Below, one piece after another: positions 1 through 64,000 of a stretch of DNA of 64,000 bases. Every line of letters begins with the position of its first letter. The stretch's first letter is position 1. The translations under genes and the position numbers were made by a program. This DNA comes from Anaerolineae bacterium. GTDB lineage: Bacteria; Chloroflexota; Anaerolineae; Aggregatilineales; Phototrophicaceae. The notes under the pieces are model-generated. The model did no database searches, was not told the DNA's origin, and was given only the letters and a program-made list of their open reading frames with translations. Where the stretch lies: positions 1-64,000 of the forward strand of contig JAIOHM010000003.1 in the NCBI GenBank assembly GCA_019912965.1, in the 5' to 3' direction.

Positions 1-6
1 CCCAAA

Positions 7-33
7 CCCCCTCCCCGTACAATAGGGAGGGGG
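7..33. terminator. Hairpin CCCCCTCCC/GGGAGGGGG followed by CTTT, terminator-like
   Basis: Perfect 9-bp inverted repeat read directly in the sequence. Confidence 0.45.
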
Positions 34-128
34 CTTTAAAGACCATTGGGGTCAGATTGATTGGTTTTCGCATCAAAAATCTGTCTTCACCGTTGAGTGT
101 GGTGCTACCCCGATGAGCATTCTTTCAG

Positions 129-749
129 CTATGGGTGTGGCACTCCGGTTGGGAAGGTCGATGTGGGCTGGAAAGGATCAGGCAGAGTTGGGAACGGCAA
201 TGGGACATCGGTGGTAGGCGTCGGTGGTATACCACCCGGAATTACAGTTATTTGTGGGAATGAAGTTGCGATAAGTTGGTTGTTACCTGGAGCCCGGGTT
301 GCTACCACCAGCGGCGGAACAGTGACACTGGTCAAAAAACCGGCCACATAACCCGTCACATTATTGGGCAGCGCGATGCTGTGCCAGCCATCCACAGTTG
401 CAATAACCTGAATCGCATCCCGATAATTGTAGGTCATAATCACATTACAACCCGTTGACGGACAAGCGCGCACATTTGCCCCTCCCGCATTGTTGATATA
501 CCAAGTGGTCAAACTGATCTGGGCCGATGGTTGGTTGGGTGGCAAATCGGTTGAGGTCGCAGTCGGTAGTGGAGGCGGCGCGGGTAGATTACCGCTTGGT
601 TGGCTAAAAGTGGCTGTAACAATAATGATTTGTGGGGCAGCAGTAGGTGTAACGACGCTGCTTGATGTTGTGTTGAGGTTACAGGACGCGATAGCTGTCC
701 CCATAAATACGAGGATGAGCAGGGCAAAGCTGCCCCGCTTCGTTTTCAT
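129..749 (-). CDS. SH3b-domain lipoprotein
   Basis: Signal peptide with lipobox-like ..TAIASC; SH3b-like segment NVRACPSTGCNVIMTY..GWHSIALPNNVTGYVAGFL. Confidence 0.75.
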   Translation of the reverse strand: MKTKRGSFALLILVFMGTAIASCNLNTTSSSVVTPTAAPQIIIVTATFSQPSGNLPAPPPLPTATSTDLPPNQPSAQISLTTWYINNAGGANVRACPSTGCNVIMTYNYRDAIQVIATVDGWHSIALPNNVTGYVAGFLTSVTVPPLVVATRAPGNNQLIATSFPQITVIPGGIPPTPTTDVPLPFPTLPDPFQPTSTFPTGVPHP

Positions 750-2455
750 GTTCCCCCTCCTTTGATCTGATTCAAACGCTGATCGATGTCTGATTTGAAA
801 TCCGTGTTGGGGTCTAAAGTTAATGCCTGATTGAATGCTATCTCGGCTGCCGCATCATCATTTTGCTCATCGTAAATCACGCCTGACCAGTAATATCCGA
901 TCACCGCCAAAGTCTTGAGCACCTCATCTGGCGACGCTTTGTATGAGTCGATGGCAACCTGATAATAAGCAATCGCTTTTTGCGCCAGATCAGCTTTTTG
1001 CGCCAGATCAGCGATCAAATATTGGATGGCGTAAATATTGCCAAAGCCCACATTGGCTTTTTCAGTAACATGAGCACCATAAGGCTGATTTTCCAAACGG
1101 AGCGCCTGACTAAAATACGAGAGCGCGGTAGCAAAGTTCTCTTGCGCGGTAACGATATCTCCCGCAGCATAATCGTTTCGGCCTCTGTCGTAATACACAT
1201 TCCCTTCCGCCAGCACCGCTCGCCCATAATTAGGGTTAATTTCGAGCGCCTTTTCTGCGTTTTCTTGCGCGCCATCCAGATCATTGTCCAACCGTGCAAT
1301 GGTTGAACCGAACAGATAGAGGATTTCTATACCCTGTTTTTGATCAGTAGTCTCGGCGGTTTTGATAGCATTATCGATAGTGGCATGAGCGCGTTGAAGA
1401 TCGTTTGAGATGAGATAAGCCAGTGCTTTTGTAAATTCGATCAACACCGAAGTGCGCTGTTGCAGAACAGTATAAAAAATGCTGCTCCCCGCCGAAATAT
1501 CCTGAGTCGTAAAATCAATCGGCTGGTTCAGTTGATACAACCCCACCAATTCACCCACTTCGGAGCGGTACCGTTCTGCAACGTAGAAGCGAGGGGAAAG
1601 CGAGGCGGTATTGCCATCGCTGCTGACGATCACATCCCCATAAATCACCACATGCGCGTTGATGTTTTTCGCCAGTTCTTTCGCCTCAGACGCATTGTTA
1701 ATCACGCCGATGCGATCACTGGTCACCTGTACATCAAAACCGAGGATGTCCGATTGGTACTCCGTATCGAGGATGCCCAACAATCGCTGCCGAACAGCGT
1801 CTGAGACGGCAACCGGGGCGTTTTCCGGTACTTGTTTGAAGGTCGCCACCGCGACATTAAACTGCCCGGTCATATACGGCGGCTGCGACAAATACCAACT
1901 TGCTCCGGCTGCTCCCACAATGCCCAGCACGAGGAATAACAGCAGTAGGCCAATCAACAACGGACTGAATTTCCGCTGGGTCGACACGGGTTTCGGATGG
2001 GCATCTTCCCATTCGTCAAGCGCCTGCATCAGCTTGACTCGAAAATCATCAACACTGGTGAAGTAAATGCGAATCAGGTCTTTGCTGATTCGGTCTTTAA
2101 AAGTTTGAACACGTGCGGGGTCATCGCGGTATTGCGGGGTATTCGGCCACTCATATTGCGGGTGAACGATGAAACATAACCGTTCCAGTTGCCGTTCCCC
2201 GGCATAATCAAATTCAATTTCGGTGACGCTTTTATCGTAGCCGTCCTCGATGTAGCCGTAGCGGTGGGCAAAAATCCCCACATACAGATCGGCTTCATCC
2301 AGTTTGCGTTTGCTGCCTTCGGTCGCGCCTACGCCCATCGGGCCGAAATATTCCATCCCAATCGGCAAAAACCCAAGCCGGAGGCAAACCTCAATCGCGG
2401 CCTTTCGATATTCGGTTAAGTCCAGACTGGTGCTGCTGATGAAGACGTTAGTCAT
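746..2455 (-). CDS. DUF4062 domain protein with TM segment and C-terminal TPR-like repeats
   Basis: N-term MTNVFISSTSLDLTEYRKAAIEVCLRLG..EMDEADLYVGIFAHRYGY-type DUF4062 motif; hydrophobic LLIGLLLLFLVLGIVGAAGASWYL; TPR-like helices at the C-term; 4-nt overlap with the downstream SH3b lipoprotein. Confidence 0.8.
   Translation of the reverse strand: MTNVFISSTSLDLTEYRKAAIEVCLRLGFLPIGMEYFGPMGVGATEGSKRKLDEADLYVGIFAHRYGYIEDGYDKSVTEIEFDYAGERQLERLCFIVHPQYEWPNTPQYRDDPARVQTFKDRISKDLIRIYFTSVDDFRVKLMQALDEWEDAHPKPVSTQRKFSPLLIGLLLLFLVLGIVGAAGASWYLSQPPYMTGQFNVAVATFKQVPENAPVAVSDAVRQRLLGILDTEYQSDILGFDVQVTSDRIGVINNASEAKELAKNINAHVVIYGDVIVSSDGNTASLSPRFYVAERYRSEVGELVGLYQLNQPIDFTTQDISAGSSIFYTVLQQRTSVLIEFTKALAYLISNDLQRAHATIDNAIKTAETTDQKQGIEILYLFGSTIARLDNDLDGAQENAEKALEINPNYGRAVLAEGNVYYDRGRNDYAAGDIVTAQENFATALSYFSQALRLENQPYGAHVTEKANVGFGNIYAIQYLIADLAQKADLAQKAIAYYQVAIDSYKASPDEVLKTLAVIGYYWSGVIYDEQNDDAAAEIAFNQALTLDPNTDFKSDIDQRLNQIKGGGT
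975..1010 (-). repeat. Perfect 18-bp tandem duplication (GCTTTTTGCGCCAGATCA x2) inside the TPR region
   Basis: Direct reading; gives DLAQKADLAQKA in the protein. Confidence 0.9.
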
Positions 2456-2527
2456 TCAGCACCCCCAATTTTCATGTTATTTACATAGTAACATTAATTG
2501 AGGGTTTTGTGAATTTATCCGATTCAA

Positions 2528-2553
2528 AAAACGCCACATTGCTGCGGCGTTTT
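2528..2553 (-). terminator. Intrinsic terminator downstream of sigA
   Basis: AAAACGCC..GGCGTTTT stem; reads into a T-run on the minus strand. Confidence 0.7.
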
Positions 2554-2572
2554 CATTTTTTGGGGAGTTCAG

Positions 2573-3712
2573 TTAAGAAAGATAATCGCGTAACTGGCGA
2601 GCGCGGCGCGGGTGACGCAGGCGGCGTAAAGCGCGGCCTTCAATCTGGCGGATGCGTTCACGCGTCAGGCCAAATTTCTGCCCAACTTCTTCCAGCGTGT
2701 AACAGCGACCATTTTGCAGACCAAAGCGCAGGCGCAGGATGCGGGCTTCGCGCGGGGTCAGGGTGCTCAACACGGCTTCAATCTTCTCGCGCAGCAGATT
2801 GTCGTAAGCATACTGCGTCGGGGTTGGAGCACTGTCGTTCTCGATAAAGTTGCCAAGTTCGCTGTCTTCATCTTCGCCTACCGGATGTTCCAAACTGAGG
2901 GGCTGCCATGATACCCGCAGCATCCACTGGACTTTGCGCGGCTCGACCTGCATTTCGGTGGCGATTTCGTCGGGGGTGGGTTTGCGCCCATATTCCTGTT
3001 CAAGCTGGCGGGCGACACGGTAAAGGCGGCGGATGCGGTCGCTCATGTGGACGGGTACGCGGATGGTACGTCCCTGATCGGCAATCGCGCGGGTGATGGT
3101 CTGCCGAATCCACCAGGTCGCGTAGGTGCTGAAGCGGAAGCCCCGGCGGTAATCAAACTTCTCGACGGCTTTCATCAGCCCCAGATTGCCTTCCTGAATC
3201 AGATCGAGGAAGGGGACGCCGCGCGACATGTAACGCTTGGCGATGGAAACTACCAGCCGGGTATTGGCTTTAATCAGGTGGTCGCGGGCATTGATGCCGT
3301 CTTCGACCGTCAGCCGCCATTCGAGGGCATGGGTGCTGCCGGGGTCTTTCAGCAGTTTGGTCTCACAGCCCAAACCCGCTTCCAGCCGGATTGCCAGCGC
3401 AATTTCTTCTTCGGTGCTGAGGAGGGGAACGCGCGCCATTTCCTTTAGATACAGCCCAACCGTATCGCTGGAGGCCAGCGCGTATATGTCGTAGTCTTCT
3501 TCGTATTCTTCGTCTTCCAAACTCAACTCATCATCAAAATCATCTTCCATAAAATCATCTTCAAGCCCAAAGTCCTCACCTTCACCCATCGCAAACAACA
3601 TATCATCAAAAGGTTCGGCATCGGGCGCATCCGGGATGTCATCCTCGAAGAAATCGGCCTCCGGTGCGAAGTCCATCTCGGTATCGTAATCATGTTTGTT
3701 ATAGTCGACCAT
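2573..3712 (-). CDS. sigA: RNA polymerase primary sigma factor (sigma-70, SigA/RpoD)
   Basis: Regions 2-4 motifs: [71 protein letters not shown]. Confidence 0.95.
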
Positions 3713-3748
3713 AACTACCCCCTAAGGCGCAAAGTAAAACCGTATACA

Positions 3749-4270
3749 TTATTCGAGGAATTTCTTGAAACCGGCGAGGCGGGGATCAACCGCTTCTTCG
3801 GCACAGGTGCAGGTTGTGTGATTCCAGTTCGCGCCGCATTCCGGGCAAAGCCCTTTGCACTCCGGGCGACAGAGGAACCCGCGTGAAGATACAATCAGCA
3901 CTTCAGCGCGCAGCAGCGGTGCTAAATCCAAAATGCCATCATCATGCAAACTAAACTCGGCAGCAGTTGGGGAGGGGTAGGCAAATAGTTCTTCGACATT
4001 GACTGTGACATTTCTTGTCACAATATCCAGGCAGCGATAGCACTCCCCGGATATGCCCACCTGCAACTGCCCCTGTACCAGGATGCCTTCCGCCGTGCGG
4101 CTGAGGCGAATGGGGCCGCGAACGTAATTAGCGGTGAGATCGTCGGCGATCCTGACTGTTGGTACGTCGAAAGTCGAGTCATGATTGTGACCGGGGCCGC
4201 TGCTTAACAGAAACCCTACGTTGATCTTCAAAACCCGATTACTAACATACCCACTATGAGACTGATTCAC
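3749..4270 (-). CDS. DUF177 (YceD-like) family protein
   Basis: GECYRCLDIVTRNVTVNVEELFAY and C-term CRPECKGLCPECGANWNHTTCTC. Confidence 0.85.
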   Translation of the reverse strand: MNQSHSGYVSNRVLKINVGFLLSSGPGHNHDSTFDVPTVRIADDLTANYVRGPIRLSRTAEGILVQGQLQVGISGECYRCLDIVTRNVTVNVEELFAYPSPTAAEFSLHDDGILDLAPLLRAEVLIVSSRGFLCRPECKGLCPECGANWNHTTCTCAEEAVDPRLAGFKKFLE

Positions 4271-4628
4271 CGCGTGATGCCCTGGTTATAAACCGCTTGT
4301 ATGCGGTTTCAGACATTTGATCTTTACAAAGTATATGAAGTTTCATTTGTTTGTGTCAAGATTTGAGACAACGACTAAACTAATTTCCTACCGAATTTTT
4401 CGTATTTTTTATCAGTGTGACCATTTTTGTCACAACATTACGGTGTTCATAGACACACTGTCTATTAAATTGAGAGTCTTAATCCTTTGTAAAGGCGACC
4501 TTTACGTTTATTCAAGAATCATTATGCGGATAAACCGAGACAGTATGAACCTTCATAATTGGGGGATTGGCGGTGCTGTGATTTCAATTACGTGTTAATA
4601 TATTCACAGTGCCACACCTCTCCACCGG

Positions 4629-7600
4629 ATGACGGTTATGATCGGAACGCGGCTCGGCCCATACGAACTTGTAGAAGAAGTCGGCAAAGGCGGCATGGCG
4701 ACGGTTTACCGTGCCTACCAGCCCGCTATGGATCGTTATGTTGCTGTCAAGATTATTCACCGTTCGATTGCTGCTGATGCCCTCAGTCTGGAACGGTTTC
4801 AGCGCGAGGCACGTTTAGTCACAAGGCTGGAACATCCGCACCTGCTGCCGATCTATGATTACGATGGCGCACATGACCCACCCTACATTGTCATGCGCTA
4901 TCTGGAAAGCGGCACACTCAAAGAGGTGCTGGATCATGGCAGCGTCCCCCACGAGGAAATGATCTACATGCTGCGGCAGATCGCTGCGGCGCTGGATTAC
5001 GCACACCGACGGGGCATCATCCACCGCGACATTAAACCGTCCAATATTATGATCGATCAGGATGGCAATGCTTTCCTGACGGATTTCGGCATCGCCCGCA
5101 TGACCGAGGCGGGACAAGGTTTGACACAAACCGGTTACACGGTCGGCACACCCGGTTACATGTCACCGGAACAGGGCATGGGGGCGGAGGCGGTCGATCA
5201 TCGCGCTGATATTTATTCGCTGGGCGTGATGGTCTATCAGATGCTCACCGGGCAAATGCCCTACAGCGCCGAAACCCCGTTGGCCGTTATCCTCAAACAT
5301 TTGAATGATCCCGTGCCGCGCGCCTCGGCTGTCAATGAATCGATTCCGCCCGCAGTGGACGACGTGCTGACGAAAGCCATGTCCAAAAAACCGGGCGACC
5401 GTTATGACACGGCAGGCGATTTTGTGACCGCGCTGACCAATGCCATCGGCGCGGCAATCATCAACACGCCAGTGAATTTACGCCGTGCGGCACAGCAAAG
5501 TATCGACGGCGCGGCGACCCTGCGGGAACAGAAACGCGAACAGATCGAACGCACGATGGCTGAATTGGCTGCCAGTCGTTCCTTGACGGCTGCGCCTGCC
5601 CCGACGCCACCCGCTGCGGCGGTCATCGAAGATGGGCCAACGCTGCGAACGCCGACCGATCAACGTGCCGTGCAGCCGCCCACAACCGTTATTTCATCAC
5701 CACCACCGCGTAATCAACTGCCCATCATTATCGGCGCAGTTGTCGGGCTGATTGCCATTGTCGCCCTGATCTTTTTGCTGATTAACAACGATGGGGACAT
5801 TGAACCCACGCTGACGCCTACCCTTCAGCAGCAAATCGCCGCTGCCCCTACCGACACCCAAGCCCCAACGGCTGATCTGAGCACCCCTTCTGGTGGTGGG
5901 TCAGGCGATGCCGAAAGTGCGACGCCCGCTTCGAGCGATACGGCTGCACCAACCCACACGCCAGAGCCGACCAACACATCTGAGCCGAGCAGTACACCGA
6001 CGCCATCCACCCCGGCGGCGCAAAGCCTGCGAAGCATTATCGCCCGCAGCGGCCCCGGTTCGCAGTATCCCAAAGTGGCTGATGTACCCAGCGGTCTGGA
6101 ATTGGAAATCGTCGGCATCAGCGAGGATGGCGGCTGGTTGAAGGTGATTTTGCCAGATGGCGCTGAAGGCTGGTTAGCCGCATCGGCAGCTTCGATTATA
6201 ACGGTGGGGAATTTGCAGGCCGTTCCGGTGGCGTTGGCTCCAACGGATACACCAACATATACATCCACGCCCACCGATACCCCCACCGATACGCCGACCC
6301 ATACGCCGACATCGACCTTCACGCCGACAGATACACCCACCAATACACCAACGGACACGCCGACCAACACGCCAACGGATACACCAACGGCGACCAATAC
6401 ACCCACCGCAACACCAACACCAAGCGCGACTTCGACGCCCAGCAGCACACCGACATATACATCCACGCCGACTGAAACGGCGACCCATACACCGACCAGC
6501 ACGCCCACGCTGACGCTGACGCCCACTTCCGAGTCCAGTTCCACACCCCTGCCACCACCGCCACCGCCGACGCCTATCCCGGCTGGTCAGCTTCCTTATG
6601 TAGCCGATTTTGAAGGCGAAAATGCCGTCACAGGCTGGGACTTTGACCCGGCCATCTGGCAGGTTGTGACCGAAGGCGGCGAAAATATCCTGATCGGACA
6701 GGGACGTTTACAACAGCCATTGGTCGTCCTCGGTCTGGAACGCCCGGAATGGCTGGAAGCATCGGTCAACGATCTGGTCATCAGCTTCAGCATCCGCTTT
6801 GATCCACAGACGGGCGGCGCGCGGATTATCTTCCGCTGTGCTGATGCAGGTGGATGCCCCGGCGGTTACAATGTGTTAGAGATTTTCCCCGGCCTCCTGA
6901 GCCTGAAGCGCAACGCCCCCACGCCGGATATTTTCGGACGGGAAAATGAGCGCGTCCTCAAGACCGATAACGCCCCGATTGGCGAAAACGAATGGCATAA
7001 TCTGACCATCTGGGTGCAGGGCAGCCGGATTTTCATCTATCTGAACCGCCAGTTGGTGATGAATCATGAAGACCTGATTCCGCCACAGTTAGGCGCGGGC
7101 GCAATCATCCTGCAAACCAACAGTGCCCAACGTGCCGTCCGATTCGATAATTTCATCGTTCAGCGCCCGGAACCCGCCAGCGATCATTTTCAGGGTTCGG
7201 GTCTGCCGCCGAACTGGCAGACCACCAGCACCACCAATACCACCATTGGGCAGGAAAGCGGCGGCAACCAATATCTGCAAATGCAGGGCGAAACGGTGGT
7301 GACGCCCAATGTGCTGCCCATCCGTGACCTGAATCTGGCCTGCCGCGTGTGGGTTGAACAGGGCGGCTACCGGCTGACCATTCGCCAGAATCCCGGCGGC
7401 AGTTTTGTGATGGCCTTCGATGCGGGCGATGTAACCATGACTCATCTAGATGGTGCGGGTGGCATCGTCGCGGAAAACCGCATTCGCAACTTCTACAACC
7501 GCAACCGCTGGGAAGATTTGAATATCCGCTTTATTGGAGATCGGCTGGAAATCTACCGCGATGGGGTCAGCCGTTTTGAAGAAACCCTGCCCGGTTCGCC

Positions 7601-8384
7601 CGCTGCTGGAGGCATCACGCTGGAAACCCGGCGTAACGACATCCTCCGCCTCGACGACTGTCTGATTGTTGAAACCGCCGCCAGTCGCAACGCCGGGGCG
7701 CGTTTTGCCATCGACCTTCGCCAGCAGGTCGCCAACCGTGATTTCCGCGAACTCCGCAGCGATTTGACCGAAGATTTTGCCGATCCCTTCCGCACCGATG
7801 ATTGGTGGGGCGAAGGCCGCAACGCGCCGGGGCAGTATTTCGAAGATGCTGGATCGCCGAATCATCAGCGTTTCTTGCGGATGACCTACGACCCCCGCGC
7901 CAGTCATCGGCTGTTCCGTCCCAACATCGGCGTCGAAATTTTCGGCCCCGGTCAGGACATCCGCAATTTCCGCGATTCAACCGATGTTTTGGTATCGGTG
8001 GAAGTCCGCTTCCACGAATCGGTGGGTATCGCATGGCTCGGCGTCCGTTCCACGCCCACCATCAGCGGGGCGGAAATCAACGGCTATCGAATCGAACTCC
8101 GCCGCAACCCGGACGGCACAACCGATGCCATCGTGCGTTATCAAGATCCGAATGTGCAGGAAGTCTACTTTGAAGGGCCAGTCCCCGGCGAGGCAGGCGA
8201 GTGGATCACGATTGAGGTCATCACGTTCAAAGAGAAAGCCGCCTTTTTCGTCAACGGCCAATTCGTCGCCGCCATCGAAAACACCCTGACCTACGGCGGC
8301 ACAATCGCCCTCGGCGTCGGTGAAGGCGTCACTGCCGACTTCGACACCCTCATCATCCGCGACACCACCCCGCATGACCAATAG
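4629..8384 (+). CDS. Membrane Ser/Thr protein kinase with SH3b, Thr-Pro-rich linker and C-terminal LamG/DUF1080-like domains
   Basis: Kinase motifs GKGGMATVYRA, HRDIKPSNIM, DFGIAR, GTPGYMSPEQ; TM LPIIIGAVVGLIAIVALIFLLI; TPTDTPT repeats; repeated jelly-roll-like segments. Confidence 0.9.
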   Translation: MTVMIGTRLGPYELVEEVGKGGMATVYRAYQPAMDRYVAVKIIHRSIAADALSLERFQREARLVTRLEHPHLLPIYDYDGAHDPPYIVMRYLESGTLKEVLDHGSVPHEEMIYMLRQIAAALDYAHRRGIIHRDIKPSNIMIDQDGNAFLTDFGIARMTEAGQGLTQTGYTVGTPGYMSPEQGMGAEAVDHRADIYSLGVMVYQMLTGQMPYSAETPLAVILKHLNDPVPRASAVNESIPPAVDDVLTKAMSKKPGDRYDTAGDFVTALTNAIGAAIINTPVNLRRAAQQSIDGAATLREQKREQIERTMAELAASRSLTAAPAPTPPAAAVIEDGPTLRTPTDQRAVQPPTTVISSPPPRNQLPIIIGAVVGLIAIVALIFLLINNDGDIEPTLTPTLQQQIAAAPTDTQAPTADLSTPSGGGSGDAESATPASSDTAAPTHTPEPTNTSEPSSTPTPSTPAAQSLRSIIARSGPGSQYPKVADVPSGLELEIVGISEDGGWLKVILPDGAEGWLAASAASIITVGNLQAVPVALAPTDTPTYTSTPTDTPTDTPTHTPTSTFTPTDTPTNTPTDTPTNTPTDTPTATNTPTATPTPSATSTPSSTPTYTSTPTETATHTPTSTPTLTLTPTSESSSTPLPPPPPPTPIPAGQLPYVADFEGENAVTGWDFDPAIWQVVTEGGENILIGQGRLQQPLVVLGLERPEWLEASVNDLVISFSIRFDPQTGGARIIFRCADAGGCPGGYNVLEIFPGLLSLKRNAPTPDIFGRENERVLKTDNAPIGENEWHNLTIWVQGSRIFIYLNRQLVMNHEDLIPPQLGAGAIILQTNSAQRAVRFDNFIVQRPEPASDHFQGSGLPPNWQTTSTTNTTIGQESGGNQYLQMQGETVVTPNVLPIRDLNLACRVWVEQGGYRLTIRQNPGGSFVMAFDAGDVTMTHLDGAGGIVAENRIRNFYNRNRWEDLNIRFIGDRLEIYRDGVSRFEETLPGSPAAGGITLETRRNDILRLDDCLIVETAASRNAGARFAIDLRQQVANRDFRELRSDLTEDFADPFRTDDWWGEGRNAPGQYFEDAGSPNHQRFLRMTYDPRASHRLFRPNIGVEIFGPGQDIRNFRDSTDVLVSVEVRFHESVGIAWLGVRSTPTISGAEINGYRIELRRNPDGTTDAIVRYQDPNVQEVYFEGPVPGEAGEWITIEVITFKEKAAFFVNGQFVAAIENTLTYGGTIALGVGEGVTADFDTLIIRDTTPHDQ
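6231..6545 (+). repeat. Degenerate ACNCCNACN tandem repeats coding for the Thr-Pro linker
   Basis: (TPTDTPT)n in the translation of the kinase gene. Confidence 0.85.
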
Positions 8385-8391
8385 GGGTATA

Positions 8392-10842
8392 CTATGGTTT
8401 TCTCTTTACTAGATTCCAGCTAATGTTACCACAATCACATCGCATACTTTCAGGTGATATTTTCTTATCAAGACGTAAAAGTTGATTGCAATCTGGGCAT
8501 ACAAACAAACTATACAAATCCTTAAAGGCATTAACAAGAGGCCTGAACTCAGAAACAGACAAATTTTCCCAGTTATTGTAATGAATCGTTGCATTTACCT
8601 CCCATTGATCAGCCTCTATTCTGCTGTAGATTGACTTTTTCATATTTATTTGATCGGTTAAGTAAACTTTAAGTTCTTCTTTTTTCCATGATTCGGCGGA
8701 TTTTATTGCGCTATTTAACCATTTGTCATACTGACTTACCACTGCTGGTAGAAAATCCCCTAGAACATATTGACCATCCAAACGAAACATTACTTGCGCA
8801 GCTAGGTTATCGCACATTTCGCGAAAGAATTCTTCAGCCCATCGCCTTAACTTTCCTGATGCAGAAGTGATATTATTCTCATCTAGGTCTTTGTAGATTC
8901 GATCCCATACATCAATCTCAGTATTTATTTTGGGGCCAGTGGCGATATGCCAACCATACAACTCATATGTCCCATTTTTATCAACGACCTTTGCTCCTTT
9001 TAGCTGGTTGTACCATGTTCTGTCGTGGGTAGCAATCAATAATTGGTTATCTTTAAACGTCGTAGCTAAAACTCTGCACAATTCTTTTCGGTGTCCTGCA
9101 TCTACCGACATTACGACATCATCAAGAATAATTAACTTCATACGATTTTGTGTAAGTCGCTCAGACAGTGCTAAGAAAAGACATACTCCCATACTATCTT
9201 GATGACCTTCACTATGCAGAGCATGAGGGGGATGCATACCGCGTCCATGAAAATCTACTTCAAGATTTAACCCTGCTCCGTCAGGTTCAAGGAGGGCTGA
9301 GAAATCACCTTCGTCTTCTTGATGCAATTGACGATATAGCTGTTCAAAACGTGTTTTTATTTCTCCATAAAGCTTGCCTAGTATTTCATCCCTTGATTTC
9401 AGAAAAACAAATTCCAGTTTAGTTGCTCTTTCCGATGCACTTTTTGCTGTTGCATAGGTTTTATATTCTTTTTCCCAAGTTGACAAAGCTAATTCAAGTT
9501 GAGTTAAGCGGTTATAGGCTGTTTGTTCAGGGCTTACGGATGGATATGCCTCTGATACTATTTTTTGGGCCTCATTCAGTATTTGAGAAACATCTATCGG
9601 GGAAAATAATGTGTGTACTTTTTCCTCATCAAGATTTTCATCGAGATAATTTCCCTTAGATATTGCATCTGTTAATCTTATTAAGTTATTCTGCCATCTT
9701 TTGAGAGTTCCTACTATGGTTTGAGAAGGCATATTATCTATTGCCGCAATTATTTTTTTCAGACTGGCTGTAGCGAAAGAAACTATATCAGAGATCGTTT
9801 TTGTCCCTTGGGCAATCCGCCCTTCATATTTTTGAGCTTCTTCTGCATTTAATATCTGATTTTCCAGTCGTTGCTTCAACTCGCCTAAAGGCCAAGGGGT
9901 ATCACATAATGGACACCATCCTGTTTCATCAAGCAATTCTAGCCCAAGTGTAGCAAGTCGCTGATGTTTTAGTGCATGTGATAAAACAGAATTATCTCTT
10001 ATTGTTGCCAAATCTGATCGCAATGTGCGATCTAGATTGGCAATATTCTGTCGAGTTTCTGAGGTCAATGCTTTTTTTAGATTAGCAATATCACCTTCGA
10101 TAATTGACGGATTGGTAAATCCTTCTTCTGATGCCTTAATAGAAAAAGCGATGTTGGACTTAATGTGACTTGAGTTCAGTGAAGTTATCGGCTCTGCACC
10201 TAACAAAATTCTGTTTTGATTCACGAACTTCAATACCACTTCTTTGTCAAACGACATTATTCCGACAATACTATTTATCTGTCCCTCTACAGCACTAATA
10301 CCGCCTTGAGCATTTTTGAGATTTTTTTCAAGATCGCCTTGTACTTTGCCAAGAGATTTTCGGGCAACTTCGACTTGGCTCAAATTTAGAAGTGATTGGA
10401 TTTGCTCGGCTCTTTCACCGGGCTTCGAGGTAATGTATTTAAGAAGCTCTCTTCGGGTTAAGATGTGCTGACCTAACCTCGCCAGCGACAGGACATCCTC
10501 AATCTGTGAACGCACACCTTCATCACATTCGAGTTTTTCAGGATTTAATAGTGAACGCTTTATTTCCACCTCTTTATTGTTAACCAGTTTAACGCGCGCT
10601 CTGACGAAAGAATCTTCTAATTTCGCATCAACATGCTTTCCGTGTTTCTTGAGGGTGATATTTTTTGTTCCAGCTCCAGTAAGGCGAGTTATATTTCCAG
10701 TGAGTAGGAAATCTATAGAATCTATGATAGAGCTTTTGCCTGACCCATTTGGGCCACTAATAACTATATTGTGGCCTGCAGGTCGTAATAGAAGATGTGA
10801 GACACCCCGTACATTACTGATTTCAAATTCAAGTAGTTTCAT
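8392..10842 (-). CDS. SMC/Rad50-like AAA ATPase with internal CxxC (zinc-hook-like) and C-terminal Zn-ribbon
   Basis: Walker A ISGPNGSGKSSIID; WCPLCDTPWPLGELKQRL; Walker B-like LIILDDVVMSVDAGHRKEL; C-term FVCPDCNQLL..MRCDCGNISW. Confidence 0.85.
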   Translation of the reverse strand: MKLLEFEISNVRGVSHLLLRPAGHNIVISGPNGSGKSSIIDSIDFLLTGNITRLTGAGTKNITLKKHGKHVDAKLEDSFVRARVKLVNNKEVEIKRSLLNPEKLECDEGVRSQIEDVLSLARLGQHILTRRELLKYITSKPGERAEQIQSLLNLSQVEVARKSLGKVQGDLEKNLKNAQGGISAVEGQINSIVGIMSFDKEVVLKFVNQNRILLGAEPITSLNSSHIKSNIAFSIKASEEGFTNPSIIEGDIANLKKALTSETRQNIANLDRTLRSDLATIRDNSVLSHALKHQRLATLGLELLDETGWCPLCDTPWPLGELKQRLENQILNAEEAQKYEGRIAQGTKTISDIVSFATASLKKIIAAIDNMPSQTIVGTLKRWQNNLIRLTDAISKGNYLDENLDEEKVHTLFSPIDVSQILNEAQKIVSEAYPSVSPEQTAYNRLTQLELALSTWEKEYKTYATAKSASERATKLEFVFLKSRDEILGKLYGEIKTRFEQLYRQLHQEDEGDFSALLEPDGAGLNLEVDFHGRGMHPPHALHSEGHQDSMGVCLFLALSERLTQNRMKLIILDDVVMSVDAGHRKELCRVLATTFKDNQLLIATHDRTWYNQLKGAKVVDKNGTYELYGWHIATGPKINTEIDVWDRIYKDLDENNITSASGKLRRWAEEFFREMCDNLAAQVMFRLDGQYVLGDFLPAVVSQYDKWLNSAIKSAESWKKEELKVYLTDQINMKKSIYSRIEADQWEVNATIHYNNWENLSVSEFRPLVNAFKDLYSLFVCPDCNQLLRLDKKISPESMRCDCGNISWNLVKRKP

Positions 10843-11030
10843 TCCGTTGTTTCTCCAGATAGAGAAACGATTATGTGACTAATTTGTTTTGGATCAGATA
10901 GTTGATTTTTGTTCATAAGTAACTTTAATTCGCTAATCAACTGTGTGTTAAAAAGCTCATCTTTTTCTAGTTGAGCCAACATGTCATCGAAAATTTGCTG
11001 AATAATCGATTCATTAGGTTGTATGGTCAT
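10839..11030 (-). CDS. Small (63-aa) conserved-partner candidate, translationally coupled to the ATPase
   Basis: Stop TGA overlaps the ATPase start ATG (ATGA); same AT-rich composition. Confidence 0.6.
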   Translation of the reverse strand: MTIQPNESIIQQIFDDMLAQLEKDELFNTQLISELKLLMNKNQLSDPKQISHIIVSLSGETTE

Positions 11031-11143
11031 AGCCCTTAAGTCACTTAACTGCCAATAATCGTGTTGTGTATTCCTCTTTATTTACTATATAAGTGTTTGG
11101 AAATGTGTGCAACACATGTTACGGTTTTCATATGATGATGTAC

Positions 11144-11240
11144 TTAACAATCCCGCCTCCTCAAAATGGTCGGTGAACTCGTCCCGAAAAACGTACCAAA
11201 TGATTACCCTATCTTCGTCATGATCCGGTACGCTGTTCGT
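11144..11240. repeat. ~97-bp imperfect direct repeat, copy A
   Basis: Aligns without gaps to 12657-12753; shares TTAACAATCC..CTCAAAATGG..AAAAACGTACCAAATG..GGTACGCTGTTC. Confidence 0.9.
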
Positions 11241-11264
11241 CTTTTTATCTATTTGCTTCTTTAT

Positions 11265-12518
11265 TCATTTCTCCTCAACCTGCTTTGAGCGAACCGCCCG
11301 CCGCCCCGGATCATCGCGCTGCGTGACCACTATCCGGCGGACTTGCTGATTTTCAGACACGAACGTGATGCGAACTGCATCCTGTCCATCCACATAAAAA
11401 ATGTTGGAGGCTATGGGCAGCAGCCTGTTAAGCGTATGCTGGTAGCGCAGATACAAATGCCCATCGCGCAGCACAACTTCCCGTCCGTCGTATTGGCCGA
11501 TGCAGTCGGTCAACAGCGCTTCATCCAAAATCGTCGGCTGATAATGAGCCTTGACCGTCTCCATATCCCACTGCAATCGTTCCTTTTGAGCTGGATCAGA
11601 TTCCTTGTGCCAAATCGTCTCTAGTGCATGAAGATGGGCGGTTGCCAGAGCCGTATCCGATGAGCAGACCACATCCGGCGTTATGCCTGTGCCCTGCCAG
11701 TTCCCACCTGTAATCGGATTGATGATTTGCGCGACAGGGATATTGAGGATGAAACCGTATCCGGTTGCGTGCTGCTCGGTCAAATGTGCGCCGCCCCCGG
11801 TTTGTTCCCCAACCACCACCGCCCGCCCCATCGCCTGCAAATCGTAAGCGAATTCTTCGGCTGCTGAAAAGGTGTTCCTGCTGACCAGAATGTAGGTAGC
11901 GGTTCGGGGATGTCTAACCCCCGGCACAAAGGCATGTGTCCAAATCTGAGGTTTAAAATCAATACGCGGGTCAGCATACAAATGCAGCAAACGCGGCTGT
12001 TCATCAAACAGATAGCTTGCCAACCACTGAACCATGCTCACTTCGCCGCCGGAATTATGCCGCAGATCAAAAATGATGGCCGTGCAGCCAGCCATAAGCT
12101 GCATAGCCGATGTAATGGCACTGCCTGCGCCGGGGGTTGCCAAAAAATCCCGGATGTCGATGTAACCCACCTTGCCCGTTAGCATGGCCGCTTGTCGAAT
12201 TCCAGCAGCAGGTAACCCTCCCTCAGCTTTTGCATCGGGCAGATGGTCTTGCAGTAAGTTATTCTGGAATCGTTTGAGTTGTTCTGCCTGCTCTGGATCA
12301 TACAGAAGCGAGAGGTGTCCGTCGCCTGTCAGTCTGTAGAGTTCATCCGTTAATGCGGATGCCCATTGTTCAGGCTGTTCTGTCTTTGGCAGGCGAATGC
12401 GCTCCAACTGGCGAAGCAGAGCATCAACCTGTTCGCGCAGCACATAATTTTGCTCAATCAGTCGGTTGATATTTTTGAACAGTCGGTGGGCAGTTTCAGC
12501 ATTTAGTGTGGTTTGCAT
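11265..12518 (-). CDS. S41 family (C-terminal processing/TSP-like) peptidase
   Basis: GKVGYIDIRDF..AIIFDLRHNSGGE..TYILVSRNTFSAAEEFAYDLQAMGRAVVVGEQTGGGAH. Confidence 0.88.
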   Translation of the reverse strand: MQTTLNAETAHRLFKNINRLIEQNYVLREQVDALLRQLERIRLPKTEQPEQWASALTDELYRLTGDGHLSLLYDPEQAEQLKRFQNNLLQDHLPDAKAEGGLPAAGIRQAAMLTGKVGYIDIRDFLATPGAGSAITSAMQLMAGCTAIIFDLRHNSGGEVSMVQWLASYLFDEQPRLLHLYADPRIDFKPQIWTHAFVPGVRHPRTATYILVSRNTFSAAEEFAYDLQAMGRAVVVGEQTGGGAHLTEQHATGYGFILNIPVAQIINPITGGNWQGTGITPDVVCSSDTALATAHLHALETIWHKESDPAQKERLQWDMETVKAHYQPTILDEALLTDCIGQYDGREVVLRDGHLYLRYQHTLNRLLPIASNIFYVDGQDAVRITFVSENQQVRRIVVTQRDDPGRRAVRSKQVEEK

Positions 12519-12656
12519 CGCTCAAAACTTTGTCTGTGGATTAACATCATCAGTGATGACAATAACGCCTGTAAGACGCTTCGCAATTCCCCTGCATTGT
12601 AGCATCAAACCCCGTCGAAATGCCCCATACCCGCTACCAACCGCCCTCCAATCCGC

Positions 12657-12753
12657 TTAACAATCCCCGCCCCTCAAAATGGTTGGTGAATTCGTCTCGA
12701 AAAACGTACCAAATGGTCACCCTATTTACGTCATAATCTGGTACGCTGTTCAT
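12657..12753. repeat. ~97-bp imperfect direct repeat, copy B
   Basis: See copy A at 11144-11240. Confidence 0.9.
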
Positions 12754-12833
12754 ATGAATGAAGCATAAACTCCCTGTTTGCGGAAAGCTGTTTCGTAATC
12801 GCAATCGCCGCAAACCCATCCTGTCTTTTACCC

Positions 12834-12882
12834 ATAACTAAAAACCAACGACAAGGAACTGACAACTGTGAACTGACAACTA
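12834..12882. repeat. Dispersed short repeat array (GAACTGACAACTGTGAACTGACAACT)
   Basis: Heptamer-like ACTGACA units read directly. Confidence 0.8.
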
Positions 12883-13091
12883 TTTTTGCAATTACAGCGG
12901 TCCTTCCCTCATGTCCGCCCGCCAATGACAAGACTGACAAAGCGGCGGATGCTCCCGCATTCCCGCGGCGTGCAGTGGCGCTCCCCGTGCTTCCCGCCGT
13001 TCACTGACAATCGCGCCGCGAAAACCTCCCGCGTTCCCGCCCGCCAATGCAGCGGCTTTTTTGTCACCTTAACTGCATACAGGCTTTCTGC

Positions 13092-13577
13092 TCAATCCTG
13101 ATGACGCTCCACGCTCAAGCCAATGCCGCGCATCGCTTCCGCATACGTCGCCCAAGCTGCTTGGGTAAGCGACTCGATCTCGGTTAAATCGCGCAGTTCC
13201 GGCTGCGGCTTGGCCTTCGCCCGTTCAATTGCCTGTTCTGCTTCGAGCACCTGCCGCGTCACCCGGAACAACCGTCCCACGAATGCCGCCCCGCCGAACT
13301 GCCGCTCCGACCAGCGCCAAGCCGAAACCGTCGCCGCGATCATCACCAGCGTCACCGAAATCGCCGTCAGCAGGCTCACGCCGCCGCCCGTGCCGAAAGT
13401 GCTTTCCACATACCGCAGCGCCGTCACCCCCACGCCGCCCACTGCCAGAAAAACCACCAGCGGGGCAGCAAAGGTCTTTAAAATCACCAACAGCGCCCGG
13501 TTGCTCTGCTGCTGGGAATTCCGTTTGATGGTTTCAATCAGTTCCCGTTCCCGCTGAATACTCTCATCCAATGTCAT
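13092..13577 (-). CDS. Hypothetical membrane protein (two TM segments)
   Basis: ORF with hydrophobic ALLVILKTFAAPLVVFLAVGGVGVTAL and SLLTAISVTLVMIAATVSAW. Confidence 0.65.
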   Translation of the reverse strand: MTLDESIQRERELIETIKRNSQQQSNRALLVILKTFAAPLVVFLAVGGVGVTALRYVESTFGTGGGVSLLTAISVTLVMIAATVSAWRWSERQFGGAAFVGRLFRVTRQVLEAEQAIERAKAKPQPELRDLTEIESLTQAAWATYAEAMRGIGLSVERHQD

Positions 13578-13676
13578 CGCACATCACTCCAAATAAAAAC
13601 ACAGAGCAGTATTCTACTCTGTGCCTTATACAATCGTAGGGCGGGTTGAGGAAGGTGTTGACTCGTTAGGTCACCG

Positions 13677-14009
13677 TCATCCCCCGGCTACAAAACCCAC
13701 CGACTCCTCAATCAACGCCACATCTTGTTCATAAGCCGCCGCGTCCGCGTGCTCGATGGAAACCCATGCCTTCCAGACGATGCCATCGGCAACCTCAAAG
13801 GGTTTGATGTCGCCCGCGCCCGCGATAAGTTCCTGAACCCGTGCTTCGGGCAGCTTCAGGCTGATGCCCTTCCCGCCCACAAAGGCGAATACCTTGCCCG
13901 CCACTTTGTAGGCCGGGTAGCCAAAGGCTTTTCCGCCTTTAACCCCCGGCATCCCCAGCACCATCTCATCCATCATGGCCTTCACATCGGCCTGATATTT
14001 CGCTTCCAT
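13677..14009 (-). CDS. Small TfoX/YjbR-like protein
   Basis: 110 aa; KAFGYPAYKVAGKVFAFVGGKGISLKLPEA pattern; family call tentative. Confidence 0.5.
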   Translation of the reverse strand: MEAKYQADVKAMMDEMVLGMPGVKGGKAFGYPAYKVAGKVFAFVGGKGISLKLPEARVQELIAGAGDIKPFEVADGIVWKAWVSIEHADAAAYEQDVALIEESVGFVAGG

Positions 14010-14015
14010 TTACAT

Positions 14016-15146
14016 CTATACCGTTGGGGGCAATCCGTGATGTGCCCGGATAGCGTCCTCGATTTCATCCGAAACCGCTTTATTTTGTAACAGGAATTGC
14101 TTGGAAGCCTCGCGCCCCTGACCGAGCAAACCATCGTTATAGCGGAAGAACGCACCGCGCTTCTCGATGACGCCCAATTCGACGCCCAGATCGACGATTT
14201 CCCCGACCTTGCTGATGCCGCCTTCAAAGAACATGATGTCGAATTCAGCTTCGCGGAAGGGCGCGGCTACCTTATTCTTGGTGACGCGCACTTTGGTACG
14301 GTTGCCGATGGAGTCGCCGCCCTGCTTGATGCTCTGGATGCGCCGGATGTCCAGCCGCATACTGGCATAGAATTTCAGCGCCCGCCCGCCAGAGGTCGTT
14401 TCCGGACTCCCAAACATCACGCCTACTTTTTCGCGGAGCTGGTTCGTGAACAGCACCGTGACGTTAGACTGCTTGATCGCGCCGGAGAGCTTACGGAGCG
14501 CCTGACTCATCAAACGCGCCTGCAAACCCACGAACGCATCACCCATCTCGCCTTCGATTTCCGCACGCGGCACGAGGGCAGCCACCGAGTCCACCACCAC
14601 CACATCCACCGCGCCAGAGCGCACAAATGCTTCAGTGATTTCCAGCGCCTGTTCACCCGTGTCCGGCTGTGAGATGTAGAGGGTATCGACATTCACACCG
14701 ATACGCTCGGCATAGGCTGGGTCAAGCGCATGTTCCATATCCACGAACGCGCATAAACCGCCGCGCTTCTGCGCCTGACAGATGATGTGCAGGCACAGGG
14801 TCGTTTTACCCGAACTTTCCGGGCCATAAATTTCCACAATACGCCCGCGTGGGACACCACCCACCCCGGTCGCAATATCCACCGTGAGCGAACCCGTCGG
14901 GATGACTTCCACCGCCATGTGCGCCGCATCGCCCAGCCGCAGCACAGTACCATCCCCAAAGCGCCGGGTCAGGTCAGCCAGCGTGGCTTCCAATGCCTTC
15001 TGGCGGCCATGATCTTCTGACGAGCCACCGCCTTCATCGACTTTTTCCTTGCGTTTGGAGGCCGATTTTTTGCTTTTCTTTTCCGGTTTACGAGTGGCTT
15101 CTTCGTCTTCTCCACCTTCGATTTCGAGGAAATCTGAGTCTGTCAC
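14016..15146 (-). CDS. recA: Recombinase RecA
   Basis: [77 protein letters not shown]. Confidence 0.97.
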
Positions 15147-15238
15147 GGTTGTTTTTTCCTGTTATCATTCTGGCGATTATAGGATGAATAGTTTAGCACT
15201 AAAGTTCTAAGATAGCAAGTCCAAAGGTCGTATGCTTA

Positions 15239-15784
15239 ATGAAAATATACACCAAAACGGGGGATGACGGCACTACCAGCCTGTTTTCCGGCGGGCGAGT
15301 CTCCAAGACTCATCTTCGTGTCGAGGCTTATGGCACGGTCGATGAACTGAATTCGGTCATCGGCGTGGCGCGGGCGCATCAACCCCATCCACAGACCGAC
15401 GAGTGGCTGGCACAGGTGCAGCGCCAACTATTCAACCTCGGCGCGGATTTAGCGACTCCGCTGGATGTCAAAGCCGACTGGATTACGCGGATGGATGCTG
15501 ATACCGTCACATGGTTGGAAACCGCCATTGACCAGATGACCGCCGAACTGCCTGCCCTCACCAGTTTTATCCTTCCCGGTGGTTCACTCGCCGCCGCACA
15601 GTTGCATGTCGCCCGTACCGTCTGCCGCCGTGCCGAACGCATCGTGGTCGCGCTTCAATCACACGAACCGCTGGGCGATCATGTCCTGTTGTACCTCAAC
15701 CGCCTCTCGGATTTTCTGTTCACCCTCGCCCGCTGGGAAAATCTCAAAGCCGGCATGTCCGAACACACATGGTCAGGGCGCTGA
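15239..15784 (+). CDS. PduO-type cob(I)yrinic acid a,c-diamide adenosyltransferase
   Basis: MKIYTKTGDDGTTSLFSGGRVSK..EAYGTVDELNSVIG..ARTVCRRAERIVVAL..YLNRLSDFLFTLAR. Confidence 0.93.
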   Translation: MKIYTKTGDDGTTSLFSGGRVSKTHLRVEAYGTVDELNSVIGVARAHQPHPQTDEWLAQVQRQLFNLGADLATPLDVKADWITRMDADTVTWLETAIDQMTAELPALTSFILPGGSLAAAQLHVARTVCRRAERIVVALQSHEPLGDHVLLYLNRLSDFLFTLARWENLKAGMSEHTWSGR

Positions 15785-15892
15785 TCCCCCACAGACGTTC
15801 ATTTAACACTCAGCAAAACTTTAACCTGAACTTCTAATACCCGTAATACAATAGCCTTGATCTTAATTTTGCACTCTAGTTGAGGATTTATC

Positions 15893-16600
15893 ATGCCTGC
15901 CGCTGACTCTGCCATTATCCGTAACCCCAACCGTCTGGATATTCTACGCCGACTGCAACTACTGGACACACCCACCGAACGCGCGTTTGACCGTCTGACC
16001 GAACTCGCCAGCAAGATTCTCCAGACACCGATTGCGCTGGTGTCGCTGGTCGATGAGGATCGACAGTATTTTAAGAGTCAGGTCGGACTGGGCGACCCCC
16101 TGGACTCCGCCCGTGAAACGCCGCTGTCACACTCGTTTTGCCAGCATGTAGTGGCTACCAATCAGCCTTTGATCGTGGATGATGCCCGCAATCACCCGCT
16201 GGTGCATGATAACCTCGCCATTCCTGATCTGGGCGTGATTGCCTATCTGGGGATGCCGATCACCATTTACGACGGCACTGAACTTGGCTCGTTCTGTGCC
16301 ATCGATACCAAGCCGCGTCAGTGGTCGGACTGGGAAATCGAGGTTATGCAGGAATTAGCTGCATCGGTCATCACCGAAATCGAACTGCGTGGCGAATTGA
16401 TGGCACGTCAGGAAGCGGAGGCACGGCTCGAAGCAGCCAATAAAGCACTGGATGACCGCAACCGCAAACTGAAGCGTGTGACTTCCTTCTGCCGCACGAC
16501 CATCACCCACATGCATCAGGTACTGGAGCGGGATGCATCCAAAACGGAGATGCTGCAATACCTTCAGGCCGCGCAGCGCGAACTGGAAAAACAAGTCTAG
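15893..16600 (+). CDS. GAF domain protein
   Basis: LDTPTERAFDRLTELASKILQTPIALVSLVDEDRQYFKSQVGL..FCQHVVATNQPLIVDDAR. Confidence 0.8.
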   Translation: MPAADSAIIRNPNRLDILRRLQLLDTPTERAFDRLTELASKILQTPIALVSLVDEDRQYFKSQVGLGDPLDSARETPLSHSFCQHVVATNQPLIVDDARNHPLVHDNLAIPDLGVIAYLGMPITIYDGTELGSFCAIDTKPRQWSDWEIEVMQELAASVITEIELRGELMARQEAEARLEAANKALDDRNRKLKRVTSFCRTTITHMHQVLERDASKTEMLQYLQAAQRELEKQV

Positions 16601-16728
16601 CCTACCGCATTGGATTAGGTGGGGGAAGCGATTCACTGCCCCACCTCAATCCCCTCATAAATCCTTACCCATAGCCGCTCAGACCCGTTATGTTATCATT
16701 GGCTTATCCACTAATCGAAGGATGTGCC

Positions 16729-16905
16729 ATGAAATCGTTCAAAATCATTGTCGAAAAACATGATGATGGTTATGTTGCGTATCCGGTTGGACTGAATGGT
16801 GTCATCGTTGGCGAAGGCGATACCTACGAAGACGCCCTGCGCGATGTGAAATCCGCCATTCAATTCCACCTTGAAACCTTCGAAGCAGAATTGCTTGAAG
16901 GGTAA
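16729..16905 (+). CDS. HicB-like antitoxin/YlcG-type small protein, no HicA neighbour
   Basis: MKSFKIIVEKHDDGYVAYPVGLNGVIVGEGDTYEDALRDVKSAIQFHLE; upstream GAAGGA RBS-like. Confidence 0.7.
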   Translation: MKSFKIIVEKHDDGYVAYPVGLNGVIVGEGDTYEDALRDVKSAIQFHLETFEAELLEG

Positions 16906-16948
16906 ACTCAATCACAGTATGCGGGTCTTCACCGTCTGAGGCTAAATA

Positions 16949-17989
16949 TTGATGAAATACATAATCGTGTTTCTATTTCTACAGGTCATACTGTCAGCCT
17001 TTGCCGAACGTTCAGACCGAACAACTCGTACCCAAATAAACCAGTGCAATGACGCCGAGTTGAGATTAGTGTATGTTTCCGATGAGCCAGATCGTTCCAA
17101 CATACACACAGTACTTGCAGATGGATCATCAAATACCGAATTGACAGCCGACGAAAGCTATAACCAATCCCCTATGTGGTCGCCAGATGGTCGGCGAATC
17201 GCCTTTACATCTGATAGCGAGGGCAATTGGGATATTTTTGTTGTTAATGTAGATGGCAGCGACCTACAAAACTTGACGATACACGAAGCAGAAGATACTA
17301 ATCCCGTTTGGTCACCAGACGGGAAGAAACTTGCTTTTGTATCGAATAGAGATGGCGATCGTGAAATCTATGTTTTGGATATGGCTGAATCTGAATTGAC
17401 CAATGTAACTGAAAATCCCACAGATGATTTTCTTCCAAGATGGTCGCCGGATAGCAAACAAATTGCCTTTATCACCAACCGGGAAAGCGAGTATGGTATT
17501 GCCATCTTGAACTTGGACAATGGAAATATCCTCAGTTTTGGAAGCACATCTCAAGTCAATGATATTGCTTGGTCACCTGATGGGTCACAACTTGTCTTTG
17601 GCTCAAATGCTAGTGAAAACTGGGAAATTTACACGATTGATACAGATGGTCAAAATCTTCAAAATTTGACCAATCATTCCGCTAATGATCTGGAACCGAG
17701 ATGGTCGCCCGACACTTCAAAAATGTTATTTTGGAGTGGGCGAGATGATAATCTAGAAATTTTCGTAATGAACAAAGACGGCTCAGATGTACAGAATCTA
17801 TCCCGCAATCTAAATACCGACATAGGCGGCACTTGGTCGCCCACTGGTTCACATATTGCATTTGAGTCGACTCGTCTGCAAGATGGCACTGATTTGTGGG
17901 TCATGACCACTGATGGACTAGATGCTCAAATGGCTGCCAATGATGTCGTAAATTTCTCTTACCAATGGCAGCCATGCCCGATTCTGTAG
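16949..17989 (+). CDS. TolB-like beta-propeller (PD40 repeats), secreted
   Basis: Repeats of WSPDGRRIAFTSDSEGNWDIFVVNVDGSDLQNLT. Confidence 0.85.
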   Translation: MMKYIIVFLFLQVILSAFAERSDRTTRTQINQCNDAELRLVYVSDEPDRSNIHTVLADGSSNTELTADESYNQSPMWSPDGRRIAFTSDSEGNWDIFVVNVDGSDLQNLTIHEAEDTNPVWSPDGKKLAFVSNRDGDREIYVLDMAESELTNVTENPTDDFLPRWSPDSKQIAFITNRESEYGIAILNLDNGNILSFGSTSQVNDIAWSPDGSQLVFGSNASENWEIYTIDTDGQNLQNLTNHSANDLEPRWSPDTSKMLFWSGRDDNLEIFVMNKDGSDVQNLSRNLNTDIGGTWSPTGSHIAFESTRLQDGTDLWVMTTDGLDAQMAANDVVNFSYQWQPCPIL

Positions 17990-18044
17990 AAACTTTATGG
18001 GGCAGATGATGGGCAACAAATAAAGCCCGAAAATAGGAACGCAG

Positions 18045-18626
18045 TTACCCCGGAAACCGTGCCGCCCAATCTTCCGGCTGCACCCGCGCCGCATTCGCCA
18101 CAAATGCAATCGTGTGATACCACCCCACCAAAACCAGCAGTTCCAGAATTTGTGGAATGCTCCACTGTCCGGCCAGTTCTGCCCACAACCCATCCGAAAC
18201 TGTTGATTGATCGTGTAACTCATCCACCAATCGGATGAGCAGCGCATCCCGCCCTGACCATAATGCATCCTCAGCCGATGCCGTTTTTGTCCCGGCTAAT
18301 TGTTCGGGCGAAAGACCAACTGCTGCCCCAAACGCTGCGACATGCACACCCCACTCATATTCACAACCGCAGCGAGCACACACCCGGTCAATCACCAACT
18401 CCCGTTCGCGTGCCTCCAAGGAACCTTTACCCAATAAACCTGCTCCCAAAGGCCGCATCCGGCTCATCAATTCCGGGTGATGTGCCAGTGTGCGGAACAA
18501 TTTCAATGGCTCGGCTGCTCCACCCGGCGGCATCCACTTTGCCAGCATATCAGCGGTTTCGGCATCATAGGGCGGTTGTATGGGTCCAATCCGGCTGTTC
18601 ATGGTTGACCTCTCATTCTTCGTCAT
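18045..18626 (-). CDS. Carboxymuconolactone decarboxylase family protein
   Basis: ERELVIDRVCARCGCEYEWGVHVAAFG. Confidence 0.8.
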   Translation of the reverse strand: MTKNERSTMNSRIGPIQPPYDAETADMLAKWMPPGGAAEPLKLFRTLAHHPELMSRMRPLGAGLLGKGSLEARERELVIDRVCARCGCEYEWGVHVAAFGAAVGLSPEQLAGTKTASAEDALWSGRDALLIRLVDELHDQSTVSDGLWAELAGQWSIPQILELLVLVGWYHTIAFVANAARVQPEDWAARFPG

Positions 18627-20103
18627 TGGGTACTAAAGTCTGCAACTCGCCGTTATTTTCCACCGCCCAGCCTTCCAAACCATCCGGCGTGCGAACACGC
18701 CACCATGTAAAGCCCTCGGCTTCAACCGGCCCTTCCAGCAGAATCAGCGTTAAATCATCTTCCAGATAAATCAGGATTTCCGACTCGCGGGTGGGTTCTG
18801 CCCGCAGATTCAGGATTTCGCCTTCGGTGGTCTGCACCGTGACCGTCATCCCCACATGAAAAATCGGCTCTGGCGTCGGCAGGGCTGTGGGCTGGATGTC
18901 AACAGCGGGCGCAGTAATTGTCGGGGCATAAATCGGCTCATCCAACTGCCCCCACGGGATGAACGGGCCTAACGGCGCGGGGTCATCCACCCATGCAATT
19001 TCCAGTGGGGCGTCACCGCCCGATCGTTCCTGATATTCCGCTATGCTCAAGTGCCACACTGTCCGTCCGGCATCTAAACCGTCGCGCGTATTGACCTCAA
19101 GCAGTGCTGGAACATTCAGTAACACCTCATGATCTGCTGAAACAAACTGGGTCGTGTATAGAAATCCCTCTGCCGTACCCGCAATCGCATCCCATACAAT
19201 CTGGCTAGGCGGCTGCCACTGACCGATGTTCTCCCCGCTGCGTTCCAGCAGCACCCAATCGCGCATCTGATCTTCAAAATGCCGCAGTAAAATCCGTTCA
19301 CCATTCTGAACGAAATACGGCGTATACTGTCCTGCCGGACGATAAATCAGCGATTGCGACTGATTAATCGGGTCATACGCATATACCCCGCCATATGCAG
19401 GGTCATCTGGATCACACAGCGAAAACACCACCTCACCTGTGGGCTGAAAAATAGTTGGCCGTTCCGACCGATAGGCGATGGTCGGCTGAACCTCCTTCGT
19501 GGTGATGTTCCACATAAACGCCACCCCATCCATCCCGCCACACCTATCTGCCCCCAAATTCAGCAGGCTGAACCATAGCTTATTATCTGAAAACGCTCTC
19601 ACTACTGGCACATGCTGCTCGCGCGGGATGCCATCCTGAACCGTTAGGCTGTCGATTTCCGCTGCGATTTCGCCTGTTTGTATATCCAGAACGATCAGCC
19701 GCCAGCCATGCTCCGGTGTGACGAAACCATATGCTGCCAGATTTTCACTAAAGAGATTCTGGCGCAAAACGGTTTGAATGATCGTCCCATCAGGCAAGGG
19801 ATAATTGCTGATGACGGCTTGCTGTTGCAGGTCATAAAACAGGAGCGATTCTGCCTGTCCAGTGCTCCCTTCCCAGACCTGAAAAGCAGCAGTCTTACCA
19901 TCCGGCGAAACGCTTAAAAGGGTATGGGCATAACGAATATCAAGCGGCAGTTCCACTTCTTGCAGCGTCTCGCCCGCCGCGTTCACCAGCGTCATATGCC
20001 TGCCATAACGCAGCCACGCTGTCCAGCCAGAATCCTCCGCCTGTGTAGGCGAGATACCTATCACCAACATCCCGAACGTAATCACCCACATCCAACGCCA
20101 CAC
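18613..20103 (-). CDS. Secreted beta-propeller-like protein with C-terminal SH3b domain
   Basis: Signal peptide; TTEGEILNLRAEPTRESEILIYLEDDLTLILLEGPVEAEGFTWWRVRTPDGLEGWAVE. Confidence 0.75.
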   Translation of the reverse strand: MWRWMWVITFGMLVIGISPTQAEDSGWTAWLRYGRHMTLVNAAGETLQEVELPLDIRYAHTLLSVSPDGKTAAFQVWEGSTGQAESLLFYDLQQQAVISNYPLPDGTIIQTVLRQNLFSENLAAYGFVTPEHGWRLIVLDIQTGEIAAEIDSLTVQDGIPREQHVPVVRAFSDNKLWFSLLNLGADRCGGMDGVAFMWNITTKEVQPTIAYRSERPTIFQPTGEVVFSLCDPDDPAYGGVYAYDPINQSQSLIYRPAGQYTPYFVQNGERILLRHFEDQMRDWVLLERSGENIGQWQPPSQIVWDAIAGTAEGFLYTTQFVSADHEVLLNVPALLEVNTRDGLDAGRTVWHLSIAEYQERSGGDAPLEIAWVDDPAPLGPFIPWGQLDEPIYAPTITAPAVDIQPTALPTPEPIFHVGMTVTVQTTEGEILNLRAEPTRESEILIYLEDDLTLILLEGPVEAEGFTWWRVRTPDGLEGWAVENNGELQTLVPNDEE

Positions 20104-20139
20104 GCTATTTCACGCTTTCTCTGTGGTTCAAATTTCTGC

Positions 20140-21675
20140 TTATCCCGGTATCAGCGTTTGCAACCGTACCCCGTTATCTTCTACGCTTTCGACTACCCAG
20201 CCTTCGATGCCAACGGATGTACGGATTTTCCACCATGCAAACCCATCGGCGGCGCGCGGGCCTTCAATCAGCGTCACCCGTTCGCCGTCGTTCAAACGCG
20301 CCACAACATCAAAATCGCGTCCCGGCCCCAACCGCACATTCAATTGGTCGCCCTCGGTGGTGTTGACGGTTGCTAGTCCGCCTGTCGCCAGTACACCCAA
20401 CGCGGGCGCGGCCTGCGGTGTGGAGACATCGCCGGGACTGACGAACATCGGCTGACCGGGTGCGGGCGCAATACCACCGCCCTGACCGGAGGCAAATACG
20501 GGTGCAGCCAATTGTGCCCAAGGGGTGTACGCGGTTTGGGCGGAAATCACATCGCCCCCTGCCCAAAGCAGACTTGGGGTTTCGCCGGGTGCGCTTGACC
20601 AGACCGGAACACCCGCACCCAGCCCTGCCCGCGTATCCACGAACATCAGCGTGACTACATCTGGGATGAAATCGGTTGAGGTGTAGACAAAACCATCCGA
20701 AATGCCATGCACATCGAGAATGGAGGTAGCGGTGGATACGCTGCCCACCAACGTGCCGTTTCGCTCCAGCACAATCCAACTGTAACGCTGGGCAGAATCA
20801 ACGCTATCCACCAGAATGCGTTCGCCGTTTTGGATGAAACGCGGGAAGTAGAGAGAATGGTCGGGCGCGTTATAAAATGGGTAGCGTGCGCCTGTCAGCG
20901 GATCGTAAACCTGAATGGTGTTGGACTGAAAAAATACGAATTCAGTATCATTATTTTCGAGGCGTTCATCGCTCAAAGCCATGATAACTTCACCTGTTAC
21001 CGGAAATGTGTCGCTATCCAAACTAGCGTAGACCGGATTGCTGGTCACTGCTCCGGTATCCAGATTCCAGTCGTAACCCTCGTAGCTGGCTGAGCCTTCT
21101 GTGCCCGTCTGTACCAGGTTAAACGCCACCACACTCCCGATGAAGCGGCGTACAACGGGCGTTATGCCGAAGTTATCCGGCAGACCCAGCACCGAAATCA
21201 GCGGGTCATTATGGCGAATGGTTTCTACCACCTGCCCGGTGACGATATCCAGCACCACCAGACCCCAGCCGCCCCCATCCAGCGCAAAGCCCAACGCCAC
21301 CTGCGAATTATCTTCTTTGAACACCGATTCGTCGGCTACAAGTTCAAAACTGTCGCTATAAGTCAGCGGCAGGGCAAACTGTGCGACAATCTGGTCACGG
21401 TTGCTGACCGTCAGCACACCCTGAAAGGTCTGGCTGTTGTAGGCTACATAAGCCAACGGCCTCCCACCATATCCAGCGGCGATGCTCAGGGGATAACTGT
21501 CTGCGCCTGCTGGCAGCGGCAGTGTAAAACTATCCACGACCACCCCAGCCTGATTAACCTGAATCATCTGCCCGATGCTCTGGTTATACAGCCATGCCGT
21601 CCAGTCGTTATTCTGCGCCCCGGCTGGCATAACCCCTGCCAATACTACCAGTAACATCACTGTGATTTTCCGCAT
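20140..21675 (-). CDS. Paralogue of the preceding gene: secreted propeller-like + SH3b
   Basis: Signal peptide MRKITVMLLVVLAGVMPAGAQ; TTEGDQLNVRLGPGRDFDVVARLNDGERVTLIEGPRAADGFAWWKIRTSVGIEGWVVE. Confidence 0.75.
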   Translation of the reverse strand: MRKITVMLLVVLAGVMPAGAQNNDWTAWLYNQSIGQMIQVNQAGVVVDSFTLPLPAGADSYPLSIAAGYGGRPLAYVAYNSQTFQGVLTVSNRDQIVAQFALPLTYSDSFELVADESVFKEDNSQVALGFALDGGGWGLVVLDIVTGQVVETIRHNDPLISVLGLPDNFGITPVVRRFIGSVVAFNLVQTGTEGSASYEGYDWNLDTGAVTSNPVYASLDSDTFPVTGEVIMALSDERLENNDTEFVFFQSNTIQVYDPLTGARYPFYNAPDHSLYFPRFIQNGERILVDSVDSAQRYSWIVLERNGTLVGSVSTATSILDVHGISDGFVYTSTDFIPDVVTLMFVDTRAGLGAGVPVWSSAPGETPSLLWAGGDVISAQTAYTPWAQLAAPVFASGQGGGIAPAPGQPMFVSPGDVSTPQAAPALGVLATGGLATVNTTEGDQLNVRLGPGRDFDVVARLNDGERVTLIEGPRAADGFAWWKIRTSVGIEGWVVESVEDNGVRLQTLIPG

Positions 21676-21885
21676 CCGTTCATCTCCTCCGCCAAAAGAC
21701 GGATAACCATCCGCCAAATGGACGCTGTATCGCAAGCCATATTCTGCCATCATTACTCAGTGTACGCATGGGCACACCAGATAGCAAAAGCGCGTCCAAG
21801 ATGAGAATTTCGGCGCTTCATTTCGCATATCCTGTTTCTCGTATATAGTGAGGGATAACAGCGTCTTCTTCAGGAGGAAGTACGA

Positions 21886-24800
21886 ATGGTTAAGCCAAAA
21901 ATAATTTTTTTCGCGCTGCTGATGTTGTTAAGCATTCCGCTGACAGCAGTCCACGCGCAAGACGTTACCCCCTTAAGTTATGGCGATTCCCTGACCGGGC
22001 GTATCACCGATAGCGATGAGGGCAATCTGTACTCGTTTGAAGGCCAGGAAGGCGATACCGTCATCATTTCAGCCTTCAGCAACGATATTGATGTGTATAT
22101 CCGTCTGGGCAATTCGCAGGGTGAAATCCTTGAGGAACATGACGACATCAGTTCGGATAACCTCAATGCCGAAATCGAATATGAACTGCCAGACGATGGC
22201 ATGTATATTATTGCCGTGCTGGGCTACAGCGAAGGGCGTTATACCTTGTCGCTGGAGAGCGAAGGCGGCAGCCAACCACCCAGTCAGGGTGGAACAAATG
22301 TCAGCGATGAAGGCGGTCTGAGTTATGGTGATGCCGTCAACGGCGAAGCCATCGACATGGAAACGCCAGTGGTTTTCACCTTCGTGGGCAGCGCGGGCGA
22401 TACAGTCGCCATCAGCGTATCCAGCGATGATGTAGATACCTATATCGTGCTAGCGGATTCGGATGGCAACAGTCTGGCCGAAAATGACGACATCAGTCAG
22501 GATAATTTGAATTCGTATGTCGAAGCGGTGCTCCCGGCTAATGGCGAGTACTTAATCGGCGTGTTCGCTTATGACTCCGGCCCATTCACGCTGGAACTTA
22601 CGCTGGGCGGTGGCAGCGGCCCGACGCAGCCCGTCACCGACAGCGGACAAGGCGGCGAGGTTCTCACAGGTACGATTACCGGTGATGAATATTTTGCCCG
22701 TTTCCCGCTGGATAATGTTCAGCAAGGGCAGACCGTCACGATTGATGCGCGACGCACCAGCGGCGATCTTGACCTGTATATCGGGCTGCTATTGGGCGAC
22801 GAAGTGGTGGCGGAAAATGATGACCGCGACCCGTCCAACACGGACTCCTATCTGGAATATCCGCAGGCAGAAGCGGGCGATTACACGGTGATCGTTACCC
22901 GTTATGGCTACGAAGAAGGCGAGACTGAGGGCGACTTCGAGGTCGAAATCAAGGTGAGCGCGGGCGGTACGACGCTGGTTTCTGACCCCGGCACAACCAC
23001 ATCCAATCCGGTCGCCAGCGGTTATCCCAACACAGCGCCGACCGCCAGTGTAGCCGATTGGACGGTACTGGCTTATATCGGTGCGGATAACAATCTGGAA
23101 GACTTTCTGGAAAACGATCTCAACGAATTTGAATTGGGCGGTGGCAGCAACCAGAGTGTGCGTATCATTGTGCTGCTTGATCGTTCCGACGAATTTTCAC
23201 GCTCCAACGACGACTGGACGGATACCCGTCTATTTGAAGTCACCGCAGACGAAAGCGGCGACGAACGCCAGAACTTTCCACCCACCATCGACAGTGTGGA
23301 AATCGTCAGTCTGGGTGAACTGGATACCAGCTACGGTCAGAACTTGCAGGACTTCCTCGTATGGGGCGTTCAGGCTTATCCAGCACAACACTACGCGGTT
23401 GTTGTCAACGATCATGGCGGCGCGTGGTATGGCACAGTGACGGACGATACTACTGGACGCGGCATCCTTGGTTTGCCCGATCTGGCAGAGGCTTTTGATG
23501 GGGCGCTGCAAACTACGGGGGTCAATAAATTCGACCTGCTGATTAACGATGCCTGCTTAATGAGTGGCGTCGAACACTATGCGGCGGTTGCACCCTACTT
23601 CGACTATGCGCTTGGCTCGCCGGAAGTTACGCTGGCTGTCAGTTTCGATATGACCCTGCTGACACAGGTGTTAAATCAAGACCCCGGTATCGACATTGGG
23701 GAGCTTGGTACGCTGATGTCTGATAAATATCTGGCTGATATGGAAGCCATTGCCCCGGATACGGTTCCGGTGCTGGGTGCAAACGTCACCGATTTGCGCC
23801 AGTTTGATGATGTGGTGACATCGCTAAACGGCTTTGCAAGCGTTATTTCGGATAATCCCAGAGCTTACGGCTCACTGCTGGCAGATGTTCGCGCCAATAC
23901 CTACACCTATTCCTTCTTCATCCCGGAGGAACAGGGCGGCCCCGCCACGAACATTGATGTGGGTCACTTCATGCAGGGTATTATCGAGAACAGCAACGAT
24001 CAGGATTTGACGGGCGCAGCTCAAGATGTGATCGATGCGCTGGATACCAGTCTCATCTATGGAACCGCCGGGCAACAACTTGCACGGGCAACCAGCTTCT
24101 ATAACATCTACTTCCCCGCCCGCGCTACGGATTTTGATCCGAATTACTTCGAGAAAACACCCCTGCAAGACTGGGCACAGATGCTCCGTGATTATTTCAC
24201 CAGCGTCAACCCACAGTCGCGCTCCTTCTCGCCAGTAACATCAAATGTGGTATCTTCCCCGTTGGCCGCGCCCAGCGCTATCCCGCAGGTGAATATCACC
24301 CACATCTTCCCGGAAGAAACCAGCGTCGCATTCCCGATCAAGGTGTCGATGGAAGTCACCGGACGCAACATCGCCTTTGGCAATTTCACCGTCGATCAGG
24401 TTCAGCCCGATGGCACGGCCATCCGTCTGGAAACTTCCCGCATTGTGACTGAAATCGTCGAAGATAATGTGGTGGACTACATCAACTTCTGGAATCCCGG
24501 CGTGGATGACAGCGACTTCACCTGGGATGTGGAAGTGCCGCAGGTAACAGACGGCACGATCAGCGGTTTTGAGCAGGTCAGCACCCAGGACAGCGTATCC
24601 TCACTGGCCGGGCGCTATCGTTCCCCCGGTGAAGAAAACTGGAATGAGGTCACTGTGCTGTTTGCCGATGACGGCACGACCGAAAGCGTCGTCAGCAGCA
24701 GTGACGGTGCATTCGCAGGTGTTCGTTTGGAAGCGGGCGGCGAATTCCAGACTTATATTCTGCGCGTGACGGCAGATGGCCGTGTAACCACCGAACCCGG

Positions 24801-25866
24801 CACAATCTTCACCTGGCCGGAAGATGGCTTGACGTGGGAATATGTCCCCGCACCATCGGGTCAGTATAACCTCGGCTTCCTGGTAGAAGCGGCAGGCGGT
24901 ACAACGGGTTTCAACTCGGCTACCATCACCGTCAACAATGATGGTGTAGATACTTCCCTGCGCGGTTATGCAGACGACGATTGGGGCTTCATCTTCCAGC
25001 GTCCGGCGGACTGGTTCGGCGTGAACTATTTCCCGGAGAGTGAATTCCTGCAAACCAGCGACACGGACAGCACCGAATTCATGTTTGTCTATCCGGTGTA
25101 TGAAACTGAAGATGATCTGAAAGGCATCGCCAACGATGTCTTAAGCCGCTACGATGTCGAATTCGATGGCAAATTCACGCCGATCACGGTTGCTGACAAA
25201 GAGGCTGTTGAGTTCGAGTTCACCTATGGCAATGACGAAACCGGCATATACACCTCACGCGCTTTCGCAGTCTATATCGATTATCTGGAACTCGGTCTGG
25301 TGTTCTCGTCCGAGGCACTCGACCCAGCCAACACGGAATCGAACTACGCACTGCTGCGCGATACGATGCAGTTCTTCAATGCGACCGAGGTTGAGGCTGA
25401 GGATGCTGGCTTCTGGACAGCAGACATCTACACTGAAAATACGCGCTATCCGGTACCGGAAAACTGGATGCCCGGTTATGAAAACGGCCTGTGGTGGTAC
25501 TACACCCCGGAAAACGCCGAAGACAGCGCGGTCTTTGCAGCGGCTACCGTCCTCAATACGATGGATGAAGACGCACCGGAAGTACTTGATCTGGTGCTCG
25601 AAGAAGAAATCGAGTCATTCGATAACTACGAACTGATCTCGAAGGAAACCTACTACGGTGAACAGCATACCTGGGAAACCGCCCTCTTCACCCATGAAGG
25701 GCCAAATGGCGAGGAAGTTACCGGGGCAGTGTATGTCACTGTTATGGACGAAATTCCTTATGTCCTGTGGTTCGAAGCGCCCTCCGATGAATTTGCGGAT
25801 ACCTTCCGCAATATCTTCACGGTGATGCTGGACGGCTACAAGATCGACGAAGTCGAGGAAGAATAG
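21886..25866 (+). CDS. Secreted clostripain-like (C11) cysteine peptidase with N-terminal PPC-type domains
   Basis: WTVLAYIGADNNLED, VVVNDHGGAWYG (His), LLINDACLMSGVEHY (Cys); upstream repeats of SYGDSLTGRITDSDEGNLYSFEGQEGDTVIIS. Confidence 0.88.
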   Translation: MVKPKIIFFALLMLLSIPLTAVHAQDVTPLSYGDSLTGRITDSDEGNLYSFEGQEGDTVIISAFSNDIDVYIRLGNSQGEILEEHDDISSDNLNAEIEYELPDDGMYIIAVLGYSEGRYTLSLESEGGSQPPSQGGTNVSDEGGLSYGDAVNGEAIDMETPVVFTFVGSAGDTVAISVSSDDVDTYIVLADSDGNSLAENDDISQDNLNSYVEAVLPANGEYLIGVFAYDSGPFTLELTLGGGSGPTQPVTDSGQGGEVLTGTITGDEYFARFPLDNVQQGQTVTIDARRTSGDLDLYIGLLLGDEVVAENDDRDPSNTDSYLEYPQAEAGDYTVIVTRYGYEEGETEGDFEVEIKVSAGGTTLVSDPGTTTSNPVASGYPNTAPTASVADWTVLAYIGADNNLEDFLENDLNEFELGGGSNQSVRIIVLLDRSDEFSRSNDDWTDTRLFEVTADESGDERQNFPPTIDSVEIVSLGELDTSYGQNLQDFLVWGVQAYPAQHYAVVVNDHGGAWYGTVTDDTTGRGILGLPDLAEAFDGALQTTGVNKFDLLINDACLMSGVEHYAAVAPYFDYALGSPEVTLAVSFDMTLLTQVLNQDPGIDIGELGTLMSDKYLADMEAIAPDTVPVLGANVTDLRQFDDVVTSLNGFASVISDNPRAYGSLLADVRANTYTYSFFIPEEQGGPATNIDVGHFMQGIIENSNDQDLTGAAQDVIDALDTSLIYGTAGQQLARATSFYNIYFPARATDFDPNYFEKTPLQDWAQMLRDYFTSVNPQSRSFSPVTSNVVSSPLAAPSAIPQVNITHIFPEETSVAFPIKVSMEVTGRNIAFGNFTVDQVQPDGTAIRLETSRIVTEIVEDNVVDYINFWNPGVDDSDFTWDVEVPQVTDGTISGFEQVSTQDSVSSLAGRYRSPGEENWNEVTVLFADDGTTESVVSSSDGAFAGVRLEAGGEFQTYILRVTADGRVTTEPGTIFTWPEDGLTWEYVPAPSGQYNLGFLVEAAGGTTGFNSATITVNNDGVDTSLRGYADDDWGFIFQRPADWFGVNYFPESEFLQTSDTDSTEFMFVYPVYETEDDLKGIANDVLSRYDVEFDGKFTPITVADKEAVEFEFTYGNDETGIYTSRAFAVYIDYLELGLVFSSEALDPANTESNYALLRDTMQFFNATEVEAEDAGFWTADIYTENTRYPVPENWMPGYENGLWWYYTPENAEDSAVFAAATVLNTMDEDAPEVLDLVLEEEIESFDNYELISKETYYGEQHTWETALFTHEGPNGEEVTGAVYVTVMDEIPYVLWFEAPSDEFADTFRNIFTVMLDGYKIDEVEEE

Positions 25867-25892
25867 TCAAGTATCCTCCACAAGAATCAAAA

Positions 25893-25914
25893 GGGCATCC
25901 CGCAGAGGATGCCC
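25893..25914 (+). terminator. Hairpin terminator of the clostripain-like gene
   Basis: GGGCATCC-CGCAGA-GGATGCCC. Confidence 0.65.
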
Positions 25915-25934
25915 AAATCAGCTTTAATCAAGTC

Positions 25935-25957
25935 GGGGCACATACAGAATGTGCCCC
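25935..25957 (-). terminator. Hairpin terminator of the convergent PAP2-like gene
   Basis: GGGGCACAT-ACAGA-ATGTGCCCC. Confidence 0.65.
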
Positions 25958-25965
25958 GTAGTATT

Positions 25966-26562
25966 TTAAATTGTTGACAGGATAATGAGGGGGATAATCC
26001 CGCCGACCAAACTGCCCGCGATCACCTGCGCCAGCGTGTGACGATGCAGTTTGAGCCGTGCCGCGCCAACTAAAGGAACCAGCGGCGAAATCACCAGTGC
26101 CGACACCGGGCCAAACACGATTCCGGTTGCGACAATTGCCCCGGTGATGCTCATGGTATGCATACTAATCTGCCATACCAGCGTGATAAGCGTCATAATC
26201 GCCAACTGGACAACCGAGAACACCGCGACCATCGGCAGCATAGCAGGCGCACCCATCATCCGCAAAATCTGCCAGGCTACTGCTGTACACAGGATGGATA
26301 CGAGGAATGGGCGCAGGCGTTCATGGCGTTCCTTCATGTGAATATCGCCAATTTTGCCGCGTCTCACCATCCAAACGATGTACAACACAGGCAGCAAACA
26401 TACCAGCACGCCGAAGGTCAGCGCCCAGGTGATGGCCTGCCCGCGCGAGGCGGCATAACGGAAAGCGATTGGGAAGACCAGCACGGCCCAGACCATTGGC
26501 GGGCTGCACAAGTCTGAAACGAGGCGTGCCCATTTACTGTTGATTTCATTCACGGGTTCCAC
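25966..26562 (-). CDS. PAP2-like membrane protein
   Basis: Multi-TM, SMHTMSITGAIVATGIVFGP..LHRHTLAQVIAGSLVGG. Confidence 0.7.
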   Translation of the reverse strand: MEPVNEINSKWARLVSDLCSPPMVWAVLVFPIAFRYAASRGQAITWALTFGVLVCLLPVLYIVWMVRRGKIGDIHMKERHERLRPFLVSILCTAVAWQILRMMGAPAMLPMVAVFSVVQLAIMTLITLVWQISMHTMSITGAIVATGIVFGPVSALVISPLVPLVGAARLKLHRHTLAQVIAGSLVGGIIPLIILSTI

Positions 26563-26638
26563 CCTTGCTCTTAATAGTTTTCACCTTAGCACAAGTTGAC
26601 CATCAAAGTTTTAAGTTGGGATTAGAGGCTTACTATGA

Positions 26639-27904
26639 TTACTTGAAATTTAGTCGATATAAATAAGCATCACCCTCAAAAATGGCGCGGGTAGCCTGTG
26701 CTTCTGCTAATTCATCCGGCGTCAATAAACCATAGGCTTCACGGGCTGCGGCGGCCATCCGCAGCGACCCGGATATGACCGTCAGCGGTTCAGGTGCGGT
26801 CAAACTTTGCTGCAATGCGGCAGATAAATCCGGCACGATTTCAACATTGGCCTGTTGCAATTCCGCTTGTTGACGCAGCGCATCCGTCGGCAGGGCGCGG
26901 TGTCCGGGCGCGGTGGTCAGGATAATCCGAAAGCGCGGTGAATCGAATAAGCGTAAATAATCCCGCACGGATTTATCGCGCAGCATTCCGACCACCAGAC
27001 ATACAAGCCTATCACCCGCTAACTGGTCGATGTAGCTTCGCAGCCGCCGCCCCGCCAGTACGGTATGCCCGCCGTCAATCACAATCATGCGTCCATTCAG
27101 GCTGATGGTTTCCAATCGTCCGGGCAGCTTTGGCGCATCGGGTTGATAGGGCGTTCCAGCCAATCCCAACATCTGACGCGCTGCGCCGGGAATGTCATCG
27201 GTAAAAATCAGCTTTGCGTTCTTCAAATCGGCTTCCTGCTCCAAAACTTCCGCCACGATGGGATGCTGCACGGCTGAAATAACCTGCCCATTCGGCTGGA
27301 TAATCCCGGCTTTGTGATAGGCGATGGTTTGCAGCGAACCGCCCAACATAGCCACATGCTCCATCTCAATCGGCGTTATCACAGCCAGCGCATTCTGTAC
27401 GACGTTCACCGCGTCCCACCGTCCGCCGATGCCGACTTCCAACACGGCCATCTGTACACCGCGTTCGGCAAACCACCAGAATGCGAGTGCTGTTGCTCGT
27501 TCAAACGTGCTGTAAGCCCATTTTGTTCGATTTTCAGCCACCAGGATGATGTCCATCCCGGCGCAAAATTCAGCTTGCGTTATCATCGCGCCATCGATGC
27601 GAAAACGTTCCCGGAAGCTGTGGAGATGCGGGCCAGTGTATAGACCTGTGCTAAGTGCTAAGTGCGAGGTACGAGGTGATGAGTTGGATAGCGATTCGGC
27701 TTTTGGCTGATAGCTAACAACTGACAACTGATGACTGGTCGTGCCTTTGCCGACCGAGCCTCCAACCACGATAGATTGAAAACGGGTTTGGGGATTGCCC
27801 AATTCGCGCAGCAAATGGCGCATCGGTTCGAGCGAACGCGGCATGTCGGCGGCGTGGATGGGGCGGGCGATGGCTTGTAGCGCGTTGAAATAAGGAGTCG
27901 TCAA
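26639..27904 (-). CDS. folC: Folylpolyglutamate synthase/dihydrofolate synthase (Mur-ligase-like)
   Basis: GKGTT P-loop, GLYTGPHLHSFRERFRIDG, LEVGIGGRWDAVNVV, VIDGGHTVLAGRRLRSYI. Confidence 0.85.
   Translation of the reverse strand: MTTPYFNALQAIARPIHAADMPRSLEPMRHLLRELGNPQTRFQSIVVGGSVGKGTTSHQLSVVSYQPKAESLSNSSPRTSHLALSTGLYTGPHLHSFRERFRIDGAMITQAEFCAGMDIILVAENRTKWAYSTFERATALAFWWFAERGVQMAVLEVGIGGRWDAVNVVQNALAVITPIEMEHVAMLGGSLQTIAYHKAGIIQPNGQVISAVQHPIVAEVLEQEADLKNAKLIFTDDIPGAARQMLGLAGTPYQPDAPKLPGRLETISLNGRMIVIDGGHTVLAGRRLRSYIDQLAGDRLVCLVVGMLRDKSVRDYLRLFDSPRFRIILTTAPGHRALPTDALRQQAELQQANVEIVPDLSAALQQSLTAPEPLTVISGSLRMAAAAREAYGLLTPDELAEAQATRAIFEGDAYLYRLNFK
27649..27736. repeat. Dispersed short repeat array inside folC
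   Basis: GTGCTAAGTGCTAAGTGCGAGGTACGAGG ... CTAACAACTGACAACTGATGACT; codes for SHQLSVVSYQPKAESLSNSSPRTSHLALST. Confidence 0.75.
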
Positions 27905-28662
27905 TCCGAAAATCCCAGAACAGCCTGCTCCAGTCGGCGCACAACGGCGGGCAGTTCTTGTAATGACTGGATAATGGCATCGGCCTGCACAGCTTGATTA
28001 TCCGCATAGGGATAGAGCAGCGCACGGGCGAAGGGGTCTTTCGCGGCTAAACGCGAATCGAGATTCGGGCGCTTCCATACCGTCTTAAAGCCATGTCCGG
28101 CGGGGTACTGCACATCATCATCGTACATATCCCCAACCATAATTTGCAACCGGGTACGGTCAGGCCAATCCCCGAAAAATGCGCGGTGTTTTTTCAAGGC
28201 GTGGTGGGTATCCGGCGTCAGCGCAGCGGCAAACAGCGGCATAAGACCGAGCGCAGCCAGCACCGGAATCTGATATTTTGCCAAGCCTTTGGTCGCCACG
28301 ACTAACGCGCGGTGTCGGGCATTGAGTTCGCGCAGCACATCCGCGCCGTTATCGAGGATGGATGAAATGGCGACGTTTTCGCGCACAAGCGACTCAACAT
28401 GCGCTTCTAACGATATCCCCAAACGCGCGGCAATAGTCTGGGTGATGTCGTCCCAATCCATCGACAGCACCGGAGAACTGGACTCGTCACGCTGGCGCGC
28501 CGCACTTTCCGCCACCAGCAGCTTGAAGATTTCGCCTTCATCGAGGCCGGATTTTGCAGCGATTTCGCCTAATACCACCGGCCACACCGCACGGTCAAAG
28601 GGATTGACCATAAGCGTGCCATCCAGATCGAAGAAGATTACGGTTTGTTTAGCTTGAGTCAT
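27901..28662 (-). CDS. HAD-family hydrolase
   Basis: VIFFDLDGTLMVNPFDR..MVGDMYDDDVQYPAGHGFKTVW; overlaps folC by 4 nt. Confidence 0.88.
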   Translation of the reverse strand: MTQAKQTVIFFDLDGTLMVNPFDRAVWPVVLGEIAAKSGLDEGEIFKLLVAESAARQRDESSSPVLSMDWDDITQTIAARLGISLEAHVESLVRENVAISSILDNGADVLRELNARHRALVVATKGLAKYQIPVLAALGLMPLFAAALTPDTHHALKKHRAFFGDWPDRTRLQIMVGDMYDDDVQYPAGHGFKTVWKRPNLDSRLAAKDPFARALLYPYADNQAVQADAIIQSLQELPAVVRRLEQAVLGFSD

Positions 28663-28706
28663 AGAATTTCAGTATAACACAGGACTGAATGGGCAAAGTA
28701 TAAATC

Positions 28707-28736
28707 CTGTCCGGCACAGGGAAGTGTACCGGACAG
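28707..28736 (-). terminator. Hairpin downstream of P450 gene
   Basis: CTGTCCGG..CCGGACAG inverted repeat. Confidence 0.55.
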
Positions 28737-28750
28737 TAAAAAGTAGAGGA

Positions 28751-30124
28751 TTAGCTGTGGCGCTGACCGCCGAAGCGCATTTTGAACTTTGACCCCGGAT
28801 TCGGCAGGGGCATGGTGTGGACGCGCACTTTGTAATCCGGCGATTCGAGCGCGAACTGCCCGTAGTACAGCAGCGCGGCCATCGTTACTAACATTTGAAC
28901 TTCCGCCAAACCCGCGCCGAGGCAGGTGTGCGCGCCCAACGAGAACGGCGCATACACATTCGGTATGCGGGATTTCGCAGTTTCGCCCAAATGACGGGTG
29001 ACATCAAATTTATAGGGATCGGGGTAGTATTCCGGCAGGAAGTGAGTCACCGTTTGGGCGATCATCACTTCAGTGCCGATTGAGAATTCGTAGCCGCCAA
29101 ACTCAAAGGATTCAACGACCTGGCGCGGCGTGAAGGGCGTCGCCGGATAATAACGCAGCGTTTCGATTGCAGCGGCGTGCAGCACAGGCATCTGCTGGAA
29201 ATCTTGTGCTGTAATCGAGCCTTTGGCAAATACCGCGTTGACTTCCGCCATCACCTGTTCCAGCACATCAGGATGTTTATGCAGCGTGTACATGAAGAAG
29301 CTGATGGTGCTGGCAACCGTATCCATCCCGGCAAAGAACGGCCCAACTGCCATCGCCAGCAAATCGTCTTCGGTGAACGGCTGGTCATCCGGGCGAACAC
29401 CCGCGATCACATCGTCAATCAGGTTAGGTTCGCGTCCGGTGGATTCCGGCGGATTCTGGCGATGATAATCCAGCAGTTTGCCGCCGAACTCCATCACCCG
29501 CCCTTTGGCACGGCGAAAACGCGGCGTCTTGAGCATTACACCCGGCCACACCTTGACCGCCGTCACGTTGAGCATGGTGTTCAGGTAAAAGAAAATGTCG
29601 TCATAATACTCGCCGGGGCGGAATCCAGTGGACATCACGCCAAGCTGATCGACGACAATCCGGCGCAGGGTGTTGAAAATCGGGAGCATTTCCCCCGGCT
29701 GCCATTCCGCGACGGCTTCGCGGACGATCTGTACCATGGTATCCAGATGCGGCAGCGCGGCTGAACGGGCAAAACCCCGCCGCATCAGTTTTCGCATGTG
29801 ACGATGTGGCGCGCCATCCAGCAGCACCAGCATCACATCGGTATTAAAGGCATCTGCCATGCCGCCAAAGAGCGACTTGCTGCTAAAAACCTGCTCACCT
29901 TCCTGCGCCAGAAACTTATTGGCTTCTAGCCCGGCCATAATCGTGTAATCCCGAAAGGCCATTTGTATCCGAAAGGTCGATCCATACTGATGATACTGGT
30001 CAACGAGGAACTTCAGGGGATCGTAAAGCATGTTCAAACTGTTTCCGAGTACTGGCAGACCCGGAACCGCTGGTGGACGTTGACGCAGCAAATACAGCGG
30101 CTTCTCCGGTTTGGAAGTCTCCAA
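28751..30124 (-). CDS. Cytochrome P450
   Basis: FFAGMDTVAST (I-helix), ETLR (ExxR), FSLGAHTCLGAGLAE (heme Cys loop). Confidence 0.95.
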   Translation of the reverse strand: METSKPEKPLYLLRQRPPAVPGLPVLGNSLNMLYDPLKFLVDQYHQYGSTFRIQMAFRDYTIMAGLEANKFLAQEGEQVFSSKSLFGGMADAFNTDVMLVLLDGAPHRHMRKLMRRGFARSAALPHLDTMVQIVREAVAEWQPGEMLPIFNTLRRIVVDQLGVMSTGFRPGEYYDDIFFYLNTMLNVTAVKVWPGVMLKTPRFRRAKGRVMEFGGKLLDYHRQNPPESTGREPNLIDDVIAGVRPDDQPFTEDDLLAMAVGPFFAGMDTVASTISFFMYTLHKHPDVLEQVMAEVNAVFAKGSITAQDFQQMPVLHAAAIETLRYYPATPFTPRQVVESFEFGGYEFSIGTEVMIAQTVTHFLPEYYPDPYKFDVTRHLGETAKSRIPNVYAPFSLGAHTCLGAGLAEVQMLVTMAALLYYGQFALESPDYKVRVHTMPLPNPGSKFKMRFGGQRHS

Positions 30125-30165
30125 AGTGAAAATTCTCCTTATATGAAGTTGTCGGTTATGGAACG

Positions 30166-30561
30166 TTAGCTATTGAGGTTGGCCTCGACGTAATCTTTGA
30201 TGTTGAAGTCGCGCTCTGCGAGGAACTCGATGGTTTCCTCCAGCGTGTTCTTGTATACAAAGGATACACCCACAATGCGCGCAAAAATAGATAAGAGTAG
30301 TCCGCCGATGCGGTCATTGCCGAGGATAACAATCCAACCGGTATTCGACGCCCGTTTGAAGGATAACGAAGCATACTCGCGGATTGAACCGCCCATTCCA
30401 CCTTCGGATGAGTCAATAATCAGGTGGACAAGATGCGGAATCGAGGCAATCATATCGTGCGCTGTAAGGGCAATTTCGTTCACTTCTGACGGGAAAATTT
30501 TGCCGTCGAGTCGCACGTAAATCAAACATTCGGGGACATGCCAAGCAATTTGATAAGGCAT
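30166..30561 (-). CDS. STAS/SpoIIAA-like small protein
   Basis: 131 aa alpha/beta pattern, VHLIIDSSEGG..ASNTGWIVILGN; family call tentative. Confidence 0.5.
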   Translation of the reverse strand: MPYQIAWHVPECLIYVRLDGKIFPSEVNEIALTAHDMIASIPHLVHLIIDSSEGGMGGSIREYASLSFKRASNTGWIVILGNDRIGGLLLSIFARIVGVSFVYKNTLEETIEFLAERDFNIKDYVEANLNS

Positions 30562-30734
30562 TGTAAGTCTCTTCCAAGATCAACTGTGTAACATATCGTA
30601 AGCTAAAAAACTTTGAGAACAATTAAAAATGTGAGGTCAAAAATGAATAATTCCCGAAGAAATATTGGTCAATGGGTGGATAACAGGCAGCGGCTATAAT
30701 AAGCAAAAACAGCTTTATTGAAAGGAAACCCGCC

Positions 30735-32495
30735 GTGTCCGACGGTTTAGACGAACTGACGTTGAGCAAAATCCGCGAGGCGCATGTGGTCAACGGCATC
30801 CCCGGCGACCGTTATAGAGTGCCATATGGGAACTTCCGGCAAATGCTCTCGCTCCATGCCAAAGCCTCGCCGGAAAAAATCTTCCTGATTCACTATGATG
30901 CTGACGGAAACCGCGAAGAACTGAGCTATGCCGAAATCAATGCCCGCGTTCATCAGACAGCGCATCTGCTGCATGAACTCGGCGTTCGGCGTGGCGACCG
31001 GGTGGCAACTATCGGTTACAACCACAGCGATATGGTCATTATCTACTTCGCCTGTTGGGTGTTGGGCGCGGCTGTTGCGCCGCAAAATGTGACCGAAGAT
31101 GACCGCCGGATTGCCTTCATCCTACGCAACAGCGAGGCGGTGGTGTGCCTCGTGCGCGAAGAATATCTGGAACGCGCTGAAAATATTATTCACGGCACAG
31201 ATGACGGAATGGGGGCAGAAAATATTCAGCATATTGTACAGGTGGGCGGCGCGGCCCGGCCTGAATACATGCACTTTCATGAGATGGTACGTAACCTGCC
31301 CAACACCTTTTTCGGCGATGACCCCGAACCGACGCTTGAAGATGAAGCCTTATTAGTCTATACCAGCGGCACGACGGGCGCACCCAAAGGCGTCGTGCTG
31401 ACGCAGTACAATCTGCTGGCAGATGCTCAAGGAATCGCGCAGTGGCAGGGCATTACGGGCAATCAACGGCTGATGTGTGTGCTGCCGATTCATCATGTCA
31501 ACGGGATCGTCGTCACACTGATAACGCCGTTATTCGTTGGCGGCTCAACTGTACTCAATCGCGCTTTCTCATCCAGCACATTCTGGCGGCGGATTTGTGC
31601 CGAGCGGGTGCAGATCGTGAGTGTTGTGCCGACGCTGCTGCAATTCTGCCTCGATTATGCGGATACCCAAACCGCCAAAGGCGAACCGATTTGGGGCGAC
31701 GGACTGCATCAACAGGATTTGCGCGGCTTCCGACATTTGGTATGCGGCGCGGGAACGCTGTCGATGGCGCTGGTGAAAAACTTCGAGGAACGATTCGGCG
31801 TCCCGGTGCTGCATGGCTATGGCCTGAGCGAAACCACCTGTTATAGCTGCTTCCTGCCGATTAATCTGGATTGGGACGCACACAAACACTGGCTGTTGGA
31901 CTTCGGTTATCCGAGCATTGGCTGCCCGATTGAACCCAACGAGATGGCGATTTTTTCGGCGGATGGGAATGGGCAGCAGTTAGGCGCAGGCGAACGCGGC
32001 GAAATCTGCGCGCGCGGGCATAACGTGATGAAGCATTACTTCAAACGCCCGGATGCCAACGCGGAAACTTTCAAGTTTGGCTGGTTTCGGACGGGTGACG
32101 AAGGCTTTTACGAAGTCGATTCACAGGGACGCCACTATTTTTTCATCACGGGGCGCATCAAGGAACTTATCAATCGCGGCGGTGTGAAGTATTCCCCCTT
32201 TGAAGTGGAGGAGATTTTGCTGGAAATCCCCGGCGTCAAGGTTGGGCTGGCGATTGCCTTTCAGAATGACTACTATGGCGAGGAAGTCGGCGCATACATC
32301 GTGCCGCAGGAGGGCGCTCAACTCACCGCCGAGCAGATCATCGCCCACTGCCGCCAACGAATGCCCTTCGAGAAAAGTCCAAAAGTGGTGGTCTTTGGCA
32401 CAGAAATCCCGGTAACAACAACCGGGAAATATCAACGTCTGAAACTGCAAGATTTGTTTGCCCAATGGTCGCAAACACAGTTCAAAAAAGGTTGA
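30735..32495 (+). CDS. AMP-dependent synthetase/ligase (adenylate-forming), GTG start
   Basis: LVYTSGTTGAPKGVVLTQYNL, HGYGLSETTCYS, GWFRTGDEGFYEVDSQGRHYFFITGRIKELINRGGVKYSPFEVE. Confidence 0.93.
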   Translation: MSDGLDELTLSKIREAHVVNGIPGDRYRVPYGNFRQMLSLHAKASPEKIFLIHYDADGNREELSYAEINARVHQTAHLLHELGVRRGDRVATIGYNHSDMVIIYFACWVLGAAVAPQNVTEDDRRIAFILRNSEAVVCLVREEYLERAENIIHGTDDGMGAENIQHIVQVGGAARPEYMHFHEMVRNLPNTFFGDDPEPTLEDEALLVYTSGTTGAPKGVVLTQYNLLADAQGIAQWQGITGNQRLMCVLPIHHVNGIVVTLITPLFVGGSTVLNRAFSSSTFWRRICAERVQIVSVVPTLLQFCLDYADTQTAKGEPIWGDGLHQQDLRGFRHLVCGAGTLSMALVKNFEERFGVPVLHGYGLSETTCYSCFLPINLDWDAHKHWLLDFGYPSIGCPIEPNEMAIFSADGNGQQLGAGERGEICARGHNVMKHYFKRPDANAETFKFGWFRTGDEGFYEVDSQGRHYFFITGRIKELINRGGVKYSPFEVEEILLEIPGVKVGLAIAFQNDYYGEEVGAYIVPQEGAQLTAEQIIAHCRQRMPFEKSPKVVVFGTEIPVTTTGKYQRLKLQDLFAQWSQTQFKKG

Positions 32496-32498
32496 ACA

Positions 32499-33593
32499 AT
32501 GACGAATAAATGGCTGTTTGGTCTATGCCTGTTTGCCTTCTTATATGCAGTTCATCCGCTGAGTGCCGCCGATTGTGCCATCGAACAACTGACAGAAGGC
32601 GCAACCTACGGAACGCCCCAACTTGATAATCATTGGCTCATGTGGTCAGGTTATGAGGAGACACAAGGCGCAGTGATAACTCCGCTTTGGCTTTATGATC
32701 TGAACGCGGATGATGAAGCCCGCCGCCTGACCGAGGAACTGACCATCCACACCTTTCCCCAAATCAGCGGCAATGCGGTTATCTGGTTGAGTGGTGAGGA
32801 TTTAGAACGCGAACTTTTCTTGTACGAAATCGATACCGCCCAAACAACCCAACTCACCACCAATCAGCTATATGAATCCGACCCACAAATCCATAATGGG
32901 CAGGTGGTCTGGGCGGCCGACGAAACGGGAGAAGGTGTTCTCTACACGGGCGAAATATTTCTCTACGACCACGCAGCAGGCACGATAACCCAGATAACCG
33001 ACACCAATGAAGGGAACTTCAGCCCACAAATTTACAATGGGCGCATCGTTTGGGTCGGCACGGAAATGGGTCAGCCCTACATAATGCTCTACGACGGTGG
33101 AATTATCACCCAAATCAGCGATGACGCCTCTATTTCTTCCAACCCACAGATCAATGATCGCTGGATTGTTTGGATGGCGGAAACCGATGGTAATCCCGAT
33201 AGGATTATGCTTTACGATTTGGAATCTCGTGCCATAACCCAGCTTGGGGAAGGTGTCCGTTTCCCGCCCGATTTATCCGCCGAAGGTATGGTCTGGGCGA
33301 CCCATGACGGCGATAACCGCGATATTTTCTGGTATGACGGGGACACCATTCACCCTATTACCGCAGATGATGAGGATGATTCTGCGCCATCCCTCAGCGG
33401 TGATGAAATCGTTTGGTCACGGTCAGTTGACGGGGAAACCAATATTTTCCATTATCAAATCAGCACCGCGACTCTCTCGCAGCTTACGACCACCGACTAC
33501 AATTACACGCCAACCATCGAGGACGGGAATGTTGTATGGACAGGTAATGCAGATATACATGGCGGCGATATTTTTCTGTATCGCTGTCGGTAG
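32499..33593 (+). CDS. Secreted TolB-like beta-propeller protein
   Basis: Signal peptide; repeated NPQINDRWIVWMAETDGNPDRIMLYDLESRAITQL units. Confidence 0.8.
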   Translation: MTNKWLFGLCLFAFLYAVHPLSAADCAIEQLTEGATYGTPQLDNHWLMWSGYEETQGAVITPLWLYDLNADDEARRLTEELTIHTFPQISGNAVIWLSGEDLERELFLYEIDTAQTTQLTTNQLYESDPQIHNGQVVWAADETGEGVLYTGEIFLYDHAAGTITQITDTNEGNFSPQIYNGRIVWVGTEMGQPYIMLYDGGIITQISDDASISSNPQINDRWIVWMAETDGNPDRIMLYDLESRAITQLGEGVRFPPDLSAEGMVWATHDGDNRDIFWYDGDTIHPITADDEDDSAPSLSGDEIVWSRSVDGETNIFHYQISTATLSQLTTTDYNYTPTIEDGNVVWTGNADIHGGDIFLYRCR

Positions 33594-34655
33594 CTAAAAA
33601 GACGTAGCCGGATTGCCACAGTAAAACTGTTTGACCCACTGACGATAGCGCCCAACCGGGCCATCGCCTTCTGCCAAAATCGGCGGCGCAAAATACACCT
33701 TGTGCTGCCAGATTTCAAAATCCTGCTGGACATCATGGGCTAATCCGTCCAGCACATAAGGCGGAATCATCCGGTTCAAAATCGGCAGAATGAGTGGTTT
33801 AGGCAGGAAACCCAGTGCGCTGTGAATCTTACCCGGTTGAGTCACCTTGCGGGCACTGACGGCTACCCGCAGGGTGATGCGCTCCGCATCAATCGGTGTC
33901 GGCAGGACGAACAACCGTGCCTCGATGTTAAAGCGCGGAATTTTAACCTCCACCAGTGAGTACCCAAGTCCATGCACATGAATCTCAAATTCAGAGCGAA
34001 TGCCGCCCATCAATTGCCCCGCTAAACCCGCGCCCCGCCGCATGGCATAGCTTACATTCAGGTATGGGCCGGTGGTGTTCAGATCACTTAACATCTCCAC
34101 GTCATCATATTTATGGACAATCGCCAGATGCCCAATATCGACGCTGTTTTCAGTGGTTTCCTGGGGATGGCTGGTCAAATCCCACTGACGGTTAATCAGG
34201 GGATGGTAATCGCCCGTATCCAAATCGGGTATTTCCCATTCCGGCGGCGCGCCTTCGACATGATGCCAGACCAGCAGCAGACCATTTTTCTCGCGCGAAG
34301 GCCATGCACTAATGATCGCTTTGGGCGGCGGTTTGGTGCCATACCCCGTCGAAACACAAATGCCTTCGGTATCAAAGCAAAAGTAGTGGAACGGACAGCG
34401 AATGGTTTCGCCTTCAACCGTGCTGTCGTATCCCAGATGTGCGCCGAGGTGCGGGCAGTAGGCGTCAATCACACTGACCACACCGGACTGCGTGCGGAAG
34501 GCCACAATCTCCTGTCCCATAAAATGACGGCGCACCACCCCACCGCGCGGCAGTTCAGAGGCCAACGCAATCGCGTACCAACCATTAGGATAAGCGGGCA
34601 GACCTTTGCGGGAGATGGGATGCAGTTCGGGTCGATCTAGCGCAAGCGTGGTCAT
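33594..34655 (-). CDS. Rieske [2Fe-2S] non-heme oxygenase
   Basis: CPHLGAHLGYDSTVEGETIRCPFHYFCFD (CxH..CxxH). Confidence 0.9.
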   Translation of the reverse strand: MTTLALDRPELHPISRKGLPAYPNGWYAIALASELPRGGVVRRHFMGQEIVAFRTQSGVVSVIDAYCPHLGAHLGYDSTVEGETIRCPFHYFCFDTEGICVSTGYGTKPPPKAIISAWPSREKNGLLLVWHHVEGAPPEWEIPDLDTGDYHPLINRQWDLTSHPQETTENSVDIGHLAIVHKYDDVEMLSDLNTTGPYLNVSYAMRRGAGLAGQLMGGIRSEFEIHVHGLGYSLVEVKIPRFNIEARLFVLPTPIDAERITLRVAVSARKVTQPGKIHSALGFLPKPLILPILNRMIPPYVLDGLAHDVQQDFEIWQHKVYFAPPILAEGDGPVGRYRQWVKQFYCGNPATSF

Positions 34656-34727
34656 GTATAATTCCCGGTCATCAACACCTTTTGCTTGCAGTTATTATAT
34701 TCAGAAATTATGGGGAGGGTAAAATAA

Positions 34728-35417
34728 TTGATGGATTATGATGAAGTTCTCGCCACATTAAAAGCGCAGGCTAACCCGACCAATGTCGCCGGAATGAACC
34801 GCTTTGGCATCCGTCCACAAACAACGGTCTATGGCATTTCGGTGGTGGAACTGCGGAAGTTCGCCAAAACCATCGGAAAAAATCACGCGCTGGCTTTGCA
34901 GCTTTGGAACTCCGGGGTTCATGAAGCCCGCATCATCGCCACCGTGATTGCTGATCCTAAACAAGTGACCGAAGCGCAGATGGGCGAGTGGGTGCAGAGT
35001 TTCGACTCGTGGGATATTTGCGACCAGTGCTGCCTCAATCTATTCAGAAAGACTGCTTTTGCTCATGCGAAAGCAATTGAGTGGAGCGCACAGGAAGCTG
35101 AGTTCGTCAAGCGGGCGGGGTTTACCATGATGGCAACCTTAGCGGTACACGACAAAAAAGCTGCCGATGATGTGCTGGCGGCTTACCTGACGATCATCGA
35201 ACGCGAAGCCGGGGATGAACGCAATTTCGTCAAAAAAGCGGTTAATTGGGCGCTGCGGCAGATTGGTAAACGGAACGCGAATCTAAACACACTGGCAATC
35301 CAGACCTCCGAACATATTCAGGGGCAGCACTCGAAGGCCGCGCGTTGGATTGCCAAAGATGCGCTGCGCGAACTTCAGAGCGAAGCGGTACAGAAAAAGA
35401 TTGGCGGTAAAGTGTGA
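34728..35417 (+). CDS. DNA alkylation repair protein (AlkD-like HEAT fold)
   Basis: YGISVVELRKFAKTIGKNHALALQLWNSGVHEARIIATVI..FDSWDICDQCC. Confidence 0.88.
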   Translation: MMDYDEVLATLKAQANPTNVAGMNRFGIRPQTTVYGISVVELRKFAKTIGKNHALALQLWNSGVHEARIIATVIADPKQVTEAQMGEWVQSFDSWDICDQCCLNLFRKTAFAHAKAIEWSAQEAEFVKRAGFTMMATLAVHDKKAADDVLAAYLTIIEREAGDERNFVKKAVNWALRQIGKRNANLNTLAIQTSEHIQGQHSKAARWIAKDALRELQSEAVQKKIGGKV

Positions 35418-35869
35418 ACGACTTATTGATAACCATCCCCAAAATTTTGAGCATTTTCGCGCTGGCATGGTTCTCGTTCTGGCCTGCGATTCCGGCAGGT
35501 CTGGCGCTGGGTTTATCGCCACTGCTGGTGATCGCCACAACAACGCTGAGTTATGTTTCTGGCGTGGTGCTGGTGGCCTTGTTCGGTGGGCGTGTACGCG
35601 ATTGGGCGCTGCGACGTTTAGGGCGACAGACAGCCGGACAATCCGATACGTTAATCGCCCGAATCTGGCAACGGTTTGGCATCATTGGTTTGGGTTTAGC
35701 CGCTCCAATGACTGTAGGCGCACAAATTGGAGCGGCATTGGGCATTTCATTGAATGCCCCTTCCCGACGTTTGCTGCTATGGATGTCGTTGGGCGCGCTG
35801 GCATGGAGCATCGCCCTGACTTTAGCGGTGCTTTTAGGTGTGGTGGGGGCGCAGGCGATTGGCGGTTAG
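35414..35869 (+). CDS. Small multi-TM protein (small multidrug export-like)
   Basis: Hydrophobic; IARIWQRFGIIGLGLAAPMTVGAQIGAALGISL. Confidence 0.6.
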   Translation: MNDLLITIPKILSIFALAWFSFWPAIPAGLALGLSPLLVIATTTLSYVSGVVLVALFGGRVRDWALRRLGRQTAGQSDTLIARIWQRFGIIGLGLAAPMTVGAQIGAALGISLNAPSRRLLLWMSLGALAWSIALTLAVLLGVVGAQAIGG

Positions 35870-36522
35870 TTAATGCCCTCAACCAGATCGACCGAAAAAT
35901 CTTCCATGGTATGAATGACGCGATGTGCTAAGGCCACCACATCTGGCGGGAGGATGAAACCGGGACTAGGTGCAGCGATGATATACATGCCCGCATTATG
36001 GAGTGCCCGCACACCATTGGACGAGTCCTCAATGCCAACTGCTCGATTAGCCTGAACACCCAATGCTTCCAGTGACGCCAGATACACATCCGGGGCGGGT
36101 TTGCCGTTTGGGAAATCGTCGCCATACAACATAAACTCAAATATTTTGTCTAATCCAGTGAGCTGCATCACCCGCTGGATGATCGTCTTGGGTGAACCGG
36201 AAGCCAATGCAATGCGGTAACGACTGGCAGCAGTGTGTACAGCCTCCAATGCGCCGGGGCGGATGGGCAACTGCTGTTCGTACTGGGCAATGACGCGGGT
36301 TTTGATGTCATCCATGATGGCATCGAGAGTCATCTCTAGCTGGAGGCGTTCCTGCATCACTTGCGCCCACTCGATGGTGTTGCGCCCCATCGCTGCACGC
36401 TGATCGTCATCCGTCCAGATTTTGCCTATGTCGCGGGCGAATTCCTGCCGCGCACGCAGCCAATAGACTTCCGAGTCTACGAGTACACCGTCCATATCAA
36501 ACACGACTGCTTCAATCGGCAT
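35866..36522 (-). CDS. HAD-IA phosphatase (beta-PGM-like)
   Basis: AVVFDMDGVLVDSEVYW..GKPAPDVYLASLEALGV..GIEDSSNGVRA. Confidence 0.92.
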   Translation of the reverse strand: MPIEAVVFDMDGVLVDSEVYWLRARQEFARDIGKIWTDDDQRAAMGRNTIEWAQVMQERLQLEMTLDAIMDDIKTRVIAQYEQQLPIRPGALEAVHTAASRYRIALASGSPKTIIQRVMQLTGLDKIFEFMLYGDDFPNGKPAPDVYLASLEALGVQANRAVGIEDSSNGVRALHNAGMYIIAAPSPGFILPPDVVALAHRVIHTMEDFSVDLVEGIN

Positions 36523-36535
36523 GAGTTTTTCCTGG

Positions 36536-37471
36536 TTATATGGTAAATGGAATCAGTTCGACTTGCGGCAGAAAGCGTTCGACATCAGCGCGGCGACAGT
36601 CGGCTGTGCCTAATGTGAGGCAAACTGCCGAGGCTGCCGCGATACCGAGGCGCAAACCATTTTCAATGGGTTCGCCCCGGTCGATGGCATAGGCTAATCC
36701 GGCAAGGACGGCATCACCCGCGCCGCCCGCACTCACCACGTCCACCGGAATCGCCGGAATGCGCCAGGCTTTATCTGGCAGGACAGCTAATGCCCCGGCA
36801 TCCCCAAAGGTCATGACTGAGGATGTGCCATGCTGCTGGTAAATTTCACGCGCACCCTGATAGGCATCATCCAATGATTTGATGGGACGGCCTAACAAGC
36901 TGGTCAATTCGGCGCGGTTGGGTTTGATGAATGTTGGGCCGGATTCCAAGCCTGCGCGTAAGTTCAGATCGGCGGCATCGAAAATCACCGGGACATTATG
37001 ATCGCGTGCCAGACGGATGTACTCGGTATAAAACTCCGGCGGGATTCCTTTGGGCAGCGTCCCGCCCAACACCACACAGTTAGCTTGTGCCAGCAGAGAC
37101 TCGAATTTTGCTCTGAGTTCGTCCAGATGGGCGGGGCTGACTTCCAAAGTCGAGGTGGTGATGGTGGTTTGTTCGCCGCCGTCTTCAGTCACAATAATGG
37201 TATTGATGCGGGTTTCACCGCCGACCTGAATGAAATCGGTGGTGACGCCCCGTGTCCGCAGCAGAAACTCGACCTTCTGCCCAATTGTCCCGGCAGCGAA
37301 ACCCAATGCATGGCTGGTAACGCCAAGTTCACCCAAAATGAAGGAGGCATCGGCAGGCTTGCCACCCATGCTGAAGGTGTTCTGCGAGGCGCGGATGGTG
37401 TGACCTTTTTCCAGCGCAGAGATGACAACCGTATGGTCGAGGGTGGTGTTAGCGGTCAGGGTGATAATCAT
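36536..37471 (-). CDS. PfkB-family sugar-phosphate kinase (1-phosphofructokinase/tagatose-6-P kinase-like)
   Basis: TLDHTVVISALEKGHTIRAS..FSMGGKPADAS..VDVVSAGGAGDAVLAGLAYA. Confidence 0.88.
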   Translation of the reverse strand: MIITLTANTTLDHTVVISALEKGHTIRASQNTFSMGGKPADASFILGELGVTSHALGFAAGTIGQKVEFLLRTRGVTTDFIQVGGETRINTIIVTEDGGEQTTITTSTLEVSPAHLDELRAKFESLLAQANCVVLGGTLPKGIPPEFYTEYIRLARDHNVPVIFDAADLNLRAGLESGPTFIKPNRAELTSLLGRPIKSLDDAYQGAREIYQQHGTSSVMTFGDAGALAVLPDKAWRIPAIPVDVVSAGGAGDAVLAGLAYAIDRGEPIENGLRLGIAAASAVCLTLGTADCRRADVERFLPQVELIPFTI

Positions 37472-37480
37472 AAGGTCGAA

Positions 37481-38191
37481 TTATTCTTTGACATACTTAG
37501 CCATTGCGGCTTCTAATGCAGCGCGTTGTTCGGCCAGCGGATCACCGGATTGGAGTAGCTGTCCCATCAGGATGCAATAGGCGTTGGTATCCAGCCGTTC
37601 CACCGCATCGAAAGCAGCATCCAAATCCTTGCCGATGACGAACAACCCGTGCCATGCGGCGATCACCGCAGCGGCCTGTTTACGGATGCGCGATTCGTTC
37701 CCGCGAATGCCGCCCGCCACATGTTCAGAAAGATCATCGGTGTGCGCCGGAGCATATTCGACACAAGGCACAGTGCCGAATTTCAGCGTTGATTCCAGCA
37801 CTGGCGGTAAAGAACGATTCATGGCCGCGAATACCAGAATATTCTGGGCATGGGCATGAACCACGCCTGTGCCATATTCCCCAAATTCGCGGTGCAACCG
37901 GAAATGAACTTTTGATTCGCGGGAAATTTCGCCCGACCCATCGAGAACGTTCAAATCCATATCCACGACCAGCACGTCTTCTGGCTGAAGCTGCCACTGG
38001 CGTTTGCTGCCGCTGAAGCGTGGGGTGATGCAAACAAGATTACCCACCCGTGCGCTAATGTTGCCACCGGCTACATCGGTGAGTTTACGCGCGAACAGCA
38101 TTCCGCCCAATTTGGCAATTTTGGCACGCATGGCATTCAGCGCAGCATCATTCCTAATCGCTTCTTGTTGGGATTTTTCAGTAGTCATCAT
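37481..38191 (-). CDS. Class II aldolase/adducin family protein
   Basis: DVAGGNISARVGNLVCITPRFSG..GTGVVHAHAQNILVFAA..AAWHGLFVIGKDLDAAFDAVERLD. Confidence 0.9.
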   Translation of the reverse strand: MMTTEKSQQEAIRNDAALNAMRAKIAKLGGMLFARKLTDVAGGNISARVGNLVCITPRFSGSKRQWQLQPEDVLVVDMDLNVLDGSGEISRESKVHFRLHREFGEYGTGVVHAHAQNILVFAAMNRSLPPVLESTLKFGTVPCVEYAPAHTDDLSEHVAGGIRGNESRIRKQAAAVIAAWHGLFVIGKDLDAAFDAVERLDTNAYCILMGQLLQSGDPLAEQRAALEAAMAKYVKE

Positions 38192-38393
38192 CAAGCCTGT
38201 CTTTTTGAAAGAGAATGTAACTCTCATTATACTTCTTTACATGCCTTATCGGGCAGATTGTCCTTGAAAAGCAATAGGCTTATACTCACAAGTTAGAAAA
38301 ATGTTCACGGTAATTTTTCTTTAAATCGTCTATAATGCAGCTAATCGTCGTTAGGTGGACGGTAATGTGTAGGAACACAGCGAGGGTTTAAAA

Positions 38394-40433
38394 ATGGCAG
38401 GTCAGGTCAGTACCGAATCCGACAAGCGCTATCAAATGCTGGTCGAATCAGCAAGCGATGTCATTTATACGACCGATGCCTATGGCTATTGTAACTATGT
38501 GAATGCTGCGGTCGAACGATTGTATGGTTATCGCTCGGCAGATGTAATCGGCAAACACTTCAGCGATTTTGTTGCTGAAGATTGGCGCGACCGGGTCATG
38601 GCTTTTTACCTCGATCAGTTTCAGCGCCGTGTGCCGGAAACGCGACTGGAATTTCCGGCGATAACCAACAAGGGCGAAATCCGCTGGGTGGAACAGGTTG
38701 TCACGCTTAATCAAGAGGGTGATTGGGTCATCGGTTTTAATGGTTTCGTGCGGGAAATTACCCAACGCAAACAGGCTGAAGATCAACTCCGTGAAAGCGA
38801 ATCGCGGCTGCGAATCATCGTCGAAAACGCGCCGAATATGATCTACATCAAGGATGTGGAAGGGCGCTATGTTCTGGTGAATCCGGCTGTGCTGAAATTG
38901 GGTAACAGCTTGGAAAAAGATTTTATTGGGAGAACCGATGCTCAAATCCATAATGAGCATGAAACGACTCGTATACGCGAGATTGAACAAGAAATTCTAG
39001 CATCGCAAAAAATGCAGGCATATGAATCCAGCTATGCTTTTCCTGATGGACAACGCTACTTCTCGGTTCTTAAATTCCCTTTTATTTCCAGCACTGGTGA
39101 ATCGCTGGGGGTGATTGGAATCAGTCAGGATATTACGCAGTATAAACGAACAGAAATAACCAATCATGAACACATCAATCGGCTCGAAATCATTAAACGG
39201 GTGGATGAGGAACTGACCCAAAGCCTGAGCATCGATTATGTACTGAAAATTGCGCTGGATGCTGCTGTACGACTGAGTCATGCTGAAGCCGGGGCGATCC
39301 ACCTGATCGAGGGCGACCATATGTGGGTGGCGCAGGTGATTGGCGATTATCCCCGTTCACTGATTGGGTCGCGGATTCCGATGGATGTAGGAATTGTCGG
39401 GCGCGTTGTGCGCGAAGGCCAACCGGAAATGATCTCCGATGTAACGCTTGACCCCGATTATGTCCCCAACGTACATGAAACCAAAGCCCAGATTACCATC
39501 CCCTTGATTTCCTCAGATCGATTGGTCGGGGTGCTGAATGTGCAGACCCCTGAACCGGGACACTTTAGCCAGCAGATGTTTGAGTTTTTGAAGGTGCTTT
39601 CGGCGCGAATCGCCAATGCACTGGAGAACGCGCGTCTTTACGACACGACCCAAAAACAACTTGATGAAATGCAAAAACTCTACCAACAGGTCAGCGATCT
39701 GGAACAACTCAAAACACAGATGATCCGGGTAGCCGCCCACGATTTACGGAATCCATTGGGTGTGATTTCCGGGTGTTTGCAGATGCTGACCCCGGAGATG
39801 GATCCAACCCTTTCCGACCGGGCGCGTGATTATCACCGCATCATTGACCAGGCGGTTGACCGAATGGACAAGATTACCCGTGACATCCTGACGCTGGAAC
39901 GGGTCGAAAGCGGGCGCGGCTTTTTGGATGATCTGGTCGATATGGGTGAACTGGTCAGCGGTGTATGGGCTGATTTCAAGAATCAGGCGGCGGAAAAGGC
40001 ACTGGATTACCAATTAGATGTTACACCCAAAATGGTGCGGGTACATGGCGAACGGGCAATGCTGCATGAGACCGTGGGGAATTTAATTAGCAACGCCATC
40101 AAATATACGCCGGAGCATGGCAAAGTCTGCATCAACCTGAAAACCGAGGGCGATCAAGCCGTTTTTGAGGTGGAGGATACGGGCTACGGCATCCCACAAG
40201 AAAATCAGGCGAACCTGTTCCAGCCATTTTACCGCGTCAAAACCAACGAAACACGCACCATCAAAGGCACGGGTTTAGGTTTACATCTGGTCAAGAGCAT
40301 TGTCGAAAAGCATAACGGGCAGATGCATTTCCGCAGTGTGTATGGCAAAGGCAGCACCTTTGGCTTTGAACTGCCGCTGGCCCGGAAGACCGGCACCAAA
40401 AGCCGCAAAGAAAAAGCGGTCAAGGTCAGTTAA
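38394..40433 (+). CDS. PAS-PAS-GAF sensor histidine kinase (complete)
   Basis: PAS motifs; HDLRNPLGVISG (HisKA), NLISNAIKYTPEHG, DTGYGIP, GTGLGLHLVKSIVEKHNG (HATPase). Confidence 0.93.
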   Translation: MAGQVSTESDKRYQMLVESASDVIYTTDAYGYCNYVNAAVERLYGYRSADVIGKHFSDFVAEDWRDRVMAFYLDQFQRRVPETRLEFPAITNKGEIRWVEQVVTLNQEGDWVIGFNGFVREITQRKQAEDQLRESESRLRIIVENAPNMIYIKDVEGRYVLVNPAVLKLGNSLEKDFIGRTDAQIHNEHETTRIREIEQEILASQKMQAYESSYAFPDGQRYFSVLKFPFISSTGESLGVIGISQDITQYKRTEITNHEHINRLEIIKRVDEELTQSLSIDYVLKIALDAAVRLSHAEAGAIHLIEGDHMWVAQVIGDYPRSLIGSRIPMDVGIVGRVVREGQPEMISDVTLDPDYVPNVHETKAQITIPLISSDRLVGVLNVQTPEPGHFSQQMFEFLKVLSARIANALENARLYDTTQKQLDEMQKLYQQVSDLEQLKTQMIRVAAHDLRNPLGVISGCLQMLTPEMDPTLSDRARDYHRIIDQAVDRMDKITRDILTLERVESGRGFLDDLVDMGELVSGVWADFKNQAAEKALDYQLDVTPKMVRVHGERAMLHETVGNLISNAIKYTPEHGKVCINLKTEGDQAVFEVEDTGYGIPQENQANLFQPFYRVKTNETRTIKGTGLGLHLVKSIVEKHNGQMHFRSVYGKGSTFGFELPLARKTGTKSRKEKAVKVS

Positions 40434-40486
40434 AAAGTGCATAAAAATTTATTGGTCAGATGATTTGAATAGTCCTGTTATTTGCC

Positions 40487-40912
40487 GTGAAAGTTGTTAT
40501 GGCTGACTCCAAACCCGTTCCGCCCAATCTCGACCTGATTCAAATCGTCCAACAAGCGCGGATGCTACACGACGCACAGACTACCCCATCACAGATCAGC
40601 GGGGTGTATTGGCTGGAATGCAAACCTTCCAGTCCAGGCCAAACCCCCACAGCCCGTGCCGGGGAATGGCGCATTGAAACCACACTGGCCGAAGTGGACT
40701 CGCTCTGGGCGATCATCAAACAAGCAACAGAAGCCGGTTTTCTCGGTTACAAGTCGAAAGTATCCACTGCGCCAGCCCATGGACAAACACAGACAGATGC
40801 ACGGTTAATCGTGGTGCGAACTTATGATGCTGACGATACAGCAGATGTGGCACGGGTAGAGGCCGCGCTGCGCGAACGAGGCATTCAGACAGGCCGATAC
40901 GAACAGATTTAA
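40487..40912 (+). CDS. Hypothetical protein (putative phosphothreonine-lyase/DUF1917-like fold uncertain)
   Basis: 141-aa ORF between two confident genes; sequence WRIETTLAEVDSLWAIIKQATEAGFLGYKSKVSTAP. Confidence 0.5.
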   Translation: MKVVMADSKPVPPNLDLIQIVQQARMLHDAQTTPSQISGVYWLECKPSSPGQTPTARAGEWRIETTLAEVDSLWAIIKQATEAGFLGYKSKVSTAPAHGQTQTDARLIVVRTYDADDTADVARVEAALRERGIQTGRYEQI

Positions 40913-40993
40913 ATATCCACATGGTTGCTAAATTGGTTTCTGTTCCCTACAATATGGCCTATCGGGGTAAGCAATTATTGTAGAAAGAAGGTC

Positions 40994-42334
40994 ATGTTCG
41001 CAACCATTCTGATTGCGGTACTCGTTATTGTTTCCATGATTGCAATCAATGCGCTGTATGTGGCCGGGGAATTTGCCGCTGTCAGCGCTCGCAAGGGTCG
41101 CGTTGTTCAGGCAGCAAACGAAGGCAACCGTCTGGCAAAACTCCTTCTGCCGATTGTTGAAGATCACCATAAGCTCGACAACTATATCGCCGCCAGCCAG
41201 GTTGGTATCACACTTTCCAGCATCATTCTGGGCATTTATGGACAGGGACAGATTGCGCCGATGATCGCCCCACTCATCGCAAAGATTCCATTTCTGAGCG
41301 ATGAAGCTGCGGCATTAGGGGTATCTTCGCTGCTGGTGTTGGCCTTTCTGACGACGCTGCAAGTGGTACTCGGTGAATTAGTGCCGAAGTCGCTGGCACT
41401 GCAATACCCAGAGGAGATGGCCTACGGCACCGCCCTGCCCATGAGCTGGTCGGCGAATTGGCTGCTGCGCCCATTCATCATTCTGCTCAACGGCAGTGGT
41501 GCCCTCCTGCTCAGACTGCTGGGTGCCAATCAGGGTGCCAGCCATCAACATGTTCACTCGCCTGAAGAAATTATGATGCTGATCGGTCAAAGCCATGAAG
41601 GCGGTTTGCTGGACGCGGAAGAACGGGAACTGCTGGATAATGCATTACGGGCAGGCGAACTCACTGCCGGGGAAATCGCCGTTCCGCGCATTCGGATGAT
41701 TGCTGCCGAACAGAGTATGCCGATTAGCGAACTGCTTCAGATTGCCACGACATCCGCCTACACCCGCATTCCAGTATATGAAGAAGACGTCGACCACATC
41801 ACAGGCTTCGTGCATCTGAAGGATTTATTCCGGCTGCACTACACCCAAAAAGAAACCAGCATCCAGAGCATTCTCCGCAAAGTGCCTTACATACCCGAAA
41901 CCATGCCAACCCGACAGGTATGGGAAACCCTAGATCGTCACCAGAGTTATCTGGCAATTGTGATTGACGAATACGGGGGAACCGCCGGGATGCTGACCCG
42001 CGAAGATTTGATCGAGGAATTGTTCGGGGAACTTCAGGATGAATTCGATACCGAAAATCCGCTCATTACCCGGCTCGAAAATGGGCAATACAAAGTGCGA
42101 GGCGATATTCTCATCGAACATCTCAATCATCGTCTGGATATTGATCTGCCGATTGATGAAGCCCATACCATAGGCGGGCTGGTCTTGCAGGTCATGGGAC
42201 GCATCCCGCAGATTGGTGAATCGGTCAAAATTCAGGGGATTAACCTGCGCGTTCAGGCTGTCACCAACCGGGCAATTGAGGAACTGCTGCTGACACTCCC
42301 CAAAGCGGCTGGTTCGCAGGATGAAACCCGCTGA
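40994..42334 (+). CDS. CNNM/CBS-domain hemolysin-family transporter
   Basis: CNNM N-terminal TM domain, LGELVPKSLALQYPE, CBS pair, VIDEYGGTAGMLTREDLIEELFGE. Confidence 0.92.
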   Translation: MFATILIAVLVIVSMIAINALYVAGEFAAVSARKGRVVQAANEGNRLAKLLLPIVEDHHKLDNYIAASQVGITLSSIILGIYGQGQIAPMIAPLIAKIPFLSDEAAALGVSSLLVLAFLTTLQVVLGELVPKSLALQYPEEMAYGTALPMSWSANWLLRPFIILLNGSGALLLRLLGANQGASHQHVHSPEEIMMLIGQSHEGGLLDAEERELLDNALRAGELTAGEIAVPRIRMIAAEQSMPISELLQIATTSAYTRIPVYEEDVDHITGFVHLKDLFRLHYTQKETSIQSILRKVPYIPETMPTRQVWETLDRHQSYLAIVIDEYGGTAGMLTREDLIEELFGELQDEFDTENPLITRLENGQYKVRGDILIEHLNHRLDIDLPIDEAHTIGGLVLQVMGRIPQIGESVKIQGINLRVQAVTNRAIEELLLTLPKAAGSQDETR

Positions 42335-43662
42335 TGGATATTCTGATTTCATTCAGCATTATTCTCGTCCTGATCCTGTTAAACGGGATGTTTGTGGCTG
42401 CCGAATTCGCCATCATCGGCATTCGCCCTTCACGGGTCGAACAGCTTGCGGATGAAGGCAACCGTACCGCGCGGCGTTTGCTGGAAGTTGTCAAGAATCC
42501 ACCGAAGGTTGACCGCTACATCGCCACTGCCCAGTTAGGCATTACGCTTGCCAGTCTGGGTTTGGGGATGGTGGGTGAACCGTCGGTCGCTCATCTATTA
42601 GAAGTTCCACTGCATGACTGGCTCGGACTGAGCGATGAGGTGCTGCACACGGTTTCATTTTTGATCGGATTGTCGATCATCACGTATCTACATGTGGTCA
42701 TTGGCGAGATGGTACCCAAATCGCTATCGCTGCAAAACGCGGAACGGGCAGTGCTGCTGCTGGCCGGGCCGATGTTCTTCATACAGGGCGTTTTCTCTCT
42801 GGCTGTTACGGGGTTGAACCGCATTGGTCTGTTCACGCTCCGGGTGCTGCGCGTTCCACCGCCCGCCAAAGGCAGCCGCCTGCATACGCCGGATGAACTG
42901 GAACTGATTATCTCCGACAGCGTGGCAGGCGGGATGATGGAAGAATCGGAACACCGGATCGTCAGCAATATTTTTGAATTTGCTGAACTGCGAGTAGAAC
43001 AGGTGATGACCCCGCGGGTGAAGGTGGACGCGATACCCGTCACGATCACAGAAACAGAAGTGCTGGAGCACATGTTTCACTCGCCCCACAGCCGTCTGCC
43101 CGTTTATGAGGACAGCCTCGATAACATCATCGGTCTTTTGCACCTTAAAGAACTGGCTCAACAGCAGTTGGCTAAAAAGCCTTTCGATCTTCACGCGATT
43201 CTGCACGTTATTCCCAGCGTTCCAGAGGGCACTTCCGCCGAAAAGCTGCTTTCCAAACTCAAACGGGAACGGGTTCATATGGCGATTGTGCTGGATGAAT
43301 ACGGCGGCACAGCGGGCATCGTAACGATGGAAGACCTGATCGAACAAATCATGGGGGATGTGCGCGACGAGTTCGATGTCGAAAAACAGCCATCGATCAT
43401 GGTGCTGAAGCCGGGACATTTGCTGGTCGAGGGTGATGTACGGTTACATGAATTGACCGAATATCTCGATATTGGCGACCCGGATTCGTATGAGGTGGAC
43501 AGCATCGGCGGTTTGCTGCTTTCGCAGATTACCCTGCCACCAGCGAAGGGCGACCAAGCAGTGGTCAACAAGATGACCCTACGCGCCGAGGAAGTCAATG
43601 GTTTAACGATTGAACGTTTATCTGTCCTATATACACCACAAGCTACCAGCACTGATGCCTGA
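42334..43662 (+). CDS. CNNM/CBS-domain hemolysin-family transporter, tandem paralogue
   Basis: IGEMVPKSLSLQNAE; VLDEYGGTAGIVTMEDLIEQIMGD; TGATG overlap with upstream gene. Confidence 0.92.
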   Translation: MDILISFSIILVLILLNGMFVAAEFAIIGIRPSRVEQLADEGNRTARRLLEVVKNPPKVDRYIATAQLGITLASLGLGMVGEPSVAHLLEVPLHDWLGLSDEVLHTVSFLIGLSIITYLHVVIGEMVPKSLSLQNAERAVLLLAGPMFFIQGVFSLAVTGLNRIGLFTLRVLRVPPPAKGSRLHTPDELELIISDSVAGGMMEESEHRIVSNIFEFAELRVEQVMTPRVKVDAIPVTITETEVLEHMFHSPHSRLPVYEDSLDNIIGLLHLKELAQQQLAKKPFDLHAILHVIPSVPEGTSAEKLLSKLKRERVHMAIVLDEYGGTAGIVTMEDLIEQIMGDVRDEFDVEKQPSIMVLKPGHLLVEGDVRLHELTEYLDIGDPDSYEVDSIGGLLLSQITLPPAKGDQAVVNKMTLRAEEVNGLTIERLSVLYTPQATSTDA

Positions 43663-43664
43663 AA

Positions 43665-44261
43665 TCAGTTGAATTTGGGGATGACGCCGCCTGTGCGGTT
43701 CATGTAAGTGCGGTACTCGTCCCCAAAATTATCCAGCATCATCTTTTCCTCACGCGGGACGCGCAGCCAGTAAATCGGCGCGAAGGTTACGAGCAGCGCC
43801 AACCCGGCAATCCAGTTGTGCAATAAAAGTGCCTGCGCGATGCCAGTTAGCCAGACCGAAGCATAAATCGGGTGGCGCAGGTGCTGGTAAACGCCATTGG
43901 TGACGAGTTTGTGTTCCTGCCGGACTTCCAATGTGGGCGACCAATTCGTCCCTAAATCGGCATGTGACCGCCACAGCAGCCAGACCGAACCCGCTAACGG
44001 CAGAATGCCTATCAATGCCAGCCAATCGGGCAGTTGATAATTGGCAAAATCCAGCCACGGTGTGAAGATATAGATGATGGGCAGCAGGTGCATCCCCACA
44101 AAACCCAACAATGCCAAACTAAATTCCAGGGCGTTCAGACGATTATCGCTAATGCGGTGCTGGTGACGGTCGGCACGGTTGCGTTTGCGGTGCGGCGCAC
44201 GAATGGTTTCGATGGCAATCCAGCCGATGAGGAAAATAATCTTGAATACGTTTGGGGACAT
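43665..44261 (-). CDS. Isoprenylcysteine carboxyl methyltransferase-like membrane protein
   Basis: HKLVTNGVYQHLRHPIYASVWLTGIAQ..REEKMMLDNFGDEYRTYMNRTGGVIPKF. Confidence 0.88.
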   Translation of the reverse strand: MSPNVFKIIFLIGWIAIETIRAPHRKRNRADRHQHRISDNRLNALEFSLALLGFVGMHLLPIIYIFTPWLDFANYQLPDWLALIGILPLAGSVWLLWRSHADLGTNWSPTLEVRQEHKLVTNGVYQHLRHPIYASVWLTGIAQALLLHNWIAGLALLVTFAPIYWLRVPREEKMMLDNFGDEYRTYMNRTGGVIPKFN

Positions 44262-44723
44262 GTTAGCTCACTCCTGCTCTGGATAAGCCTAGCGCGGATT
44301 TCGCCAGCCATACCCCCTAGAAAAAGGGGGTTCGGTGGAAACAGATTGCGCAAAATTGCCGTAGGGGTTGTCGGCGGGAAGACGGGAGGCTGGCATGTCG
44401 CAAATGTCATTGTCGGCGGTTGGGGTGGGGAGCGCCGTAGTGTACAACGCAAAGCTCTCGTCTTGTCGCCGCGTTGTCGGGATTGTCATTGTACAGCGGG
44501 AACAGGGGAGATTGGCGCTGCAATTGTACAATAACCTTTGCGCACGGCAGACGATGAACCGACATCTTGACGCCGGAGGGGCTTTTGCGTAGCATAGATT
44601 TATCGCTCCGTTTCCACACAGGAAAAATCCCCGTGACACTGTTTTACGAGTAATCCAATCGACAAACGAGTGGTTTGATCACCAGCGGATTTCACAACCC
44701 GTTTTTTTCGTTTTGCCGATTGC

Positions 44724-45461
44724 ATGAAAGGAATAACAGTCATGACTACCCTGAAACTCCCCGGCGTACATGTCGCGCCGAATATTCAAACTGACCCCGA
44801 GCTGTACGAAATCGAGAATATCGCGGCTGATCCAGCGCAGAAAATTGAAGCGGCGATGTACAGCATTGCGCCGTGGGATGACAAAATTGTGCTTGATCTC
44901 GGCGCGGGGACGGGATTCCATACGCCGCGCTTCCATGAAAAGGCCGCGCATGTTTTCGCCGTTGAGCCTCATGCGCCATCGCGGGTGCTGGCGATGCGAC
45001 GCTTTGCCGCGTTGGGTCTGGAACGTGCATCGGTAGTGATCGGTTCCGCCGAGCAGATTTTCCTGCCTGACCAAAGCATTGATGTGATGCACGCGCGATT
45101 TGCGTATTTCTGGGGGGCGGGCTGCGAGGCTGGTCTGTCGGAAGTTGCACGGGTGATGCGACCGGGCGGAACGGCGTTCATCATCGACAACGATTTGCGG
45201 AACGGCACCTTTGCAGAATGGCTGGCGCAAATCCCGAAGTTTTCGCAAAAGGCCGATGCAGTAGAAACTTTCTGGGCGGAACAGGGCTTTAATCAGGTGC
45301 GGATTCCGAGTGAGTGGCGCTTTCAAAATCGGGCTGATCTGGAAGCGGTGGCGCGGCTGGAATTCGGGAACGAGTTGGGTACGCGGTTGGCGGCAGGGCA
45401 TGAAGGGCTGACGATTGAATATCACAACAGTCTGTACTGGAAGCGGTACGGTAGTGGTTAG
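44724..45461 (+). CDS. Class I SAM-dependent methyltransferase
   Basis: KIVLDLGAGTGFHTPRFHEKAAHVFAVEPH..EVARVMRPGGTAFIIDND. Confidence 0.88.
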   Translation: MKGITVMTTLKLPGVHVAPNIQTDPELYEIENIAADPAQKIEAAMYSIAPWDDKIVLDLGAGTGFHTPRFHEKAAHVFAVEPHAPSRVLAMRRFAALGLERASVVIGSAEQIFLPDQSIDVMHARFAYFWGAGCEAGLSEVARVMRPGGTAFIIDNDLRNGTFAEWLAQIPKFSQKADAVETFWAEQGFNQVRIPSEWRFQNRADLEAVARLEFGNELGTRLAAGHEGLTIEYHNSLYWKRYGSG

Positions 45462-45462
45462 T

Positions 45463-45532
45463 TGACAGTTCACGGTTGACAGTTATCAGTTGGCAGTTTT
45501 TGGTTCTTATTTTTTGACTGTCAACCTATACG
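45463..45532. repeat. Dispersed short repeat array (TTGACAGTTCACGGTTGACAGTTATCAGTTGGCAGTT)
   Basis: Read directly; ends in GACTGTCAACC, inverted relative to GGTTGACAGT. Confidence 0.8.
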
Positions 45533-45537
45533 GGGAA

Positions 45538-45580
45538 GAGTCGCAAGATTCGCAGACCCGTTTTGTGAATCTTGCGACTC
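45538..45580. other. Long perfect stem-loop, 14-bp stem
   Basis: GAGTCGCAAGATTC-GCAGACCCGTTTTGT-GAATCTTGCGACTC. Confidence 0.85.
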
Positions 45581-45637
45581 TTTGATGGCGGCGGCGGCGG
45601 CGATGGCGGCGTGGCGAAAAAGGGTTTCGCCGCCACT

Positions 45638-45670
45638 CAAGTTATCAGTTATCGGTTTTCAGTTGTCAGA
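45638..45670. repeat. Dispersed short repeat array (GTTATCAGTTATCGGTTTTCAGTTGTCAG)
   Basis: Read directly. Confidence 0.75.
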
Positions 45671-45812
45671 AAATTCAGCTCGCCCCCTGCTTGCTAGGCT
45701 TTGGGGCTAGAGGAAAGTCTGCACCGCTGGGTGTGGGGCTACCCTTTAGCAAATACACACTCTATAATAGAACAAAAAGGCTATCTGAGTCAATTTGAAT
45801 TCCGTTTGAGAA

Positions 45813-46550
45813 GTGCATGAGTGGAGAGACGCCGGAATGCCCCTGAACTTGCAGCAAAGATTATCCGATTCGCCGTTTGTCGAGCGCATCTGGCGCAGCC
45901 GCAGCGAAGGCATCAACAGCTTTATTTCGATTGCGGTGGCGCAGTTGGATCTGGTGGTGTGGAAGCAATACGGCAAAACCTCTATCGCGCTGCAAGGGCC
46001 GGAGACGAAAGCAGTAGCTGCCCCTGTTCCCCAAGACGCTGAATTTTTCGGCATCCTCTTTAAAACCGGCATTTCGCTGTCACCGTTCGCGGTTGAAAAT
46101 CTGGTTGATGGGAATGTGACTTTCCCCGAAGCGAACAGTGACTCTTTCTGGCTGAACGGCTCGGCATGGCAGCTCCCGAATTACGAGAACGCTGATACCT
46201 TTGTCGATTGGCTGGCGCGGGATGGTCTGCTGGCTCATGAACCGGTTGTCAATGATGTGCTGCGGGGTTATCAGCCTAATCTATCGTTACGGTCGGTTCA
46301 GCGGCGATTCCTCGGCGCAACGGGGTTAAGCTACCGAACGATTCAACAAATCGAACGCGCCCGCCATGCGGCGGTTTTGTTACAGGAGGGTGTATCTATT
46401 CTCGATACTGTGCATGAAACAGGCTATTTCGATCAGCCGCATCTAAACCATGCGCTGAAGTATTTTATCGGGCAGACCCCGGCTCAACTGATGGATAAAA
46501 GCCGGATGGAGCAGTTGTCGTTACTTTACAAGACAGATTCTTTTGGCTGA
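45813..46550 (+). CDS. AraC-family transcriptional regulator
   Basis: C-term SLRSVQRRFLGATGLSYRTIQQIERARHAAVLLQEGVSILDTVHETGYFDQPHLNHALKYFIGQTPAQL. Confidence 0.9.
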   Translation: MHEWRDAGMPLNLQQRLSDSPFVERIWRSRSEGINSFISIAVAQLDLVVWKQYGKTSIALQGPETKAVAAPVPQDAEFFGILFKTGISLSPFAVENLVDGNVTFPEANSDSFWLNGSAWQLPNYENADTFVDWLARDGLLAHEPVVNDVLRGYQPNLSLRSVQRRFLGATGLSYRTIQQIERARHAAVLLQEGVSILDTVHETGYFDQPHLNHALKYFIGQTPAQLMDKSRMEQLSLLYKTDSFG

Positions 46551-46593
46551 ATTATGATGCTTCTGTTGAAGGTCATCAGCAAAGGAGAACGCT

Positions 46594-47139
46594 GTGCGAA
46601 AAGTAGTGGCGCATCTATTTTACTCGTTGGATGGTGTGGTCGAAGACCCCTCATGGACGATGGCGTATTTTAACGACGAGATCGGGCAGGAAGTCGATCT
46701 GCAAACCGGGCGGCAAGATGCGATGCTGTTGGGGCGGGTGAATTATGAAGAATGGGCAGCTTATTGGCCGACCTCGAACGATGAGCCATTCGCCACTTAC
46801 ATCAACAATGTGAAAAAGTATGTGGTTTCGACCACGCTGGATAAGGTTGAGTGGAATAATTCCACGCTCCTGAAGGGCAACCTTGTCGAAGAAATCAACA
46901 AGCTGAAGGCGCAACCCGGTAAAAATATCGGTGTCACTGGCAGCATCACGTTGATTCAATCCTTGTTGGAAAATGACTTGGTGGATGAGCTTCGGTTGGC
47001 GGTGCATCCGGTTATCGTGGGCAGCGGCAGGAAGCTGTTCAAGGACGGTATCACACCGAAAAAGATGAAGCTGGCCGAAACCAAAACCACCAAAACAGGT
47101 GTCGTGTTTCTGGTCTATGAGCCTGACCGAAAAGCCTAG
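46594..47139 (+). CDS. Dihydrofolate reductase-like (RibD C-terminal) family protein, GTG start
   Basis: FYSLDGVVEDPSWTMAYF..MLLGRVNYEEWAAYWP..GVTGSITLIQSLLENDLVDELRLAVHPVIVGSGRKLF. Confidence 0.9.
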   Translation: MRKVVAHLFYSLDGVVEDPSWTMAYFNDEIGQEVDLQTGRQDAMLLGRVNYEEWAAYWPTSNDEPFATYINNVKKYVVSTTLDKVEWNNSTLLKGNLVEEINKLKAQPGKNIGVTGSITLIQSLLENDLVDELRLAVHPVIVGSGRKLFKDGITPKKMKLAETKTTKTGVVFLVYEPDRKA

Positions 47140-47298
47140 TGCCTCGCCACCGCGATAACTGAGGATAGAAGCGACCGCGCCGGGTAAACATCGAATTCCA
47201 GCAGACGGTCGCTTTTGCGTCACAGGCGCACCGTACAGGCTCAATTTCATTGCTTCTGTGCCGCCTGAGTCATCCCAAACCCGCCTCTAAAAAGTTTT

Positions 47299-47856
47299 CT
47301 ACGTCACTTGCTCCGGCTCGAGGAGCGCCCAATTATGCGATACGTCGGGTTCACTACAGAGATTGCGGTTAAAACAACAGGGGCGTCTCATGCCCTTGTT
47401 GAGTTTGTCGAGCGCAACCTCGATATGCTTTTGGCGGGTCTCCGCTGTTTTGACAGCGCGTATCCAGCGAATCCAATCCCAACGGGCAAGTGGGGTAATA
47501 TCCTTCCATAAAGCCTCGGCTTCCGGGGAAGCTGCCAACGCTTTTTGTAAATCTTCAGGAACTTCCGGCTCTATCCATTCTTTGCTCGGTTCAAGCGAAA
47601 CCTGTACCGTATCGCCTGCCTTTGCGGAGGCGGCATCCAGCAACTTTTTGTCAGGACTAAACCAGTGGCTCGATCCTCGCCCCGGTGCGTACCGCCCATC
47701 CGGTTCGAGCAAGGTTTTAAAAGGAACGCCATTGATCGTCCCTGAAACCATGGTCATCCCTCTTGACGGAAGTTCGGCAGAGGCAGTCTCAGGTAGTCTG
47801 AGAATGATCCAGTCATTGATTTTAAACAGTTGGGTTTCAAAATGGATTGTCGACAT
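47299..47856 (-). CDS. DUF1905/YdeI (OmpD-associated)-like protein
   Basis: MTMVSGTINGVPFKTLLEPDGRY..VQVSLEPSKEWIEPEVPEDLQKAL..ARWDWIRWIRAVKTAETRQKHIEVALDKLNKGMRRPCCF. Confidence 0.8.
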   Translation of the reverse strand: MSTIHFETQLFKINDWIILRLPETASAELPSRGMTMVSGTINGVPFKTLLEPDGRYAPGRGSSHWFSPDKKLLDAASAKAGDTVQVSLEPSKEWIEPEVPEDLQKALAASPEAEALWKDITPLARWDWIRWIRAVKTAETRQKHIEVALDKLNKGMRRPCCFNRNLCSEPDVSHNWALLEPEQVT

Positions 47857-48021
47857 ATTGCCTCACGAAGCTATTATCAGAACACCGCAACGCCTATAGG
47901 GATCAGGGAACGGCTCGTGTGTAGATTGCGGCATCTATTGATTATACTAAAGGTTCGAATTCGGTCTTGTGGCATAGTCTCAAGCACTTGCCGGGCGGTC
48001 GCAGTGATCCGAGCGAACGGG

Positions 48022-48537
48022 TCAGCAATCGAATACGAACCAGCAATACTCATTACGCAACTTTTGGTCGTCAAGCACGAGTTCCCGGATTTCGTTGGGA
48101 AGCTGCGCCCGCTGCCACTGGCACTCCCGGCGACCAGCCTCCATCCGTTCAGCTTCAGGAGCCGCCGCACGCACAGCCCTGATCGCGTAGGCCGCTGCAC
48201 CCAGTTCGTGCGCTGCCACATGCGCCACCGCCGCAGCTTGTCCAGCAGCGTAAGCCGCTTCTCTTGCCGCGCCGTTCAACGCTCTGGCAGCGCCCATCGC
48301 ATGTCCGGCTGCAGTACGGGCTTGAGTCATGGTAATTTCACCTCGCACCCAAGCGTGCGCCTGCTCAATCGCACCGCGCGGACGGTCGTCACTGGGCTGT
48401 ACTTGCTCGAAGAAATGCAGTACATGCTGCGCGCAATCAGCCGCCCAAACTGCAAGAAGGCGATGATCGGCGTCCTGTAGGGTGCCGCCGCGCCGCACGG
48501 TAATAAACCGAGGGTCTCGAATCTTGCTGAAAATCAC
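48022..48537 (-). CDS. Imm5-like putative immunity protein
   Basis: DPRFITVRRGGTLQDADHRLLAVWAADCAQHVLHFFE..DDRPRGAIEQAHAWVRGEITMTQAR..AVAHVAAHELGAAAYAIRAV. Confidence 0.65.
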   Translation of the reverse strand: MIFSKIRDPRFITVRRGGTLQDADHRLLAVWAADCAQHVLHFFEQVQPSDDRPRGAIEQAHAWVRGEITMTQARTAAGHAMGAARALNGAAREAAYAAGQAAAVAHVAAHELGAAAYAIRAVRAAAPEAERMEAGRRECQWQRAQLPNEIRELVLDDQKLRNEYCWFVFDC

Positions 48538-48855
48538 TTGTCTACCCCTTTGTGCACCGTCTGTTCAACTATCTTATGCGTCTCTTTTTATAACGTCCAG
48601 CATTTCCTTTATCGTGAAGCGGTGCTGTATCTGCATCCCGAAAGCTGATCATCGCCCGGTAAGGGCGCAGCGATTGCGCCCTGTGTTTATGATTTCCAAT
48701 CTGCAAAATCCGGCGTCTAAAAACCCGTCATGACCCTTCAAAACCTTCCGATTGACTTTCACTCCCCCTACCCCTATACTGTGCGTTCCTGAATAAACAT
48801 TGAAGAAAAAGGCCATCAGCAAACGGCTGAAGGCTGAAAGATACGAACACGCATC

Positions 48856-51279
48856 ATGATTAGCGAAAAATCCACGCATACCCTTGAACTGCAAAAAATA
48901 TTGGAGCAACTGGCGCGGCATACGACGTTCTCCGCCGGGGCACAATTGGCACGCGAACTGCATCCGACAAGCGATCTGGACGAGGCGGTGACGTGGCAGC
49001 GGGAAACCGCCGAAGCCAAACTGCTGCTGGAAAATAAGGTGAATGTGACGTTGGGTGGTGCGCGGGATGTGCGCGACCCGGCGATACAGGCCACACGCGG
49101 TGTGTTGATCGAAGCACAGACGATGCTGGACATCCGGTATACGCTGCGGCGGGCGACCACGATCAAACGCACGCTGGGACGGATGAAAGGCACGTATCCG
49201 CTGCTTTCCGATGTGGCGAACGAAGCCGAGGAATGCAATGAGCTGCAAGAATCCATCGCCCGTGTGCTGAACGATAAGGGCGAAGTTCTGGATACCGCCA
49301 GCCCGCAACTTGCCATCATCCGCCGCGATTTGAAAATCGCTTACGATAAGCTCCAGACTCGCCTCACCCGTTTGATCTCCACCAGCACCACCGCCCAATT
49401 TCTACAAGAAGCCATCATCACCACCCGCAACGGGCGTTACGTCGTCCCGATCAAGGCGGAATTTAAGGGGCGCATCCCCGGTATTGTGCATGACTCATCG
49501 TCATCGGGCGCGACGTTGTTCATCGAACCACTGGCGACGGTGGAACTCAACAATACCTACCGTGAACTGCAACTGAACGAAGAAAAAGAAATCCGCCGTA
49601 TCCTGCAAGCGCTGACGGATGAAGTCGGTGAGCAGTCGGAATACATCGTGCGGACGGTGGAAGTGCTGGCGTATCTCGATCTGGCATTTGCGAAGGCGAT
49701 TTATGCCGAATCGCTCAAGGCCACCGAACCCGTCTTGCTCCCCTTCCGCCAACGCAGCGTGAACAACCCACTTAAACCTAATGCCGTCAATCATCCCGGC
49801 AGCAATATTTACCTGAAAAGCGCACGACATCCGCTGCTGACCGGGAGCGTTGTGCCGATTGATGTGGAACTGGATGAATCGACGTGGGTACTGGTGGTCA
49901 CCGGGCCGAATACAGGCGGTAAAACTGTGTCGCTCAAGACCATCGGTTTGCTGGCGCTGATGGCGCAGTGCGGTTTGCAAGTTCCGGCGGAAGAAGCCAA
50001 GTTCAGCGTGTTCGAAGGCATTTACGCGGATATTGGTGATGAGCAAAGTATCGAGCAATCGCTCAGTACATTCTCGTCCCATATGACCAACACCATCTCG
50101 ATTCTGCGCGAATGCGATGAACGTTCGCTGGTGCTGCTGGACGAACTGGGCGCGGGGACTGATCCGGCGGAAGGATCGGCGCTGGCACGTTCAATCCTGA
50201 CGCATCTGGTAGAACGGCGCGTGACGACGATTGTCACCACACATCATCCGGAATTGAAAATCTACAGCGTGGATACACCGGGGGTACGGAATGCCAGCGT
50301 GGAATTCGATCTGGCAACACTGCGCCCAACCTACCGGCTCATCATTGGTCTGCCGGGACGTTCCAACGCGCTGGCGATTGCCACACGGTTGGGACTCGAC
50401 CCGGAAATTATCGAAGCGGCGCGCGGTATGGTCGCCACTGAAGATTTAGTGGCCGACGATCTGCTGGACGAAATTCAACGGACGCGCGAGGAAATCCGCC
50501 GCAATCAGGTGGCGATTGTCGCCATGCGCGAGGAAATCGAAGAACAGCGGGCGGAACTGCAAGCCCGTTTGGATAAAATCGAGGACGAACGGCGGGACAT
50601 CATCGCTTCGGCGCGGCGTCAGGCGGAAGATGAAATCCGCACGTTCCAGAAGGATGTTCGGCGGCTGCGGAATGATATGCGGGCGGCATCACTGCCTTTG
50701 GATACGCTGAAAAGTTTACAGGATGAAGCTGCGCAACTGGCAACGAATGCCCAACAAAATGTGCCGAACGAGGCCGAAAACGTTACAGGCACGGTGGAAT
50801 GGATGCCCAAGCTGGGCGATACCGTTTGGCTGGCGAAGCTGAACGCGGAAGGTACAGTCAACGAACTTGACCGCGAGTCGGCAACAGTGCAGGTGGGTAC
50901 GCTCAAGGTGCGTGCCGGACTGGATGAAATCAGTCACCGATCCAAGAGCGAGAAACGCCAGATCAAGCGGGGTCATCAACGCGAGTATGAAAAATCGCCC
51001 GATCCGATTGTGCCAAAAGGTCAATCGCCGGGGTTGGAACTCGATCTGCGCGGCGAACGGGTGGATGAAGCCCTTAAGCGGTTGGAAACCTACATCGACG
51101 CAGCCTATATGTCCGGTTTGCCGTTTGCGCGAATCATTCATGGCAAGGGAACAGGCGCGCTGAAGAAGGCCATCCGCGAACGGGTGGAACATCATCCGCT
51201 GATTTCCAAAGTGACCGAAGCCCTGCCCAAAGAAGGCGGCGGCGGTGTGACCATTATCCATATGGTGCCGTTAAGCTGA
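48856..51279 (+). CDS. mutS2: Endonuclease MutS2 with C-terminal Smr domain
   Basis: VVTGPNTGGKTVSLKTIGL, LVLLDELGAGTDPAEGSAL, LDLRGERVDEALKRLETYIDAAYMSGLPFARIIHGKGTGALK. Confidence 0.96.
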   Translation: MISEKSTHTLELQKILEQLARHTTFSAGAQLARELHPTSDLDEAVTWQRETAEAKLLLENKVNVTLGGARDVRDPAIQATRGVLIEAQTMLDIRYTLRRATTIKRTLGRMKGTYPLLSDVANEAEECNELQESIARVLNDKGEVLDTASPQLAIIRRDLKIAYDKLQTRLTRLISTSTTAQFLQEAIITTRNGRYVVPIKAEFKGRIPGIVHDSSSSGATLFIEPLATVELNNTYRELQLNEEKEIRRILQALTDEVGEQSEYIVRTVEVLAYLDLAFAKAIYAESLKATEPVLLPFRQRSVNNPLKPNAVNHPGSNIYLKSARHPLLTGSVVPIDVELDESTWVLVVTGPNTGGKTVSLKTIGLLALMAQCGLQVPAEEAKFSVFEGIYADIGDEQSIEQSLSTFSSHMTNTISILRECDERSLVLLDELGAGTDPAEGSALARSILTHLVERRVTTIVTTHHPELKIYSVDTPGVRNASVEFDLATLRPTYRLIIGLPGRSNALAIATRLGLDPEIIEAARGMVATEDLVADDLLDEIQRTREEIRRNQVAIVAMREEIEEQRAELQARLDKIEDERRDIIASARRQAEDEIRTFQKDVRRLRNDMRAASLPLDTLKSLQDEAAQLATNAQQNVPNEAENVTGTVEWMPKLGDTVWLAKLNAEGTVNELDRESATVQVGTLKVRAGLDEISHRSKSEKRQIKRGHQREYEKSPDPIVPKGQSPGLELDLRGERVDEALKRLETYIDAAYMSGLPFARIIHGKGTGALKKAIRERVEHHPLISKVTEALPKEGGGGVTIIHMVPLS

Positions 51280-52361
51280 TGTTCTTCGACAACATGCCCA
51301 AAGCCGAGCTGCATCTCCATCTGGAAGGGGCACTACCGCCCCGGACGGTGCTGCAACTCGCTAAACGGAATGGCCTGCTCGATCTCCTGCCGGGAGAAAC
51401 CGAGGAGGCCATTGCCCGTTGGTACGTGTTTCAGGATTTCTATCACTTCATGGATGTCGTCCGCACGATCAAAAATCTGCTGCGGACAGCGGAGGATTTC
51501 GCGCTGGCGGTGTATGATGCCGGACGCGAATTAGCCGCCCAGCACATCCGTTATGCCGAAATCACCGTCACGCCCTACACCTACATCGGCTTTCTCAAAC
51601 AGGGCGTGACGATTGAGATGGTCCTGGAAGGACTGGAAGCGGGCAGGCAGCGCGTTCGATCAGAATTCGGCGTCGAACTGCGCTGGATTTTCGATATTCC
51701 ACGCAACCGCGCTTTTGCCGATTATCACAACGGCGGCGATTATGTGGCAGGTGCAGCCGAAAATACACTTGAATTTGCCCTCGCTGGCAAAGATTTCGGC
51801 GTGATCGGTTTGGGGTTAGGTGGGAATGAAATCAATGCCCCGCCGGAACCGTTCGCCCATGTTTTCGCAGAAGCCAAACGGTATGGCCTGAAAAGCATCC
51901 CGCACGCGGGCGAAAGCGCCGGAGCTAAAAGCGTGTGGGGCGCGATCAACGACCTTCAGGCCGACCGGGTTGGGCATGGCGTCCGTGCGATTGAAGATGC
52001 CGATCTGCTGCACACATTGGCCGCGCGCCAGATTCCGCTGGAAGTCAATCTGACCTGCAACGTCTATTTGAAATTCGTTTCGAGCCTGAAGGAACATCCG
52101 CTGCCGGAATTAGATCGAGCAGGCGTGATGGTCACGATCAACACCGACGATCCGACGCTGATCGGGACGACGCTCTCCAAAGAGTATCAACTGCTGGTGG
52201 ATATTTTCGGTTATTCGACGGCGGATGTGATTCGCATCGCACGGAATGCGTTCACGGCTTCCTATGCCGAACCCGACCTGAAAGCGCGTTTTCTGCTAGA
52301 ATTTGATACATGGGCAAACAACATGGCTTCTCAAAATGCGCTTAAATCTCCCCATTCTTGA
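51279..52361 (+). CDS. add: Adenosine deaminase family protein
   Basis: PKAELHLHLEGALPPRTV, HAGESAGAKSVWGAINDLQADRVGHGVRA, VTINTDDPTLIGTTLSKEY. Confidence 0.92.
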   Translation: MFFDNMPKAELHLHLEGALPPRTVLQLAKRNGLLDLLPGETEEAIARWYVFQDFYHFMDVVRTIKNLLRTAEDFALAVYDAGRELAAQHIRYAEITVTPYTYIGFLKQGVTIEMVLEGLEAGRQRVRSEFGVELRWIFDIPRNRAFADYHNGGDYVAGAAENTLEFALAGKDFGVIGLGLGGNEINAPPEPFAHVFAEAKRYGLKSIPHAGESAGAKSVWGAINDLQADRVGHGVRAIEDADLLHTLAARQIPLEVNLTCNVYLKFVSSLKEHPLPELDRAGVMVTINTDDPTLIGTTLSKEYQLLVDIFGYSTADVIRIARNAFTASYAEPDLKARFLLEFDTWANNMASQNALKSPHS

Positions 52362-53298
52362 CCAGTTGACCGACTCCAAAAATATTCTGATTGCAGGGGC
52401 GGGCGGCGGATTTGATGTGTTCAGCGGTTTGCCGCTGTACTTCACGCTGCGCGAGATGGGAAAAACCGTTCATCTGGCGAATTACAGTTTCAGCGAATTT
52501 TCGATTCTGAGCGCGATTGGTGAACCGGAAGTGGTTCTCGATGGGTTGCTGGTCGGAGCGCGAGGCCCGATTAACTTCGACCTGCCATATTACCCCGAAG
52601 GTTATTTATCCCGCTGGTTTGCCGAAAAGCACAGTGAGGATGTCACCATCTGGATGTTCGGGCGGTTGGGCGTTGTGCCGCTGGTGCAAGCGTACCGCGA
52701 ACTGGTTAAAAGGCTGAAAGTGGATGCGATCCTGCTGGTGGATGGAGGCGTCGATTCGATCATGCGCGGCGATGAAATTGGCTCTGGCACGCTGGTGGAG
52801 GATTCGATCTCGCTGGCGGCGGTCGATCAACTGGATGTGCCGATTAAATTATTGGCTTGCATCGGCTTCGGCACCGAGGTTGAAGAATCAGTTTGTCATC
52901 ATAACGCGCTGGAAAATATCGCCGGATTGGTGAAGGTGGGGGGCTTTTTGGGCAACTGCGCCCTGACGCCACAGATGCCCGTTTTTCAGCAGTTCGAGTC
53001 TGCTTGCCGCTATGTTTGGGAACAGCCGAACCACCATAAAAGCCATATCAGCACGCGGATTATCCCGGCGGTGCAGGGCGAGTTCGGCAATTACCACATG
53101 TACCGGGATGACCACACTACTGTATTCGTGTCCCCGTTGATGAGTCTGTACTGGTTTTTTGATGCCCGCACGGTCATCGCCCGCAATCTGCTCATTCCCC
53201 TCATACAAGCGACCCACACCAGCACCCAAGCGATTATGAAGTGTGTCGAACTCAAAAGCCACCTCAATCTGCGGCCTCGACAAAATATACCATATTGA
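52336..53298 (+). CDS. DUF1152 domain protein
   Basis: NILIAGAGGGFDVFSGLPLYFTLREMGKTVHLANYSFSEF..ILLVDGGVDSIMRGDE. Confidence 0.75.
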   Translation: MRLNLPILDQLTDSKNILIAGAGGGFDVFSGLPLYFTLREMGKTVHLANYSFSEFSILSAIGEPEVVLDGLLVGARGPINFDLPYYPEGYLSRWFAEKHSEDVTIWMFGRLGVVPLVQAYRELVKRLKVDAILLVDGGVDSIMRGDEIGSGTLVEDSISLAAVDQLDVPIKLLACIGFGTEVEESVCHHNALENIAGLVKVGGFLGNCALTPQMPVFQQFESACRYVWEQPNHHKSHISTRIIPAVQGEFGNYHMYRDDHTTVFVSPLMSLYWFFDARTVIARNLLIPLIQATHTSTQAIMKCVELKSHLNLRPRQNIPY

Positions 53299-53358
53299 AG
53301 CCAACTTTAGCGTTTCATGCTACAATAATTACATAATATCGACTTCGGGGGTGATTAT

Positions 53359-54822
53359 ATGTCTACCTACGATGTCTTCATTTCCTATTCCCGTAAAGAT
53401 ACCGATTTTGTCCGTGAATTATTCAATGCACTGTCCGCCGAGCAGCGCCCTGCTTGGGTCGATTGGCAAGGCATTGATTATTCCACCAAATGGTGGGAGG
53501 AAATCTGCACGGGAATCGAACGGGCGCACAACTTTGTGCTGATTGTCAGCCCGGATTCGCTCAATTCGGTTTACTGCCACCGCGAAATTGAACACGCCCG
53601 CAAAATAGGCAAGCGCATCGTCACCCTACTGTACCGTCCGGTGGATGAAGCTGAGCTGGTGGGCGGGTGGTATACCCACAAAGACATGCGCCCGATTGAA
53701 CCGCTTGCGCGTGCCAATTGGGAACACCTGAAAACCATCCAGTGGATTGATTTGGGCAAGCTGAATGGGGACGCGACCGCTGGAGCGAAAGCGCTGCTCC
53801 AGACGGTGGATACCGACCCGGAATGTGTGCAGGCTCATACCCAGCTTTTGCAACAAACCCTGTATTGGGAAAACAGCGGACGCAGCCCCGGCGCGTTGTT
53901 AAGTGGTGATGTGCTGACGCTGGCCGAGAAACGGCTGCAAGACTGCGCACCAAAAATCAGCTTTAACGATGGACAAAAGGCGTTCGTAACCGAGAGCCGA
54001 AAAGCGGAAGCAGAACGTGCGCGACGCATTAAAGAAGATGAACAGCGAACGAAACGTTTGCGATTGATAACGGTTGTGGCTGGAATCATTGGGGTTTTAG
54101 CGGTGCTCGCAACAGGTGGTGCGGTAAATCAAACTCAGATTGCCCGGAACGAAGCGGCTACGGCAATAGCCAACGCGAATGAAGCTAATCAAGCAGTTGC
54201 CATTGCAGGTGCAACACTTTCCCCCATCCCACCTACATTGACAGCCGTAGCCGAACAAGTCATTGAGGGTGAGGCGCAGATTGCCTCACTGGATTTGGCA
54301 TCAAAAGCGGCGGAAATTTTGAGCCAACCAGAAGGCAACCGGGAAACAGCGGCGCTGCTGGCAATTCGAGCTTTGAATATCGATTACACCCCTCAGGCAG
54401 ATGCGGACTTGGTGAAAGCTGTGGATGGATTATTCACACGCCAAAGTTTGAGCGAACATACGTTTGTTGTCAACAGTGCAGCGTATAGCCCGGATGGGGT
54501 GTACATTGTGACCTCAAGTTGGAATAACACAGTGCGAGTGTGGGATGCAGTGAGTGGTGAGGAGGTGAGGATGTTGAGTGGACATACATTAGGTGTCAAC
54601 AGTGCCGCGTACAGTCCGGATGGGCAGTTCATTGTAACGGCCAGTTTAGATGGCACAGCCCGGATATGGGATGCGGATTATCGGGATTTTGTGGCTTATG
54701 CTTGTACGCGGGTGTTTCGAGAGGATTTGACCGAGGATGAACGGCGGGTGTATGGCATTACAGATGATTCGCCGACGTGTCCACAGTTTGCGAAGGGGAG
54801 TGGGCAAGCTGCGGGCGGATAA
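53359..54822 (+). CDS. TIR domain - TM - WD40 protein
   Basis: YDVFISYSRKDTDFVRELFNAL..WWEEICTGIERAHNFVLIVSPDSLNSVYCHREIEHA; TM LRLITVVAGIIGVLAVLATGGAV; two WD40 units VNSAAYSPDG.. Confidence 0.9.
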   Translation: MSTYDVFISYSRKDTDFVRELFNALSAEQRPAWVDWQGIDYSTKWWEEICTGIERAHNFVLIVSPDSLNSVYCHREIEHARKIGKRIVTLLYRPVDEAELVGGWYTHKDMRPIEPLARANWEHLKTIQWIDLGKLNGDATAGAKALLQTVDTDPECVQAHTQLLQQTLYWENSGRSPGALLSGDVLTLAEKRLQDCAPKISFNDGQKAFVTESRKAEAERARRIKEDEQRTKRLRLITVVAGIIGVLAVLATGGAVNQTQIARNEAATAIANANEANQAVAIAGATLSPIPPTLTAVAEQVIEGEAQIASLDLASKAAEILSQPEGNRETAALLAIRALNIDYTPQADADLVKAVDGLFTRQSLSEHTFVVNSAAYSPDGVYIVTSSWNNTVRVWDAVSGEEVRMLSGHTLGVNSAAYSPDGQFIVTASLDGTARIWDADYRDFVAYACTRVFREDLTEDERRVYGITDDSPTCPQFAKGSGQAAGG

Positions 54823-54900
54823 GATGCAGGAATGCATTCATCTGCCCTACGCAATTAGTATGGTACTCTTCATTGAGTCGGGGTTGGTTTTGCCGATAAT

Positions 54901-55245
54901 TTAGCTTTTGAGCGAGATAAAAATCAGTTGCCCTTTGGCTTCTTCAGCGGTCAACCGCATATGAAGGGCACGTAACGCCCGTACCCATCCACCAATTGAA
55001 GCACCATAATGTTGGGCAAAAACGATGCCTGCGTGGTCAGTTATTTCGACAGCCAGCCGGGTGAAATCCTGATCGTGCGTACACAAGACGCGTCCCATTT
55101 CCGTTGCACGTTGCAGATGGTCGGGATCAGCATCCCCCTGCGATTCCAATGTGTGAACTGAAACCGCATCAATGCCCCATCGAATCAACTGATCGGTTAC
55201 GGCTTTGTCGATGTTTTCATCGAGATAGAATTTGATCTCACTCAA
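54901..55245 (-). CDS. DUF5615 PIN-like protein (putative toxin)
   Basis: EIKFYLDENIDKAVTDQLIRWGIDAVSV..EMGRVLCTHDQDFTRLA. Confidence 0.82.
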   Translation of the reverse strand: MSEIKFYLDENIDKAVTDQLIRWGIDAVSVHTLESQGDADPDHLQRATEMGRVLCTHDQDFTRLAVEITDHAGIVFAQHYGASIGGWVRALRALHMRLTAEEAKGQLIFISLKS

Positions 55246-55540
55246 AGCGAATTAAACGTCCTTGTTTGGCTGCCTCGTTCATCCACTTTTCGGCTTCATC
55301 AGCATTAGCCCGCATTTCGGCATCAATCTCTGTTTTATGCAGGTGGTAATAGGCCAGCGCCGCATGAACCTGACCGAGTTCCAGCGAAAAGCCAACCGCT
55401 AGTTCTTCTGGGGTGCGGCCTGCATAGACGTAATAGGCGACAATATCGGATACCCGCAGCCGCGTTCCAGCAATAATCGGCTGACCACCCCGTATTGCTG
55501 GATCGGAAACAATTTCACTGATATTCAGAATGGTTTCCAT
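55238..55540 (-). CDS. DUF433 protein (putative antitoxin partner)
   Basis: SDPAIRGGQPIIAGTRLRVSDIVAYYVYAGRTPEELAVGFSLELGQVHAALAYYH; 8-nt overlap with DUF5615 gene. Confidence 0.85.
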   Translation of the reverse strand: METILNISEIVSDPAIRGGQPIIAGTRLRVSDIVAYYVYAGRTPEELAVGFSLELGQVHAALAYYHLHKTEIDAEMRANADEAEKWMNEAAKQGRLIRFE

Positions 55541-55628
55541 TAAATAAGGTATTCCTGTGTTAAACCGACGAATGACCCTAACAGTTTCATTATAGCGGAA
55601 AACAAAACGAGGCATCCTCACTGGATAC

Positions 55629-55652
55629 CTCGTCACTCGTCACTCGTTACTG
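55629..55652. repeat. Short tandem repeat CCTCGTCACTCGTCACTCGTTACT
   Basis: Read directly. Confidence 0.75.
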
Positions 55653-55654
55653 AT

Positions 55655-56437
55655 CTAATAAATATCGGTGCGGCGGTCTTCGAAGATCGGGATGCGCTTG
55701 CGGATTTCGTCTACGGCATCCATCTCGATTTCGGCGGTGAGCAGGTTGGGGCTTTCGCCGCCGGAGACGACCACTTTGCCCCACGGATCAACAATCATCG
55801 AGTTGCCGCCGAATATGGCATCGCCTGTCTGTCCGGCGCTGTTGCAGGCCACGATGTAACACTGATTTTCAATTGCCCGTGCGATCAGCAACGCCCGCCA
55901 GTGTTCGATGCGCTCAATCGGCCATTCCGCCGGGATGATAATCATCTTCGCGCCTTCGACCGCATAACGCCGGAACAATTCCGGGAAGCGCAGATCGTAG
56001 CAAATCGCCAGCCCGGTGTTGCCCCACGGCAAATCCATCGCCAGCGGCGACGACCCCGGTTGCAGCCATTTGTGTTCGTCCATCAGCCGGAACAGGTGCA
56101 GTTTGCGGTAAATGCCCAATGAGCGTCCATTGGGGGCAAAGAAGGCCGCGCTGTTGGAAACTTCCATCCCGCGCTTTTCCAGCAGCGAACCCACCACGCT
56201 GATTTTATTGCCGACTGCCGCGCCGCTCATATCGTTGAACGTGCCGGTGTTCAGCGTGCTGGCCAATTCCTTGCTCTGGTCGAGGGCATACCCGGTTGAC
56301 CACAACTCCGGGAAGACCACCATATGCGACCCGCGCCGCGCGGCCTCTACCGTCCACTTTTCCATCTGCGCCGTATTTTTACGCACATCGCCCAACGCAA
56401 TATTCATCTGCGCCAGACTAATCATCAATTTTGGCAT
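55655..56437 (-). CDS. Carbon-nitrogen hydrolase (nitrilase superfamily)
   Basis: VVFPELWSTGY, YRKLHLF, GLAICYDLRFPELFRRYA. Confidence 0.93.
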   Translation of the reverse strand: MPKLMISLAQMNIALGDVRKNTAQMEKWTVEAARRGSHMVVFPELWSTGYALDQSKELASTLNTGTFNDMSGAAVGNKISVVGSLLEKRGMEVSNSAAFFAPNGRSLGIYRKLHLFRLMDEHKWLQPGSSPLAMDLPWGNTGLAICYDLRFPELFRRYAVEGAKMIIIPAEWPIERIEHWRALLIARAIENQCYIVACNSAGQTGDAIFGGNSMIVDPWGKVVVSGGESPNLLTAEIEMDAVDEIRKRIPIFEDRRTDIY

Positions 56438-56457
56438 GAAACACGCCCCTCAATACC

Positions 56458-56578
56458 TAATCGTTATTGGTTATTTGTTGGTGGTTATTGGTTAATATTC
56501 TAAGAACCAAAAACTAAAAACCCAATAACCTCTTCTTACTATCAGTCAAAACGAACAAACTGACAACTCAATACTCAA
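56458..56578. repeat. Composite short repeats (GGTTATTGGTTATT.., AACCAAAAACTAAAAACCC, AACTGACAACTCAATACTCAA)
   Basis: Read directly. Confidence 0.7.
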
Positions 56579-57113
56579 CCGTCAAGGCCACCGCTTTCTG
56601 CCAGATGTCGATCACAGCAGCGGCGCTTTCCTCCTGAGTCATGCGGGTTGCATCCAGTTCGTGAATGCCTTCCAGCTTGCGGACTTCCCATTCACGCCGG
56701 ATTTTCCCAATCGCCAGCGCCCGTTCGTTCGGGTCGTGGTAACGCCCGCCCATCGCCAGATGCAACTGCCGCAGCACCGCGTCCAGCGTCACCACCACGC
56801 AAATGATCGGGCCAGTTTCCCCCAACCGTTTGCCGTACTCTGCCCGCATCAGGGTTTGCCCGCTGATGCGGATGAGGGCGGCGCGGTACAGCAGCACATC
56901 CTGCATCACTTCGGACTCAAGTGTTTTCAGCCGGGTTTCGCCGTAGGCCGCGCGCACGGATTCGATATCTGTGCCTGCGCGTTCCTCAATCTGCGAATCC
57001 ACACTGATATAGCGCAGCTTCAGCCGATCCGCAATCAGTTTGGCGATCAGCGGTTGGTTCGGGCCAGTGTAACCGGTCAAGATCAGGTTCCGGTCAGGAT
57101 ACGGCAGTAACAT
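56568..57113 (-). CDS. Shikimate kinase-like P-loop-fold protein with degenerate Walker A
   Basis: NLILTGYTGPNQPLIAKLIADRLKLRYISVDSQIEERAGTDI resembles shikimate kinase N-terminus but without GKS/T. Confidence 0.7.
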   Translation of the reverse strand: MLLPYPDRNLILTGYTGPNQPLIAKLIADRLKLRYISVDSQIEERAGTDIESVRAAYGETRLKTLESEVMQDVLLYRAALIRISGQTLMRAEYGKRLGETGPIICVVVTLDAVLRQLHLAMGGRYHDPNERALAIGKIRREWEVRKLEGIHELDATRMTQEESAAAVIDIWQKAVALTVEY

Positions 57114-57117
57114 TCAG

Positions 57118-57876
57118 TTAATTCCGCCACCCCGGATACCAACCATCCAGAATCGGCAGCAGTTCCGGCAAACCATTAATGGCCGCATCCGGCACAATCA
57201 GCCCACTCAACATCGGCGGCACAGGTGTTGATACGCGCAAAACGGCCTGCATCCCAAAAGCCTGTGCGCCCGCAATATCGGCAATCGGATTATCACCCAC
57301 GAACACGGCTTCATCCGGCTTAATGCCAAGCTGTTTCAGCGTATGCTCGAAAATCGCGGGATGCGGCTTCAGATAACCTGCATCAGCGGCTGAAACCCGG
57401 CACTTGGGGAAATAATCAAAAATGCCATGCTGCTTCAATTCCTGATCGCGCAGCCACATCGGTTGGGAAGCATTGGTGACGATGGCCGTCTCGATGCCAT
57501 GTTGACGAATGGTGGTTAAGGTTTCCGGCACACCGGGGAAAATCACGGTTCCCGGCACTGCGCCCCATTCGTAAGCTGTCAGGCAGCCTTCAGCCGTGAG
57601 CACCCCGCGCGCCGCACCTAAAACTTCCGCCGTCTCCAACAGAATGGTGCCCAGATTAGGCGCAATCAAATTGCCGCGCCCTGATTGCCACGCCTCGCGC
57701 GTCCGGTAGCGGAATTCGGTTACAAATGCGTCAAAATCCGCTAGTGGGGACGCAACTTGCCCGATATAGTCGAATGTCCGCCGCAAAAACTGCTGCTCGA
57801 AAGAAGGCCATTCCTGGTTAAAGCCGCGCCAATCGAGCAGCGTATCGTCTAAATCAAAGAGTATCGCCTTAAGCAT
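57118..57876 (-). CDS. HAD-family hydrolase
   Basis: MLKAILFDLDDTLLDWRGF..LKPHPAIFEHTLKQLGIKPDEAVFVGDNPIADIAGAQAFGM. Confidence 0.92.
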   Translation of the reverse strand: MLKAILFDLDDTLLDWRGFNQEWPSFEQQFLRRTFDYIGQVASPLADFDAFVTEFRYRTREAWQSGRGNLIAPNLGTILLETAEVLGAARGVLTAEGCLTAYEWGAVPGTVIFPGVPETLTTIRQHGIETAIVTNASQPMWLRDQELKQHGIFDYFPKCRVSAADAGYLKPHPAIFEHTLKQLGIKPDEAVFVGDNPIADIAGAQAFGMQAVLRVSTPVPPMLSGLIVPDAAINGLPELLPILDGWYPGWRN

Positions 57877-57919
57877 TCCGTCTCTGTTCTTGTTGATAGT
57901 CAGGGATCGTCCGTGTCCG

Positions 57920-58867
57920 TTATTTCGCTTCCGCCCGCCAAACCAGCAGCGTTTGTTCCAGACCTGCGGTATGAGTCGGATACTTCGGCGTCCAGCCCAA
58001 AACCTGTTTGGCTTTATCGTTCTTCGCCCGCACCGAGGTATTGAGCAAGTTACGCTGCGCCGCACTTGTCACAATGTTCAGCGCGAATTCGGGCACCTGC
58101 ATGGCTGACGGTTCACCCATACCCAATGCCGCACTGAGGTGACCGACGAAAGCCGCCGCACTGGCAGGTTGGTCATCCACAATGTTGAAGGTCTGCCCGG
58201 CAGGCTGTTGTTCGGCTGCGAGTACCGCCGCCCGTGCCAGATCAGCCGCATGAATCCAGTTCGTCGCCGCGTGTGAATCGCCCAGATATACACTGCGTCC
58301 ACGCCGGATTTCATCACCTAATGATGCTACCGCCGCATCTTCGCCGCTGTAAACCGTCCCTGAACGCAGGACACAGGCCGGAATACTCCCGCCCAAAACC
58401 CGCTTTTCGGCTTGCAGTGCCACGCGGAAGGTCGAGCCATGCGGCTGACTGTCTTCTGTCACCCATTCACCGTGTGTATCGCCATAGGCGAAGGCAAAAC
58501 TGGTATGCACCAGAAACTTCACACCTGTTTCTGCGGCGGCTTCCATAATAGCGGTGGTGCTGGCCGTTACCGTATGCAGCCCAGCCTCCCAATCGGTCGT
58601 ACGAATGGGAAAGCCGTTGGCAATCTGTGGTTCCAGATGAATCACCACATCATAGGGCATCATCCGCAGCAGGCTTTTGAGTTCCCCAGCGTGCAAAGGG
58701 TCGGAGTAGGTGGGTAAACCCCCATCCTGACGAACTTTTGCTGCGCCATCAGAACCGACTGTCAGCCCGGTTACTTTGTGTCCACGCGTGCTCAGTTGGC
58801 GCACGGTTTCGCGTCCGGCAGCGGTTGTTGCCCCAGTGACGAAAATATTCAATGCATTGTTGGTCAT
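57920..58867 (-). CDS. NAD-dependent epimerase/dehydratase family (SDR) protein
   Basis: NIFVTGATTAAGRETVRQLSTRGHKVTGLT. Confidence 0.88.
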   Translation of the reverse strand: MTNNALNIFVTGATTAAGRETVRQLSTRGHKVTGLTVGSDGAAKVRQDGGLPTYSDPLHAGELKSLLRMMPYDVVIHLEPQIANGFPIRTTDWEAGLHTVTASTTAIMEAAAETGVKFLVHTSFAFAYGDTHGEWVTEDSQPHGSTFRVALQAEKRVLGGSIPACVLRSGTVYSGEDAAVASLGDEIRRGRSVYLGDSHAATNWIHAADLARAAVLAAEQQPAGQTFNIVDDQPASAAAFVGHLSAALGMGEPSAMQVPEFALNIVTSAAQRNLLNTSVRAKNDKAKQVLGWTPKYPTHTAGLEQTLLVWRAEAK

Positions 58868-59121
58868 ATTATGCTGCTCATATCCCAAGTTAGTCCGGCT
58901 CAATAGCTTCATTATGCCACACAAAGGAAGGACACGGCAATGAAGAGGATTGGAGCCATATAATGCCTGTCAAAATAAAAATCTTTGGCGAAATCGCACA
59001 AAAGTCCCATGTTAAATCCAGCGCGGCGAGGTGTTCAGAAGTTTAAAAGTGAGGTAATATCAACCGAAGTTTGGGCATCTGCCCACAAACTAAATTTTTC
59101 GTGTAATGGAGGGATCCTTTA

Positions 59122-60564
59122 ATGAAGACTAGACGTATGGCGCTTCTGCTTCTGGTGCTGGCACTGCTGGGCGTACTCCCGGTGATGTCCGTTTCAGCGC
59201 AGGATAGCTTGATTGAATCCGTTTGCCTCGTCACCGATCTGGGCCGTGTTAATGACGGCACATTCAACCAGTTCGCGCACGAAGGTGCGGTACTTGCCAC
59301 TGACGAATTCGGCCTGACCTACACCTTCATCGAGACGGTAGCGCAGACCGATTATGAAAAGAACATCGACACCTGCTTGAGCGAAGGCTACAGCGCCATC
59401 GTCACCGTTGGCTTCCTGCTGGCGGAAACCACCGCTGCCAAAGCTGCCGCCAATCCCGATGTGTATTTCATTGGCGTTGACCAGTTCGTCGCTGAAGGCG
59501 CTCCCAACTATGTTGGCCTTCAGTTCCGCGAAGATCAGGGCGGTTTCCTGGCGGGTGCGTTGGCTGCCCAGATGTCCCAGACTGGCACGGTAGCTGGCGT
59601 ATACGGCATCGACATTCCCCCGGTCATCAAGTTCCGCAATGGTTTCGAACAGGGCGCGAAGTTCGTCAACCCGGACATCACCCTGCTCGGCACCTATATC
59701 CCCAGCTTCACTGACCCGGCGGCGGGCGGCACGGCTGCTAACCAGTTTATCGGTGAAGGCGCGGATGTAGTCTTCGGCGCGGGCGGCCCGACTGGTTCGG
59801 GTGGTATCGTGGAAGCAGCCAAAGGCGGCGCATTTGTCATCGGCGTCGATCAGGATGAATTTGTGACCACCTTCGGCAACGGCGAAGCTGATGGCGCAGA
59901 CAAGATTATCTCCAGCGCAGTCAAGCGCGTTGACCAGGCGGTCTATCTGGCGCTCAAGGCGCTGGTTGAAGGCGGCGCGGAATTCCCCGGCGGCAGCAAC
60001 CTGATCCTCTCGGCCTCGAATGATGGCGTGGGCTTTGCCCCGGCGCATGATGCAGCCGTACCGGAAGAAGTCACTGCCCGTATGGAAGAAATTCTGGCTG
60101 GCCTGAAGGACGGCTCGATTGTGACTGGTGTTGACCCCGTAGGCGGCAGCCTGCTCCCGACACTGAGCGAAGCAGCAACCGCAGCGGGCACTTTCACCAC
60201 CCTGCTGACCGCAGTCGAAGCGGCTGGCCTGACCGAAACCGTTGACACAGCTCCAGCGATCACCGTTTTCGCCCCCACAGACGAAGCCTTCGCAGCCCTT
60301 CCAGCGGATACACTGGCGGCACTGTTGGCTGATCCGGCGGCGCTGACCAATGTGCTGCTGTATCATGTGGTTGGCGGCGCAAAGGTGGCCTCGGATGTCG
60401 TTGGCGCGACCACGCTGACCACCATGCTCGGTTCGGATGTGACCGTGACCGTGACCGATGAAGGCGTGTTCCTGAACGACACTGTACAGATTGTCACCAC
60501 CGACATTCTGGTTCGCAACGGCGTCATCCACGTCATCAACGCGGTACTGCTGCCTCCTGAATAA
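59122..60564 (+). CDS. BMP-family (Med/PnrA-like) solute-binding protein fused to a C-terminal fasciclin (FAS1) domain
   Basis: Signal peptide; LVTDLGRVNDGTFNQFAHEGA..DVYFIGVDQ..GVDQDEFVTTF; then FTTLLTAVEAAGLTETVDTAPAITVFAPTDEAFAALPADTLAALLADPAALTNVLLYHVVGG..GVIHVINAVLLP. Confidence 0.9.
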   Translation: MKTRRMALLLLVLALLGVLPVMSVSAQDSLIESVCLVTDLGRVNDGTFNQFAHEGAVLATDEFGLTYTFIETVAQTDYEKNIDTCLSEGYSAIVTVGFLLAETTAAKAAANPDVYFIGVDQFVAEGAPNYVGLQFREDQGGFLAGALAAQMSQTGTVAGVYGIDIPPVIKFRNGFEQGAKFVNPDITLLGTYIPSFTDPAAGGTAANQFIGEGADVVFGAGGPTGSGGIVEAAKGGAFVIGVDQDEFVTTFGNGEADGADKIISSAVKRVDQAVYLALKALVEGGAEFPGGSNLILSASNDGVGFAPAHDAAVPEEVTARMEEILAGLKDGSIVTGVDPVGGSLLPTLSEAATAAGTFTTLLTAVEAAGLTETVDTAPAITVFAPTDEAFAALPADTLAALLADPAALTNVLLYHVVGGAKVASDVVGATTLTTMLGSDVTVTVTDEGVFLNDTVQIVTTDILVRNGVIHVINAVLLPPE

Positions 60565-60579
60565 ACAGACATCATTTTC

Positions 60580-60603
60580 AGAGGTGTTCTCCGGGACACC
60601 TCT
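60580..60603 (+). terminator. Hairpin AGAGGTGT/ACACCTCT downstream of BMP-FAS1 gene
   Basis: Inverted repeat. Confidence 0.55.
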
Positions 60604-60617
60604 CCCAAAATAAACGA

Positions 60618-60652
60618 GAAACAGGCTGATACTAACCAGCCTGTTTCTTTTT
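60618..60652 (+). terminator. Intrinsic terminator GAAACAGGCTG..CAGCCTGTTTC-TTTTTA
   Basis: Perfect 11-bp stem followed by T-run. Confidence 0.8.
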
Positions 60653-60772
60653 ACTAATATATAACATGAATGTTACATTAAATTAACTTCCTTTATTTCT
60701 GACTGGACAGTTCAATGTTAAGATAAAGCAATAAAACGTAAGCAGGTAAAACAAACTGCTGGGGAGCAGGGT

Positions 60773-62950
60773 GTGCAGACTCAATTCATCAACTTATACC
60801 GCAATATCCAAAAAATCTGGTATCAATGGATTGAGCCGCCGCACGCTGTTCATGATCCTGGCATTTACAGCCGTTCGCGCTTCCTTTCCGCTACCGTCTT
60901 GCTGCTGATTCCGCTGGTATTATTCCTGTCATTGATTGGAGTCCTGTTGAGCGGTGGTCAGGAAGCCGAAATTTTTAATGATCTTTACAGTCATTTACTC
61001 GGCCTCGGAACACTGATTGTCATCTATGCCTTAAACCGCCGGGGGTGGTATCGTCCGGCGGCGGCGCTGTTGATTGGCATCAGCGTTTTCATCGTCTTCT
61101 GGGGCGCGATGCCCTATGATGATCCTGCTGACGCCGATTTTCTGGTTTATCTCGCCATTCCGGTTCTGATGACCTACCTGCTGCTCTCATCGCGGGCGGC
61201 ATTTCTGGTGGCGCTCTCCTGTTTGATTGGGATGCTTGCACTGCCGCTGTTTGTCCCTTCGCTAAATTTTCTGGCGATTTTGTACTTTCAGGGAACATTC
61301 CTGATCGTTGTGCTGTTGTTGAGCTGGCTGGTCAACCGTCATCGCGTGTATGAGGAACGAACCCGTCAGGCCATACTGCGCGAAAGTGAAAAAAGTCTGC
61401 GTCTGATTACCGATAACATGCACGAAATCATTTTTTATTTCAATGCTCAAGGCAAGCTCCAGTATCTCAGCCCATCCATTAAAAGTGTGCTGGGTTACGA
61501 AAACACCATTGCATCCAAATCATGGCATTTCTGGATGGAAATTATCCACCCGGATGATTTGCAAATGGCTATGGAGAATATCCAACGCGCGGTCGAGGGG
61601 ACTACCCCCATTCACTACAAATACCGCGTTCGCCATCATGACGGGCATTTTGTCTGGCTGGAAACCGCCAGCGCCCCTTTGAAGGATGAGGGCGGCATCG
61701 TTTTCACCTGCCGGGATGTTACCCAGCGCAAAATGGTGCAGGATCAATTATATGCTGCCGAGCGCGAACGCCGTCTGCTGGCGGAAAGTATGCGCGACAC
61801 AGTGGTTGCGTTGAACAGCAGTCTGAAGCTGGAAGAAGTGCTGTCGCATGTGCTGCAACAGGCCAAAATCATCATCCCACACGAAGCTGGCTGGATTGGG
61901 CTGCTTGATTCGGGAGCAGTGTACGCGGTTGGGGCGCACGGTTATACAGAACGCGGTATGGCCGACGAACAAAGCCTGCACTACTCGCTGGATACCTTAG
62001 TCAATCTACGCCGGATTATCGACACCAATCAGCCAGTCATCATCGAGAATACGGAACAGAACAAAAACTGGGAAGTTGTACCAGAAATCGAATGGGTCAA
62101 GTCAAGCATTGGTGCGCCCATCTCGGTAGGTAATCAGGTCGTAGGCATCATCAGTCTGGATAGCGGTACACCCTACGCATTTACCGAGCAGGATGCCAAG
62201 CCGCTGCAAGCGCTGGCACAACAAGCCAGTACGGCTGTCCGCAATGCCATGCTTTACGAAACCGTCGAACAGCACGCTTATGAACTTGAGCAGCATGTGG
62301 TGGAACGCACCATCAAACTCAACCGTGCCAAGCAGCGGGCAGAAACCATTCTGGCGCATAACACGGATGCAATCCTGCTGCTGCGCGACGATGGAACGAT
62401 CAGTCAGGTCAATCCAGCTTTCAACACCCTGTTTGGTTACGACGTGGATGAGTTTATTGACGAAAATATGGTTCGGTTGATACCCGCCGAAAGCCGCCCC
62501 GCGCTGGAAAATGCACTGCTGAAATTAAAGGCAGGCGAACCCACACAACGCCTTGAACTGGTCGTCCAGCGCAAGGATTTTTCAACCTTTTGGGCGGATG
62601 CCGCGCTGACCGTAATCCCCGATATTGATGTTGGTCATATGGTGGTGTGCAGCCTGCGCGATATTACGCCTCTCAAGCAGGTTGAAGACGGTTTGCGGCG
62701 CGCGCTGGAAAAAGAACGGGAACTCAACGAATTGAAATCGATGTTTGTGACCACTGTATCCCACGAATTCCGCACCCCATTGGCAATCATTCAATCCTCA
62801 AGTGATTTGCTCAAGCATTATGGCGAACGGCTTACGGACGTTCGTAAAGATCAGCATCTTGAAACGATCCAGAATCAGGTCGTCCATATGACTGACATGT
62901 TGCAACAAATCCTTACCTATAATCAGGAAGAAACAGAAGTTATGGAGTAA
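60773..62950 (+). CDS. Membrane PAS-GAF-PAS protein with terminal HisKA/DHp and no HATPase domain
   Basis: Multiple TM, PAS and GAF segments, VTTVSHEFRTPLAIIQSSSDLLKHYGE; ORF stops about 50 aa later. Confidence 0.88.
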   Translation: MQTQFINLYRNIQKIWYQWIEPPHAVHDPGIYSRSRFLSATVLLLIPLVLFLSLIGVLLSGGQEAEIFNDLYSHLLGLGTLIVIYALNRRGWYRPAAALLIGISVFIVFWGAMPYDDPADADFLVYLAIPVLMTYLLLSSRAAFLVALSCLIGMLALPLFVPSLNFLAILYFQGTFLIVVLLLSWLVNRHRVYEERTRQAILRESEKSLRLITDNMHEIIFYFNAQGKLQYLSPSIKSVLGYENTIASKSWHFWMEIIHPDDLQMAMENIQRAVEGTTPIHYKYRVRHHDGHFVWLETASAPLKDEGGIVFTCRDVTQRKMVQDQLYAAERERRLLAESMRDTVVALNSSLKLEEVLSHVLQQAKIIIPHEAGWIGLLDSGAVYAVGAHGYTERGMADEQSLHYSLDTLVNLRRIIDTNQPVIIENTEQNKNWEVVPEIEWVKSSIGAPISVGNQVVGIISLDSGTPYAFTEQDAKPLQALAQQASTAVRNAMLYETVEQHAYELEQHVVERTIKLNRAKQRAETILAHNTDAILLLRDDGTISQVNPAFNTLFGYDVDEFIDENMVRLIPAESRPALENALLKLKAGEPTQRLELVVQRKDFSTFWADAALTVIPDIDVGHMVVCSLRDITPLKQVEDGLRRALEKERELNELKSMFVTTVSHEFRTPLAIIQSSSDLLKHYGERLTDVRKDQHLETIQNQVVHMTDMLQQILTYNQEETEVME

Positions 62951-63048
62951 AGACTTGGTTTGAAATCCGCAAAAATGGCACGCAGGTTTCCCTCATAAGG
63001 TATAATAATAAATAAAGAATGTTATGACACGTCGGAGGACTGCGAAAA

Positions 63049-63381
63049 ATGGATTTCAAAACACGCTCAACCAACCATATAACCATCCTCGATTTAAGTG
63101 GACGGTTCGATTCGTATGGTTCCCCTGCTATCAGCACATGGCTGGACGAAAACACCAAATCCAGCATAAAAATTCTGGTGAATCTGGCGGATGTCAGTTT
63201 TATCGACTCCAGTGCGCTGGCTGTTTTGATCAAAGGCTTAAAACGCAGTCGTCAACAGCAAGGTGATCTCGTGCTGTGTAGTATGCAAGCCCCTGTGCGC
63301 GTCATTTTTGAACTCACTCGTCTGGATAAAGCCTTTAACATCTATCCCAGTGAAGCTGAGGCATTGGCTGCCTTGCAATGA
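63049..63381 (+). CDS. STAS-domain anti-sigma factor antagonist
   Basis: ITILDLSGRFDSYGSPAI..KILVNLADVSFIDSSALAVLIKGLKRSRQQQGDLVLCSMQAPVRVIFELTRLDKAFNIYPSEAEAL. Confidence 0.93.
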   Translation: MDFKTRSTNHITILDLSGRFDSYGSPAISTWLDENTKSSIKILVNLADVSFIDSSALAVLIKGLKRSRQQQGDLVLCSMQAPVRVIFELTRLDKAFNIYPSEAEALAALQ

Positions 63382-64000
63382 TCGAAACACAGGATACCCC
63401 GCTTGCCCTGACCAGCCTTCTTCGCACCCATCATACCCACTTACAAACCATCGCTGACTCCTGGCTGCGGGCAGGAGCAGCCGGATTCGGGTTGCAAACC
63501 CAGAATAAACTGGTGATGAGTTTCGGCACCGCCAACGACACGCCCAGCCTATCCGTGCCCTTGAAGGTCAATGGAAGGACGCAGGGCGAGGTGTGTGTAT
63601 ATGGCCTGAATGGTGAGTCAGCACGCACCAAACTGCAATCCGACGCCAGTTTAATCGCAACCTTGGTGACGCTGGAAAGCGAAATCACCAGCATGACTCT
63701 GGAACTGATTGGCAATCAGGATCAACTGCTGGCGCTGTACGAATTGAATGAATCGCTGCGTAACCGTCTGGAAATGGGCGAGGTGTTGTCCACGCTGGCA
63801 CAGGTTGGCATCCGGCTGGCGCGCGCACAGGCCACCTGTGCTGCCCTCATGCTGGAATCCGAACCAACGGTATCCTATTACCCGGAACCCTTTTTGCGCC
63901 CACAGGCCGTGGTCGAATTGTTTGAGCGGCTGCGCTCCACCCGAAATCGCCTGCTGGTGGAAGGCGCAATGCTGCATCTGTCCTTATCCGGTATGGCGCT
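63378..64000 (+). CDS. Partial GAF-like signalling protein, continues past the window
   Basis: Open frame from ATG at 63378 (ATGA overlap with STAS stop) to window end with no stop; IETQDTPLALTSLLRTHHTHLQTIADSWLRAGAAGFGL..LYELNESLRNRLEMGEVLSTLAQVGIRLARAQATCAALMLE. Confidence 0.8.
   Translation, partial: MIETQDTPLALTSLLRTHHTHLQTIADSWLRAGAAGFGLQTQNKLVMSFGTANDTPSLSVPLKVNGRTQGEVCVYGLNGESARTKLQSDASLIATLVTLESEITSMTLELIGNQDQLLALYELNESLRNRLEMGEVLSTLAQVGIRLARAQATCAALMLESEPTVSYYPEPFLRPQAVVELFERLRSTRNRLLVEGAMLHLSLSGMA

Follow-up and report, generated by a model that had tools for sequence, protein, structure and literature searches.

Gene layout and base composition of the locus

The window, that is, the whole analysed stretch of 64,000 nt, comprises positions 1 to 64,000 of the forward strand of contig JAIOHM010000003.1 (Anaerolineae bacterium, assembly GCA_019912965.1). 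At positions 8392-11030, it carries a pair of overlapping genes:

10839..11030, minus strand: gene of a small acidic protein (63 aa, pI 4.4), the upstream gene of the pair, with homologues at every locus examined
8392..10842, minus strand: gene of a predicted Rad50/SMC-like ABC ATPase (816 aa) with zinc hook and C-terminal extension
10839..10842, minus strand: ATGA start/stop overlap of both genes; a 4-nt overlap recurs in homologues

Reading frames, strand and overlap were all as the initial annotation had described them, and the ATGA overlap suggests translational coupling of the two genes. The sharp drop in base composition, which it had also pointed out, was borne out by the windowed GC content of approximately 0.39 across 9-11 kb against 0.50-0.59 in the surroundings. 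GC3 was 0.30 in both genes of the pair, compared with 0.65 in the kinase gene on one side, 0.56 in the S41 peptidase gene on the other, 0.56-0.72 as the overall range of the flanking genes and 0.66 in recA. Another local GC dip (0.43) lies at positions 17001-18000 of the window.

The flanking kinase gene (4629-8384, plus strand) encodes a 1251-aa Ser/Thr kinase with a long Thr/Pro-rich linker, an SH3 domain and several lectin-like domains. It is kept in some genus-mates (71% and 53% identical in the search for an empty site), and the DNA that follows differs in each, which indicates a variable site. The S41 gene was not found by this search, and no clean empty site emerged.

Motifs, fold and relatives of the ATPase

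By sequence and structure prediction, the larger protein is a Rad50/SMC-like ATPase with a zinc hook, and its motifs are located as follows:

10732..10755, minus strand: Walker A GPNGSGKS, residues 30-37, from the alignment of 29 homologues
9904..9915, minus strand: zinc hook CPxC (within WCPLC, residues 309-313); C310, P311 and C313 invariant, flanked by long helices in the AF2 model
9199..9213, minus strand: ABC signature SEGHQ, residues 544-548 (HSEGHQ, 543-548); S544 to H547 invariant, Q548 nearly so
9100..9135, minus strand: Walker B/D-loop LIILDDVVMSVD, residues 570-581 (LDDVVMSVD core); D574 and D575 invariant

Walker A, a WCPLC motif in a coiled coil, Walker B and C-terminal Cys motifs had already been named from the window's sequence; all of them were found again, the C-terminal Cys motifs as CPDC..CDCG, and nearly all motifs are invariant across the 29 homologues. 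Walker B ends in an invariant Asp-Asp, with Asp instead of Glu at the catalytic position. In Pfam, the ATPase matched SMC_N (8e-17), the closest solved structures by sequence were archaeal Rad50 heads, and the matches obtained with Pfam, NCBIfam, PHROGs and PADLOC were generic ABC matches only. The top PADLOC model was LmuB (2e-27, residues 25-613), which all 29 members match, and many other PADLOC models of defence ABC ATPases match the protein in part.

The AF2 model of the full ATPase (28 sequences; mean pLDDT 83, pTM 0.55) predicts an ABC head and a coiled coil that bears the hook at its tip, together with a helical domain at the C-terminus. With this model, Foldseek returned Rad50 and SMC heads, and the Salmonella Lamassu LmuACB (9hqx) appeared at rank 15.

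The small acidic partner

The pairing was followed in 43 homologues of the ATPase, which come from haloarchaea, Methanophagales and many phyla of bacteria. In 40 of these 43 family members, an ORF of 45-110 aa ends at the ATPase start; among 192 control genes taken from the same loci, 27 have such an ORF. The overlap is exactly 4 nt in 32/43 homologous pairs versus 9/192 controls. The three exceptions to the 45-110-aa rule keep a small ORF, which abuts the ATPase gene in L022 and overlaps it for longer in L115 and L116. These counts uphold the conserved two-gene pair that the initial annotation had expected. A distant member on an Aliiroseovarius plasmid (L096, 4332-6939) has a 71-aa upstream ORF with an 8-nt overlap and sits between a GIY-YIG nuclease gene and Tn7-like TniQ/TniB genes.

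Across the family, the small proteins are acidic, with a pI under 5.5 in 28 of 30, and their sequences are poorly conserved. Small protein and ATPase diverge together with a Mantel r of 0.81 (permutation maximum 0.33), a correlation that common descent alone gives too. For the 63-aa protein of the window, no convincing match was found in Pfam, NCBIfam, PHROGs, PADLOC or the PDB; likewise, the small proteins of the family matched no Pfam model convincingly, and sequence profile searches of the PDB with them yielded chance-level matches only. The small protein is very probably a subunit of some kind. A role as negative regulator of the ATPase is conceivable, with chances that we put slightly short of even.

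The C-terminal extension and its possible relation to HEPN domains

Beyond the ABC head, the ATPase continues into a domain with the following features:

8395..8937, minus strand: C-terminal extension, residues 636-816, a predicted helical bundle plus zinc ribbon (AF2), candidate HEPN-like effector
8833..8847, minus strand: R666-x3-E670 on the domain's first core helix, invariant in 29 members
8581..8595, minus strand: N750-x3-H754 ahead of the bundle's last helix; H754 invariant, N750 conserved to at least 90%
8431..8499, minus strand: zinc ribbon C782-x2-C785 ... C802-x-C804, four Cys invariant in 29 members

Among 28 members including divergent ones, E670 is invariant and R666 nearly so. 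The AF2 model of the domain (181 aa; pLDDT 88.8, pTM 0.84) consists of helices followed by the zinc ribbon, predicted with high confidence, and it places the N-x3-H motif after the third and before the last core helix of the bundle. In the main family, the second motif reads W-x2-N-x3-H, with a near-invariant Trp (W747) where the HEPN motif Rx4-6H has Arg, and because this arginine is replaced the domain may be non-catalytic. The divergent members L115 (RNLVGAH) and L116 (RNWAGAH) show the canonical HEPN form at this position (R-N-x4-H).

In hhalign comparisons, the divergent members aligned with the main family at 99.9% probability and with DUF4145-type HEPN domains at 22-27%, with both motifs in register and controls below 2%. 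The main family reached 7% against DUF4145, which is near the values of its controls (2% with reversed DUF4145, 4% with a coiled coil). Foldseek searches of the domain against PDB and viral libraries gave nothing significant (best E 0.33); the HEPN protein TM0613 had the top target-normalised TM-score among the matches listed (0.51), but with an E of 3.8. Sequence profile searches of the PDB with the domain returned chance-level matches only, no Pfam model matched it convincingly, and its plasmid matches all fall in the same ATPase family where annotated. The earlier suggestion of a HEPN-like C-terminal effector thus holds in part: motifs and topology favour it, whereas neither Foldseek nor hhalign reached significance. 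From sequence motifs and model, the likeliest reading is that the domain is probably of the HEPN type; its action as an RNase effector is an evenly balanced question.

In a short form of the pair, the small gene is kept, but the ATPase ends directly behind the ABC head and lacks the C-terminal domain. It was found on two haloarchaeal plasmids, from Natrinema and Halomontanus:

L093, 5753-7890: small gene with head-only ATPase
L094, 5753-7899: same arrangement

No common effector gene lies downstream at these two loci. Because this form exists, the sensor and the small protein are the constant core, from which the C-terminal domain can be lost, and the domain is dispensable for whatever retains the pair.

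Distribution and horizontal spread

With tblastn, 19 plasmids were found to carry relatives that cover at least 80% of the ATPase. An alignment-based search of GTDB genomes added 20 further full-length relatives in Chloroflexota, Actinobacteria, Bacteroidota, Verrucomicrobia, Nitrospirota and one Methanophagales archaeon; a scan of genome contigs with a single ATPase sequence as query returned no relatives, whereas the alignment query succeeded. According to profile searches, the family is rare and patchy at 1-3% of genomes (3/399 for Chloroflexota, 4/386 for the alphaproteobacterial class and 9/298 for the archaeal phylum). In the window's own genus, two of nine genomes have it, in different surroundings. 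An apparent internal stop in a genus-mate copy was dismissed, being the ordinary stop codon of the gene.

The tree of the family mixes phyla and domains, with the Methanophagales archaeon next to a Dehalococcoidia MAG, Gordonia next to a Chloroflexota genome and Nitrospirota grouped with Alphaproteobacteria. Horizontal acquisition, as initially proposed, is thereby backed by GC3, patchy distribution and the cross-domain tree. Two opposing outcomes were also considered, namely a vertically inherited single-copy gene without the partner and a housekeeping ATPase; neither was what we found, the latter being rejected as the gene is rare and patchy. GenBank phage records encode no relative of the ATPase. 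One predicted virus contig in IMG/VR carries a Gemmobacter copy (L041, 672-3325) near the contig end, which may be prophage cargo or the result of an over-extended prophage call.

Defence context

On a Halorhabdus tiamatea plasmid, the pair sits in a BREX-5 locus, with pglX on one side and pglZ on the other. The same position is seen in L145 (genome G972, 257-19221), where PADLOC gives the order BrxB, BrxC, PglX, pair, PglZ, BrxL. The ATPases of these two BREX loci are only 30% identical. At one locus the pair neighbours PD-Lambda-5_A (5e-233), and at one a type IIG restriction-methyltransferase together with a type IV restriction enzyme; other neighbours are, by locus, DUF499/DUF1156, DUF262, a BPTD_3080 restriction endonuclease, and DarT with RES. 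DUF499 loci are treated as BREX-related (PMC12839542). These neighbours are a case-by-case listing, and several neighbours of the pair had no PADLOC match. A haloarchaeal copy (L144, 1245-15624) lies beside genes for a DrmD/BrxH-like helicase, a type II REase-like protein and a UvrD-like helicase, and this locus is possibly a composite defence island. The neighbourhood analysis hence agrees with the defence-island context named at the outset, which is repeated and includes the two BREX loci. We consider a defence role of the pair highly probable.

Comparison with known systems

The anticodon nucleases RloC and PrrC, in which a Rad50-like ABC part is joined to a C-terminal HEPN domain, resemble the window ATPase in that the ABC head is broken by a coiled coil, which bears a zinc hook in RloC, and is followed by a C-terminal R-x3-E ... 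H; a hook of the RloC type is present in the coiled-coil insert of the head (CPxC invariant; model). However, the C-terminal catalytic triad of RloC/PrrC is Arg-x3-Glu-x36-52-His (PMC2610378), whereas the gap between Glu and His is 83 residues in the window ATPase, and the window family has an extra zinc ribbon and an obligate small acidic partner. For RloC, control is described as coming from the ATPase domain of the protein itself (PMC3710099). Pfam AAA_13 (PF13166) was absent from the matches of the ATPase up to E 1, and a search of the genome that carries it gave no AAA_13 match at 1e-40, whereas a second Chloroflexota genome yielded one at 5e-164. RloC/PrrC was rejected on the missing AAA_13 match and the wrong Glu-His spacing.

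The fusions APECO1_4465 and ERFG_01251 likewise combine an ABC ATPase with a C-terminal HEPN domain on mobile islands, but the relevant part of the source (PMC3710099) describes no small partner or zinc ribbon for them. PbeABCD, a CxC-type ABC ATPase system with DndE, also joins a zinc-hook ATPase to a small protein, which is disordered and proposed as a negative regulator (PMC10853773). In contrast, our pair has no DndE-like second protein, and the effector of PbeABCD is a separate HKD nuclease-helicase; neither PbeC nor DndD models were among the PADLOC matches listed.

When the pair was checked against PADLOC 2.0.0, the ATPase alone had partial matches to many ABC models, no complete system was obtained and the partner remained unmatched. 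The full-text literature searched holds no description of the pair, an earlier mention in ABC-ATPase conflict catalogues being possible, and no report of phage-defence activity for the ATPase family.

Alternative explanations

Lamassu and ABC-3C systems come close to the pair, as they share an LmuB-like ATPase with zinc hook, a small extra protein and a defence context. The pair could accordingly be a minimal system of this type, in which the small protein takes the place of the middle component and the LmuB-like sensor has a C-terminal domain with a docking role or with DNA or protein as its target, and without RNA cleavage; it would act by sensing of DNA structures and abortive infection. 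LmuB is the top PADLOC match (2e-27) and is matched by all 29 members, the full model retrieves Salmonella LmuACB (9hqx, rank 15), and LmuB often bears a zinc hook along with a change of the Walker B Glu (PMC10586767), which is Asp here. However, the pair has no separate effector with a docking domain: an LmuA-type gene with docking C-terminal domain is neither adjacent in the window nor consistently present in the annotated loci, and the effector candidate is instead fused to the ATPase as a C-terminal domain of approximately 180 aa beyond the end of the LmuB match at residue 613. The small proteins lie outside the known middle-component families, with no convincing Pfam match for them or for the C-terminal domain and no PADLOC match for that of the window; LmuC, the middle component, is itself missing in some Lamassu systems. 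Filing under Lamassu/ABC-3C was rejected on the missing effector and middle component, and we regard the minimal-system reading as unlikely. The kinship with Lamassu, ABC-3C or RloC that the initial annotation had drawn thus did not extend to membership, given no LmuA or LmuC, no AAA_13 and the wrong spacing; judged by sequence, the pair resembles RloC/PrrC and Lamassu in outline and belongs to neither.

Gene order, overlap, the acidic small protein and the many plasmid copies would also suit a toxin-antitoxin or plasmid-addiction pair, in which the acidic first gene encodes the antitoxin and the ATPase-HEPN fusion is the toxin, HEPN toxins being common (PMC3710099). Yet it would be unusual for an addiction module to include a large, conserved sensor of the ABC/zinc-hook kind, the pair also occurs on chromosomes and within BREX operons, and the short form retains the small gene where the putative toxin domain is gone, which leaves this explanation improbable. 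Slightly less probable again is an SbcC/Rad50-like ATPase that processes or repairs DNA ends for plasmid or genome maintenance and has no part in immunity. The Rad50-like head and hook fit this role, as does a RefSeq annotation as double-strand break repair by electronic inference, but neither the window pair nor the annotated loci contain an Mre11/SbcD nuclease as operon partner, and the rare, patchy distribution and the defence contexts speak against it. One Sphingomonas plasmid carries a separate divergent exonuclease/YhaN pair near the ATPase pair.

Proposed mechanism and significance

What the sequences offer is an obligate pair with a Rad50-like ATPase architecture, an extension with conserved polar and Cys residues, mobility and defence contexts. 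We lean towards a mobile two-gene immune module, in which a sensor of DNA ends or structures would switch a HEPN-like effector and the small protein would serve as regulator. In such a module, the small acidic protein would be produced first, with its translation coupled to that of the ATPase, and would bind the ATPase and either hold it inactive or gate its activation. Two ATPase chains would pair via the zinc hook and, with ATP, via their heads, and this dimer may sense DNA structures typical of an invader, such as ends, hairpins or replication intermediates, like Rad50 and Lamassu. Engagement of the heads would unite the two C-terminal HEPN-like domains into a composite RNase site (R666, E670, N750, H754), and cleavage of RNA (tRNA or mRNA) could then halt the growth of the infected cell or of the invader. 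More tentatively, and with somewhat less confidence than would make it probable, the pair may represent an undescribed bacterial and archaeal immune family, in which the small acidic protein controls a Rad50-like sensor fused to a divergent HEPN-zinc-ribbon RNase with Trp in place of the usual catalytic Arg. On this view, BREX loci would have acquired it more than once, each time with pglX and pglZ on its two sides, as a further layer of defence.

None of the profile sets searched has a name for the pair, and genome surveys probably miss the ATPase or mis-call it as LmuB. With its repeated occurrence inside BREX operons, the pair is a candidate backup effector upon inhibition of BREX. If the proposed reading is true, it would be a compact defence module across domains, with sensor and effector in one chain and a partner of 55-75 aa as the switch, and it would provide a tractable case for how Rad50-like ATPases convert the sensing of DNA into a toxic output, a question that is shared by Lamassu and RloC.
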